Part shown: in pieces, positions 1 through 64,000 of the stretch
Numbering within the stretch: the stretch's first letter is position 1
Layout: the number at the start of each line of letters is the position of its first letter
Origin: Physcia stellaris
Taxonomy: Eukaryota > Ascomycota > Lecanoromycetes > Caliciales > Physciaceae
Direction: 5' to 3'
Assembly: GCA_018902385.1 (NCBI GenBank)
Contig: JABSSW010000012.1
Location: 1 to 64,000, forward strand
Length of the DNA stretch: 64,000 nt
Program-made: the position numbers and the translations under genes
The notes under the pieces: generated by a model
Databases searched by the model: none
Seen by the model: only the letters and a program-made list of their open reading frames with translations
What the model was told of the DNA's origin: nothing

Positions 1-724
1 TTCGTCAGAAAAGTCGATTTCGCATCACGATTCGAACTTTCGCAGTCATTACACGTTCAGTTCAAAACAATGTCAATTGATTTTAGAATTCATTCGTCAA
101 GAAAACTGACTTGAAACTCATTCGTCAAAAAGATTGATTTCACATCACGATTCGAGCTTTCGCAATCATTACACGTTTTGTTCAAAACAGTGTCAACTGA
201 TCTTAAAGTTCATTCGTCAGAAAAATTGATCAATGAAATTTCGTTTCGAAAACACGATCGACAATGTTGCATTAACGATCGAATACATGAACGAAACAAT
301 TCGAAAAATTTAAACAAATTGAGTAGCGAAAATCTCGTGTTTGCAATGATTTTTCGTGTTTCAATCGACAATTGAAATATACGACTCAATAATTCTTATA
401 ATTTAATGTTTTTTTTCTTTTCATTTATTGTTTGTTTCACACGACGATTCGAGCTTTCGCAATCATTACATGTTCAATTCAAGACAATGTCAACTGATTT
501 TAGAGTTCATTCGTCAAGAAAGTCGATTTCACATCACGATTCGAGTTTTCGCAATCATTACACGTTTTGCTCAAAGCAATGTCAATTGCTTTTAAAATTC
601 ATTCGTCAGAGAAATTGATCAATGAAATTTCGTTTCGAAAACACGATCGACAATGTTGCATTAACGATCGAGTACATGAACGAAATAATTCGAAAAATTT
701 AAACAAATTGAGTAGCAAAAAATT
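1..724. repeat. Direct repeats, ~390-bp spacing, at window start
   Basis: A ~130-bp segment starting with TTCATTCGTCAG at about 207 recurs at about 598 with few changes (both run to AAACAAATTGAGTAGC). A shorter element, CGATTCGAGCTTTCGCAATC or a close variant, occurs near 30, 150, 443 and 540. Short ORFs here (178-375, 406-618) are translations of the repeat and are not called as genes. Confidence 0.7.
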
Positions 725-1640
725 TTCATGATTTGCGAAAAATTTCTCGTGATCGCGAAAAACTTTCTTTGATCTCGAAAATTCTCGAACGTTTTCGAAA
801 ATTTCCGAAAATTGTCGAGACTGCGACAATTGCAAAAATTGCAAAAATTTTTCGTGATCAAAAAAATTTTTCGTGATCGCGAAAAATTTTTTTGACATCG
901 AGAATTTTCGAAAATTTTCGAAAATTTTCGAAAATTGTCGAGATTGCAACAATTGCAAAAATTGCAAAAATTTTTCGTGATCGACAAATGTTTTTCGTGA
1001 TCGACAAAAATTTTCATGATTTGCGAAAAATTTTTCGTGATCGCGAAAAATTTTTTTGACATCGAAAATTTTCGAAATTATTCGAAAATTTTCGAAAATT
1101 GTCGAAATTGCAACAATTGCAAAAATTGCAAAAATTTTTCGTGATCGACAAATGTTTTTCGTGATCGACAAAAAATTTTCATGATTTGCGAAAAATTTTT
1201 CGTGATCGCGAAAAATTTTTCGAACATCGAAAATTTTCGAAAATTTTCGAAAATTTTCGAAAAATGTCGAGATTGCAACAATTGCAAAAATTGCAAAAAT
1301 TTTTCGTGATTTGCAAAAATTTTTCGTGATTTGCAAAAAATTTTCATGATTTGCGAAAATTTTTCGTGATCGCGAAAAATTTTTTTTGATCGCGAAATTT
1401 TTCGAAATTATTCGAAAATTTTCGAAAATTGTCGAAATTGTCGAAATTGCAAAAATTGCAAAAATTTCTCGTGATTTGCAAATGTTTTTCGTGATCGACA
1501 AAAAATTTTTTTGATTTGCGAAAAATTTGTCATGATCGCGAAAAATTTTTTTGACATCGAAAATTTTGAAAGTTGCAAAAATTGCAAAGATTTCAAAAAT
1601 TGCAATTTTTGCAAAAATCGCGAACAATTGCAAAAAATGC
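725..1640. repeat. ~167-bp tandem repeat with inner palindromes
   Basis: The marker TTGCAAAAATTGCAAAAATTT appears near 829, 952, 1118, 1281 and 1446, a period of about 165 bp after a shorter first step. Each unit carries runs of TTTTCGAAAA and the near-palindrome TTTTTCGTGATCGCGAAAAA. The minus strand is open from 1642 to 599 (347 aa), but the protein is only the unit translated over and over in F, K, N and I-rich peptides, so I treat it as a satellite and not a gene. Confidence 0.8.
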
Positions 1641-2307
1641 AAACGTCACAAAAAAAAAATAAAAATAACAAATGATTGTAAAATTTGACGTTTTGATCGT
1701 GTTTGATTTTTAAAACGCGATTGTGTTAATTTTGTTATTGTTCGAAAATCGAATTTTTTTGATTCAAATTTTGCAAATTAATTATTTGTTTTTTATTATC
1801 AATATTGCTATTAACAATTTTGATATAACATTCGAATTAACAATTATTATGAATCGAATTTTAAATTTTTATGTATCGTTTGTTTCATATTACGTTTCGA
1901 ATATTCGTAATCGTTTTATGTTTAATTAAAATTGATAACAATCGATTTCAAAAATTATTTGTCAACATTATTAACAATTTTTTTAAAAAAAAATAACGAA
2001 AAGTAAATAAAAAACGTTAAAATCAAAAATATTATTTTTAACGAACTCGTAACGAACATGAAAAATCGTTAAATGTTAATGTTATTTTTAATAACAATTT
2101 AATTTTGTACGTTGTTTTTCAACGAACACGTTGATTTGAATTTAACACGTTTGATGATTTTTTTATAAATTGTTTTTTTCGTTATCGAACGTGTAAAGTT
2201 TGTCAAACAATTCGTAATATTGATACAATTTTTGATATTAAATTCAAAATCAAAATTATTTGCAACGTGTGTATTCAATTTATTTTTATTTACATGTTTG
2301 CGTTATT

Positions 2308-2352
<45 letters not shown>

Positions 2353-5300
2353 TTCGATCGTAATAATTGATTTGTCGTTTGTCGAAACAATTATCGTTTG
2401 CGTTTAACAAAAAAATTAAATTTTATGTTTTATGATTGAATATATATTAATATTTGATTTATCATTATCGTGTAAATTTACAACATTTTTGATTGATTGT
2501 TCAAACACATTATTTAAACAAACGATATTATTATGTTTTTTGTATGTTATCGTTTAACGATTTTTTTAATTGCGATATCAAATTTTGTAATCAATTGAAT
2601 AACAATTTTAAACAATTGATTATAAATCATTGATTTTTTTTTTTCAAAAAAAAAAAACGTTAAAATGAAACAAATTCAATTGATTTTTTTTTTCGATATT
2701 GAAATCGACAAACAAATATAAATTCGATTCGTTTAATTCGATCGAATTATTGAATACATATTTCACAATCAATTTCAATAAACGATTGAATTTTTTTTTT
2801 ATATATATACAAATTTTAAAATATGTATTTCAAAATTCGAATAATTAATTGCAACAAATTATACGTGAATGCGCGTTTGAATAAATTTGATTGATTGAAT
2901 TTTTTATTTAAATTGTAATTTTGTCGAACAAAATTTCGTTTCGAATCGCATTACATGATTGTATTTTCAATATAATTAAATTGTAAAACGATATCGAATT
3001 GTAAATAAATTTCTCGTTTAATGTAAAAATTAATTCAAAATTCAAAATTCAAATTTATATTATTGATCAATTTCAAAACAATTGTCAATCGATTTGTATA
3101 AAACATTTTATTCAAACAAACGATTTATACAGAAATCAAATTTCGCATGTGATGTTCAATTTTTGCGTTATAAACGTCACGAAAACATACGATGTTGAAT
3201 ATTCGAATTTTCATTTTTCGATTTTCGAATGTTATTTTATTTTTCGCGTTGAGCAACATGAATAAATCAATACATTCGACGACAACAATCAAACTTTGAT
3301 TCAACACGCACGATTAATCATTCGTGTGTCGTGCAAATTGAATTCATTTCTGTTTTGCGTGTGATATAGTTTCTGATTTTTGTTTATTTTTGTTTCGAAC
3401 ACGATTCGAATTTTGCTGTTTCGACTGTTTATCACAACATTCAATTTCGTTTTCATTCAACGTTCATCATGTTCATTTTAAACACGCGTTTTCAAATTTT
3501 TCAACAAACACGACGCGTTTATCAAAAAATCGACGAAATTTCACGTTTGATCGAACGACAATTGCGACAATTGAATCGCAACGTCGAATTGCAAAATCGA
3601 ACGAATCGAATCAAAACAAAAAAAATCAAACGAAAACGCAATTTGAAAAAAAACGAATGATCAAAAACAAAAAAATCGAAATTGACGACAAAATTGTTTT
3701 CGATCAAACACGTTTGAACGTTTTCATGATGAAAATCAACATCGATCAAGAAAAAAGAACGAAGTTCAAATCGAAATTTCATGAAATCATCGTTCTGAAT
3801 TCGAAATTCTCGAAAGCGACAAGCGAGAATGAAAAATGAAATCGAAATGACGACGATTGAATGAACGACGATTTCGACGACACGATTTTGCAATTCAAAA
3901 TTGTTGTCGTGTTCGTTGTCGAATCGTCGTCGAAACAACGATTCAATTCAACGCGATCGAAACGTCAACGACGATCATGCACATGCAACGATTTCGACGA
4001 CAAAAATTAAACAATTTGTTTTCACAAAAGTTTAAAAAATTTTCGATTGAACGTTTTTGATTGAATGTCGATTTGTTCACGATCGCAAAAACAAAAAACG
4101 TGTCAAAAATATGATTTTTTTCATTGATTTGTCGACGTCAATTTGATTTGTATTCAGTTTTGTTTTTTTGATTTTGAAAAAAAAATGTGTGACGACAATT
4201 TCACAAACACGATTGCAAAAATTTTTGATCGATCAATGTTGCGTGCTTTTTTTTTCATTGCTAAATAGAAAAATTTTGATGAAATTGAATTTGATTCGTT
4301 TGTAAATCTTTTGCAAAAACGAACAATTCAACAAAACAATTTTTCGAATTTGATCGTTCGTTTTTTTTCAATTTTTGCGACTAGATTCTGAAACGCAAAA
4401 AAAAAACAAAATTTCGTAAAAAAATGAAAACGTCAAAAAAAATCAAGAAACGATTGAACGAAAAAAAAAAAAAAAAAAAAACGTGACATTGTTTTTTTGT
4501 TGAATTAATAGATTCGTTTTTTGTAATTTTTTTCAATTCGTTTTTTTCGCATTAGCATTCACGTTTAGTTCGGACGAACAATGATCAAACTGTTTTTTTT
4601 TTTTTTTTTTTAATTTATTTAACGCGATTTTTCTCATCAATCGACTCGAAATTCAACGCATTGAAATTTAAACAAAACGCATAAATAAAATCGTTGATAA
4701 AATATAAATTTTGAAATTTCATTGACACATCATTGTTTATTTATTTATCGTTTATCGTTACAGTGAAAATTTCAAAAAAAAGCAAACGACGACGTAAAAC
4801 GTGAAATTGCAATTTTTTCGACGAAATCAATTTTTCATTCGTAATATACTCGTTCAAAATTTACGAAATCATTTAAATTTTTACATTCAAACAAAATTTA
4901 ATACGTATTATATTTTAATTGTCGTCAGCAATTTGATTTTCATTGATGATGATATCGTGATCGATTTCGAAATTATTCATGTTTTTTTGACATGAATTTG
5001 ACATCGTTTTCGAAATTTTTCGTTTTCGTTTTATTTGTTTTTTTTTCGTTGTTGTTGTATCGCGCAATCGAATTCGATGTTTGAACGTGTACATCAAATT
5101 GCGTGTGACGTATAATATTGTTTCAAACGTGTAAAAAATCGCTCGATCGAACGTTGTTTATTCGTGATTGCACGATGACGTGATGAAACGTCGAAAATTG
5201 AAATCGACGTCGTCGTCGATGTTTCGAGTTTTTTCGACAATATGTCGTCGAACGTAAAAAGCAATTACGAATTAAAATCACATAAACGATTATACGAATC

Positions 5301-6780
5301 AACGATTGAATCACGAAAACACGATTGATATTGTTCGTGCGACGATCAATGAACAAACATATATACATAAAATTGTGATTTTTAGCAAACGACAACGTAT
5401 TTTGAATTTTGACATGAAACAATTAGATTTTTCAAATCGATTTTCGTCGTTTTTGAAATTTTAATTTGATCAATTAGCACGCATCATCATGTTGTTTGTC
5501 GACGACAACGTTGTTTGATGTGCAAATCAATCGAATTCGCGTGAACGAATGAATAATTTCATTTTTTTTGTTTTTTCGTTTCGTTGTTTTCGATTCGAAT
5601 CGTTTTCATCGCGAACATTTTGATTTTGTTCAGTTTTGTTTTTTTGATTTTTCGAATTTCATTTCGAGTCGTTTGATTTGTTGTTTTTTTTTTTTTTTTT
5701 TTCGTCATGATCGTTGTCGATAAATCGAGACATTTGTTCGACTATATATCATTTTCATTTCGCAAATGTAATTTTTCATTTGTTTAACATTTGATTCGAT
5801 TTTCACGAAAATATCGAGAACAAATTGATTTCAAATAACATTTTCGAAAATTGTACGACAAAGTTATCAAATATGAAAACGTTGTAAATTTTCATTTGAT
5901 TTTTGAATTTTTGCGAATTTCGAACGAATTTTCTCGAACGTTTGTTGATGATTCATCGTGTTGAAAAAACAAAACGATACAAAAAAAAAAAGTTGTTTAC
6001 ATGTTTTCGTCAAATTTATCAAATCAACAATTGAAATCATCGAGCACAAACAATTTCGATTTGAATATAAATTCGAAACATTGATCAAATTTGATAAATG
6101 TTCGAACAAAAAAAAAATTTTCGTTTTTTTGAAATATTCATGATTTCAATGAACGTTTTTTGATGACAAACAAATTTTTAATTTTTGCGTCGCAAAAGTT
6201 GATGTCGATCGTCTCGACATTTATATGTCAATAATTTGATGATCATGTCGTTAAAAATTTTCACAATCGTTTTTTTCGTTTCAGAAATTTTTTCGATCAT
6301 AAAAATCAAACATTTTTGAATGATGTTTTTTTCGAAAACATTTGACAAAACGTGAAATTTAAAATTCATGTGCGATTTTCACATTTTGAATGATGTTTTT
6401 TCGAACACGCGTTTTCTGACGCGTTTGTGAAATTTGCATGATGACGAATTGAACAATGTAAATATGTATATATATAACATCATGTCATGCGACATTAAAC
6501 GCACGACGCGTGATGAATAAATCGATTTGACGTTCAAATTTTTTCAATAAATTCATCAAAACGACGAGATTGCTTTTCAATCAAATTGTTTTTTCATAAA
6601 AATATCTCGTTGCGACAATGTAAATTGATCGAAAAAAACGTCGTTTTTGATTGTTGTTTGTCATTTTGACAATCGTCAACATCAAAATATCGCATCATGT
6701 CATCGATCGATTCATCGTTCGCGTCATCGTATTGCGAAATTTTCGTTTTTTTTTTTGAATTTTTTTTCGAAAGTCTATTT
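1641..6780. other. AT-rich DNA without recognisable genes
   Basis: Mostly A/T with scattered CG. It holds long homopolymers: a 37-base T run at 2309-2345, an A run near 4460-4482, and T runs near 4590-4611 and 5683-5702. ORFs above 60 codons (for example 3390-3839 plus, 5123-5422 minus) have low-complexity translations, overlap open frames on the other strand and show no family motif I recognise. Confidence 0.6.
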
Positions 6781-6781
6781 T

Positions 6782-7290
6782 TCTTTTAAAAAGATTGATT
6801 TTTCATTTTTTTTTTGTTGAAATTGATTTTTCATTTTTTTTTTTGATTGATTGATTTTTCATTTTTTTTTTGATTGATTGATTTTTCATTTCTTTTTTGA
6901 TTGATTGATTTTTCATTTCTTTTTTGATTGATTGATTTTTTATTTTTGATTGATTGATTTTTATTTCTTTTTTGATTGATTGATTTTTTTTTTTTTTTTT
7001 GATTGATTGATTTTTTATTTTTTTTTTGATTGATTGATTTTTTATTTTTTTTTGATTGATTGATTTTTTATTTTTTTTTTTGATTGATTGATTGATTTTC
7101 ATTTTTTTTTTTTTGATTGATTTTTATTTTTTTTTTGATTGATTGATTTTTTTTATTTTTTTGATTGATTGATTTTTTTTTTTTTTTTTGATTGATTTTT
7201 TTATTTCTTTTTTGATTGATTGATTTTTTATTTTTCTCTTGATTGATTGATCTTTTATCTTTTTTTTGATTGATTGATTTTTTGTTTTTT
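6782..7290. repeat. TTGATTGATTGATTTTT minisatellite
   Basis: A variable-length unit of TTGATTGATTGA followed by a T/A run (about 25-35 bp) is repeated about 17 times. The minus-strand ORF 7102-6803 translates as reiterated NQSIKKK peptides and is a by-product of the repeat. Confidence 0.85.
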
Positions 7291-10262
7291 TTTTGTTTGA
7301 ATTGATTTGATTTGATTCATCTCGATGTTATTCAGATTCGTCGTGATTTCACGATCAAGAACTTTCAAGACGAACTGAATTCGAAAAAACGATTTTGTAA
7401 AAAAAGCGAATTTGAAAAAAACGATCGTCGTTGAATCGAAACGTGTGATCGACAATTCATCAAAACGTTTGTTGACAATTTTGATTTTCATTTTGACGAT
7501 GACGCGATTTTTTCGATGTTAATCACGTTCGATTGAATTGAATTTGACGCAATTTTTCGAATGTCACGTTTTCGTTTGATTTGTTTTTTCGTCATTGTTG
7601 TTCTGTTCAACGAAATATTATGTTTGATGATAAAATGTCGATCGCGTGAAACGCAAAATTCGAAAAATCGATGTGATTGCGTTCAAAAATCAAACAACGT
7701 AAAATTCAAATTCGATGCGTTTTGATTCGCATCATTCATTTGTTTGAAAAAATTATTTGAAAAAAAACGCGACGTAAAAACAAACGAAATGCGAAATTTT
7801 TTTTTCGACGATTTTTTCGAATTATTCTCGTCGTCGTTTTCGATGTTGTTTGATTTTCGAAATTCGTCGATGTATTTTGTCTGTTTGTTTTGTTGAAATT
7901 TGAAATAACAAAACGTTCAAACGAAAAAATGACGACATCGTCGTTGAATTGCGCGATTTGATGAATGTCGTTGATTTTTTCAAAACGTTCGTAACGTTTG
8001 ATTCATTGTGAAATCGATGACAATCGATGATTCGAAAAGAATAATTTATTCGAAAAATTTTGTTTTTTCAGTAAAATATTCGTCAAATGAAAATTTTCGT
8101 TTTTTCAAAAAATTTTGTTTTTTCAATAAAATAATCGTCAAATGAAAATTGCAATTTTTCAAAAAAAATTTTGCGTTAAACATCGTGATCGAAAAATACT
8201 TTGAACGAAAAAAGTTCGAAATATTTCGTTGTTTAGACAATTTCTTCATAGACGAAATCTCGTATTGAAATTGATTGAAAAAAAAAATCGAATTTCGTTT
8301 GCTTTGACGATTACGTCGTGTTTTTTGACGATTTTGTCGTCATTCGTTCGTGATTTCGTGAATTGAAAAAAATCGTGAACGAAACAAATAAAAAAAATCA
8401 CGTTGTCGTTGTCGACGTGACGAATGCAAAAGATGAAAAACGTGAATGAAAATTTTGTCGTGATGACGAGTTTCGTGACGATGAATTTGAATGAAAAAAT
8501 CGAACGATAAAAAATGAAATGATCGAATGAATTTCGATCGAAAAATGTGTTTGATGTCTGATAACTGAATCAGAATTTTCGCGAAAAGATGAAAACTGAA
8601 AATCAACACAAACGAAAACGATGTCGAGTTGTCGCAAAAAATTGAAAAAAAAACGATGCTTTAAAGCACGAAATGCAAAAAACGATGTTTGAACAACAGA
8701 AATTGAATATGTTTGAATGTTTTCGTCGATAAATGAAATTGTGAAAATGAAAACAAAAAAAAACGATTCTAAATTGATATATATATAAATACAAAACAAA
8801 GCGAAAAAAATTTGCGACGATAATTTTTGAAATCATTGCAATGCTCGAAACGCGCGAAATGATTGAAATTTGATTTTCGCAAAACAATGAATCAAAAAAT
8901 GAAAAACGCGAAAAATAACGAATTAAATTTGATTATAAATATCGTCGAATGTCAACGTCAAACGTCAAATTGCAACGAAAAATTCGTGAAAATGTCGATG
9001 AAAAAAAAAATGATCGATGTTGATGAAAAAAAAAATGAAAAATGAAATTGAAACGAAATGTTCATTTCAAAACAACGAAATTCAACGTCAAAAATCGTTC
9101 GTATTTTCGAATGTTTTTTTGTTTTTTCACGACGCATTCGAATTGAACAAAATTGTTGTCAACGATTTGAACACGTCAAAAAAAATTCGAACGAATAAAA
9201 ATTTTTCGCAAAATTTTGAAATGAATGAAAACAAAAAAATAATTTTCGCGCGTGATTCATTGCATTTTTCATTGCGATCAATGTCGTTTCATCGTCGATC
9301 ACATGTTGAATCGAATGATGAAATTTGTTCGATTTTCATTAAATTTTCACATTTCAATCACGTTTTTCGAATTGATTCATTAATACGCTCGTTCGTTTGC
9401 GTCGACGAAATCTTCACGCACGTTTGTTTATATATATTTTTGTTTTTTTCGTTCTTTTTTGTTGTTTGTTGTTTCGTCGTTGAATATGTCGATTTGACGT
9501 TTGTCGTGTATATTTATATTCAAATCATTTTTGCACTTCTCGAGCACATTACATTGTTCGCTTTATTCGAGTTCAGTCAGTTTCTGACGATCTCGCGAAA
9601 ATCTCGTCGAAATCGACGAAACTCATCGTCGCGTTCGAAAAACAATTTTCGTTTCGACATCATGATTAATCAAATTGATTTTTCAATGAGTTTTCGTTTC
9701 GATTTTCATGATTTCGTCATAACGAAATACGATAACGAATCAGATTTTATCACGATGTGTATCGAAATCATAATTGAAATCATTTCGAATTCACACGTCG
9801 TCATGTTTGAAAAGTTCGAAATGACAAAAAGTTGACGATTGATACGTGATTTCAAATTTCGATTTCGAATTTTATCAATTAAAATTTTGAAACAACGCGC
9901 ACGCACGAATGCATCGAAAATTAAAACGAAATCACGAATCAAACAAAGTTTCACGTTCGAATGAATCGTCTTTTGACGAAAATGAAAATTGAAAACTTTG
10001 AAATATCGAGCGAAAACGATTTGAACACAATCACGAAACAATTCGTTGACAATGAAAATCATTTCGCGAAATTAACAATGAGCGAATGAAAAGCAAATCG
10101 TCAAAAATTTGTCGTTTTTTGCGTAATTTTGATCGTTTCGCAAGAAAACATTGTTGACGTCGATAAAACAAATTTGAAATTGCGACGTGATTTTATTTTG
10201 TCGAATGTTGAATTTTCGAAAAAAAAATTGAATGAATTTATTTGATTTTACATGCGTCAACG
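7291..10262. other. CpG-rich, TpA-poor AT-rich block, no defensible gene
   Basis: The longest ORF is 9017-9835 plus (272 aa), rich in F, N, S and R, with no motif I recognise. Overlapping open frames on the other strand (8340-8887 and 9706-10062 minus) show that stop codons are scarce in every frame because TpA is scarce. I therefore do not call any of these as genes. An FSFDEYF/TEKTKFFE-like repeat at 8046-8249 minus reflects a ~70-bp duplication. Confidence 0.5.
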
Positions 10263-10263
10263 T

Positions 10264-11060
10264 CAAATCAATTCAAAATCAAAATTGATTTGATTTTTAT
10301 TTTTATCGCGATTTGATTTTTATTTCAAAATTGATTTGATTTTTATTTTTATTTCAAAATTGATTTGATTTGATTTTTATTTTTATTTCAAGTTGATTTG
10401 ATTTTTATTTCAAAATTGATTTTTTTGATTTTTATTTCAAAATTGATTTGATTTTTATTTTTATCGTTGATTTGATTTTTATTTCAAAATTGATTTGACT
10501 TTTATTTTTATTTTGATTTGATTTTTATTTCAAAATTGATTTGATTTTATTTTATCGTTGATTTGATTTTTATTTCAAAATTGATTTGATTTTTATTTTT
10601 ATTTTGATTTGATTTTTATTTCAAAATTGATTTGATTTTTATTTTTTTGATTTGATTTTTATTTCAAAACTGATTTGATTTTTATTTCAAAATTGATTTG
10701 ATTTCTATTTTGATTTGACTTTTATTTTTATTGATTTGATTTTTATTTCAAAACTGATTTGACTTTTATTTCTATCTTGATTTGACTTTTATTTCAAGAT
10801 TGATTTGACTTCTATTTCTATCGCTGATTTGATTTTTATTTCAAGAACTGATTTGATTTTTATTTCAGAGCTGATTTGATTTCTATTTCAAGATTGATTT
10901 GATTTTTTTCAAGATTGATTTGATTTTTATTTCAAAATTGATTTGATTTGATTTGATTTTTATTTCAAACTGATTTGATTTTTATTTCAAAATTGATTTG
11001 ATTTTTATTTCAAAATTGATTTGATTTTTATTTCAAAATTGATTTGATTTCTATTTTTAT
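10264..11060. repeat. GATTTGATTTTTATTTC minisatellite
   Basis: A ~23-bp unit, TTGATTTGATTTTTATTTC with AAAA, is repeated about 35 times with length variants and occasional GAG/CTG substitutions near 10780-10880. Those less AT-rich variants sit in the middle of the array. Confidence 0.85.
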
Positions 11061-12650
11061 CGCGAGACGCAAATTTTCGCGTTCGACGCAAAAAATACAC
11101 GTCGACGTTTTGTCGTCATCGTTTTGAAAAATTTCAAACGAACACATTTTCAAATAAATCGTTTTCGTTTCACGTGTTTCATTCGCTGACAATGCGAAAT
11201 AGAACAAAACAAATAGCGCGATCGAACATGAATCAATAAACGAATTTTCAAAAACGTCAAAATTCGAAAAAAAAAAATTGAAAATACGTCGTTCGTTCAT
11301 TCATTCAACGTGTCAAACGAACGACAAACGAAAACGAAAAAACGACGATAACGAATAAATTGTTCGCGCGTTTCATTTTGATTGTTGTCGATTTTCGTTC
11401 ATTTTCGTAATCGATTTTTTGTTCATGTTTTCGACGTTTTCTGATTGATCGTTCAATTTTTCACAGATTCATTTTCAACGACGACGTCATTTTCGTTTTC
11501 AAATTCGAAATTTTCGTCGTTTCGATCGACTCAAACGTCGAATTTTGAAAAATCATTTCAAAATTTCGCGTCGCGAACACGTTTTTTTAAATCGATTTTT
11601 GTCGTTTTTCATTTCATCATTTGTATCGTCAGATTCGTTTTCGAGATTCACATTGAAGATTTGATGTACGACGACGACAACGATTTCATGAATTGAGACA
11701 AACTCGAGACGAGATTGAAAATGAAAATTATTCGAGACGAAACAATTTCGAGCATAACAACGATCGCAAAAACAAAATCAAACAAATTCATTTTTCAGAA
11801 TCGAAACGCGTGATCGCGTTCGATGTTGACGTTTGATCGAATTTGAACGATTGTGAAACTTGATGATGCGATGCATCAGAATTTGAACGATGACGTCGAC
11901 ATTTTGTGTGAAAATGAATTGTTTTCGATTTTTTTTTCGTTTATGATTTTTCGTTTGTTTCAGTATACGTTTTTTTCGATTTGATTGAAATCGATTGCGT
12001 TCATAGCGATTTTGATGTGTTTTGCAAATGTCATGTGATTGAATCGAGAAATTGATTGTGCGAAAATTGCGAAATTTGATGAAATGTTCGATGATAAATT
12101 CAATGAATTTCGTTTCGTGTCTGAGATGAATTGAATTATATTCGACGTCGAATCATCGTCAGATTTGTTCGTCAATCTGAAAATGAACGCGAATTCAAAA
12201 AAATGATTTTTGTTTTTCTTGATCAGCGTGAAGCGAAATATTGAAACTCTGTAAACGTTGTTGAAAAAGAAATACATTTTGCATTTTTCTTGAGATGAGT
12301 TTGATTCGTTCGTCATGAACGTCGTATTCAGACAGACAAAGCAAATCAAAACGTACGAATTCATCGATGTTGTTGATCATGCAAAACTTTCGAAATCAAA
12401 ATCTCGTTCGAAAACAGTGATCACATCATTCGTTTACGAATGTTGCAAACATTTATTTTGAGCGAAATGTTTGAACGTACAGCATTTTTCGATTTCAAAT
12501 CGAAAACGTTCATATTTCATGAACAATTTCTCGATCGATTTTCGACTCGTCAATAAATTTGAACGAGAAATCATCGAGATAGAAAATTCACATGACGCGT
12601 TCGAAAAAAAACGACAAATAATTCAGATTGATGACGTCGTTGTTGTCAAA
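11061..12650. other. AT-rich spacer, no recognisable gene
   Basis: Short overlapping ORFs on both strands (11028-11300 minus, 11445-11696 plus, 11960-12364 minus) have unremarkable, biased translations. I see no promoter, RNA gene or conserved motif. Confidence 0.5.
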
Positions 12651-12654
12651 AACG

Positions 12655-12965
12655 ACAATCAAATCGAATGAAAATCAACGCAATTTTCGTGATACGATTT
12701 GAAACAAAACGCAAAACAGTCGAAACGAAACGTTCAAAAAAATTGAATTTGATTTTATCGTGCAAAATTGAAATCAACTCGAAATGATAAAATTTGAATT
12801 CGTCAATGCAATCAAATCGAATGAAAATCAACGCAATTTCTATGATACGATTTGAGACAAAACACTTAAACAGTCGAAACGAAACGTTCAAAAAAATTGA
12901 ATTTGATTTTATCGTGCAAAATTGAAATCAATTCGAAATCGTGAAATCTGAATTCGTCAATGCAA
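12655..12965. repeat. Tandem duplication of ~150 bp
   Basis: The segment beginning AATCGAATGAAAATCAACGC at about 12661 is repeated from about 12808. Both halves share the GTCGAAACGAAACGTTC and TTTGATTTTATCGTGC stretches with scattered substitutions. The short minus-strand ORF here (12891-12646) is created by the repeat. Confidence 0.8.
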
Positions 12966-15480
12966 TGAAGTGAACGTTGAATTCAGCGAAAAAAAAAATG
13001 ATCGCACAGAAACAATCATTGAAAACAACAAAACGAAAAACACGTGAACAAAAAAATGATTGACAAACGATGATTATTTCGAATGATTCATGCGTAAAAT
13101 TCAAACAAAAAAACGATCGAACACGACAAAAAAAAAATAAAAAACGCTCAACGTTTCAATCAAAAATACACGATGATCGCGATTGCGACGTTCAAACAAA
13201 CGAGCAAAATTCAAATCATCGTCAACAAAATCAGCAAATTCATCGACATTGCGTCACGTTAACTGTCAACACGTTCGAAATGCATGAATTGCGTATTCAT
13301 CACGAAGCGATTTCGTCGCGCGAACGCGATCATCGACTCACGCAATTCAGCATTCATTTTTTTCATCGAATCATTCATCGAGACAGAGTCAGAAAAGTCA
13401 AAATCAATCACGAAAGTCGAAACAAAAAAGTCAAAATCAATCACGAAATCAAAATCAATCACGAAGTCAAAATCGAAAAAATCACAAACAAACAAATCGA
13501 CGAACTCGATTTCGAAAACAAAATCAAAAAAATCAAAAAACAGAAAAAAGACGTCAAAAGACACGACAACGACGACGAATCAATCAGAAAAAACGACAAA
13601 ACAAACAAAAAAAACGATCTGAAAAAAAAAACGAAAAACGAAAACACGACGACGACGATTGATTTGTTTGCGAACAACGATTTCAACGACAAAAAAAAAT
13701 TGATCGTCGTTCGAAAAAAAGAACACGACGTATTCGACGAAAAAAACAAAAAACGTTTTCGAAACGACAAAACGCGATTTTTTGCGCAATTCGTTTGAAT
13801 CACGTTAACAACGTCACGCAACGAAATCAAAAATATCGAATTTTTTCAACAATGCAACGCACGAGTCAATTCATTTTCATTTTTTATGTTCGCGCAAAAT
13901 CGCGCTCGAATTTGTATCATGAATTTCACGAAATCGCGTTCGCAAACACGCGATTTGTCTCGACATCATTGACATTGATTTTTTTTGTCGAATTCAAACG
14001 ACAAACAACAATGCGTCAAATCGTTTTTCAATTGACGAACACAATCACAACATCAAACGTGCGAATCGATTGTTTGAAATCAATTTTTGTTCGAGCGAAA
14101 ATCGATTCATTTACGAAATGTTTGATCGTCACGTTGAACGCGAAAAAAAAAAACAATTTGACAATGAACGAATGCAAAAATTCGAAAATTGATGATTGAA
14201 TGATAATTTGCGATCGTCAATTCATTTTGATTTCAACGACGACGACGACATTCACAGCGAACACGAACGCGCGAACACGAACAAAAAAAATGCGAAAAAA
14301 AACAAAAATCGAAATCATGATGATTGTTGAATTTGTTTCGTGTCAATCAAAACATCGCGTCAAAAACGATGATCGTGAATTCAACGAATTTGATTCGCAA
14401 CGCGATTGCGATCGCGTCAACACGTTCGAAAACGCAACGATCGTCGACGTCAAAACAAAAAATCATGTTGACGAATTCGTTGACATGATTGTTTGCGTAA
14501 CGAAACGCGACGAAAAAAAAAAAAACGAAATTCACAAACGATGTTGACGAAAATATGTAATGAAAAAAAAATGAAATGACGAAAAATGAAAAATGAAATT
14601 TTCAAAAATATTTCAACACACGACGCGTTTTGATTTGCAATGTCACGTGCGTCGCGATTTTTTGAATCGCGACATTGTCGTTATCAAATGAATCATGCAA
14701 ACAGCGCATTCATTTGATCGAAATCGATCGAATTTTTCAAAAACGAACGACGAAAAATTTTTGTTTCGATTTGTCGACAAAACGACGACTTTGAAAAATG
14801 CGAAAAAAAACAAACGACGAATCAAATCATCGATGAAAAAATCAAAATGCAAATTTTCAATTACGCGTGAATTTTTTGAATCATTCGTGCAAACGTTGAT
14901 CATGTTTTCGACGCAAAATGATTGAAATCGACGAGAAAAAATTGAACGAAAAATCACGACGCGAAAAAGTTTTTCAATCAATTGATCAAAACACGAAAAT
15001 CACGATCAAAAAAATTTTGCAAAACAAAACATAAAAAACGAAAACGTCTGTAGAAAACGAATTGAAAAAAATTGATTTTGTTCAACATGATGTTAAAAAA
15101 CGAACGTTGACAAATTTTTTGTTTCGCGACAAACGACATGTTCAAAAATTCGCAATAAAAAATCTTTGTCGAATTTGAACGAAATCAAAATTTCTAAACA
15201 ACGTGAAACAAATGAATGTTTTGATTTTGCAAATATTAATTTAATTGTCGAATTGAAAACTGTACAAATTTGATGTTTGAAAAATTTATTTTGATTCGTT
15301 TCGTCGTAAATTGAAATCGCTTGTTGTGACGATCGCGTGATTTGAAACATGACAATTTACGTTGAATGATTGTCAATCAATAACACGAATGAAAAACAGA
15401 AATTTTGAATTGAAAATGTTATTGAAAACGCAAATCAACAAAAATTTAAATTACGTCAAACAAAAAGTTCGACAACGCAC
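12966..15480. other. Lys/Asn/Thr-rich overlapping ORFs, not called as genes
   Basis: ORFs on both strands cover the same DNA (13070-13798 plus, 13459-13830 minus, 13795-14199 and 14200-14547 plus, 14643-14981 minus). Their translations are compositional (KKSKSITK-like on plus, FFF/VIDFDF-like on minus). The absence of TAA and TAG is explained by TpA depletion, so openness here is not evidence of coding. Confidence 0.5.
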
Positions 15481-15482
15481 AA

Positions 15483-15722
15483 CGCATCATTTTTCAACAC
15501 AGCGAATCATTTTTCAACACAGCGAATCATTTTTCAACACAGCGAATCATTTTCACACAGCGAATCATTTTTCAACACAACGAATCATCATTCAACACAA
15601 CGAATCATCATTCAACACAACGAATCATCATTCAATTCACGACGCATTCAAATTTCAAAATTCATCATTCAATTCACGACGCATTCAAAATTCAAAATTC
15701 AAAATTCAAACATGTTTAAAAT
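15483..15722. repeat. 20-bp minisatellite (CGAATCATTTTTCAACACAG)
   Basis: About eight units of CGAATCATTTTTCAACACAG or CGAATCATCATTCAACACAA lie at 15483-15630. They are followed by a second short repeat, TTCAATTCACGACGCATTCAAA, twice, and by AATTCAAAATTCAAAATTC. Regular 20-bp spacing without distinct spacers rules out CRISPR. Confidence 0.85.
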
Positions 15723-16429
15723 TAATCAATTCAAAACGAAACGCGACGACAATTCGAAAAAAAATATTTCGAATCAAAACGAATTTTTCATTCGAAAAAA
15801 ATTTCAAAAATATGATGAAATCAATGTTGACAAATGCGAATTTTGAACGCATGACTCAAAAAATCATCGTCGTGAACGATTTAATCGACGAACTTTTTCT
15901 CGAATCAATTTTCTTCGAAAATGACGTTCTCTCGCGCGACGAACATCGTGTCGTCATTGTCGACGTGCAAACAAAAAAAACGCGAAAAAACGTTGTTGAC
16001 GAAAAAATCGTCGACGTACGTCACGCATCAAATTTCGTGAATTTTGATCATATCGACGAAACAAACGTCGTTTTTTCTGACGTAAACGTATCGAATTTGC
16101 GTTCAAACGAATTGAGAAATGAATTGATTTTTTGTTGATCGACGAGACGAACGTTGTCGAAAAAACGCGAATTGAAAACAAAAACAAAAAACGAAAATCG
16201 AAACGAAAAAAACAACGAAACGAACGAAAAACAAAATCAAATCGAAAAATCGAAAAAAATGAAAAAAACGAAAAAAAAAAATCAAAAACGATCGTTCGAA
16301 AAATACACGAAATCGTTGCAATTCAAAAATCAATCAAATCGATGAAATTTCAAATTTCAAACGATTTACGAATCACGAAAAAAAAAATCAAAATCGTCAA
16401 AAATTGACGTTCGAAACGCGAAACGACAA
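15723..16429. other. AT-rich spacer between minisatellites
   Basis: An open frame on plus covers 15362-16138 and runs through the 20-bp repeat. Its unique part is acidic (DVQTKK, DEKIVDVRHASNF) but matches nothing I know. I see no supporting gene signals. Confidence 0.4.
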
Positions 16430-16760
16430 AAACAACAACAAACGAGAAATTTTCAAACACAAACGAACGAACAACAACAAACGAGAAATTTTCAAACACA
16501 AACGAACGAACAACAAACGACGAAAAATTTTCAAACACAAACGAACGAACGACAAACGACGAAAATTTTCAAACACAAACGAACGAGCGACAACGAACGA
16601 GAAATTTTCAAACACAAACGAACGAACGACAACAAACGAGAAATTTTCAAACACAAACGAACGACGACAACAAACGAAAAATTTTCAAACATCGACGAAC
16701 GAACGACAACAAACGAGAAATTTTCAAACATCGACGAACGAACGACATCAAAAAACGAAA
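16430..16760. repeat. ~36-bp minisatellite (GAAATTTTCAAACACAAACG)
   Basis: About nine units of AACGAGAAATTTTCAAACAC followed by AAACGAACGAACGACAAC. The last two units carry ATCGACG in place of ACAAACG. Open frames cross it on both strands as repeat translation. Confidence 0.85.
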
Positions 16761-16959
16761 AAACACGAACGAAAAATCGATCGAAATCGACGTTTGAAAA
16801 TCGCGAATGACGAACGAAAAATTGCGACATGACGATTGTGCAAAATCAACAACGAGCATTTTTCATCAATTGCGCTCGAAAAAAAAATGAAAAAAACGAA
16901 ATCGTTGCAAAAAAACGACGACAAAACACAAACAAATTGACATTCATCGACGTCGAAAC

Positions 16960-17165
16960 AGCAAACAAACAAAAAAAATTGCAATCAAAACGAAAACAAA
17001 ACAAACAAACAAAAAAAATTGCAATCAAAACAGTCAAACAAAGAAAATTGCAATCAAAACGAAAACAAAACAGTCAAACAGAAAAAATTGCAATCGAGAC
17101 GAAAACAAAACAATCAAACAAAAAAATGACAATCGAAACGAAAACAAAACAAAAACGATTGTTTC
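16960..17165. repeat. ~38-bp minisatellite (AATTGCAATCAAAACGAAAA)
   Basis: Five units of AATTGCAATCAAAACGAAAA plus CAAAACAGTCAAACAAAA. A related 33-bp triplet (ACGAAAATGAATTTTGAAATC) follows at 17392-17475, and a 26-base A run lies at about 17305-17330. Confidence 0.8.
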
Positions 17166-18414
17166 GTGTCAACAACGTTCGTTTTCAAACGAACGAATTG
17201 TTCGACGAAATGAAAACAAAAACGAACGAATACATATCAAACGTGCAATGATCAAATTGACAAAACGAATTTGATGAAAAAAAAAACGCGACGAGACGAA
17301 AATTGAAAAAAAAAAAAAAAAAAAAAAAAATGAAAACGACGAAAAAACGAAAAACGAAAAAAAAACGCGCAAAACGAAAACGAAATCAAAAAACGAATTT
17401 TGAAATCATCAACGTCGACGAAAATGAATTTTGAAATCATGCACATCAACGAAAATGAATTTTGAAATCATGAATGCGTTTCAAAAAAATTTGCGTGAAA
17501 TCGAATTCGAAAAAAACGATTCATTTCAAATGAAAATTGACGCGATTGTCGCGTCGTGAATTTTCACAAATCAACGAAAATCGCATTCACACGACGAATG
17601 AATTTTGCAATTGACGAACGAAACACAAAAACGTGAACACATGTACGAAATCAAAATGAAAAATGAAAAACGATGAAATGAAAACGATTGATGAAATGAA
17701 AACGATTGATAAAATGAAAACGATTAAATGAAAACGATTGACGCGATGAAAACAACGAATGAAATGAAAATGAAAAATGACATTAATGATCAATAACGTT
17801 CAAATCGCAAACGAAAATTTCAACGAAACGAATTGAAATGACGACAACAAATGAAAATGACAAAATTCGTGCATCGTTGATGCTGAAAAATTCGATCGTT
17901 GACGTGATTTCTGTTTTTTAATTTTTCGTCATGCAACAAAACGTTTTTTTGACTTTTTATTTCGTTCATCAATCAATCGAAAAAAATCAATCAATTTTCG
18001 TCGTTTTTGCGTCTCGATCGTGAAAACGTTGCATTCGAATATTCATTCATTCTTTTCGCTCTTGAAACTCGTCGTCTCGAAATGAATGTCAAATTGATTG
18101 ACGAGCAAAACGTCGAAAAGATTCGATTGAAATGCACGCGTTCATTGAAATTGATGCAATTGCAATTTTTCGATCAGTTTCACGATCATGCGATACATTT
18201 TCACGTTTTTCATTTTCATCTTTTGTTTTCAGTATTTGATCACGTCGAATCAGACGATGTGCGCAAACAAACGTTTTTGCATCTGTTTTCGAAAGATCGA
18301 ATGCAAATGCATCAGCACGATCAACATTTTCATCATCACGTCTTTGATGTCGCATTCTATTTTTTTCAGACGTCGAAAGTTGTCGATGATTTGAAATTTC
18401 ACATATTCATTGCA
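17166..18414. other. AT-rich spacer with short simple repeats
   Basis: Contains ATGAAATGAAAACGATTG repeats at about 17660-17770. The plus ORF 18007-18420 (137 aa, His/Phe-rich) is overlapped by an open minus frame (18355-18089) and lies at the 3' edge of the helicase relic. I do not call it as a gene. Confidence 0.45.
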
Positions 18415-21400
18415 TCATAATTGCGACAGATAACATTTCATGCATTCGTCGAAATTGATCAATTTTTTGTGTTGTCGCAATCGCGTTTTGATTTTTTTGA
18501 TCGTGTCGTTGAAAAATTCAAACGTTTCGTGAAAACAATGATACATGTAATGTTTCGTTTTCTGATTCGTGAAATAACAATACGCGCATTTTTTTCGAAT
18601 TTGTTCGAAGATCGCGCGCAATTGACGAAAACGTTTTTGAATATCGCGTTGTTGTTGTTCATAACGTTCGACGATCGAACGATTGATGAATTGAAAATCG
18701 AATTGAAAAACGTAAACGACGATGAACGAAACGAAAAACGACGAAATCGCGACGACGAAAACAACAAAAAAAAAAATGAAAAATTTCGTCGTGAATGAAA
18801 TGTTGTTGCTCGAAATAAATGACGTGAAAATTGAAAAAAAAACAACATTTTGACGCGCGACGACGAAATTGAAAATCGCATTTTTCGCGATGAAAACGAA
18901 CGAGACGAACGAAATTGACGACGTCGTGAAAAAAAATTGATCGAAATCGATGAATTGATTTTGTCACGTCAAAACATGAATTTGATTGACGAAACGAATG
19001 AAAAATTGACAAATTTCGCAAAATTTTCGTTCGTTTCGCATTTTAAACGATTGTCGCGATCGTCGAAATAACGATTTAAAATGATTCGTTTGCAAATTCG
19101 TTGTCGAAACGATTGCATTCAAATTCGCAAATGCGATTTCATGACGTCGAACGCGATTTTTCGCGACGAGATTCGATTCAAAATCATGATCGTTTCATTG
19201 AATCGATCATTTCGTTTCGTTCGTTCGTTTTTTTGATCGTATTTCAGCAAAAACGAAACGTGTTCAAATGAATGACGTATCGCAAATGCGACACATCGAT
19301 TTTCATGTCAAACGCGTTGATCGTCACGAAAATGTTGAATTTCGATTGAATGACGAAACGTTGCAAAACGCAATTTTTGTTTTCGATTTCGTCGAAATAC
19401 GCGTCACATTTGATGAAAATCGTTCAAAATTGACAATTCGCGATTCAATTGCAATACATCAACATTTTTTCGCTCGATTTTAATTCGAAACGACAACGTT
19501 CAATCATGATCAACAATTCGTTTTTTTGATTCGCAAATGATCAAAATCGCGCACGTCACGTACGATAACAAATGTTGATTCGCGTGATGACGTTTCGAAA
19601 AAATTGAATTTTTGACGTTGTCATGCACATTTTTTTCGAAATCGAATTTTTTTTTGAAACGACAAAATGACGATCAACATCATCATTGAAATTTCGAATC
19701 GACAAAGTTTTTTCAATTTTTGCAAACGAAATCGAAATTGAAAATTGTCGTTCAACACGACGTGACATTCGTCGATGACGATGCGATTCAATCGTTTTTG
19801 ATTTCGAATGCGAATGAAAAAACAAACGAAAAAATCGTTTAAAACGAATTCGAATGTGATCAACATCAATTGAACATCGTTTGACGAATTGCGAAAATTT
19901 CATTCGCGACAACGAATGTCGACGTGTTGACATTTTCGTCGCAAATTTTGTCGCAATGCGATCAAAAAAACGATCATTTGTGTTTTGATTAATTTTTCGT
20001 TCACAAACGCACGTCGCGAAATTTACAATGATAATTTCGTCGAAATTGCAAAACGTCGATAACATGAACAGCAAACTTTTTTCAGTTTCGATGAGCATGA
20101 TGATCAGCACGAGCTTTTTGACGTAAATGATGACGTGAAGCGCGTCTCGTTGAGAAAATCGAAACGTGACATCGAGATTTCGCATCAGCGTGCGCAGTTG
20201 CTCGTTCAAATTCAACGAAAACGATTGTTTGAGTCGTTTGAACACGTTCGCGATCACGTCGTGTGATTCGTTTTCGACGTGTTTGCGTTTGTTCGAAACG
20301 ATCGAATTGATTTCAAACATTTCGAAATTCAACATGCGATGTCAATTTTCGTTGATCAAACGATATTTTTGTCGTTTGTTCGTCACGATTTCGAATGTTT
20401 CGCGAACGTTTCGCGCGTACACGTTGTCGACAACGTTCGAATCGTGAATCGTTTGCAAATTTTTCATTTCGTTTTTTTCATTTTCGTCATTTCAGTTTTT
20501 TTCGTTTTGATGATGATGATTTTTTTTTGCGCAAATATTTGCGATTGATGACGATGTTGATATTTCGTCAAAATGCAATCGTCAATTTTTGTTCGCATGT
20601 TTTTTCGTTGATTTGTTGCATTTTTCGATTGATGCGAATCGAATTTCATTTTTGATCATTGACATCGACATGTCAAAATTTTCATTTTCGAACAAATTTT
20701 TTGTTTTTGAAAACAAATTGCATCGTGTTTCACGTCGAACGAATCAATCAAACGATTCAAATCAACAACGCGTTCATTTCGCGCGACAAATAACGATAAA
20801 TCATTTTGAAATTGCGATCGATGTTGTAATTTTTGTGATATCGAATAATCAATTTCATTTGAATTTTTCGATTTCATCGAAATTGTATTCGAAAACGATG
20901 AACAAATTATGTTTTGTTTGAAAATCGAAATTTCATTCACACATGTTCAGAAATTCGAAATCGCGCGCGTTTTGTTTTCAAATTCATTGCATCAAAATGA
21001 TCAACAAATCGTGAAATCGATCGACGAAACGAAATCATTGATGACATTTGCGTGAATCATACATGTCGTTTCGTTCGATGAAAATTCGTTTGTCGAACAA
21101 ACGATTCATCAATCACGTGTTTTCGTTGATCGATCAATTGTTGCGTTTGTCATGAACGAAATTATATTCAATGTTTTTTCGCGTGAAATCGTTTCGTAAA
21201 CTCAATCATGAAATGACAAAAAATTCGATTTGTTTGCAATGCATCACGAATTTCAAAATTTCATACGTTTGATCTATCAAATCGCGTATCATTTTACGCA
21301 AATCGTTCATGTGAAATTCGATTTGTTTGTATCGAATCTGATTTTTCATTCAGTTCACGAAATCTGACGACGTGAAAATGTAGTGAATTTTCATGTCGTA

Positions 21401-22760
21401 CGCACGACGATCGAGTATTCACTGCATCGCGTCGTGATTGTCTCGAATCATGCAATCGTTGATCAATGCAATGTCGTAACTCATCAAATTCGACGCTTTC
21501 TTCGTGATGAAGTCACGAATGTCATGACAATTTTGAAAAATTGTTTGAATGATCATGAAACGAATCATTTTGATGACGTGAAACATGATGAACGAATATT
21601 CATGTGAAATGCGTCATTTTTGCGATTTGACGATCAAAACGATCATGACGCATAACATGAACAATTCGTATTTTTCGTGACGAACACGACGTTGAAACAA
21701 CGCAAAACAAAATCGCAAACACGTCAATTTTAATTCAATTAACGAAATTCATGATGTTTTGTCACAAACGAATTCGTGATTGCTGTTTTGATCGATCGTT
21801 TCGTTGAAAAAATTGAACAAACGATTGATGAAATTTTTCGCGATCAAAAAATCGCGATTGCGTGTTTGTTGCGCGTGTTGCATCATGACGTCGAAACAAC
21901 GTTGTTTTGTTTCGTCGAATTCGTAAATTGACATTTTTGATTTTTTGATTTTTTCATCAATCTGAATGCGAACGAAAAAGACGACGATTTGCTTTCACGA
22001 ACGTGCGTAATTTTTGAAGACGTGATCGATCATGTACGTCAACAACGACTCATATTTGATTTGATCGATTTCGTTGCGAATCGCTTTCACGCACAAATAA
22101 TATTCGACGTGTTTTTTGATCGTCTGTTGAAATTGTCGCAGCATTTGTTTCACGATTTCTCACATGATGACGATCAACGATTTCTCATCGACGATAAAAG
22201 TTTTCACGAAATTCATCAATTTCTGTCGATTCAATTCTTTGAGATAACGACGTCAATTCGTTTTTTTCAATCAAAGCTCGAACTCGATTTCAGTTTCACG
22301 ACTTTTCACACGTTCGACGAAAACAAGATTCATGACGACACGAACGACACGAGCTCGTTGCTTGATCATTGCGAACGCATTCACGAAAATCGCATCGTCG
22401 TTTGTTTCGTTCAACATTGTCGTCATCGAATTCATTCGAAAATAGTTGTTGTCATGATTCATTTTAAACATTTGTTGACATCGTGACATCGAAATTCACG
22501 ACGATAAATTTTGCTTTGTCGTGACGCGTTTTCGATGATTTTTGTGATGTTTGAAACAATGCGTTTTCATAATGATCGATATTAATGTTGTGTAAAAGCA
22601 AGCAAAATCGATTACACATAAATAAATTTGATCATGTATTTTCAATTCATGAATGAATTCGTTCAAATCATGAATAAACTCGAAAATTTCAATGTTTCGA
22701 ATTACATTCGTGCGAGCGAGCTGTTTCTGAATCAATTGAATTTGATTTTGAAACAAATTG
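18415..22760 (-). pseudogene. Decayed OrsD/recombinase/RecQ-helicase gene, relic 1
   Basis: Scattered minus-strand fragments line up in order with the better-preserved copy at 33-39 kb. From 5' to 3': an OrsD-like first finger (LCVIDFACF...KTHCFKHH, about 22.6 kb); a recombinase-region segment, HMNDLRKMIRDLIDQTYEIL (about 21.24 kb); the helicase P-loop region SQRDALHVII...IETEKSLLFML (20.09 kb); motif II IVIDECHVVLN (19.77 kb); motif V NAFDMKIDVSHLRYVIHL (19.3 kb); and a C-terminal zinc module CAYC...HYMYHC...CMKC (18621-18415). Fragments lie in different frames with many stops between them. P-loop glycines are glutamates (ETEKS for GxGKS) and the motif V glycines are D and K, so it cannot be an active ATPase. 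These losses are G-to-A changes at former GG sites. Family identity is established by motif order; the exact limits are uncertain. Confidence 0.72.
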
Positions 22761-23170
22761 TGTTTCGAAAAATTCGTGAAATGAATGACGACGTGTTTTA
22801 TTTTTACGACATATTCGCATTTGATGCAAATGATTACACGTCATTGCGAAAACACGATCAAATGTTCATTCATAATTTGCAATCGTTGATGAAAAACAAT
22901 GTTGCGTAAATATCAAAAAATGTGCAAATTTAAACGACGCGATGTCGCGACGCGATTGACGAAATGTCATTTTGATGATTTTTATCATATTTGTCAGTGT
23001 TTAATGTTTAAATAAATTAATGATGATGAATAAAACGATGTTATGAAATTGAAATGATGCAAAAACGTTGAACATGTCGCGTTTGAATACGCGATGACAA
23101 TGCGAAAACAACGATTCGATGTTTGACATTTGTTTTTCAATGTGATGTCAATCATGATCATGTCATCAAT
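22761..23170. other. Spacer between relic 1 and satellite
   Basis: AT-rich, with an ATGATG-rich patch and first, incomplete traces of the ~170-bp satellite near its right end. Nothing else seen. Confidence 0.4.
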
Positions 23171-25612
23171 GTTTAATGCGTCAACGCAAATAAAACAATT
23201 TGAAAAATGCGTTCGAAAACGTCGAACGAAAACTAAAATTAAAATTCAAAAAAAATAAAAATCGACTCGATGAAACGTTGATTTATGAATTTTTTGAAAT
23301 TTCATTTATGAATTTATCGCGTCGTTTACGAATTTCATGATTGAACGAAATACGACTCGATGTTTGACATGATTTTCGAATGTGTTGTTCGTCATGATCA
23401 TGTTATCGAAATTTATTGCGTCAACGCAAATAAAACAATTGAAATAATGCGTTCGATAACGTCAAACGAAAATTACAATTAAAATTCAAAAAATAGAAAA
23501 TCGACTCGATGAATCGTTGATTTATGAATTTGAAAATTCATTTACGAATTTTGATTGAACGATGATTTTCAATTTTAAACATGTGACGTCAACGCGATTA
23601 AAAATTTCTGAATAATGCATTCGATAGCATCAAACGAAAATTACAATTAAAATTCAAAAATAGAAAATCGACTCGATGAATCGTTGATTTATGAATTTGA
23701 AAATTCATTTACGAATTTTCATGATTGAACGATGATTTTCAATTTTAAACATGTGACGTCAACGCGAATAGAAATTTCGAATTAGTGCATTCGATAGCGT
23801 CAAACGAAAACTACAATTAAAATTCAAAAATAGAAATTCGACTTCGATGAATCGTTGATTATGAGTTTGAAAATTCATTTATGAATTTCATGATTGAACG
23901 ATGATTTTCAATTTAATTGATTGTTGCGTCAACGCAAATAAAACAATCTGAAAATGCGTTGAAAAACGTCAAACGAAAATTACAATTAAAATTCAAAAAA
24001 TAGAAAATCGACTCGATGAATCGTTGATTTATGAGTTTTTGAAATTTCATTTATGAATTTTTCATGATTGAACGAAATACGATTTTTGACATGATTTTCG
24101 AATGTGCTGTTCGTTGATCATGATTCATCAATGTTATTGCGTCAACGCAAATAAAACAATTGAAAAATGCGTTCGATAACGTCAAACGAAAATTACAATT
24201 AAAATTCAGAAAATAGAAAATCGACTCGATGAAATCGTTGATTTATGAGTTTGAAATTCATTTACGAATTTCGACTAGAAATTTGAATGAACGATGATTT
24301 TCAATTTTAAAATTCAAAAAATATGAAAATCGTCGATGAACGTTGAAAGTTTGAAAAAACAATTTGAAAAATGCGTTCGAAAACGTCAACGACGAAAATT
24401 ACAATTAAAATTCAAAAAATAAAAAATCGACTCGATGAGTCGTTGATTTATGAGTTTGAAAATTCATTTACGAATTTTTGAACGATGATTTTCAATTTTA
24501 AACATGTGACTTCAACGCGATTAGAAATTTCTGAATAATGCATTCGATAGCATTTTACGAAAATTACAATTAAAATTCAGAAAATAGAAAATCGACTCGA
24601 TGAATCGTTGATTTATGAGTTTGAAAATTCATTTACGAATTTTGATTGAACGATGATTTTCAATTGTAAACATGTGACGTCAACACAAATAAAACAATCT
24701 GAATCGTGCGTTGAATAACGTCAAACGAAAATTACAATGAAAATTAAAAAATAGAAAATCGACTCGATGAATCATTGATTTATGAATTTGAAATTTCATT
24801 TATGAATTTCATGTTTGAACAATGATTTTCAATTCATTGATTGTTGCGTCAACGCAAATAAAACAATTTGAAAAATGCGTTCGAAAACGTCAAACGAAAA
24901 TTACAATTAAAATTCAAAAAATAGAAAATCGATTCGATGAATCGTTGATTTATGAATTTGAAATTTCATTTATGAATTTCATGTTTGAACAATGATTTTC
25001 AATTCATTGATTGTTGCGTCAACGCAAATAAAACAATTTGAAAAATGCGTTCGAAAACGTCAAACGAAAATTACAATTAAAATTCAAAAAATAGAAAATC
25101 GATTCGATGAATCGTTGATTTATGAATTTTTTGAAATTTCATTTATGAATTTATCGCGTCGTTTACGAGTTTCATGATTGAACGAAATACGATTCGACGT
25201 TTGACATGATTTTCGAATGTGTTGTTCGTCATGATCATGTTATCAATGTTTAATGCGTCAACGCAAATAGAACAATCAAAATAATGCGTTCGATAGCATT
25301 CGATGAAAATTACAATTAAAATTCAAAAAATAGAAAATCGATTCGATGAATCGTTGATTTATGAATTTTTTGAAATTTTATTTATGAATTTCATGTTTGA
25401 ACGATGATTTTCAATTCATTGCATGTGACGTCAAAACAAATAAAACAATTTGAAAAATGCGTTCGAAAACGTCAAACGAAAATTACAATTAAAATTCAAA
25501 AGATAAGAAATCGATTCGATGAATCGTTGATTTATGAATTTTTTGAAATTTCATTTATGAATTTATCGCGTCGTTTACGAATTTCATGATCAAACGAAAT
25601 ACGATTCGATTG
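23170..25612. repeat. ~170-bp satellite array with ~239-bp long-form units
   Basis: The marker GCGTCAACGCAAATAAAACA or a variant occurs near 23179, 23418, 23588, 23758, 23928, 24138, 24509, 24677, 24846, 25017, 25255 and 25430. Most steps are 168-175 bp; a few are 210-239 bp because the unit carries an extra ~68-bp segment (TTGACATGATTTTCGAATGT to CATGATCATGTTATC). One degenerate unit lies near 24300-24400. Each unit also holds AAATCGATTCGATGAATCG, a short dyad. The small ORFs at 24992-25177 and 25404-25589 are unit translations. Confidence 0.9.
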
Positions 25613-25619
25613 AACGATC

Positions 25620-26470
25620 AAACTCGAATGTCAAACATTCATAAATTTGTATGTAGTCAAATGTTCGCAATTGAATATTTGACTGCACGAATGTCACACA
25701 AAGTTCGTTTTGACATCGTTGAATTTTTTTTGTTAAACGTTTCGAATATCAGATTTGATTGTATGAATATTAGAAAATGTCATTGAAATGATGATTAATC
25801 GATGATTCGATCGAATTTTGCATTCAATATCATTTTTTTGCGTTTGTGTGCAATCGAATTTTTGCAATTGTATAATTCAAATTTTTGTCACAATAATTAA
25901 ATTGTTGCATCGTTGAATTTTTCTCGTCGAACGTTATAAAAAAAATCAAATCATGACATATCAAATTTGAATGTTTATGCAATCAAATTTTTTCGTTGAA
26001 TTGTGTCATAAATTGAATAATTTTATGCGCATTTCGCAATTGAATAATTTTACATCATTTTGATTTTTGCATCGTTGAATCGTTTTCGTTCGACGTTACA
26101 AATATCATGTTTTATATATTCAATTGATATTGTGAATGTTTTGTTTATGAATTTTTTGAATGTTCGTTTATGAAATTTTTTGTTTCGTTTATGAGTTTAT
26201 TGAGCGAAAATTAGAATTTTAATTTCGAAAATCGATTTCATCAAATTGTATGCAATCAATTTTTCGCAATTGAATGTTTCGATGCGCATTTGTCACACAA
26301 TTTTGATTTTTACATCGTTGAATTTTTTTCGTCAAACGTTATCGATATTTGATTTTACATATCGAATTCATGTCGTGAATGTTTTGTTTATGAATTTTTT
26401 TCAAAGTTTCATTTATGAGTTTTTCTGCACGAAAGTCAAGATTTTAACTTTTCATACAAAATTTCGTTAT
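25620..26470. repeat. ~200-bp tandem repeat, about four diverged units
   Basis: Units share TATGCAATCAATTTTTCGCA, GACATCGTTGAATTTTT and CGTCAAACGTTA, starting near 25650, 25845, 25975 and 26247. The second and third units are more degenerate. Part of the unit (TTTATGAATTTTTTGAAAT) is shared with the neighbouring 170-bp satellite. Confidence 0.75.
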
Positions 26471-26899
26471 TTACGATTATTTTGAAATATCATTTAACAA
26501 ATTTTTAATTTTTTCAATTAATTGTTATAAATTTTAAAACATAATTTTGAATCGATATCGTTTAACGTATTTAACAAATTTAATTGATTTACAATTATAA
26601 TCGAATTTTATATATCGAAAACTTTATACATTTTCAATTTATGTTTAATCATTGAAAATTTTTATAAAATTAATCGTTATTAAAATCAAAATTTACGCTA
26701 TTTAACGAATACAATTATTCGTTAAAATTTTTAATTTTATTTTTATTATTATTTATACGAAATTTTGAAACAATAATTTCAATATAACTAAAACAAATAA
26801 GAAATTTAATTTCAAATTTTTTATATGTGAAATTTTTATCGAATTTTCGATAAATTTCGAATTTTAATATAACGAAACATTTCGAAACAAAGTAATCGT

Positions 26900-28560
26900 T
26901 ATTTCGATTCGATTTGATTTTATTATTTTTTATTTATATTTATTGTAAATTTCAAATTTTCGAATTTTATATATTTAACGTGAAAAAAAATCGTTGAATT
27001 TGCTATTGATTTATTTTAAAAATTGAAAAATTTTTCGAAAAAAATTTAATCGATAAATTAATTCGATTTAATTTTCGAAAACGATGTTTTTTTTTCGTGT
27101 TTTACGTGAATTTCAAAATTGATTTCAAATTATCGATAATCAACTATTTCGAAAAACAATTTGAATTTTTTTTATCAAATTATTTCGAAATTTTTTTTTC
27201 GAAAAATCAATATTTTAAAAATTCGTAAATTTTCGAAATAATTTCAAATTTTCAAAATGTAATATTCATCGAAAAAAATTCGATTTTTAACGAAATTTCG
27301 AAATTAAATCGAAATTTTCGAAATCAAAATTTAAAAAATTATTTAAAAAATCAATTATTAATTTAGTTCGATTCAATTTTATCATTTTTGATTTTTCTTT
27401 TTTACGTCAATTTCAAAATTAATTTTATTTTTCGATACGTCACATATTCGTCGAAAATCGATTTCAATGTCGATGAATTATCGAAATTTAATCGAATTTT
27501 CAAAATACAAAAAAAAAATTTCAAAAATTCGTGTAAAATCAATCGCTAATTCAATTGAAATTTAATTTATGTAAAAATGATTAATTTTTTATTATAATTT
27601 CAAATTTGATTTCAGATTTTCGATACGTCACATATTCGTTAAGAAAAATTTCGATATCGATCAATTTCGAAATACAAAATTTCAAAAAAAAAAAAATCGA
27701 TCGATTTAACTCAATTCGGCCCAACAATACAACTTTTTTTTTTATTTTTCACGTAGATTTCAAAACTGATTTTACATTTTCAATACGTCAAATATTCATC
27801 GAGAAACGGCTTTACCGATGTTTTATCGAAAATAATCGAATTTTCGAAATACAAAACTTCAAAAATTCGTAAAAAATAATCGTTAGCCCGATTAATTCAA
27901 TTTTATCACTTTTCATTTCAGTTTTTTACGTAGATTTCAAAACTGATTTCTTACATTTTCAATACGTCAAATATTTCGAGAAACAGCTTCGGTTCCGATG
28001 TTTTATCTGAAACTTTTCGAATACGAAAATTTGAAAAATTCGTAGAAAATCAGCCGCTAACCCAATCCGGCTCAACAATATCACTTTTTATTTTCATTTT
28101 TTACGTAGACTTCAAAACTGGTTTCAGAATTACGATCGATATTCAAATATTCATCGAGAAACAGCTTCGTATCGCAAGAATCTCGAAACTTAGTCGAATT
28201 TTCGAGTTATCAAAATTCGAAAAATTCGTAACAAATTAGTCGCTAACCCGATTCAACCCCGACTTTTTTATTCATTTTTCTTGTAGATTTCAAAACTGGT
28301 TTCAGATTTACGATACGTCAAATATTCATCGAGAAACAACCGGTACCGCAAAGTCGAATTTTCGAGTTATCAAAATTCGAAAAATTCGTAACAAATTAGC
28401 CGCTAACCCGATCCGGCTCAACCTCACCACTTTTTTATTCAGTTTTTCTTGTAGATTTCAAAACTGGTTTCAGTTTTACGATACGTCAAATATTCATCGA
28501 GAAACAGCACCGATACCGCAAGAATCTCGAGACTTGATCGAAATTTTCGAAAAACTTGCT
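26900..28560. repeat. ~178-bp satellite with a GC gradient across units
   Basis: Units are marked by TTTTTACGTAGATTTCAAAACTGGTTTCAG or a decayed form, near 27744, 27922, 28101, 28279 and 28447, with older units to the left. Right-hand units read GCCGCTAACCCGATCCGGC; leftward ones read GTCGCTAACTCAATTCGGC and then ATCGCTAATTCAATTGAAA. Differences are mainly C-to-T and G-to-A. Confidence 0.85.
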
Positions 28561-29529
28561 TGAAAAGTTTTTTATAATATTAATCGTTAATTCAATCGAA
28601 ACGTAACGTATGTAATAACATTTTATTTTACAAATTTTAATTGAATTTTAATTTCGAATATTCAATTTTTTTTAATTTTAACGAAAATCGACATTATATT
28701 TACGAAATTCAAAATTCGTTATTTTTATATCAATCAATTTTGTTTTTTTATATATAACTTTTTTGATTTTTTAATTATATTTAATTTAAATCGAATTTTG
28801 AAATCGATAATATCGTAATTATAATATCGTTAATTTAAACTTTAAATTATAATTTTATTTTGATTTTGGAAATGATATCATGATTTTTTAAAATGTTGTT
28901 TCGCAAATTAAATAATGTTAACATAAAATAAAATTTTCGAACGAATATATTAAATTTTTGTATAAAATTTGTCGATAATGTAATGAAATATTTGATATAC
29001 ATAAAAATATAATGATTTTTATTATTTTAAAATATGATTGCAAAATTATATATTTTTAACGATTTATATAAAAATTTGATTCGATATTAACAAATCATTT
29101 TATTATTAAAATAGAAATCAAATATTGTTTTAATTTATTTTTCTAAATTTAATAATTAAATTTCAATGTCGTAATTTGATAATTTATACAAAATTCAAAC
29201 AATATTCAAACGAATTGAATTTGTTTCGAATAATTTTTATGAATTGATACAAATATTCAAAAATAATCAAATTTTATTTAAATATTATTTGTTTTAATTC
29301 TTGTTCAACATTTTTACTAAACGAATTCTGAATGAAATAAATCATAACAAACAAATAAAAACGTAACAATTATAAATGTCAAAGTTCGAATCTGTTTTGT
29401 AAATAAACAACGATTTATCGTTGAAATATATATGATTATTTAATGACAAAACGTCAAATTCGATTTCAACGTTCGATTTCGATATTTTATTTGACTCGAA
29501 ATAAACACGAAATCAACTCGCGAAGAACA

Positions 29530-30500
29530 GAATTCAATTGAATGCGAAATTGTCAATTATTTCGAGCTCGAAGCATGCGCGAAAAACAGATCTTAATTGA
29601 ATGCGAAACTGTCAGTTATTTCGAATTTTCGAAGCATGCGCGAAGAACAAATCTTAATTGGGTTGAAATGTCAATTATTTCAAATTTTATTCGTTCGTTT
29701 TTTTTCTTTTCGATCTTTACATTCGAGATCTGCTAATTTCGTCAAGCAAATAGGTGAAATTCTTTTTGCGAAATTCGGCTTTTCATTTTTGTTCGAAGCC
29801 TGATAAATCTTTTTTCTGCCTGAAGAGGTTCGAATTCGATCAGATTTCGAGCACGAAACATGCGTGAAAAACAGATCTCAATTGGATGCGAAACTGTCAA
29901 TTATTTCGAGCTCGAAACATGCGCGAAAAACAGATCTTAATTGAATGCGAAACTGTCAATTATTTCACGCTTTATTCGTTCGTTTTCTTTTTCTTTTTCG
30001 GTCTTTACATACACATCGAGATTTGCTAATTTCGTCACGGGCAGATAGATGAGATTCTCTCTGCGAAATTCGATTTTTTCATTCTTGTTCGAAGCCTGAT
30101 ATTTTCGTCGAGCCTGATTTTTCTGTTTGGAAATTCGAATTCGATATCTCGAGCTCGAAACATCGCGGAAAAACAGATCTCAAAAATGCGAAATTGTCAG
30201 TTATTTCGAGCTCGAAACATGCGCGAAGAACAGGCCTTAATTGAATGCGAAACTGCCAGTTATTTCAAGATCTATTTTTCTTTTTTTTTTCTTTTCGATC
30301 TTTACATACACATCGAGATCTGCTAATCTAGCAAATGCGATGAAATTTTTTTTGCGAAATTCGATTTCAAATTCTTGTTCGAAACTGATATTTTCGTTAT
30401 CATCTTTCTGTTTATTCGAATTCGATCAGATTTCGAGCTCGAAACATGCCGAAGAACAAATCTTAATTCGGCTCTTTAATTACATCGAAAACATTTAATC
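29530..30500. repeat. ~300-bp tandem repeat of block A (copy 1)
   Basis: Each unit has two GAAACATGCGCGAAGAACA / TTAATTGAATGCGAAACTG half-repeats, a T-rich run, CGATCTTTACATACACATCGAG, TGCGAAATTCGATTTTTTC, and TTCGAATTCGATCAGATTTCGAG. About three to four units are present, with truncated ones at the right end. Plus ORFs at 29542-29736, 29597-29803 and 30241-30498 are unit translations. Confidence 0.85.
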
Positions 30501-30639
30501 TCGCGCGAAGAACAAATCTTAATTCGGGAAATTGTGGGATTTTAAATTTATTGCACGGATTCGAAGCTCGAAATCGAATTTGCAAACTGTCAATTGTTCG
30601 AAGCCTGATATTTCCGTTCGAAATTTGATTTTTTTGCCT

Positions 30640-31900
30640 GGAAAAATTCGTTAATTTCGAGCACGAAACAACTCGAAAATCAATTCAATTAATAATCGAA
30701 TTCGAATTTCGGGCCTAGTTACTTTACATTCTGCAGGGTTCACACCCTCAGATAATAAGAGCTTATTTGCAGAATCGAGACCATTACAACCTTTTCAATT
30801 TCATTCAAATAACCCATTTCATGAGGTCATTTTGGAGATTCGTTCACGTTCGTCTCGAAAAGCCCGATTTTCGAATCATTGCAATTTGTTTTCAATCTAG
30901 CTTTACATTTTTGCAGAATTCATTTCTCGAGATCATTTTTAAAATTTTCACGTTCGAAACCATTATTTTGAAAACGATTTTCGAAAATTATTCAATGTTT
31001 TCGAAATCATGCAATCAATCATCATTTCAGATATCCTGCATTCATTTCATGAAATCATTTTGGAGATTTTCACGTTCGTGATTGCAAATTTCACCCTTTC
31101 GAAAATCGCTCGATTTGGGCACTTCGTTGAATCGTTCGAGACCTCGTTCGAAACACTAATTTTTTCTTCAATGCAGTCATCATCTCAAATATTTTTCATT
31201 TCATGAATTCATTTCTTGAATTTCATATTTTGACTTTCAGACCTCACCCTTCGAAATGGCTCGATTTCAAAATTGTCGAAAATCGATTTCGACCTCGTTC
31301 GAGAACGTGCAATCTGTTTTCAATGCAGTCACCATTTCAATATTTGCATTCATTTCAAAATCATTTTTGGAGATTTTCACGTTCGTGGCTGCAGTTTCAT
31401 TCTCGAAATGATTCGATTTCGGGGGCCTATTGATTCGTTCGAGATCATTGCAAATTTCATTCAGTCAATTCAATATTTGCATTCATTTCATGAGGTCATT
31501 CTAGGAAATTTTCACGTTTTTGGCTGCATGGATTTACATTCTCGAAATGGCTCGATTTGAAACTTTATTGATATCGTTCGAGATCTCGTTCGAGAACATT
31601 GCAATCTGCTTTTTTATTCAGTCATTATTTCAGATATTCTGCACCCATTTCATGAAATCATTCTAGAAGATTTTCACGTTCGTCTGCAATATTTTTTATC
31701 TCGAAATGGCTCGATTCTGGGCGCTTGTTGATATCGTTCGAAATTCGTTCGAGAACATTGCAATCTGCTTTCTATTCAGTCACTATCTCAGTATTTTGCA
31801 TTCATTTCATGAAATCATTTTAGAAATTTTCACGTTCGATTGGCTGCAAAGTTTCTCGTTTTCGAATGATTCGATTTTGAGTTTTTGTTAATTGCATAAT
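30640..31900. repeat. ~160-bp tandem repeat (CATTTCATGAAATCATTTT)
   Basis: Units share CATTTCATGAAATCATTTT, GAGATTTTCACGTTCG, TCGAAATGGCTCGATTT, CGTTCGAGAACATTGCAATC and TTCAGTCA. Marker positions are near 30846, 30948, 31069, 31378, 31512, 31675 and 31831. Composition is less AT-biased than the flanks. Short plus ORFs (30767-31081, 31009-31206, 31273-31560 and others) follow the repeat. Confidence 0.78.
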
Positions 31901-32164
31901 CAATCAATATATATGTACATATACGTGCATGCATAATCAATAATCTAATGCAATATTCATTGAAAATCAATAAACTAATGCAGTTTCACTAGAATATCAA
32001 TAAATTAATACGAATTATATTGAAAATATTCAAATAAACTTTCAATTATTTCGAGCAGTTTGTCTATATAATTCATGAAATTTCTCGTTCTTTTCGTCTT
32101 TATTTGACAAAACTCTTCTGTTAGCTAGCTAGATAGTCGATAGAACACACATACACATACAGAA
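31901..32164. promoter_or_regulatory. Unique leader upstream of the spliced gene
   Basis: Short AATCAATAAACTAATGCA repeats at 31930-32020 give way to unique, less biased DNA (TCTGTTAGCTAGCTAGATAG) just before the ATG at 32165. It is a plausible promoter or 5' leader by position only; I cannot point to a specific element. Confidence 0.3.
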
Positions 32165-32815
32165 ATGTCATTCTGCGTTCGAAGACTATTTTCGATCTCG
32201 CGTCTAAACGAGATTACTCCTCAAGATCTCTGGAAAATGCTCAATATTCTGCCGGTAAATGCCGGAGAGAGTCCGTCTTTGTCAGAGACGAGTACAACAA
32301 TTGGGAATTTGAGAAATGACAAGTAAGTTTTTCTTATTTCTAATTTTATTAATTATTGATTAATATGTCATAAGTCTGTCAATTACGTCGATGACGCAAT
32401 GTTGTATAACAAACGTCATTTGACGACAATCTGAAACGTTGACTGACGGCAATTGGCAAATTTACGTCAGATTACAACTGTAAACTTTTTTTGTTTTTTC
32501 AATAATAAATCATTAACAATTGCTATAGTTCGGCCAAAATTCTGTCAATATTGACAATAAATACAGCTACAAATGCTGAAAATTACCAGTCGAACGGACG
32601 TCGTTCTCGAGGCGTAAGTAATTTTTTTTTTTTTTGTAATTTTCTGTCAATTATTTGCTAATTTTGTTTAGCGATCTAAAGGCTCAAAAAATCGAAATCG
32701 ACTCTTACTAGTCATTCTGGGACTAGACTGTCGGCTAGAATAATCAAGAGTCAAAAGTGAAGACAGAAGTAAGTTATTCTTGTATTAATCTTTATTTTAT
32801 TATTAACGTTATTAG
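32165..32815 (+). CDS. Small intron-containing gene, unknown function
   Basis: The predicted coding exons are 32165-32322, 32529-32613 and 32672-32743, ending in TAA at 32741-32743 (104 aa). Introns 32323-32528 and 32614-32671 both start GTAAGT and end in AG; the second has a CTAAT branch-like site 6 bases before the AG. A third GTAAGT...TTAAC...TAG intron (32769-32815) lies after the stop. Joining exons 1-2-3 keeps one frame open throughout (MSFCVRRLFSIS..., NSAKILSIL..., RSKGSKNRNR...). Base composition is ordinary (many CT, AG, GG, CC), unlike the flanks. No family recognised. The protein is short and an intron after the stop is unusual, so a spliced noncoding RNA is a real alternative. 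An alternative 3' site near 32368 for intron 1 would give a different second exon with an early stop. The splice signals are convincing; the protein is not certain. Confidence 0.5.
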
Positions 32816-33135
32816 AAAATCTTCACTAAAATGATCGAGCAATTCGAGATAAATCAATTGTCATTTCACGTGATATTTGACTAATTTTTATAGAAATGTC
32901 GTGAGGAATTGCAACTTTTAAGCGTAATTACTAGATAGTTTTGTAGATAGTTTACGCGAAATATTCAAATATTTCGTCAATTCATGACGCAATTAATTTT
33001 TTGTTTCTTTTTAAAAATTCTTCGTTGATTTGTGATTTTCATGTTTTTTTGCATAAATTTTAGCTTGAAAACTGATACTTTTATGAATTTATTCGTAAAA
33101 TTATTTCGATTGATATAAATTGTAAATACAAAAAA
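32816..33135. other. 3' flank of the spliced gene, no gene seen
   Basis: Continues with moderately AT-rich unique sequence between the two converging genes (plus gene to the left, minus genes to the right). No clear terminator or RNA structure was identified. Confidence 0.4.
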
Positions 33136-33870
33136 TTAAAAATTGACAATGTATTTAAACGCTTGACTCGCTTCTAATTTTCGAAATAAAATTTTGTCTG
33201 ATAAATGATTTGCAAAACACGTTGATTCGTTATTGTCAACGTTGAAATTTTTAACGTTTTCTTCTTTCAAATCGTTTTTGTACGCGTGAATAACGTGTAA
33301 ATATGCAAATATATCTTGACATAAAACACATCGTTTCATTTTCGAATATTTCGATTTTCGACGAAAAATAGAACAAATTTTGAACGGCATAAAACATTCA
33401 GAACAAATCGTTTCGAATTTTCGATTCGAATATTTCAAATCGTTAAAAAGTCGATTCGATTGTTTCATCAATTCGTACGCAATTTTGAATTCTAATTTTT
33501 GAAATTTCTTGCATTTTGACGACGAATGTGAATGATAATTCGACGATTTGTATATTTTACAAAATATACAACGTGTGATCAATCGTTGAATTTTTGCGAC
33601 GATTTTCGAAAATTGTTCGTTGATTGTTTCGTTTTCGATTTGATTTTTCATGTGTTGTAATAAATCGTCGTCTATATCAAATTCGTCGTCGTTTTTATCG
33701 TTGTTTTCAAGAATTTCGTAACGATTTCGAGATTGATATAATTGTTGAAATTTATCGAATTTTCGTTCGTCGTCAGAATTATCAGAAAATTCAACATCGA
33801 TATCGTTTAATTTAACAACGATTTTTTTTTTGATATCAAATTTTCGTTTCAGAATTTTCGTCGAACAGAT
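33136..33870 (-). CDS. Cys-rich zinc-module protein (ORF E)
   Basis: An ATG at 33651 opens 171 aa ending at 33136, and the same frame is open upstream to about 33870, reading an acidic segment (DIDVEFSDNSDDERKFDKF). The ATG part has a zinc-like module: RCIFC, then SNYHSHSSSKC, then ICSECFMPFKIC, then RCVLCQ. The same layout (CxxC, H/C, CxxCxxPxxxC) occurs at the C-terminus of the helicase ORF (FCFNC...HETSNC...CYYCLLPQKLC), so the two are likely duplicates of one domain. The upstream frame overlaps the end of ORF D by about 20 bases in the -1 frame, which suggests D and E were, or are, one protein. Function unknown; nucleic-acid or protein binding by a zinc domain is an inference. Confidence 0.6.
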   Translation of the reverse strand: MCSTKILKRKFDIKKKIVVKLNDIDVEFSDNSDDERKFDKFQQLYQSRNRYEILENNDKNDDEFDIDDDLLQHMKNQIENETINEQFSKIVAKIQRLITRCIFCKIYKSSNYHSHSSSKCKKFQKLEFKIAYELMKQSNRLFNDLKYSNRKFETICSECFMPFKICSIFRRKSKYSKMKRCVLCQDIFAYLHVIHAYKNDLKEENVKNFNVDNNESTCFANHLSDKILFRKLEASQAFKYIVNF

Positions 33871-35156
33871 TTATCGTCGTTTGAATTTTCGTTTGAATTT
33901 TCGTTTGAATTTTCAATTGAATTTTCGATCGAATTCGCACTGTTTGACAATTGTATAAATTCGTCGTTGAATATTGCGTTATTTTCGTCATTTGTCATAT
34001 CAATTTGGCGTGTATTTTTGTTTTCATGTTCTTGAAATATTTTTTTCGTTTGTTGTTGATTTCGTAAATTTCGTTTTTGTTGTCGAATATTTTGCGTTGA
34101 ATATATTTCGCGACAACGTTTCGATTCTTCGTCGTTAATATTTTGATGAAATTCGTCGTTTTGAACGAAATCATCAATTGATAAAATGAAATTCATTGTT
34201 GCTGTTTTTTGTTTTCGACATTTTCGAACATATTTGTTGTATTCGTTTTGAACAAACGAATCGTACATGTTCAATGTTTTGTTTTTTCGAACAATTTCGT
34301 CGACAATTTCGTCGTCTGAAGACGATGATATATCGTATAAATTGTTGTCATCGATTATAAATTTCGATTGTTTTTTCGTAACGTTTTGAGTCGATTTTTT
34401 ATCGTGATAATAATCGTACGTTTTTTCGTCGATTAAATCGTAAAATTCTGAACTATTTACGAAATTTTCAATTGACATTATCATGTTTTGAATCATTGTT
34501 TTGTTTTTGACGTTTTTGCGTGCTTGTTTGATATATTCTTTGTATTTTTCTTTCACAATTTTGTCTTGTTTGTGAAAAGATACTGTTTCAAATTTTGAAT
34601 CGATACTTGAATTCGAAATCGAATCGTGACTCGATTTCTGTATAATATTTGACGAAATTTGATTGTTGTCACGTTGACTTATATTTAACGTTGATTCGAA
34701 TTGTAAATGCAATGAATCGTTTGATTTTTGACGCGATAAATCGTTTGATTCGTCGATTAATTCGTTGTTTGATTCGTTATTCGATTCGTCATTTAATTCG
34801 TCATTTAATTCGTCGTTTGATTCGTCGTTTGATTCGTCGTTTGATTCGTCATTTGATTCGTCGTTTGAATCGTCAATCGATTTGTTATTTGATTTATCGT
34901 TGAATTGAACGTTCGATTGTTTTTTTGATTCGTTATTTGAATTTTTCGATTGAATTCGTCGTTCTTTGTTAGAATTGTGAATTTTCATTAATTCTGAAAT
35001 TAATGTATCGAAATTTTGAATAAATTCGTTAATAATATGCATAGCGTGTATGCAATCTGTATCGAATATTGAAGATTTTTGACAAAGAAATTTCGAAAAC
35101 GTCAAAGAATTCGAATTCGAATTCGATTTCGAAAAATTCGTTAAATACGAATTCAT
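33849..35156 (-). CDS. Ser/Asn/Asp-rich protein with a duplicated ~60-aa unit (ORF D)
   Basis: The start taken is the ATG at 35156; an in-frame TTG at 35186 is less likely. It gives about 435 aa. Residues ~85-150 are a low-complexity tract of SNDE repeats encoded by TTCGTCGTT-type repeats on plus. The C-terminal half contains two related segments: YKEYIKQARKNVKNKT...SIENFVNSSEFYDLI...STQNVTKKQ, and YNKYVRKCRKQKTATM...SIDDFVQNDEFHQNI...STQNIRQQK. This is an internal duplication that survived heavy AT drift, which argues for protein-level constraint. It starts only ~58 bases after the stop of the helicase ORF, in the same frame, with two stops between. Function unknown. It may be the downstream part of one large gene with the helicase, or a companion gene in the same unit. 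Confidence 0.6.
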   Translation of the reverse strand: MNSYLTNFSKSNSNSNSLTFSKFLCQKSSIFDTDCIHAMHIINEFIQNFDTLISELMKIHNSNKERRIQSKNSNNESKKQSNVQFNDKSNNKSIDDSNDESNDESNDESNDESNDELNDELNDESNNESNNELIDESNDLSRQKSNDSLHLQFESTLNISQRDNNQISSNIIQKSSHDSISNSSIDSKFETVSFHKQDKIVKEKYKEYIKQARKNVKNKTMIQNMIMSIENFVNSSEFYDLIDEKTYDYYHDKKSTQNVTKKQSKFIIDDNNLYDISSSSDDEIVDEIVRKNKTLNMYDSFVQNEYNKYVRKCRKQKTATMNFILSIDDFVQNDEFHQNINDEESKRCREIYSTQNIRQQKRNLRNQQQTKKIFQEHENKNTRQIDMTNDENNAIFNDEFIQLSNSANSIENSIENSNENSNENSNDDKSVRRKF

Positions 35157-35213
35157 CAAAATTTTTTTCTTTATGACAAAACGCAATAGTTAACAAAACG
35201 TACAAAGACGTCG

Positions 35214-36914
35214 TTAAATATTGACATTTGTTATTTTTCGTGTATTGTTACACAATTTTTGCGGCAATAAACAATAATAACAAGAAAATTCTTCAACGAG
35301 TAATTTGTTTTTCTTGATTTCGTCTTTGATATTCTTTGCTAAAACTTGAAAATCGAAAAGTTTTTCATGTTTACAATTTGACGTTTCGTGTAAATGCATA
35401 TCGTCAAATTTTCTGTGACGAAAACAATTGAAACAAAAATTCGAAAATTTTTCGTAATATCGTAAAAAATTCGATTCTTCGTGAAAATTCGACGAAATTT
35501 TGGAAATTTCGTTTGTTTTTTGTTGTTGTAATTCGTTGAATCGTTTTTCACATAAATAACAAAGATTTTGATTGTGTGAACATTCTTCTGTTTTTTTATT
35601 GTCAAAATAATTGTCGAGAACGCGTCGTAAGCATTTTCTTTTTAATAAATATGCATGTAACATATTTCGATCGATTTGAAAAACATCGTTATCGTTTGTT
35701 AATTTTCGATCGATTTTGTTTTCTATTTTTCGTGATAGAAAATCGTAAGAAACGAAAAAAATCGATGTTGCATTCTCGTTATTACGACCGGCTCGTCCGA
35801 TTTGTTGATCGACAATAATCATTGATTCGTGTTTTGAAACGTGTAAAACGTATTTTATTGACGAATAATCGATTCCTTCGTTAAATGCTGAAGTAGCAAT
35901 TAAAATACGTTGATTATTGTCTTGAAAAAACGATTTTTGCGTCGATTCTTTGTCGTCTTGTGTCATTTTCGCGTGATAATACAATGTTTTGTATTTACGT
36001 GCGAAATCTTCACATTGTTGTTTTTCTTTTGTATATATCAATATTTTTTCGTCGTTTTTTAACGTATGATAAAGTTCTTGTTGAATACAATTTTTCAAAT
36101 CTTCAAATATATCGATATTTTGTTTATGTTCTCGAACGATATATTTGATATTATTTCGTGTCGTTGATGTGTGAAATAATTCGTATTTTTGAATCGAAAA
36201 TTGCGTGATTATTTCTTGTAAAATTTTTGTTGTGAAACTTGCTGATAAAAATATTAATTGAATTTTATACAAATTGATTTGTGACAGATGTTTCATGATA
36301 TATCGAAATTGTTTATGCAAAACAATCAAATGTGCTTCGTCGAAAAAAAGTCGAATATGTTTATTTTGTCGAATTTGTAACGATAAATAATCGTAAAACG
36401 TTGAATTTTCGAGTAAACTTTCGTAAGATATTAATTGCAAATTTGACGAATGTTGTGCGTTATTTTCGAATAATTCTGCGTGAATATTGAGCGTTTTCAA
36501 TCGTTGATTCATGTCGAATTTTAACGATACAAGTGGCAACGCTACAAAGTTAATTGTTTCTTTCGAAATAAATGACGACAACATAAATAACAGACTTTTT
36601 CCTGCTCCGGTTCCTGCTCGAAAAAACACATTCGAAACGTTATTTTCGATTGCTTTTATTGATTCGAATTGTGCGTTTGATTTAAACGTTGCGTTTGAAT
36701 TTTTGAAAAATCGTTGTAACGATAAATTTAAATCAAGAACGTTTTCGTTAACATCTCGTGTTAATAACGACGTATTGAAAGATATTTCATTTGACGTTTT
36801 TAATTTTTTGTTTGTTGTTGTAACGTTGTCGTCGTCGTCGTTTGAATTTGAACGAATACGTTTCGTAATCGAATTTCCGTTTAAATTAAAAAAAATTCTT
36901 GATATTTTTTGCAA
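35214..36914 (-). CDS. RecQ-type DEAH helicase domain (ORF C)
   Basis: A superfamily 2 helicase core with all key motifs intact over 566 codons: P-loop GTGAGKS (residues 101-107), DEAH (192-195), LSAS (motif III, 223-226), ILIYTK (motif IV, 291-296), TSAFNEGIDY (motif V, 341-350) and QQIGRAGR (motif VI, 370-377). After it come KCLRRVLDNYF and a zinc module, FCFNC...C...CYYCLLPQKLC (about 493-555). Helicases with this layout are known in fungi as large subtelomeric RecQ-like proteins (telomere-linked helicase type), expected to unwind DNA in the nucleus using ATP. GG and CC dinucleotides, nearly absent around it, are kept exactly where the P-loop and GRAGR are encoded (about 36595-36615 and 35785-35800). 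The frame is open upstream of the listed TTG start and overlaps the preceding fragment in a -1 relation, so the true protein start is upstream. Helicase identity is certain; the complete gene model is not. Confidence 0.9.
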   Translation of the reverse strand: MQKISRIFFNLNGNSITKRIRSNSNDDDDNVTTTNKKLKTSNEISFNTSLLTRDVNENVLDLNLSLQRFFKNSNATFKSNAQFESIKAIENNVSNVFFRAGTGAGKSLLFMLSSFISKETINFVALPLVSLKFDMNQRLKTLNIHAELFENNAQHSSNLQLISYESLLENSTFYDYLSLQIRQNKHIRLFFDEAHLIVLHKQFRYIMKHLSQINLYKIQLIFLSASFTTKILQEIITQFSIQKYELFHTSTTRNNIKYIVREHKQNIDIFEDLKNCIQQELYHTLKNDEKILIYTKEKQQCEDFARKYKTLYYHAKMTQDDKESTQKSFFQDNNQRILIATSAFNEGIDYSSIKYVLHVSKHESMIIVDQQIGRAGRNNENATSIFFVSYDFLSRKIENKIDRKLTNDNDVFQIDRNMLHAYLLKRKCLRRVLDNYFDNKKTEECSHNQNLCYLCEKRFNELQQQKTNEISKISSNFHEESNFLRYYEKFSNFCFNCFRHRKFDDMHLHETSNCKHEKLFDFQVLAKNIKDEIKKNKLLVEEFSCYYCLLPQKLCNNTRKITNVNI

Positions 36915-37203
36915 AATTTCAACGCTTCGAGTTGTGCATTTTTCGATGTATTTATTAACGTATGTTGATCGCGTCCGTAATGAAATTGATTCGTTTTACG
37001 AGTATGATTCGCTTGTACAAATTGTATTGATTCGTCGTTGTCAGAATTCGACGAATCGTTGTCATTGTAATTTGAAATCAAAATTCGTTCACGAATAATA
37101 TACGTCATAACTTGACGTAACATCGCGATTCGTAACGGCGTTTGAATATAATGTAACGATTTTAATTTAATAAAATCAGACATTGATTCAGATGTGAATG
37201 TTT
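36881..37203 (-). CDS. Recombinase-like C-terminal catalytic fragment (B2)
   Basis: A ~107-codon frame reads NNDKTFTSESMSDFIKLKSL, then TPLRIAMLRQVMTYIIRERI, then QANHTRKTNQFHYGRD, then LEALKFCKKYQEFF. In tyrosine recombinases the last catalytic His and the nucleophilic Tyr lie nine residues apart (as in GHSS...YTH); here H and Y in NHTRKTNQFHY have the same spacing. It continues ORF B but in the +1 frame: B stops at TAA in CGA AAA TAA while this frame reads across it. It also overlaps the upstream end of the helicase ORF. The ordering matches the large fungal recombinase-helicase proteins. Whether the frame change is a real indel, a sequencing error or an unusual decoding event cannot be told here. 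Confidence 0.6.
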
Positions 37204-37208
37204 TGTCG

Positions 37209-38036
37209 TTATTTTCGAATAAATGAATCGATGATAACGTTTTCGAATCTAAATAACGAATTTGAAAAATTCGTAAAAGATTGAACGAACAGTAAATAAT
37301 AAACGATAATTTTTGAAACGCGTTCGTTACAAAATCGAATATTTTTGCTGTTTTTTCGTTGTTTCGATTGATTTTTGTGATATCGTAAATTAAACATGAT
37401 TAATTTCGATGTTTCGTCGTAAAAAACTTCGCGTAATCCCGTATGTAACGAATTTTTGAATTTTGTTTTGATAATTTCTTCGCCACGAGCAAACGCTCCT
37501 GTTGTTAAATAAATAACAATTAATAACAATTTTAAAAAGTCTTTTCGATGTTGTAAATATGTCGAAATTTGATTGTTATTAATTGTTGTATTTTTGCCGT
37601 GAAAAAAACGATGAAATTCAGTCGTTGTTTTGAAAAAACGTCGAATAAGAAATTGTTTTAAATGCGAAAAATCTTGATTTTTCGTGACGTGTTCAACGAA
37701 ATAAAATTGATTTTTTTGTTCGTGTAAATCGTCATAAATTTCGTTAAGATTAATTGACGTTTCGAGTTCGTTTTTGTCGATTTGTAACAAATTTTCGAAT
37801 AATTGTCGTTCAAGATCGTCGATTAATTGATTGAAAAATGTTCGTAATTTGTTGATTGAAATTTCAACGTTATCGTATCGAAGAATATCGTTAGAAACGT
37901 TTGTAATTTTAGAATTTCTCGTTTCGTTCATCGAGATTTTTCGCGTTAAAGCTCGATAATTTTGTATTGTTTCGAAACAATTTCGTGAATCGTTTGATAC
38001 GTGTTCGAGTAAATTTTCGTGAAAAAACGTTGACAA
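37209..38036 (-). CDS. Tyrosine-recombinase-like domain (ORF B)
   Basis: 275 codons with FETIQNYRALTRKIS, VEISINKLRTFFNQLIDDLE, FLIRRFFKTTTEF, TTGAFARGEEIIKTKFKNS, LREVFYDETSKLIMFNLRYH and VSKIIVYYLLF in order. The ARGEE arginine followed by RYHKNQ matches, from memory of the family, the ARGTE...RYHKG region in large fungal proteins that carry an OrsD finger before it and a RecQ helicase after it. That region looks like the first catalytic box of a tyrosine recombinase. The TTG at 38036 is not a true start; coding sense continues upstream in another frame (37909-38148). Recombinase activity is inference; family membership is better supported. Confidence 0.62.
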   Translation of the reverse strand: MSTFFHENLLEHVSNDSRNCFETIQNYRALTRKISMNETRNSKITNVSNDILRYDNVEISINKLRTFFNQLIDDLERQLFENLLQIDKNELETSINLNEIYDDLHEQKNQFYFVEHVTKNQDFSHLKQFLIRRFFKTTTEFHRFFHGKNTTINNNQISTYLQHRKDFLKLLLIVIYLTTGAFARGEEIIKTKFKNSLHTGLREVFYDETSKLIMFNLRYHKNQSKQRKNSKNIRFCNERVSKIIVYYLLFVQSFTNFSNSLFRFENVIIDSFIRK

Positions 38037-38530
38037 CGTTGAAATCGTTTTCGTCGTCGTCGTTTGCTTGATCGTTTCGATAATTGACGTATAACATGTA
38101 AAAATATCGAAGCATGTAAAGAAGTTTGCTGCATAATTTTTCGATCATTGACGTTTTGATAAACGTTTTATCAACAGAACTTATTGATTTGCAAACAAAA
38201 ACGTGACAACAATACTGTCAAACGTTGCGTGTTTGTCGAAGTCGTTTTTGTTCTGTTTTTTGACATAACAATTCGAACGTTAATCGAATAATAGACGTTT
38301 TAATTATTTGTTTAAATTCGTTTGTTGTTTTTCGTCGTTACTTTCGTTGATTCGAGACAAAAGTTGCGTAATTAATCGAATAATTTTCGAAATTTTCGTT
38401 GTAATAATCGGTTGCGAATAATTGATTTTTCAATTTCGATCGAATAATAAATATAACAAATTAAATCTGCAAACGTCGAATAATAATCTTGAGTTGACGA
38501 CGTATTTTGCAATTCTTGAAACGAATTCAT
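37909..38530 (-). CDS. Frame-shifted linker between OrsD and recombinase parts
   Basis: Coding sense passes through several frames here. 38530-38372 reads MNSFQELQNTSSTQDYYSTF then ADLICYIYY, the expected segment after the OrsD fingers. Around 38290-38240 a second frame reads SIIRLTFELLCQK. 38224-38170 returns to the first frame (QRLTVLLSRFCLQINKF). 38180-37909 reads VDKTFIKTSMIEKLCSKLLY and continues into ORF B after another shift. I searched for GTAAGT-type introns and found none that would join these pieces. The simplest reading is several single-base indels in A/T homopolymers, real or from assembly. Confidence 0.45.
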
Positions 38531-38537
38531 TTTTTTG

Positions 38538-39407
38538 TTATGTAAACGCAATATCGTTTGCTTTATCTGTATGTAACAATTGTTTTAATCTGATATCGAA
38601 TTTTTGAATTAATTCGTTTGATTCGATTGCAAGTTCAATCGTTAATTCGTGTAAACAACGTAATTGTTCGTGTTGTTTCAAGAATTTTGTATTGACAGAT
38701 TGTATTAAATCGTCAATATTTTTGTTTTCGAGATATTCGTGAAAATATGATTGTTGTAAAAACAAATTGTATTCTTTGAATTGCGTCGTTTCGTTTCGTT
38801 GAATCGATTGCATTTTGATATCGTTTAATTGTTGATTATATTCGTTGATTTGATTTGTTTCGTCGTTTGAAAAATTTGTTTGCAACGTTGAATTTTGACG
38901 TGTAACGTTAATTTGATTGTCGTTGAATAAAACAGCGAAATATTTTCGATATCGATTTGTTGTAAAAATTTGTGCGTAAATATTCGAATCGTAAAATGAT
39001 TCTGTTTTTGTCGTATTTTTAAGTTTATGTTCTTTGTTACAATGCATACGCATTGTTTTGTTGTCTCGTACAACATACGAACAACTTTTACATGAAAAAG
39101 CGTCGTTATATGTGTATAAAAACGGAAAAAAATGCTTGAAATTTTCCGGAATTTGAATATCTTTCGTTGAAACAAGTGAATAATTTTTCAATTCGTTGAT
39201 AATTGATTTTTTTTCGTTGAAAGTTAAATTTCGATGTTGAACGTTAGAATTGAAATGAGTAATCGATTTGTCGTTATTTTCGTTGTTTATAACAACGTGA
39301 CATTTTGTACAAAAAACGATTTTGAATTCTTCATTGTAATAAAGAAAATCGTTAATTTGTTGAACGTTGTCAATAACGTTAGAATTGTTAATATCGTAAA
39401 AAGACAT
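38538..39407 (-). CDS. OrsD-like double zinc-finger N-terminal domain (ORF A)
   Basis: The ATG at 39407 (MSFYDINNSNVIDN) is preferred; the open frame upstream to 39608 only translates an 8-bp microsatellite. The protein (~289 aa) has FCTKCHVVINN...SITHFNSNVQH as finger 1 and AFSCKSCSYVVRDNKTMRMH then CNKEH as finger 2, followed by QIFTTNRYRKYFAVLF. This pattern is that of the OrsD/DUF3505 domain found at the N-terminus of large fungal helicase proteins. It probably binds DNA (inference). The frame ends at TAA 38540-38538, and the expected next segment follows immediately in the +1 frame, with the two frames both open for at least 14 codons. The A-T-rich repeat upstream (39440-39935) would be its promoter region. 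Confidence 0.7.
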   Translation of the reverse strand: MSFYDINNSNVIDNVQQINDFLYYNEEFKIVFCTKCHVVINNENNDKSITHFNSNVQHRNLTFNEKKSIINELKNYSLVSTKDIQIPENFKHFFPFLYTYNDAFSCKSCSYVVRDNKTMRMHCNKEHKLKNTTKTESFYDSNIYAQIFTTNRYRKYFAVLFNDNQINVTRQNSTLQTNFSNDETNQINEYNQQLNDIKMQSIQRNETTQFKEYNLFLQQSYFHEYLENKNIDDLIQSVNTKFLKQHEQLRCLHELTIELAIESNELIQKFDIRLKQLLHTDKANDIAFT

Positions 39408-39434
39408 TTTCAAAAATTGTTTTTTTTTTAATGA

Positions 39435-39625
39435 AACAAATAGAAATAACAACGTAAACAATAAAACAATAAAACAATAAAACAATAAAACAATAAAACA
39501 ATAAAACAATAAAACAATAAAACAATAAAACAATAAAACAATAAACAATAAACAATAAAACAATAAACAAAAAACAATAAAACAATATAACAATAAACAA
39601 TAAAACAATAAAACAATGAAAAAAC
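39435..39625. repeat. 8-bp microsatellite (ACAATAAA)n
   Basis: About 20 imperfect copies of ACAATAAA, with shortened units near 39540-39600, lie just upstream of the ATG of ORF A. The minus strand is open through it in all frames as LLFYCFIV peptides, which wrongly extend ORF A. Confidence 0.9.
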
Positions 39626-39734
39626 AATTGAAAAAACAAACAAAAACAAATTAACAAATTGAAATAAACTTAACGTTCAAAGATTTTTTTTTTTATTTTT
39701 GAATTGTATTTCGCGTATGTAATTAAACGTGTAA

Positions 39735-39932
39735 ACGTTGTACGTGTATATGTGTTGTGAATATGTTGTTTGTATATATTTCGTGCGTGTGTTTCGTGTT
39801 TGTGTTTTGTGTATATCGTTTGAATATGTATGTCGTATGTGTGTTTCGTGTGTGTATTTTGTATGTTTGTTGCGAATATGTGTATCGTGTGTATGTTTCG
39901 TGTGTAAATGTGTGAAAATGTGAAAAATGTGA
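39735..39932. repeat. GT-rich simple repeat (TGTGTTTCGTGTGTGTATT)
   Basis: Degenerate TGTGTTTCGTGTGTG / TATGTGTATCG repeat on plus (CAC/ATA-rich on minus). ORFs on both strands (39738-39923 plus, 39981-39670 minus) are translations of it. Confidence 0.75.
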
Positions 39933-40016
39933 ATGATTGAAAAGAAATTACAAAGAAAATTTCGTTGTTTATATATTGCAAAAAAATAAAATTTTATTAT
40001 TAAATTTATTAAATTT

Positions 40017-41300
40017 ATTCGTGCATGAATATTTATTTATTCATGCACGAATATTTATTTATTCATGCACGAATATTTATTTATTCATGCACGAATATTT
40101 ATTTATTCATGCACGAATTTTTTATTCGTAAAATTAAATTTGATTCGTGTAAAATTATTAAATTTATTGTTGAAAATATTTATTTATTCATGCATGAATA
40201 TTTATTTATTCATGCACGAATATTTATTTATTCATGCAAAAGTTAATTTGAATTAAATTTATTATTCATGCATGAATATTTATTTATTCATGCACGAATA
40301 TTTATTTATTCGTGCATGAATTAAATTGATTCGTGTAAAAATTAAATTTGTATTGTTAAAATTAATAAATTTATTCGTGCACGAATATTTATTTATTCGT
40401 GCATGAATTAAATTTTAATCGTGCATGAATTAAATTATATTCGTGCATGAATTAAAATATATTCGTGCATGAATTAAATTTATTCAATTTATATTGTAAA
40501 TATTATTAAATTTATTCGTGCATGAATTAAATTAATTATATTGTGCATGAATTAAATTATATTCGTGCATGAATTAAATTATATTCGTGCATGAATTAAA
40601 TTATATTCGTGCATCAATTAAATTATATTCGTGCATGAATTAAATTATATTCGTGCATCAATTAAATTATTTATTCGTGTATCAATTAAATTATATTCGT
40701 GCATGAATTAAATTATATTCGTGCATGAATATTTATTTAAATTATATTTCTATGAATAAATATTATTCAATTTATTCGTGCATGAATTAAATTATATTCG
40801 TGCATGAATTAAATTTATTCGTGCATGAATTAAATTTTATTCGTGCATCAATTAAATTATATTATTCGTGCATGAATAAAATTTATTCGTGCATAAATAA
40901 ATTTATATTTGTAAATATTATTCAATTTATTCGTGCATGAATTAAATTATATTTGTGCATGAATTAAAAATATTCGTGCATGAATTAAATTTTATTCGTG
41001 CATCAATTAAATTTTATTCGTGCATGAATATTTATTTAATCGTGCATGAATTAAAAATTTTATTGTAAATATTATTCAATTTATTCGTGCATGAATTAAA
41101 TTATATTCGTGCATGAATTAAAAATTATATTCATGCATGAATTAAATTATATTCGTGTATGAATTAAATTATATTCGTGCATGAATTAAATTATATTCGT
41201 GCATGAATATTTATTTAATCGTGCATGAATAAATTTCTATTGTAAATAAATTCAATTTATTCGTGCATGAATAAAAATATTTATTTATGAATTAATTTTA
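40017..41300. repeat. Array of ~50 quasi-palindromes, ~22-bp period
   Basis: The core TTCRTGCAYGAA recurs from TTCGTGCATGAATATTTATT at 40019 to about 41270. The left third has TATTTATTTATTCATGCACG spacing; the rest has ATTCGTGCATGAATTAAATT. Period is 22 bp in the regular stretches, about two helical turns. Between cores the DNA is almost only A and T, so nearly every G or C lies in a core. Some cores are TGCATCAA or TGTATGAA variants. Interruptions such as TAAATTTATATTGTAAATAT occur every 250-300 bp. Confidence 0.92.
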
Positions 41301-42900
41301 CTTTTGAATTAATTATTTTTATTTTATTTAAACAATAACGTTATTTCACGTTTAGAATTTTTTGCGATTCAAATCGAAATTAATTAAATTTTCAAATACA
41401 AAATATATTTATTATTCAGCATAAATATGTCGATTTTTGTACACGAAAATTCTAACAATTACTTTTTTACAACAATTCGATTTCGAAACATATTTTGTTG
41501 ATTTTATTGATTTCAAATTTTATAATACGTCAATTTTTGATTTATTTGCTTAAAAAAACAAAATATCGAAAATTACTTTTGAATAAATATTGTTTATGAC
41601 GACGAAAACGATGAAAAATTCGTAATAAAATTATCATTCGCTAATACAAACGATCTAATGTAACCTCAAATCAATAATTTTTATTAAAAATTATAAAATT
41701 TTAATTTATAGAAATTTATTTCAAAATCTTCGAACGAACAAGAAGATTATTTTGAGAATTTGTGATCATAAAATTCAATAATTTTTCGAAATACAATTTA
41801 AGTTTGAAATTCGAAAATTGATTTAAATTATTAATTTATTTTTAATATACAGCATAACAATGTTAATTTTTCATTTACAATTTATATTCAATTTTTAACA
41901 ATTTGGATAACGTTTTTTTTTCATAAAACGTCAAATTTTACGTCAATTTTCAAATCAATTGTACCGCAAGAAAATTCGATATTCGAATCATTTTTTCGAC
42001 GAAAATTTCAAAATTTTTATAAAATTAATCGTTAATGCGATTAATTTCAATTTGATCACTTGAAAATTTCATTTTTTACGTGATTTCAGAACTGGTTTCA
42101 GATTTTTGATATGTTAATATTCATCGAATCGAGAAACGACTTCACTTCCAACCAAATCTCGGGACTTCGAGAAATTTCTAAGTCAGAAAAGTTTGAAAAA
42201 TTCGTAACAACCGGTACCGTTAACCCGATTCGATGTTAGATTTTCATCACTTTTCAATTTCATTTTTTACGTAGATTTCAGAACTGGTTTCAGATTTAAA
42301 AATACGATTTAATATTCATCGAGAAATTCTTTTCCAACCAAATTAAGGGACTTCGAGAAATTTTAGTTAACAAAATTTCAAAAATTTTAAAAATGAAATC
42401 TGGCCCGATTCCGGCAAAACGTACCCAAAACTATTTTAATTAATTTTTAAGATTTCAGAACTGGTTTTAGATTTTTGATACGTAATAAAATTCATCGAGA
42501 ATTGTTAATTTTAATTTTAATTTTATTTTAAATTATTTGAATTATAAAAATATTTTTAATAAAATTTGTATTAACAAATTAGGCGCAATAAAAATTCGAT
42601 AGCCAATATTTTGTTTAAATCCATCACTTTTCGAATCGTTTTTTATTTTATTTCAGAAATTTTAAATTTTCGATTTGTATATAATTTTAATCGAGAAATA
42701 TCCACTTGTTGTTATAATTACAACTTCGCAAAGAAATTTCGAACAAACAAAATTTGAAAAATTCAAGTAACAAATTAGTCGCAAAAAAAAAACGATCCGG
42801 ACAAAAAACATTTTTAAAAAATTTTTACGTAGATTTCAGAACTGGTTTCAGAATTTCGAAAACGCAATATTCATCGAAAAACGACTTCACTTTCAAAGAT
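41301..42900. repeat. Diverged block A satellite, third occurrence
   Basis: After AT-only DNA (41301-41990), units with TTTTTTACGTAGATTTCAGA, ACTGGTTTCAGATTT and TATTCATCGAGAAA recur near 42070, 42265, 42450, 42640 and 42825, as in block A. They keep GC in some places (TTCCAACCAAATCTCGGG) and are otherwise more decayed than the two main copies. The ~300-bp repeat of block A is missing. Confidence 0.75.
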
Positions 42901-42954
42901 TCTTGACAAACATTGGAAGTTGACAAACCCTAATCTTCGGTTGGAAGTGAATCA

Positions 42955-43340
42955 TTCCGTTAGAACAGAATGTTAAACAAACATTGCGAACAAACATTGC
43001 AAAAAAATTTTGCAAAAAAATTTTGCAAAAAGACATTGTTAGAAAATATTGCAAACAGACATTGCATGAAAACATTATTGACAAACATTGCAAAAAAACA
43101 TTGCAATAAATTTTAATTATAACGAAATTTTGTTGCAAGCAATCATTGCACGCAATCATTACAAATAATCAAATATTTCGAGTTGCAAGCAATTGTTGCA
43201 AGCAGTCAAATTAGACAATTTTAACGAATAATTGTTGCAAATAGTCGAACATACATTGCGAATTGCAAACAATCAATGCAAAAAATCAATGCAAATAATT
43301 AAAACATATAATCAATCATTTATTGCAAAAAAATTTGATT
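42955..43340. repeat. ATTGCAAACAAACATTGCAA minisatellite
   Basis: About 20 short units built on AACATTGCAAAAA, AGCAATCATTGCA and AATAGTCGAAC. The minus ORF 43159-42893 is its translation. Confidence 0.75.
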
Positions 43341-45500
43341 TTCAATAACGTTTGTTAGTTATATTTCTGCTATCTAAATATACACGAATAAAAAAGAAAA
43401 AAATTGAAATTTGTTGCATTCAATCTATTCATTTTCAATTTTAATTCAATCAATTCTTTTCGCTCGTCATTTCATTCAGCATTTCATTTTCGAATTCGAT
43501 TGTCAATCATCAATTCATTTCAAGTCGCGATTGCGAAAAATTTTCGATTCACGATTGCATTCATTTGCTTTTTTGTCATTTTTTGATACGCGAAAATGTG
43601 ATCAATGTTCGCATGTTTGCATGCGATTCGTTTCGTGTCATAATTGTTTTTTTGCATCATTGTTTTCACATACGTTTTTTTGTTGATTCGTCGATTGATG
43701 CGATCGCGTCAATTTTGTTTGCATACATTGCATTGTTGACATTGTTGACAAGTTTCGACTTGTTTCAAATGTTCAAATAAACATTTTTGAAAATTGCACG
43801 TCGTTTTCGTGCAAACGAGAAATTCAAAAAATTCGAAATATTGTTCGCAATGAATCGACGACGTCGAAAAATTTGAAAATCAAAAAATTTTGAATATCGA
43901 ATACAACAATGTCAACAAACGTATTTTTTTCATCATTTTTTTTTAAAAAATCGTTAACAATTTCGTTTTCATTTTTATCAAATTTTTCATCATCAATGAA
44001 TGCATGTTGTCGAAATATTTTTTCGTTTTCGAAATCAATGATAAACGAATTGAAATAATTTGAAAAATTGTTGACATTTGTGTCATCATCGAATGTAAAA
44101 AAACGACGATTGACATTGAAATTTGAACGATTGTTAAAAAAAAAAATTGCACGATTGTTGACAACGATTGTTGCAATTGCAATCTGATTGTTGAAAACGA
44201 TGAAAAAATCATTATCAAAAGAAAAAATCGCACGATCGCGAAAAAGAAAAAAAACGCGATTGTTGTCAAAAACGCGTTTGTTGACAAAAAAACGATTGTT
44301 GAAAAAAAAATCGAATTGCGATGCGTTCAAATCATCGTCGAAAATCTTCTCGACAATAAAATAATAATGAACAAAAATTGCGCGCAATAAATTAATTTGA
44401 ATCAATGCATTCAAATATTGCACGAAATTTATATTCACGAAATTGTCAATTTCAAAAAATTCGAATTTCAAAATTGTTCACATTTGCAAAGAAATTTCAT
44501 CGAAATCGCGTGAAATTGACGTATTTTGTACGCATTTCATTGAAATCAACGTTCAATTTATCGCATGCAATATTCAATTGTTGTCATGTTGACATTCAAA
44601 AGTCGATAATATGAACATTTTTTTGATAACGTTCAAACACATGTTTTATTATCATTTTTTTTTGAATTCGAATTGCGCGCAACGTGAATAACGAATCGTT
44701 TGCAAACAAACAGAAAATTTCGAACGAATTGAAATTTTTTCGTATTCATCGTCATTGATGTTCACAAAAATGAAATCGAACATGATGTTAAAAAAATTGC
44801 GTGTAAACAAATGTTAAAAAACAATTGCGTAAAAAAAAAAAATTGTTTCGCAAAAATTGTTTGAGAAAAATTGCGTGAAAAAAATTTGCTGAAAAGAATT
44901 GCGTGTCAAACGAATCAAAAATGAATCAATGCAAACGAAACGATCGAAAAAAATATTGCAAACAATGTCAATTGCATGCGTTTCAAATTCGTCATATCGT
45001 CAATTCAAAAATCATCGAACATTGAATACGATCGCATTGAATACGATCGCATTGAATACGATCGCAAAATCGCGCATTCAACATTTTCATCGTATTCAAT
45101 GATTGCATTTTAAACATCATCAACAATGTTCGCGAAATTCAAAAAACGTTTCATGTTATCAATGTATTTATCAACAAAAATTTGAAAACAACAATGTTTG
45201 AAATGAACAAATGCAAATAAACAAATAAGTGAAAATGTGAAAAAAAATTGAAAACAAAAATGAAAAAAGCAAAAATGAAAATAATTCATCGCACGCGACA
45301 AATGTCGATGCATGCGATTATTCGTCAAATTAATCGTCAACAATCACGTGATTTTCGATTTCGAAAATCGCACGATACGTGAAATCAATTATTAAAAATT
45401 TCGTCGATAAAAAATTCGCAATATTCGAAAAAAACAAAAACAAATTACATGCAAAAACATTGAATGCAATTTCTAAAAATACAAATTTAACAACAAACGA
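43341..45500. other. AT-rich spacer with overlapping ORFs
   Basis: A minus ORF at 44471-43824 (215 aa) is F/N/D-rich and unlike any family I know. A plus frame near 43575-43690 reads KCDQCSHVC...CHNCFF, a zinc-knuckle-like cysteine pattern without other support. A 15-bp triplet GAATACGATCGCATT sits at 45023-45067. None is called as a gene. Confidence 0.4.
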
Positions 45501-45539
45501 ATTGCAAAAAAAAATTGCAAGAAAAAATTGAACAAAACG

Positions 45540-46205
45540 AAAATATTGCACGAAAATATTGCAAAAAAAAATTGCAAAGAAAAATTGCGAACAAAAATTG
45601 CAAACAAAAATTGCGAACAAAAATTGCGAACAAAAATTGCGAACAAAAATTGCACGAAAATATTGCAAAAAAAAATTGCGAACAAAAATTGCGAACAAAA
45701 ATTGCACGAAAATATTGCACGAAAATATTGCAAAAAAAAATTGCGAACAAAAATTGCGAACAAAAATTGCGAACAAAAATTGCGAACAAAAATTGCGAAC
45801 AAAAATTGCAAAAAAAGATTGCAAAAAAAAATTGCACGAAAATATTGCAAACAAAAATTGCGAACAAAAATTACGAACAAAAATTGCAAAAAAAAATTGC
45901 AAAAAAAAATTGCACGAAAATATTGCAAACAAAAATTGCGAACAAAAATTGCACGAAAAATTTGCAAACAATGATTGCACGTAAAATTTGCAAACAAAAT
46001 TTGCACGTAATGATTGATAAAAAAATAAACAAAAAATTCGCGATTTAGAAAAATCAAAAATGATTGTAAACAAAAATTGCGAACAAAAATTGCACGTAAA
46101 ATTTGCAAACAATGATTGCACGTAAAATTTGCAAACAAAATTTGCACGTAATGATTGATAAAAAAATAAACAAAAAATTCGCGATTTAGAAAAATCAAAA
46201 ATGAT
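45540..46205. repeat. 15-bp minisatellite (GCGAACAAAAATTGC) with duplicated tail
   Basis: About 30 units of AAAAATTGCGAACAA alternate with TTGCACGAAAATATTGCA variants up to about 45955. The tail 45960-46075 is repeated at 46088-46205 (both have CACGTAATGATTGATAAAAA and AATTCGCGATTTAG). Because 15 is a multiple of three, five frames stay open, including a 318-codon minus frame (46286-45330) and plus frames of 141-177 codons. None looks like a gene. Confidence 0.88.
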
Positions 46206-46421
46206 TGCAAAAAAAAATTGCGAACAACGATCGCAAACAATTATTGCAAACATTCGTTCGACAAATAAATCGTCAATGTTGCACAAACGAAATCGTCGTC
46301 GACACGATCAAATTTTTTAACGTGAAATTCATGTCATCGAATGTTTATTCGACAATCGATTTCGAATATTTATTGACGCAACGTTTTCAATAAAATTTTT
46401 AATCAACATCATTATTGAAAT

Positions 46422-46562
46422 GAATTTCACACGTGATTGAAATCGTTTCATTTCTCGATTTTTGTTTGTTTTTCGATTGTTTTTTTCACATTTCGAATAC
46501 GAAACAGTCGAGAAACAAACAAAAATCGAAAAATGAAACGATTTCAATCACGTGTGAAATTC
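46422..46562. repeat. Fold-back 1: 55-bp inverted arms, 31-bp loop
   Basis: The left arm 46422-46476 (starts GAATTTCACACGTGATTG) pairs with the right arm 46508-46562 (ends CAATCACGTGTGAAATTC) with two mismatches by my reading. It would form a stable cruciform or a hairpin RNA. Confidence 0.9.
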
Positions 46563-46787
46563 ATTTTGTACATTTGCGCGAAAATTGCAAACAATTATTG
46601 CAAACAATTATTGCAAACATTCGTTCAATAAATGAATTTTCGTTTTTTCGCAAACGATTTCGAAATCAAAATGATCAAATTTTTTAACGTGAAATTCATG
46701 TTATCGAATGTTTATTCGACAATCGATTTCGAATATTTATTGACGCAATATTTTCAATAAATCATTTAATCAATCATTTTTTTTTTG

Positions 46788-46913
46788 ATGAATCGTTTTT
46801 CAAATATATCATTTTGTAACAATCATCAAGAAATCGATAACGTGAAATTCTTGTCATTCGTTATCGATTTTTTGATGATTGTTACAAAATGATATATTTG
46901 AAAAACGATTCAT
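46788..46913. repeat. Fold-back 2: 55-bp inverted arms, 16-bp loop
   Basis: The left arm 46788-46842 (starts ATGAATCGTTTTTC) pairs with the right arm 46859-46913 (ends GAAAAACGATTCAT) with one mismatch. The arm sequence differs from fold-back 1, but the arm length is the same. A related unpaired arm occurs at about 47196-47232. Confidence 0.9.
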
Positions 46914-47315
46914 TTAAATTAATTTGCAAAAAAAAACTGTTAACAATGTTGCACGTAATTAAAATTCGTTGCACGCAATTAAAATTCGTTCAATAAATGA
47001 ATCGTCAAATTTTCACAAACGAAATCGTCGTCAAAACGATCAAGTTTTTAAGCGTGAAATTCATTTTATCGAATGTTTGTTCGACATTTGTCGCTGTCTA
47101 TTTATTGATTCAACGTTTTCAATTTTTTACACAATCATTGCGTCTGAACAAAAGAAAATTATTGATTATCGTGATTCAAACGAAAAAATTTCGCGTTATC
47201 GATTTCTTGATGATTGTTACAAAATGATGTATTTAAAAAAAAATTTATCAAAAAAAAACGAATTTAGTATTTGCAAAAAGATTGTTAACAATGATCGCAA
47301 ACAATCACGATAAAC

Positions 47316-47905
47316 ATTCGTTCAATAAAAAAATCATCAAATTTTCACAAACGATCGACGAAAATCAATTTTGTGAAATTTCGAAAATTCAAAATTCAAA
47401 TTATGAATTGAAAATATTCATTGCATACGATATAATGCATACAACGAACAATGATTTTTCAATGATCGAATATACATAAAATTTTCAAACGATTTAATCA
47501 ATGATAAATAAATCGATTCAAATTAAAAACAAAACGATTGAACAATTCGAAATTTTGCGCAAATCATTGAACGTAATTTCATTGCAATCGAAAAATGATT
47601 TCATTCGTGATCAAATTTGAATTTTTTAACAATGAAATCATGATTCGATCGAATTTTTTGTCGAAATAGCATGCAATTCAATTGACGTGTCAAATCAATT
47701 GATTTTGCATATAACGATTTTTTGCTTTTTGCATTTTACATATCGATTGCATTTGATCGCAATTGAAACAAACAATGAAAATTTTTAATGTTATATTGCG
47801 ACGATGTGTTTTCAAAATTTCATTATGTGTCAATTGTAAACAATCATCGTGAATTTTTTCGATCAATCGTTTTTTGACAAAAAAACAAAATATGCAAGTC
47901 TGTTT
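47316..47905. other. AT-rich spacer 3' of relic 2
   Basis: No repeat structure or gene recognised. Contains the end of a plus ORF (47282-47479) without motifs. Confidence 0.4.
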
Positions 47906-50900
47906 TCATGCAACGATTCGACTTTCGAAAAGTTCGAAATTTTTTTTTTTCGCGACGATCGCATTGCATGCAAATTTGACGACAACGTCGTATGTTTCAC
48001 GTTTTTCGTTTTCGAGTTCGTTGTCGAAAAACTCATCAAAATTTTTCGATTCAATTGAAGAAATTTGATCGAAAAAAGCAAAAAAAATTGACACAAAAAT
48101 CGAAATCAATTTTAAAACGTCGAAATCAATCAATTGATTCGACGCAAACACAATGAATAACGTCGTGAATCGTGTGTTAACAAACAAAAAAATAATTGCA
48201 TACAAAAAAATGTTCGAACGCAACGAAATATTTGAACGTTTCGCAATGATCGCATGTCGTTTTGATGACGAAAATGAAAAAACGAAAAATCGAAACGAAA
48301 TTTGAAAAGCGACATCGAAAACATTTTGAACAAATCGTGAAAACGAGAAAAATGAATTGTTAACAATTGAACGACGAAAAATGTCGATGACAATGTCGCG
48401 AAAAAAATTGATCGAAATTTCGTGATGAAAATTGATTGATTTCGTTGAAAATTGACGAAAACGATGATGACAAAATTCGCATAACATTCGTTTAATGAAA
48501 TTATTCATGAATTGATTGCACGCAATGTCAACATTTTCGTCAAAATAAACAATCAAAAATTCACGATAACATTGTTGATTTTGAAAAATTTCGTCATGCG
48601 AACACAATCGTTGTTCAAAAAATCAATTCGATATTTCGAATTTCATTGAACAAATCAACGATTTGTCAACAATGTCAAACAAATTGTCGACATATCGTTT
48701 CGATCGATTCGTTTTGTTTTTTGTTCGTAATTGACAAAATCGTCGAAAACATTCAAATGAATGATTTTACGAATGAAAAAATAATGAACATCAACATTGA
48801 AAAACGACGTCGTTACAAAAAAAAAATCGATTAATTTTTGATTTCATGCAATCATCATTCGAATTCGATTTTCGCGCGAGAAAATTTCATGATAAAATTC
48901 GCAATCGATGATTTTTGTTAAAATTTTATTCATTTGTTTGTTGCGAACGTAAACGATATCACGCGCAATTGATATTTGATCGAAAAAAACGATTGTTTTT
49001 CAAATTTCAATGTTTTGCATGCAAATTTTAATCGTTTCGTTGATCAATGAATTAATCAATTCAAACGAACGATCGTTCGACGACGAAATTGTTTGCACGC
49101 AATATTGAAAATTAAATCGATCATTGTTGAAACGCATTATATCGCATCGAATGAAATGCAACGTTTGTTTGAAATTCATTTCGACGATGAACGACAATGT
49201 GATCGTCATGCAAACGAACGAGACAAAAATTTCACGAAATTGAAATATGAAAAACATTTTTTGTCGATAATAATTGATTATCAATAATTGATAAATTTCG
49301 TTCAGAACAATACGATTCAAACGATCGTTGACATGCAAAAATTGCGCAAATTCAACGAAATCAAAAATGACGACGTTCTCAATATTCACGAAAAGCAACA
49401 ATAATATTGCATGAAATTGATTTCGAATGAAAAAAAAATCGTAATTTATGCAATGAATGTTTCATTGTTTGCATCGTTTTTGAAAATTTTGCTTCAACGC
49501 GATCAATGACACGATGATAATGATAATTTTCGTTCGAAACAATTGAAAAAAATCACAAACAACAATGTTTTGTCGTTGTCAGTAAACATCATCACGAACA
49601 TTTTCGAACGATTGCGTGCAATCATCAACAATTCATTGCGTTGATTCGTGTTGCGAAATTTTGTTTGCGAATCGAACAATTGTTTCATGCATTGTTCAAT
49701 GATCGATCAAATTCATAATTCATTTCGTATTTTCAAATTAAAATTTCGATTTTGACGTTTAAAATAAATCGAAATCAAATCGCGATTGAAAAATCGTTTG
49801 TGAAATTTTGTCATATTGCGAATCGCATGCAATTGAACGATTTTTTCGTGTTATCGAATATTGATTTTCAAATAGTTCGTTAACAATTCATTCGTAAAAT
49901 CAAAAAACAAATCAACATCGTTGTCATAAATTATGCGATTGATGAAAAGAATGTGATTTATTTGCATGACATGAATTCTGTTCGCGTTGTTTTGTTTGAA
50001 AATTGACAAATTAATTTTCTCAAAATCGTCGTCGCAATTCGAATTCGAATCATGAATTGCATGCGATGTTTGTGCGTTGAAAATTTTCGAAATTTCATAC
50101 ATTTTGCATGCAAAATCTCGCAACAATCGTTTGTCGACGCATACAAACATATAACGATATTGTTTGATGATGATGACGAAATTCAACGTCAACGTGATTT
50201 GTCGTTTCATGACAATGTCGAATTGATCGACGTTTCATATTTGTTCACGTTTTTCAAACAAATGTTCACGATCAATCGAATATTGCATGCAAAAACAAAA
50301 AAAAAAAACAAACGACGAAACGTAAATGAAATATCGCATCAACAATTCATTCACTTTCGACAACAGAAAACGCGCAATGAAACGAAAATCGATTTTTCAT
50401 GCAATTTTGTGATAATCATTGACGACGATCATCAATTTATGCGACAAATACAAATTGCGTGCAATTTCTTGATTGCATCAAATCGCGTCAATCAGTTTTT
50501 TACGACGAAAAAACAAATTTGAAATTTGATATATCAACACATTGAACATGCGCAAAAATCGTTGAATTGCTAACAAATACGAATTGATTTTGAATTGTCG
50601 AATTCGAAATTGAGTTTTTGTTTTGAAAAATTTTCTTCGCAAAATTGAAATGTTTTGAAAACGTTTGTACAATCAATCACGAATTGCATTCAATTGATTG
50701 CGTGAATCATCGAAAAAGAATTTGTCGAATTTGTTGTCGAAATAATTGTCAACAAAATTGCTCATTGAATACAAAGACGTTTCATGCAAATTCAATAACA
50801 AATCATTTTCGAAAATGACATTAATCGAATGAATCATAACGCTGATACTTTGTCGTCATTGCATGAAATTCAAATTGACATTTTGATGAGAAATTTGCAT

Positions 50901-52790
50901 GCAATCGACGTTGATGATAATGATCGAATATTGTATCGTGTCGTTGTTGATTTTTCAAATAAACAATCGTCAACAATTCAATTTCGATATAAAATTGAAC
51001 GCGATATTGATCAAATATTTGATTCGTTGTCGACGAACGATTTTTTGCAAATTGATTTTTGAATTCGTCGATTTAACGAATTTGACGAAAAAATAATTCA
51101 AAAATCACAATTGCATGCAATGAATTCATTCATTCAATCGAAAAAAAAAATTTTTGATCGCGATTCAAAATTTATTCGAATTGATCACATGCAATGCAAC
51201 AAAATCAATAATCGAACAAATAAAAATTGAATTTTTTTAACGAAAACGAATCAAGATGTGCGACAGAATGTTGATTGTTTGTACAAAAATTTTTGCACGC
51301 GATCGCAAAGTTGAAACGTTTTCGTTGAAAATTTCATCGTTCGAATTTTCATCATTCGAATTCTCATCGTCAGAATTCTCGTCGTTCGAAAACGATAAAA
51401 TGTTCGTCGATCGAAAACATTTCAACAAAAACAAACGTTTGAAATTGATTGTTAACAATAATTCAACAATGTTTTTGATTTCGTTAATTTGATTTGTCAA
51501 ATCGAACAAATTCGTCAAATATCGAATTGTCAAAAGAAAACAAATTTCGATATTTTTCGATAATTGAATCAAAAACAATATCAAATTGATTCATAATGTG
51601 TCGTATCGTGTCATAATATTTTTTTTTTGCATTTTTAGCAAAGTTTTTGTGTTGTGCGATTTTTTCGAAAAAATTGAAATAACGTGCAATTTCGATCGAT
51701 TGATGAATAAAAAATTTTGTTCGAAATGATTTTGTCACGAAATTTCATGAAATTTTGTTGCATCGTTTGATCGATCAAATGTTTTCGAATTAAAATGATG
51801 AAATTTGTAACATGCAATCAGTTTTCATGTTATGTAAAATCGAATTCGACGAACTCAAAATCATCGCTGTCGACATTGAAACGTATCGAATCGTCAACAA
51901 AAATATCATTGAAATTTTGAAACTCGACAACAAAATCGACAAAAAAAGACAAAAAATGAAATACGAAAGTATAATGCAAAAAGAAAAAAACGAATTCGAG
52001 AAAATTGAAAAAATTTATCATTAAAAATTGCTGACAATAGATTTTTCAACGCTTTTTTGTTTTTTTTCAATTTCGTCATTCAGTTGAATATGTTCGTAGT
52101 ACGCAATCAAAAAAATGTTTGATTCGCATAAACGTCGATTGAAAACATGTTGTCAAACGTTTGATTTCATGTTGCGCAATTGATTTCGTATTTTCGATTC
52201 ATTTTCGTTTGCACGCGATTTGACATCGAAATGTTTGCATGTTGCGAATCGAAAAAAATGAAAAAAATTTGATTATCGTTGAACGAAAAGAGAAAAAACT
52301 GAAAACGCAACGCAAACGAACGATATTCGCGAACAAAACAAAAAAATTGTACGCAAATTGATTGCACGTCGTTTTCATTGATCGAAATTTTGCTTTTTGC
52401 GTTCTCGATGTCATGAATCGAAAACAGATGTTTTTCAATCGTACGTCGATTTTTATTAATTAATCGACTGTTTTCAATGCATGCATCACATCGAAATTCG
52501 AACTCGATGAACAATTCGAATACACGTTCGATGTCATTGAATAAATGAATTTGACGAAAATCGCGAATGTCATGAATGCGAATTTCGATCAAAATTGTTT
52601 GCAATCGTTTTTTTTTCATTTTGTGTTGCTTTTTTAAATGATTTTCAATGATCGAATCGAATACGCAATAATCATGCTTTGAACAAACAAATAGATGAAA
52701 TGAAAAATGATAGTTGAAATTGTAAAATTTCATGTAAACGATCGAACGAAACGCGCGAATTTCGTGATGAAAATTTAATGATTGAATCAA
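47906..52790 (-). pseudogene. Decayed OrsD/recombinase/RecQ-helicase gene, relic 2
   Basis: Collinear minus-strand fragments of the same family. At 52790-52167 (207 aa) an OrsD-like region has FVCSKHDYCVFDSIIENHLK then KQH, and FRCDACIENSRLINKNRRTI then EKHLFSIH. At about 51.6 kb, KKKYYDTIRHIMNQF resembles the segment after the OrsD domain. At 49688-49503, FRNTNQRNELLMIARNRS then MFTDNDKTLLFVI is the P-loop region with glycines replaced (TDNDKT). At 49401-49000, RLNRIVLNEIYQLL is motif II with DECH lost. Near 48.9 kb, IVYVRNKQMNKILTKIIDCE then FYHE is motif IV. Near 48.57 kb, QCYREFLIVYFDENVDIAC matches the post-helicase CLRRVLDNYF segment. The catalytic residues are gone and the frames are broken. 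Confidence 0.72.
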
Positions 52791-53216
52791 ACGATTGAAT
52801 CATTGTTGACAATCAATTCGATGTTTTTGATTTTGACGTTGAAAATTGTCGTTTTGAAAATGACGAATTGATTTCTAAATATTGCAAAAAATAATGACGT
52901 GTTTGATTGCATGCAAAGAAAATTTGCAAACAATTTAAAAAATGTTGATTTTTTGAACAAACGCTAAATGATTTTTCATTATTTTGCGAAATGATTAAAG
53001 CGATTTCATCAATCAAATTTCTGTCATCAACTGATTTCGCTAGAAAAATCACTTCGTTCTACTGTTAGAATTACGAGAAATTGCGTTCTTTTTTGCGAAT
53101 CTTTCGAAAAAAAGTCACGTTTGCTTTGTTTCATTTCGAATTCATGTTTGTTTTGTTCGAGAATCGAATCACATGTATTATTTGTGTTCGATTTCGAAAT
53201 TACGTTTGTTTTGTTG
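52791..53216. other. Short spacer between relic 2 and block A copy 2
   Basis: AT-rich with small TTCGAATTACG-type repeats near 53100-53210 (TTTCGAATTCATGTTTGTTT and TTTCGAAATTACGTTTGTTT). No gene seen. Confidence 0.4.
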
Positions 53217-56200
53217 AAATATCATTTAACATATGTTTGAATTTTTACAGAAAATTGTTTTCAATTTTGTACATAATTTGTCAATCGATATTATTAATTC
53301 TAATGAATTAAAACATAAAATTAAATGTATCGTTTAACGTATTATAACATTTTATTGATTTACAATTATAATCGAATTTTCTATATCGAAAACTTTATAC
53401 AATATTATTGAAAATTTTTTTAAAATTAATCGTTAATCACATCAAAATTTACATCATTTAACGAATACAATTATTCGTTGATATTTGAATTTTATTTTTA
53501 TTATTATTTATACGAAATTTTGAATACAATAATTACAATATAATTAAAACAAATAATAAATTTAATTTCAAATTTTTTATATGTGAAACTTTTATCGAAT
53601 TTTCGATAAATTTCGAATTTCAATATAACGAAACATTTCGAAACAAAATAATCGTTATTTCGATTCGATTTGATTTTATTATTTTTTTTTATTTATTTAT
53701 TGTAAATTTCAAAATGAATTTTATATATTTAATACGTGAAATATTTAAAAAAATCGTTTCGATATTGCGTATTTTGAAAATTTAATCGATAAATTAATTC
53801 GATTTAATTTTCACATGTTTAATTTTCGTTTTTTACGTGAATTTCAAAATTGATTTCAAATTATCGATATATCAACTATTCATCGAAAAACAATTTGAAT
53901 TTTTTAGAATTATTTCGAAATTTTGTTGAAATTTTCGAAAAATCAACATTTTAAAATTTCGTATACAATCAACTGTTCATTTATAACGATTCAATTTTAT
54001 CATTTTTTAATTGAATTTTTTTACGTAAATTTTCGAAATAATTTCAAATTTTCAACACATGTAATGTGCATCGAAAAACGATTTTATTTTTAACGAAATT
54101 TCGAAATTAAATCGAATTTTCGAAATACAAAAATTCAAAAACTCGTAAAAAATCAATCGTTAATTTGATTCGATTCAATTTTATTATTTTTGATTTTTTT
54201 TTTACGTCAATTTTAAAATTGATTTTATTTTTTCGATACGACACATATTCGACGAAAATCGATTTCAATGTCGATGAATTATCGAAATGTAATCGAATTT
54301 TCAAGATACAAAAATTCAAAAATTCGTGTAAAATCAATCGCTAATTCAATTGAAATTTAATTTATGTAAAAATGATGTCATTTTTTATTATAATTTCAAA
54401 TCTGATTTCAGATTTTCGATACGTCACATATTCGTTAAAAAAGAATTTCGATATCGATCAATTCTCGAAATACAAAATTTCAAAAATTTGTAAAAAATCG
54501 GTCGCTAACTCAATTCGGCCCAACAATACAACTTTTTATTTTCATTTTTCACGTAGATTTCAAAACTGATTTTACATTTTCAATACGTCAAATATCCATC
54601 GAGAAACGGCTTCGGTATCGATGTTTTATCGAAACATAGTCGAGTTTTCGAGATACAAAACTTCAAAAATTCGTGGAAAATCAGCCGCTAGCCCGATTGG
54701 GCCCAACCTTATCACTTTTTATTTCAATTTTTTACGTAGATTTCAAAACTGGTCTTACATTTTCAATACGTCAAATATTCGTCGAGAAACGGCTTCGGTT
54801 CCGATGTTTTATCTGAACTTAATCGAATACGAAAATTTCAAAAATTCGTAGAAAATCAGCCGCTAACCCAATCCGGCTCAACAATATCACTTTTTGTTTT
54901 CGTTTTTTACGTAGATTTCAAAAGTGGTTTCATAATTACGATACGTCAAATATTCATCGAGAAACAGCACCGGTACCGCAAGGATCTCGGAACTTAGTCG
55001 AATTTTCGAGTTATCAAAATTCGAAAAATTCGTAACAAATTAGCCGCTAACCCGATCCGGCTCAACCCCACCACTTTTTTATTCAGTTTTTCTTGTAGAT
55101 TTCAAAACTGGTTTCAGATTTACGATACGTTAAATATTCATCGAGAAACAGCATCGTTACTGCAAGAATCTCGAAACTTGATCGAAATTTTCGAAAAACT
55201 TGCTTGAAAAGTTTTTTATAATATTAATCGTTAATTCAATCGAAACGTAACGTATGTAATAACATTTTATTTTACAAATTTTAATTGAATTTTAATTTCG
55301 AATATTCAATTTTTTTTAATTGTTAACGAAAATCGACATTATATTTACGAAATTTCAAATTCGTTATTTTTATATCAATCAATTTTGTTTTTTTATATAT
55401 AACTTTTTTGATTTTTTAATTACATTTAATTTAAATCGAATTTTGAAATCGATAATATCGTAATTATAATATCGTTAATTTAAACTTTAAATTATAATTT
55501 TATTTTGATTTCGCTGATATCACTTGATTTTTTAAAATGTTGTTTCGCAAATTAAATAATGTTAACATAAAATAAAATTATCGAACGAATATATTAAATT
55601 TTTGTATAAAATTTGTCGATAATGTAATGAAATATTTGATATACATAAAAAATATAATGATTTTTATTATTTTAAAATATGATTGCAAAATTATATGTTT
55701 TTAACGATTTATATAAAAATTTGATTCGATATTAACAAATCATTTTATCATTAAAATAGAAATCAAATATTATTTTAATTTTTTTTTGTAAATTTAATAA
55801 TTAAATTTCAATGTCGTAATTTGATAATTTATACAAAATTCAAACAATATTCAAACGAATTGAATTTGTTTCGAATAATTTTTATGAATTGATACAAATA
55901 TTCAAAAATAATCAAATTTTATTTAAATATTATATGTTTTAATTCTTGTTCAACATTTTTACTAAACGAATTCTGAATGAAATAAATCATAACAAACAAA
56001 TAAAAACGTAACAATTATAAATGTCAAATTTCGAATCTGTTTTGTAAATAAACAACGATTTATCGTTGAAATATATATGATTATTTAATGACAAAACGTC
56101 AAATTCGATTTCAACGTTCGATTTCGATATTTTATTTGACTCGAAATAAACACGAAATCAACTCGCGAAGAACAGAATTCAATTGAGTGCGAAATTGTCA

Positions 56201-57395
56201 ATTATTTCGAGCTCGAAGCATACGCGAAGAACAAATCTTAATTGAATGCGAAACTGTCAATTATTTCGAGCTCGAAACATGCGCGAAGAACAGATCTTAA
56301 TTGAATGCGAAATTGTCAATTATTTCAAATTTTATTCGTTCGTTTTTTTTTTTTTCGATCTTTACATACACATCGAGATTTGATAATCTCGTCACGAGCA
56401 GATAGATGAAATTTTTTTTGCGAAATTCGATTTTTCATTCTTGTTCGAAGTTTGATATTTTCGTCGAAATTTGATCTTTTCTGTTTGAAAATTCGAATTC
56501 GATCAGATTTCGAACACGAAACATGCGCGAAGAACAAATTTTAATTGAATGCGAAACTGTCAATTATTTCGAGCTCGAAACATGCGCGAAGAACAAATTT
56601 TAATTGAATGCGAAATTGTCAATTATCTCAAACTCTATTCGTTTTTTTTTTTTTCTTTCGATCTTTATATACACATCGAGATCTGCTAATCTCGTCACGA
56701 GCAAATAGATGAAATTTTTTCTGCGAAATTCGACTTCTTCATCTTTGTTCGAAGTCTGATATTTTCGTCGAGATTTGATTCTTTTTGTCTGAAGATTCGA
56801 ATTCGATCAGATTTCGAGCACGAAACATGCGCGAAGAACAAATTTTAATTGAATGCGAAATTGTCAGTTATTTCGAGCTCGAAACATGCGCGAAAAACAA
56901 ATTTTAATTGAATGCGAAACTGTCAATTATTTCAAATTTATTCGTTTTTTTTTTTTTTTTATTCGATTTTTACATATACATCGAGATTTGATAATTTCGT
57001 CACAAACAAATAGATGAGATTTTCTTTGCGAAATTCGATTTTTTCATTTTTGTTCGAAATTTGATATCTTCATCGAAATTTGATTTTTTTTGTTTGAAAA
57101 TTCGAATTCGATCAAATTTCGAACTCGAAACATGCGCGAAAAACAAATTTTAATTGAATGCGAAATTGTCAATTATTTCGAGTTCGAAGAACAAATCTTA
57201 ATTGAATGCGAAATTGTCAATTATCTCGAACTCGAAACATGCGCAAAGAACAAATCTTAATTGAATGCGAAACTGTCAGTTATTTCAGATTTATTCGTTT
57301 CTTTTTTTCTTTTTTCTCTTTTCGATCTTTACATACACATCGAGATCTGTTAATTTCGTCACGAACAAATAGATGAAACGCTCTTTGCGAGATTC
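53217..57395. repeat. Block A, copy 2 of the ~4-kb duplication
   Basis: Matches 26480-30500 in order and orientation: AT-only start, ~180-bp satellite (54370-55170, units at about 54550, 54735, 54908 and 55091), AT-only stretch (55200-56170), then the ~300-bp repeat (56170-57395; units near 56215, 56520, 56820 and 57120). The last unit is cut at 57395, right after GCGAGATTC, where every other unit continues with G and the LTR begins instead. ORFs inside (54372-54569, 54621-54851 and 56325-56537) are unit translations. Confidence 0.88.
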
Positions 57396-57619
57396 TATCA
57401 TGGGCCGTGCTTGGATAGACGTATTATTGGCTAGCTAGACGAAGACAATAAGTCTGCAGAAACAAGTAGGTACAGGATGTTGGAGTTGCAAGCAGTGTGC
57501 GGCGCCAAGCCTCAAACCACGCTAGTCCCAACGTAGAATTAGGGCATAGCCCGCTGCCCGACCACATACCATACCAACTACCTACCTGCCAGACCTACCT
57601 GCCAGGCATGCTCGTAACA
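57396..57619 (-). repeat. 3' LTR (224 bp)
   Basis: On the coding strand it starts TGTTACGAGCATGCC (57619) and ends ...GGCCCATGATA (57396). The right limit is set by the adjacent purine tract and by TGTTAC, a common gypsy LTR start. The left limit is set by identity with the 5' LTR and by the break in the flanking repeat. If the R region starts at the self-primer match (57455), U3 is about 164 bp and R-U5 about 60 bp. A strict TG...CA end would be 57401, but TATCA (57396-57400) is also present at the other LTR. Confidence 0.88.
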
Positions 57620-57635
57620 CTATCCCCCCCCCTCC
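57620..57635 (-). promoter_or_regulatory. Polypurine tract
   Basis: On the coding strand a GGAGGGGGGGGGATAG tract immediately precedes the TGTTAC start of the 3' LTR. This is the expected primer for plus-strand DNA synthesis in LTR elements. Confidence 0.8.
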
Positions 57636-58058
57636 GCGAGCGTCGTCCCGACGGTCCGTTGTTACTCCGAGGTTGGAGGACCTTGTTGAGGACCTTGCTG
57701 ACTGATTTGGGTGCCTGCAGGATCCAGAAGTTCCACGATCACCATCTTTCACCTCCAGGTGCTCCGTTATTGCTTCAAAGCTCGGTAAGACCTGGCAACA
57801 GCCTCTGGAGGTGTTTCTGGCACGGTTCAGCCCTCCATGCGACGTAAGCCCTGGCTGTAAGTAACACCGAGGCGGTAACGGAGACTAGGGGCTGCGAGGA
57901 CGTTGCGGGAGTGGAATCGAGGTGAGTGTACTGAATCCGAGGCTTCCAGGTTCTAACCGAATGTAGCCTCGATTAATGCCAGCATGGCGGCCTTCCTTCG
58001 AGAGCGGCGGCGACCCACCGGGGATCTGATCCGTTGGCGGCGTCTTGGGGTACTGGGG
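57636..58058 (-). other. Retrotransposon 3' untranslated region
   Basis: About 420 bp between the pol stop and the purine tract, GC-balanced, with no domain seen. A plus-strand frame (57497-57847) crosses the LTR and this region but has no support as a gene. Confidence 0.6.
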
Positions 58059-61000
58059 TCAACGTCTTGACGGTTCTGGGCCTGCAGCCGTGGGGTGAGT
58101 GCGATGGAAGTCGTCCACTACGTCGCGGGCATTATCGAATTCTCCGTTGTCGGCATAGTACCACGTTCGGTCATGGGGCCAGCCTGACCAGTTGGCACGA
58201 TATTGGAGGCGGTTGTAATGATATCGAGACTCCAGGATATCGTCCACTTCCCATTCGGGGTTCTCGTTGACTATGACGGGGCCGGGGGGTTCATTGGTTT
58301 GGCCCTCAAGGGGGTCACGGGGGTCTTTGCGGAGGAGCCAGCAGTGAAACACATCGTAGATTCGCATGGTTTCTGGCAACTCGAGTCGGTAGGAGTTGCC
58401 TCTACGTTCTAGTACCTTGTACGGACCTAGCTTCTTGTCATCAAGCTTGTCAGATGGCCTGGCCGTCTTGATGTTCCGTCGGTCCAGAAAGACGAAGTCT
58501 CCTTCGGCGTACTCCACGGCCTTTCGGTGCTTGTTGGCTTGGGCTGTCATACGCTTCTGGGCCACCTCTGCATGGTCTCGTACGTAGTTGAGGATATTTT
58601 GCATTGTGCCGGTAATATCCTCTGCCTTGGCGGCCAGAAGCCGCTCCCTCGTTGTAGCATACGAGGTAGGGTCTGGTGAAAAGCTCATACGGGGGTGGAA
58701 GCCTTTATTGATGAAGAATGGAGATAGCCCTGTTGTTGCAGATACTGCGTTGTTGTCTGCAAACTCGGCCATGGGCAACCAGACGTCCCAATCGTTCTGC
58801 ATGTAGTTGCAGTACTGCCGCAACTGTCTTTCGATATCCTGATTGGCTCTCTCGGTTTGCCCATCGGTTTCTGGGTGGAAAGCGGTGGAGAGCTTACACT
58901 TGATGCCGAGAATTCGGCAGAATGCCTGCCAAACGAGCGATATGAACTGGGGGCCTCGATCAGACGTTATCGAGGAGGGTAGCCCATGTGTACGGAATAC
59001 GTAATTGATGAGTATTTTGGCCGTGGCCTCAGCACTGGTACCCTCGTCGTCGGCGGTACATGGCACGTAATGGCGTTCCTTGCTAAGCCTGTCAATTATC
59101 GTGCATATGGCATTATGACCGTGGGCGTCGGGCAACCCGGTGATGAAATCCATTGATATGTCGGTCCAACGTTGCAAGGGTATGGCCAAGGGGGTAAGTA
59201 AGCCGTTCTTGCGATCCCTGGAGGCCTTCGTGCGTTGGCATCCATGGCAATTACGCACGTATCGGCGGACCGCCTTACGCATGTTGGGCCAGTAGTAGTC
59301 ACGACGTATAAGGTCCTCCATGCGGTTAAAACCTGGATGCCCCGAGGCAGGGGGTTCATGGATTTCCCTGAGGAGGTCAACGAGTAAGGGGGCATCGGCG
59401 GGCACCCAGAGTCGGTCTCCTCGATACAGGGCGCCGTCCTTTTCAATGCAGCCTCGTAAATCAACTCCATCCACTGAAGTGAGGCCTTGCCCGACGGCTT
59501 CACGATAGGCCGTGCAGTCATCGTCAGCTCGGTTGGCAGCAAGGACTCGTTCATAGATAGGTTCGTCAGTCTCCATCGCGTGGATCTCGAGTCGCTCCGG
59601 GGTAAGCAGTACCTGCTCTCGATATTGGTGCCGTTCGTCAGTATCGTCCTTGGGTCGAGAGCCAGGCATACGGGTCAGGGCATCTGCCTTGACGTTCTGA
59701 GCTCCGGACTGAAACTGAATGGCAATGTTGAACTCCGAGAGGGTTTCTGCCCAACGAGCCTGACGGGGAGTAAGTTTCTTTGACGTCATGAAGGTTTCCA
59801 GTCCCTTGTGGTCGGTGAAGATCTTGACCGGTTCCTCGGTGCCTTCGAGCTCAGGACGCCAGTGCTCTAGACAGCGGATAATGGCTAGTAGCTCTTTGTC
59901 ATAGATCTCGTAGTTGCACTCGGCTGGAATCATGTTGCGGCTGTAGAAAGCAACGGGGTGCAGCACTCCTTCGTCGTCATATTGGGATAGCACTCCCGCA
60001 TTGACGTAATCAGAAGAGTCAGTCTCCAGAATGGCCTGTTTGGTTCGATCGTAATGCCGTAATATGGGGGCCTCGGTCACCGTCTTCTTGAGGAGGTTGA
60101 AGGCCTCTTCGGCCTCAGCAGTCCATTCGAAACCCACGAGCTTCTTGGTCATTCGAGTGAGAGCTCGAGCCTTCTTCGAGAAGTCACGGATGAACCGTCT
60201 GTAGAAGTTGACGAAACCCACGAAGGCCTGCACTTCCTTCAGATTTGTAGGGCGTTCCCAGTTGACAATGACTTCTATCTTCTTCGGATCCATGCGAAGG
60301 CCATCCACCGATAGTATGACGCCCAGGAATGCCACCTCCTTCTTGAAGAACTCGCACTTCTCAATATCCACCTGTAATCCGGCTTCCTTGAGTCTCTCCA
60401 GTACCTTACGAACGTGAACGATGTGCTCCTTCTTGGATTTGCTGTAGATGAGGATATCATCTAGATAGACTTGGCAGAAATCGTTCAGGAAGCTGAACAG
60501 CAGGTCGTTCATGTAATGCTGCCAGCTCGCGGGTCCGTTGGTCAATCCGAAAGGTAATACTCGGTATTTGTACGACCCCATGGAGGTAACGAACGTGGTG
60601 AGTTCCTCACTCTCCTCACTCATTCGGAGCTTGTTGAAGGCCGAAATGATATCTAGCTTGGTCAGATACTTGCATCCTTGCACCCTAGCTAGAGTCTCTT
60701 CGATCAAGGGGATGGGATACCGATTGCGTTTCGTGATGTGGTTAAGTCGTCGATAATCCACACACAAACGTAGTTGGCCATTCGGCTTGACTGCAAATAG
60801 AACGGGCGAGGCGTATGCTGCTTGACTGGGTACGATGAAGCCCTTCTGAAGATTATCCTCCAAATACTCCTTGAGTTTCTGGAGCTTGAGTTCGGACAGA
60901 GGATATACTCGGCTTCGAGGCAATGTACTGCTATCGCTTAGGAGCTCGATTTTGTGATCGTAGGTTCGATGCGGCGGCAGTTCAGTTGCCTTCTGGGGGT

Positions 61001-61514
61001 CGAATACTTCTGACAGGTGTCTGAAGTACTTCGGTACCTTCTCCATTATACGTTCAAGGATCGGCTTGACCTGCTCGTGCTCCAGAATCTCCTTGGTCAT
61101 GGCGGCAACCTCCAACGATTCAGGATCTGCCCGCAATGCCTTGAGTGCGGAGTCGATTTGGTTGATCGTAATGGAAAAGCATTGCACTCCTTGCTTTCGA
61201 CCTTTGGAGCCGGCGAGTAGGCAGAAGGAGGCCGCACCAACCATCGCGATATCCACCGAATCGTCTGGGTCCAGCCCCGGGGGTGGAGGGATCTCGGGTT
61301 GTTGTTTCTTGACCTTCCAACGCTTGTTGCGTTGCCTTTTCAAGTCCCTTTTCTTGACGGATGTCGCTTTCGTAGCCGCTGTGGTATCAATTTCTGAATG
61401 ATCTGGCTCAACGGCGGACGGCTCGTCATCTTGATCGGCTTCCGAGTGAGTAGAGCAATCGGAGCACTCTGAATCGGATACGTCTGACTCGTCCTGTACG
61501 TAGGGCGCTGGGGG
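58059..61514 (-). CDS. pol: Pol: reverse transcriptase, RNase H, integrase, chromodomain
   Basis: The frame is open from just after the TAG at 61517-61515 to 58059 (about 1151 aa). Counted from the TTG at 61343: RT with LDIISAF (D231) and YLDD (293-296); RNase H with LETDSSD (D442), YDKELLAI (E484) and TDHKGLETF (D511); integrase zinc finger H662, H669, C699, C702; integrase core D732 (TDISMDF), D795 (TSDRGPQF), E831 (DGQTERANQD) with 35 residues between the last two; GPY motif LGPYKVLER; chromodomain about 1030-1085 (EWEVDDILESRYHYNR). All catalytic residues are present. The acidic 57-codon stretch after the TAG has no early ATG, so RT must be made with the upstream frames. The chromodomain suggests integration into heterochromatin, which fits its position. 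Confidence 0.95.
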   Translation of the reverse strand, partial: PPAPYVQDESDVSDSECSDCSTHSEADQDDEPSAVEPDHSEIDTTAATKATSVKKRDLKRQRNKRWKVKKQQPEIPPPPGLDPDDSVDIAMVGAASFCLLAGSKGRKQGVQCFSITINQIDSALKALRADPESLEVAAMTKEILEHEQVKPILERIMEKVPKYFRHLSEVFDPQKATELPPHRTYDHKIELLSDSSTLPRSRVYPLSELKLQKLKEYLEDNLQKGFIVPSQAAYASPVLFAVKPNGQLRLCVDYRRLNHITKRNRYPIPLIEETLARVQGCKYLTKLDIISAFNKLRMSEESEELTTFVTSMGSYKYRVLPFGLTNGPASWQHYMNDLLFSFLNDFCQVYLDDILIYSKSKKEHIVHVRKVLERLKEAGLQVDIEKCEFFKKEVAFLGVILSVDGLRMDPKKIEVIVNWERPTNLKEVQAFVGFVNFYRRFIRDFSKKARALTRMTKKLVGFEWTAEAEEAFNLLKKTVTEAPILRHYDRTKQAILETDSSDYVNAGVLSQYDDEGVLHPVAFYSRNMIPAECNYEIYDKELLAIIRCLEHWRPELEGTEEPVKIFTDHKGLETFMTSKKLTPRQARWAETLSEFNIAIQFQSGAQNVKADALTRMPGSRPKDDTDERHQYREQVLLTPERLEIHAMETDEPIYERVLAANRADDDCTAYREAVGQGLTSVDGVDLRGCIEKDGALYRGDRLWVPADAPLLVDLLREIHEPPASGHPGFNRMEDLIRRDYYWPNMRKAVRRYVRNCHGCQRTKASRDRKNGLLTPLAIPLQRWTDISMDFITGLPDAHGHNAICTIIDRLSKERHYVPCTADDEGTSAEATAKILINYVFRTHGLPSSITSDRGPQFISLVWQAFCRILGIKCKLSTAFHPETDGQTERANQDIERQLRQYCNYMQNDWDVWLPMAEFADNNAVSATTGLSPFFINKGFHPRMSFSPDPTSYATTRERLLAAKAEDITGTMQNILNYVRDHAEVAQKRMTAQANKHRKAVEYAEGDFVFLDRRNIKTARPSDKLDDKKLGPYKVLERRGNSYRLELPETMRIYDVFHCWLLRKDPRDPLEGQTNEPPGPVIVNENPEWEVDDILESRYHYNRLQYRANWSGWPHDRTWYYADNGEFDNARDVVDDFHRTHPTAAGPEPSRR

Positions 61515-62171
61515 CTAGGTTGCGGACGGGGGTAGAATCGTATATCGAGGTCCTATTGCAGCAATATGCTCCGCGTTACTTGCCTTCGGTAAGGGGGCAT
61601 CGCGGCGCCAGCTAGGTACATCCCATCGTCGATCTGGCCTGGGGGCCTCCAGGCGCCGGGCCTGAACGGCTTGACTGGGTATACTGCCATGGTGGCTGCA
61701 TCTGGACGGTTTGAAGATCAGTTTATCGTAGGCCATGTCCAGTATGACTCCATGTTTGTTCATCCACGGCTTTCCTAGAATTATCGGATGGTTACCCAGG
61801 TCGGTGATTAACAGGGGGGCGGTCAACTCGGAGTGCAATCCTATCGTTAATTTAGGATATATGGCATGAGTTATTGGTGGAGCCTGACGGCCGTCGAATC
61901 CGGTAATGGGCTTCGGTTTTAGTAGGGGTACGGGGTCCATGCCCAGCATGTTGCATACAAGTTGCGCAATTTCTCTATCAATGAAAGCATAACCAGTTGC
62001 ACCAGTGTCTATTAAAGCTTCTAGTCTATGCCTATTATCGTTGAATGACAACGTACAACTGGTGACTAGGGGTCGTCTGGCAAAGGGGTCAAACAATCCG
62101 TCATGATGAGTAGAGGAAATTCTTAAACACCCACCAACCGCGTCTTTGGTGTGGGTTATCAGTTTTCCGAG
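61515..62171 (-). CDS. Aspartic protease of the retrotransposon
   Basis: The frame is open from 62171 to TAG at 61517-61515. The listed 193-aa part begins at TTG 62096. Active site LIDTGATGYAFID (D30-T-G) and later PIILGKPWMNKHGVILD (flap/ILG-type region) identify a retropepsin. No ATG precedes the active site in this frame, so translation must come from gag, in a -1 relation, through the 13-base overlap at 62171-62159. The frame downstream of the TAG is the RT frame, so the protein would be gag-PR or, with readthrough, gag-PR-RT-INT. Confidence 0.9.
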   Translation of the reverse strand, partial: LGKLITHTKDAVGGCLRISSTHHDGLFDPFARRPLVTSCTLSFNDNRHRLEALIDTGATGYAFIDREIAQLVCNMLGMDPVPLLKPKPITGFDGRQAPPITHAIYPKLTIGLHSELTAPLLITDLGNHPIILGKPWMNKHGVILDMAYDKLIFKPSRCSHHGSIPSQAVQARRLEAPRPDRRWDVPSWRRDAPLPKASNAEHIAAIGPRYTILPPSAT

Positions 62172-63619
62172 TCAGACCCGCTCGACTCGCTGGCCATGTC
62201 CATGTAGGACACCTGCATCTTGTGCCAATGACGCTCTTGGTGTTTGTGAGCGTTCGGGCACTCCCTCCATACGTGACCGGTTTCACCGCATGTGAAACAT
62301 TTGCCCGTGGCGGCCAGTTTGTCTGTCACCGGGTCACGAGTCTTGGTTTCAGCGCTGGGGTGGAAGTGAGCGGCAGGCTTCACGAAGGGAGCCGGGGTAG
62401 CAGGTTTCGTAAAGGGCACCGGGGTCGAGGCGACAGGAGTTGATCTGGACTGGGGCAGTTCAGGACGTTGCTGACGTGCCGCGGTCTTTTCTTTTCGAAG
62501 GCTCGATTGTCGATTGTATATCTGCTGCAGGGTGGTTCGGGCCTCATCGAGCGTGGTGAACTCACGTGGATATACACTCATCGCCTCCTTCAGGTTCCAG
62601 GAAATCTTGTCCATCAACTCCTCGATCTTGGTGGCTTCGCTATAGCCAGTTGGATTGCTAAGGCGGAGGAAGGTGGAGTAGAAGGACTGGAAGTCCTGAG
62701 TACCCATGGTCAATGCTCGGAATTGGTTACGCATATTGCGTTTGAAATCAGGATCTTCGTAAATAGTGCCCAAGAATTCCAACACCATATGCCAGGTCCT
62801 GAAGTGATCCATATCAATATCACGAACCGATTGTATGTGGCCACCGGCATCACCCTCAGTCCAGCCAATTACAGTAGTGGCCGCGATCATGTCCGTGTCG
62901 TAATGATCAGCGTTGGCCGTCATTTTATCGTGTACCTTTGTCTTCCAAACACGCCAGGTGGGTTCTACTCCATCGGTGAACTTAGGAGGATCTGGGTGTG
63001 CTTTGGAGCGTCGTTTGTTCTTCTGAGAGGAGCTAATTACGCTGGCCTCACCGTCGCTCCCTTCATCGCCGGCGCCAGGGCCTCGTGCACGGCCGCGAGT
63101 CTTGGCCAGCAAGGCGTCGTGATCTTTCTTCAGGAGAGTGTAATCCTTTTGCTTGGTCAGGAGTAGATCACGTTGTCTTTCGTATTCGCTCTTCAGGGTA
63201 TCCAACTCTCGGCGGACCTCATCTAGCTCGGCATTCGTATTGACCAGCTCGTCACGGTCGGCGCTGGCAATATTGTACAAGTTCTGGTATTGAGCCAGGG
63301 CGTCCAGGTAGTTGTCACGATCAGTGCGTAGTCGATCAAATTCCTTTAGGAAGTCGGCGGCTCTATGGTTGGCCCACCACTTCAACTGACCGGTGGTGAC
63401 GATATTCAGGGGGTGAGTGGCTTCGTCATCCTCCACTCCTATGGACTCGGCCGTTGGTACAGACCGGCGGCGTTTGGACTGGTCAGCGAAGCTCTCGTCA
63501 GGAGAGTTGTCGTTAATCTCATGCAGCATACGATCCACGTTGGCGCGTAGCGTTCTGAGGCGTTGTTCCACCGGAGTAGGAGGTCCGGGGGGAGTTGTTT
63601 CGTGATGGCTTCGGGCCAT
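62159..63619 (-). CDS. gag: Gag capsid-nucleocapsid protein
   Basis: ATG at 63619, TGA at 62161-62159, 486 aa. The N-terminal ~75 residues are Pro/Arg-rich. A coiled coil is likely at about 110-170 (ELDEVRRELDTLKSEYERQR). The capsid-like region is about 205-340 (TWRVWKTKVHDKM ... FRALTMGTQDFQSFYSTFLR). A CCHC knuckle, CFTCGETGHVWREC, lies at 441-454. It forms the particle and binds element RNA. The length fits fungal chromovirus Gag. It ends SDSEN, where GGAAAAC overlaps the last two codons just before the stop. Confidence 0.93.
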   Translation of the reverse strand: MARSHHETTPPGPPTPVEQRLRTLRANVDRMLHEINDNSPDESFADQSKRRRSVPTAESIGVEDDEATHPLNIVTTGQLKWWANHRAADFLKEFDRLRTDRDNYLDALAQYQNLYNIASADRDELVNTNAELDEVRRELDTLKSEYERQRDLLLTKQKDYTLLKKDHDALLAKTRGRARGPGAGDEGSDGEASVISSSQKNKRRSKAHPDPPKFTDGVEPTWRVWKTKVHDKMTANADHYDTDMIAATTVIGWTEGDAGGHIQSVRDIDMDHFRTWHMVLEFLGTIYEDPDFKRNMRNQFRALTMGTQDFQSFYSTFLRLSNPTGYSEATKIEELMDKISWNLKEAMSVYPREFTTLDEARTTLQQIYNRQSSLRKEKTAARQQRPELPQSRSTPVASTPVPFTKPATPAPFVKPAAHFHPSAETKTRDPVTDKLAATGKCFTCGETGHVWRECPNAHKHQERHWHKMQVSYMDMASESSGSDSEN

Positions 63620-63870
63620 AGCTGGGGATGGAGAATTGGAGGTGGTAAAAGGGAAGGGGGTTAATCGTGCCAGTTCTCGTCTTCTATCGTCGATTGCGTG
63701 AAGGTTCGGCTTGTTACTTCACGGCTTTCGTCAGTTGCCTCGTCAGGAGGGCTTTTGGGTCGTTTGCCTGGTCAGCAGGGCTTTTCGTCGTTTGCCTCGT
63801 CAGGAGGGCTTAGTCGGTCTGGGGTCTTATTTTTGGGCGCTCGCGTACCACGACGAGCGGTAGGAATTGG
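63620..63870 (-). other. Retrotransposon 5' leader with short tandem repeats
   Basis: About 250 bp between the primer site and the gag ATG. On plus, CGTCAGGAGGGCTTTT and CGTTTGCCTCGTCAG occur in three near-repeated ~30-bp units at 63733-63812. A packaging or structural role is possible but not shown. Confidence 0.6.
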
Positions 63871-63881
63871 AGACTTATTGT
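63871..63881 (-). promoter_or_regulatory. Self-primer binding site
   Basis: The coding strand reads ACAATAAGTCT, two bases downstream of the LTR end. The exact complement AGACTTATTGT lies on the same strand inside the LTR at 63943-63933 (and 57455-57445 in the 3' LTR). Tf1 of fission yeast primes reverse transcription from the first 11 nt of its own transcript; the match length and placement here fit that mechanism. I saw no better tRNA-like site. Confidence 0.8.
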
Positions 63882-63883
63882 AA

Positions 63884-64000
63884 TATCATGGGCCGTGCTT
63901 GGATAGACGTATTATTGGCTAGCTAGACGAAGACAATAAGTCTGCAGAAACAAGTAGGTACAGGATGTTGGAGTTGCAAGCAGTGTGCGGCGCCAAGCCT
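63884..64000 (-). repeat. 5' LTR, partial (cut by window end)
   Basis: 117 bp identical to 57396-57512. The remaining ~107 bp and the right target-site duplication lie beyond the window. Confidence 0.95.

What the first reader, a model, noticed from the sequence alone, without database searches (positions are those of the whole stretch)
33136..39407. OrsD finger, tyrosine-recombinase-like domain and RecQ helicase in one locus: candidate self-mobilising unit
Seen: in one strand and in order, an OrsD-like double finger, a region with ARGEE ... RYHK ... LRQVMTYI ... NHTRKTNQFHY, a complete SF2/RecQ helicase, and zinc modules. The H-to-Y spacing of nine matches tyrosine recombinases. Established: large fungal subtelomeric helicases with an N-terminal OrsD domain exist, and tyrosine recombinases drive fungal elements such as Cryptons and Starships. 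Inference: the recombinase-like part could move or amplify the unit, which would explain three collinear copies in 35 kb. I do not know a named element class with this architecture.
Basis: partly seen in the sequence, partly recalled or inferred. Interest (0 to 1): 0.85.

Follow-up and report, generated by a model that had tools for sequence, protein, structure and literature searches.

The report
Hidden recombinase in fungal telomere-linked helicase
A repeated gene near fungal chromosome ends, known only as a helicase, also carries an unrecognised DNA cut-and-rejoin (tyrosine recombinase-like) domain whose predicted fold and active-site residues are conserved in distant fungi, which suggests how these genes might rework chromosome ends; that the gene moves itself has not been shown.

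Summary
On the minus strand at 39407-33136 lies a frame-broken copy of a large protein: OrsD zinc fingers, a middle domain, a RecQ helicase, zinc modules. Another copy in the same fungal genome reads 1763 residues without a stop. The middle domain looks like a tyrosine recombinase/type IB topoisomerase; Pfam shows none in the seven family proteins scanned whole. Across 131 family proteins R, K, R, H and Y are highly conserved (89-99% of occupied cells), Y ranks first of 325 columns, and H-to-Y spacing is nine in 117 of 117. A model of a close relative's domain (pLDDT 87, pTM 0.87) matches Xer, Cre, Tn1549 integrase and Top1; 45 of 50 listed entries have this fold. Recombinase and helicase co-diverged (r 0.90). 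Two relatives are named tlh2: probably the fungal telomere-linked helicase family, with a domain not reported in the papers seen. Self-mobilisation is not shown: 16 of 17 copies near contig ends point towards that end, homology runs past the gene, no element ends were found. Subtelomeric exchange explains the copies at least as well; insertion polymorphism was untestable.

The parts
33136..39407 (-). OrsD - tyrosine recombinase - RecQ gene copy (frame-broken; ATG at 39407, stop at 33136)
39024..39347 (-). OrsD domain (double C2H2-type finger)
   Evidence: Pfam PF12013 E 7.5e-10; same place
36881..37721 (-). tyrosine recombinase-like catalytic domain, in two frame pieces
   Evidence: profile matches E 6.8e-51 (37721-37167) and 2.2e-38 (37411-36881)
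37485..37487 (-). box I arginine codon (FARGEE; R718 in P0001 numbering); conserved E three residues on
37374..37376 (-). beta-hairpin lysine codon (LRYHKNQ; K755)
37115..37117 (-). box II arginine codon (MLRQV; R842); the usual box II histidine is absent (A)
37004..37006 (-). histidine codon (NHTRKT; H879)
36977..36979 (-). candidate nucleophile tyrosine codon (FHYG; Y888), nine residues after the histidine
   Evidence: most conserved of 325 columns
35781..36674 (-). RecQ-type SF2 helicase core
   Evidence: Pfam DEAD and Helicase_C; the C67 copy matches BLM at E 6.6e-16
35250..35590 (-). cysteine-rich modules after the helicase core
   Evidence: read from sequence; cysteines conserved between P0001 and P0002
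33136..33870 (-). C-terminal cysteine-rich module
   Evidence: read from sequence; no Pfam match over its cut-off
39456..39621 (+). (AAACAATA)n tract 5' of the gene; the C53 copy joins other DNA inside this tract
49833..50738 (-). relic copy: recombinase domain with stops
   Evidence: profile E 6.4e-16
20355..21161 (-). relic copy: recombinase domain, weak
   Evidence: profile E 4.2e-4; OrsD of a relic at 22541-22858

Best explanation
The locus encodes a fungal telomere-linked (subtelomeric) RecQ helicase whose middle part is an active-type tyrosine recombinase/TopIB-like domain. Shown by computation: predicted fold, residue conservation, fixed OrsD-recombinase-RecQ order, co-divergence, purifying selection among copies, position and polarity near contig ends. 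Inferred: OrsD fingers bind DNA; the recombinase nicks and rejoins one strand through a covalent Tyr-DNA link; the RecQ motor unwinds DNA so that strands of repeated chromosome-end DNA can be exchanged or copied. The gene spreads mainly as part of subtelomeric blocks passed between chromosome ends with polarity kept, a traffic the enzyme may promote. That it is a free-standing transposon is possible but less likely on this evidence.
Confidence: 0.66

Rival explanations
1. The protein is the transposase of a new class of tyrosine-recombinase element (recombinase-helicase mobile unit): it cuts its unit out as a circle or copies it and inserts it at preferred, oriented repeats at chromosome ends.
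For: Catalytic-type residues under selection; many copies per genome (19 OrsD places in this genome; 44 of 120 listed relatives are named Pisolithus, 22 of them P. marmoratus); two copies lie far from contig ends (C5, C6). An oriented target repeat could also give the polarity.
Against: No terminal sequence or common end found among copies; homologous blocks extend kilobases past the gene; polarity 16 of 17; the one 5' junction looked at in detail lies inside a simple repeat.
Confidence: 0.25
2. The recombinase domain is a catalytically inactive remnant kept as a DNA-binding platform; only the RecQ helicase acts.
For: Classical box II histidine lost in most members; 12 of 108 ungapped family proteins lack one of R, K, R, H, Y.
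Against: The chemistry residues are among the best conserved columns (Y ranks 1 of 325, K 6, H 8, first R 14, second R 33). TopIB enzymes lack that histidine too (recalled).
Confidence: 0.12
3. The motif match is chance in a repetitive, AT-rich protein; there is no recombinase domain.
For: No Pfam or NCBIfam integrase match; no Foldseek match at E <= 0.001.
Against: Conservation in distant basidiomycete relatives, two models of different proteins, from overlapping alignments, with the same fold on top, reversed-sequence control 0 of 151.
Confidence: 0.03

Closest known systems
Telomere-linked RecQ helicases of fungi (TLH/tlh2, UTASa/UTASb of Ustilago maydis, recQ gene of Metarhizium)
   Same: RecQ helicase; OrsD domain reported for U. 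maydis UTASb (PMC10532341, passages) and a Metarhizium recQ gene (PMC11457142, passage); subtelomeric multicopy position; two relatives here carry the name tlh2
Xer/Cre/integrase tyrosine recombinases
   Same: Predicted fold, R-K-R-H-Y residues, R-xx-E, H-Y spacing nine (the classical spacing is recalled)
   Different: Box II histidine mostly replaced by N/Q/S/A; fused to OrsD fingers and a RecQ helicase; no Pfam integrase match
Type IB topoisomerases
   Different: Helicase fusion, subtelomeric multicopy genes; Xer ranks higher
Starship captains (DUF3435) and Cryptons
   Same: Fungal tyrosine recombinases (recalled; Starships also in the search listing)
   Different: No DUF3435 match; they lack a RecQ helicase (recalled); no cargo or element ends seen here
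AcademH and KolobokH transposons
   Same: Transposons that encode a helicase (PMC10799480, passages)
   Different: Theirs is a DDE-type transposase (recalled); here the partner has the tyrosine recombinase fold
Protelomerases (TelA)
   Different: This genome has TTAGGG telomeres; no hairpin ends known

Membership tests
DNA breaking-rejoining superfamily (tyrosine recombinases and type IB topoisomerases) | Catalytic-domain fold | tested here: met
DNA breaking-rejoining superfamily (tyrosine recombinases and type IB topoisomerases) | Conserved R, K, R, H/W and nucleophile Y (set recalled) | tested here: met
   present in the window copy
DNA breaking-rejoining superfamily (tyrosine recombinases and type IB topoisomerases) | Strand cleavage through a covalent Tyr-DNA link | not testable with these tools
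   needs biochemistry
Classical phage-integrase-type tyrosine recombinases (R-HxxR-Y) | Histidine of the HxxR box | tested here: not met
   H in 4 of 119 occupied; N in 68; A in P0001 and in the window's reading IAMLRQ
Classical phage-integrase-type tyrosine recombinases (R-HxxR-Y) | Match to the Pfam integrase model | tested here: not met
   none listed at E <= 1 for P0002, P0010, P0016, P0035, P0045, P0063 and the window pieces, nor at E <= 10 for P0001
Fungal telomere-linked helicase (TLH) | RecQ-family helicase | tested here: met
   BLM, WRN and RecQ1 chains
Fungal telomere-linked helicase (TLH) | Multicopy near chromosome ends | tested here: met
   17 of 19 OrsD places within 100 kb of a contig end, on 11 ends; of these ends only that of C34 is seen to bear telomere repeats
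Fungal telomere-linked helicase (TLH) | Directly next to telomere repeats | tested here: inconclusive
   no match within 5 kb of 6 telomere-bearing ends; on C34 OrsD places lie 27 and 64 kb in
Fungal telomere-linked helicase (TLH) | Sequence relation to the described TLH proteins of S. pombe, U. maydis or Magnaporthe | not tested
   these sequences were not at hand
Starship captain | DUF3435 domain | tested here: not met
   no DUF3435 match listed in Pfam scans
Starship captain | First gene of a large element with defined ends and empty sites | not testable with these tools
   no second strain held
Crypton | Recombinase element without a helicase (recalled) | tested here: not met
   helicase in the same open frame of P0001; 88 of 131 family proteins have recombinase and helicase (53 OYH + 35 YH)

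The most novel reading that the evidence does not exclude
Telomere-linked helicases across fungi are recombinase-helicase enzymes: a so far unnamed class of tyrosine recombinase whose helicase partner lets it move or copy chromosome-end DNA, so that the 'helicase genes' of subtelomeres are self-spreading elements that also serve as a telomerase-independent way to rebuild chromosome ends.
Probability: 0.3. Interest if true: 0.9.

Novelty: new variant of a known kind. Interest (0 to 1): 0.72.

Why it matters
Why fungi keep many helicase genes at chromosome ends is, to my knowledge, unsettled. A conserved strand-cutting domain in the same protein gives a concrete, testable activity: change one tyrosine and look at subtelomere exchange and at survivors without telomerase (several such genes are up-regulated in U. 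maydis telomerase-minus strains, PMC10532341, passages). It would also add a helicase-coupled branch to the tyrosine recombinases and a domain that Pfam lacks.

Tried and rejected
Rejected: chance motif (conservation, fold, reversed control). Rejected: classical integrase, DUF3435 captain or DDE helicase transposon by domain content. Not found: defined element ends. 5' homology of copies stops at pair-specific places; the C53 copy ends in the simple repeat, and the C12 copy that seemed to share that end does not on alignment. I first took the DNA beside the C53 copy for single-copy; a check showed that part of it (about 0.3 kb, 75% alike) recurs in L017 and L022 and, shorter, beside the C34 telomere (L040), so I call it only other DNA. 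3' homology runs through tandem repeats for kilobases; the C10 copy leaves the common sequence about 65 bases past the stop (estimated through C62). RIP as cause of the AT-richness: the two indices give no sign. Frame breaks: 71 frame-shifting differences in nine aligned copies, 51 of one base; a few recur in two or three copies (alignment-dependent); decay or assembly error, not decided. Entries not of the superfamily: SroF, YopR (2), C3PO (2). A viral-library search gave only weak matches (none at E <= 0.001). Literature: ten searches; listings plus passages of five papers (PMC10532341, PMC8381367, PMC12857005, PMC10799480, PMC11457142) were seen; none of what I saw reports a recombinase domain in these helicases, which is limited to this library and these terms. 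The Fusarium tlh paper (Curr Genet 2024) is not held.

Rows dropped before counts: 12 relatives, mostly with incomplete domains, and P0001 were left out of alignment A2 (118 rows); A3 and A4 used 55 and 49 rows, chosen after I had seen the residue table, with short proteins and intact motifs preferred for the folded protein, so their invariance leans towards the claim; one search is the count without that choice. Gapped cells are excluded from residue counts as stated. In dN/dS codons with gaps were skipped and pairs with under 30 codons or dS of 0.02 or less not printed. One search used 59 of 131 with both domains near full length. One search reports 124 matches, 120 listed.

Full report
What is there. 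The window is the first 64 kb of contig C12 of a 44 Mb genome, fungal by its content, with TTAGGG repeats on six contig ends, C12 not among them. The finding is correct about content and spacing; the gene is on the minus strand (39407 to 33136) and its frame is broken into seven pieces of 100 residues or more. OrsD (Pfam E 7.5e-10), DEAD and Helicase_C are found in the right order; the pieces of the middle region have no Pfam match better than E 0.18.

Better copies. The genome holds 19 OrsD places (a lower bound). The copy on C67 is open for 1763 residues (P0001) and aligns along its length with the window gene (89.7% DNA identity). Its helicase is of the RecQ family (BLM E 6.6e-16). Among eight copies covering the middle region, dN/dS is 0.16-0.52 in 28 of 28 pairs and no in-frame stop occurs in compared codons, so the protein has been under selection. 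Frame-shifting differences number 71 in nine copies, 51 of one base, a few shared by two or three copies.

Relatives. A search with the middle region found one relative at 40% (P0002); P0002 led to ten further OrsD/RecQ-type relatives among 30 new matches, the other 20 being ordinary RecQ-type helicases; a Pisolithus relative gave 124 matches, 120 listed, the named ones fungal and mostly mushroom-forming (44 Pisolithus), among them two proteins named tlh2. A profile of the middle domain from 12 sequences matches 131 of 131 of these family proteins, its own 12 included, and none of the 20 others. As the family was gathered partly by this region, the first number is expected; the controls and the residue pattern carry the weight. 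The precomputed domain columns of the 130 database proteins list only OrsD and helicase-type families or nothing.

Is it a tyrosine recombinase? Alignment of 131 gives, at occupied cells, R 113/120, K 127/130, R 106/119, H 118/121, Y 122/123; the E three residues after the first R is 118/119. The tyrosine is the most conserved of 325 columns; K is 6th, H 8th, first R 14th, second R 33rd. H to Y is nine in 117/117. In chosen alignments of 55 and 49 sequences the only invariant columns are R, K and Y; in 118 sequences only K is invariant, H and Y reach 90%, the two R do not. The histidine of the classical HxxR box is absent in most (H in 4 of 119), as in type IB topoisomerases (recalled). The full R-K-R-H-Y set is in 96 of 108 ungapped sequences.

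Architecture. Order OrsD-recombinase-helicase has no exception (53 OYH, 38 OY, 35 YH, 5 Y only). Distances of recombinase and helicase domains correlate at r 0.90 over 59 proteins, 0 of 999 permutations as high, so the fusion is co-inherited and probably old.

How the copies spread. 17 of 19 OrsD places lie within 100 kb of a contig end, and 16 of these point towards that end (two-sided p 2.7e-4; by contig end 10 of 11, p 0.012; relics are included and copies are not fully independent). Homology between copies runs kilobases beyond the gene through tandem repeats; one copy (C53) meets other DNA, itself partly repeated, inside the (ATTGTTTT)n tract. The N-terminal part is more diverged between C67 or C62 and the other copies (dS 0.38-0.53) than the middle (0.05-0.17), a mosaic. 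This is what exchange between chromosome ends gives; an oriented integration target would give the same polarity, so a recombinase role is not excluded. Insertion polymorphism was not testable.

The other two copies in the window are old relics, with stops, that still match the domain profile, one strongly and one weakly.

Known work. U. maydis telomere-linked sequences with OrsD (PMC10532341, passages) and a Metarhizium recQ gene with OrsD (PMC11457142, passage) suggest the family is known; co-localised tlh genes are described in Fusarium (PMC12857005, passages). In ten searches of the held library nothing I saw reports a recombinase domain in them (call numbers in Tried and rejected); most papers were seen only as titles and abstract starts.

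Verdict. Identity of the domain: about 0.93. Catalytic competence: about 0.8. Promotion of exchange or copying at chromosome ends: about 0.5. Free-standing transposon: about 0.25.

Noticed in passing
window 58059-63718 (-): Open Ty3/gypsy-type gag and pol frames in GC-rich DNA (about 0.53) beside the AT-rich subtelomeric block.
   Followed up: no
window 1-57000: AT-rich DNA with CpG odds 3.3 and TpA odds 0.37 but no RIP signature by the usual indices; an unusual base pattern without explanation.
   Followed up: partly
L009 and L010 against other copies, OrsD and linker part: N-terminal part more diverged (dS 0.38-0.53) than the recombinase part (0.05-0.17): mosaic copies or diversifying finger domains.
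   Followed up: partly
L012 1213-1485; L017, L022; L040 67-205: A repeat beside the C53 copy recurs in two other loci and right next to the telomere repeats of C34.
   Followed up: no
window 40013-41285 and 45500-46227: Arrays of 22-base and 13-base tandem repeats around the gene block.
   Followed up: no
L014 (C5:954000-963900): Two N-terminal gene pieces in inverted orientation more than 200 kb from a contig end.
   Followed up: no
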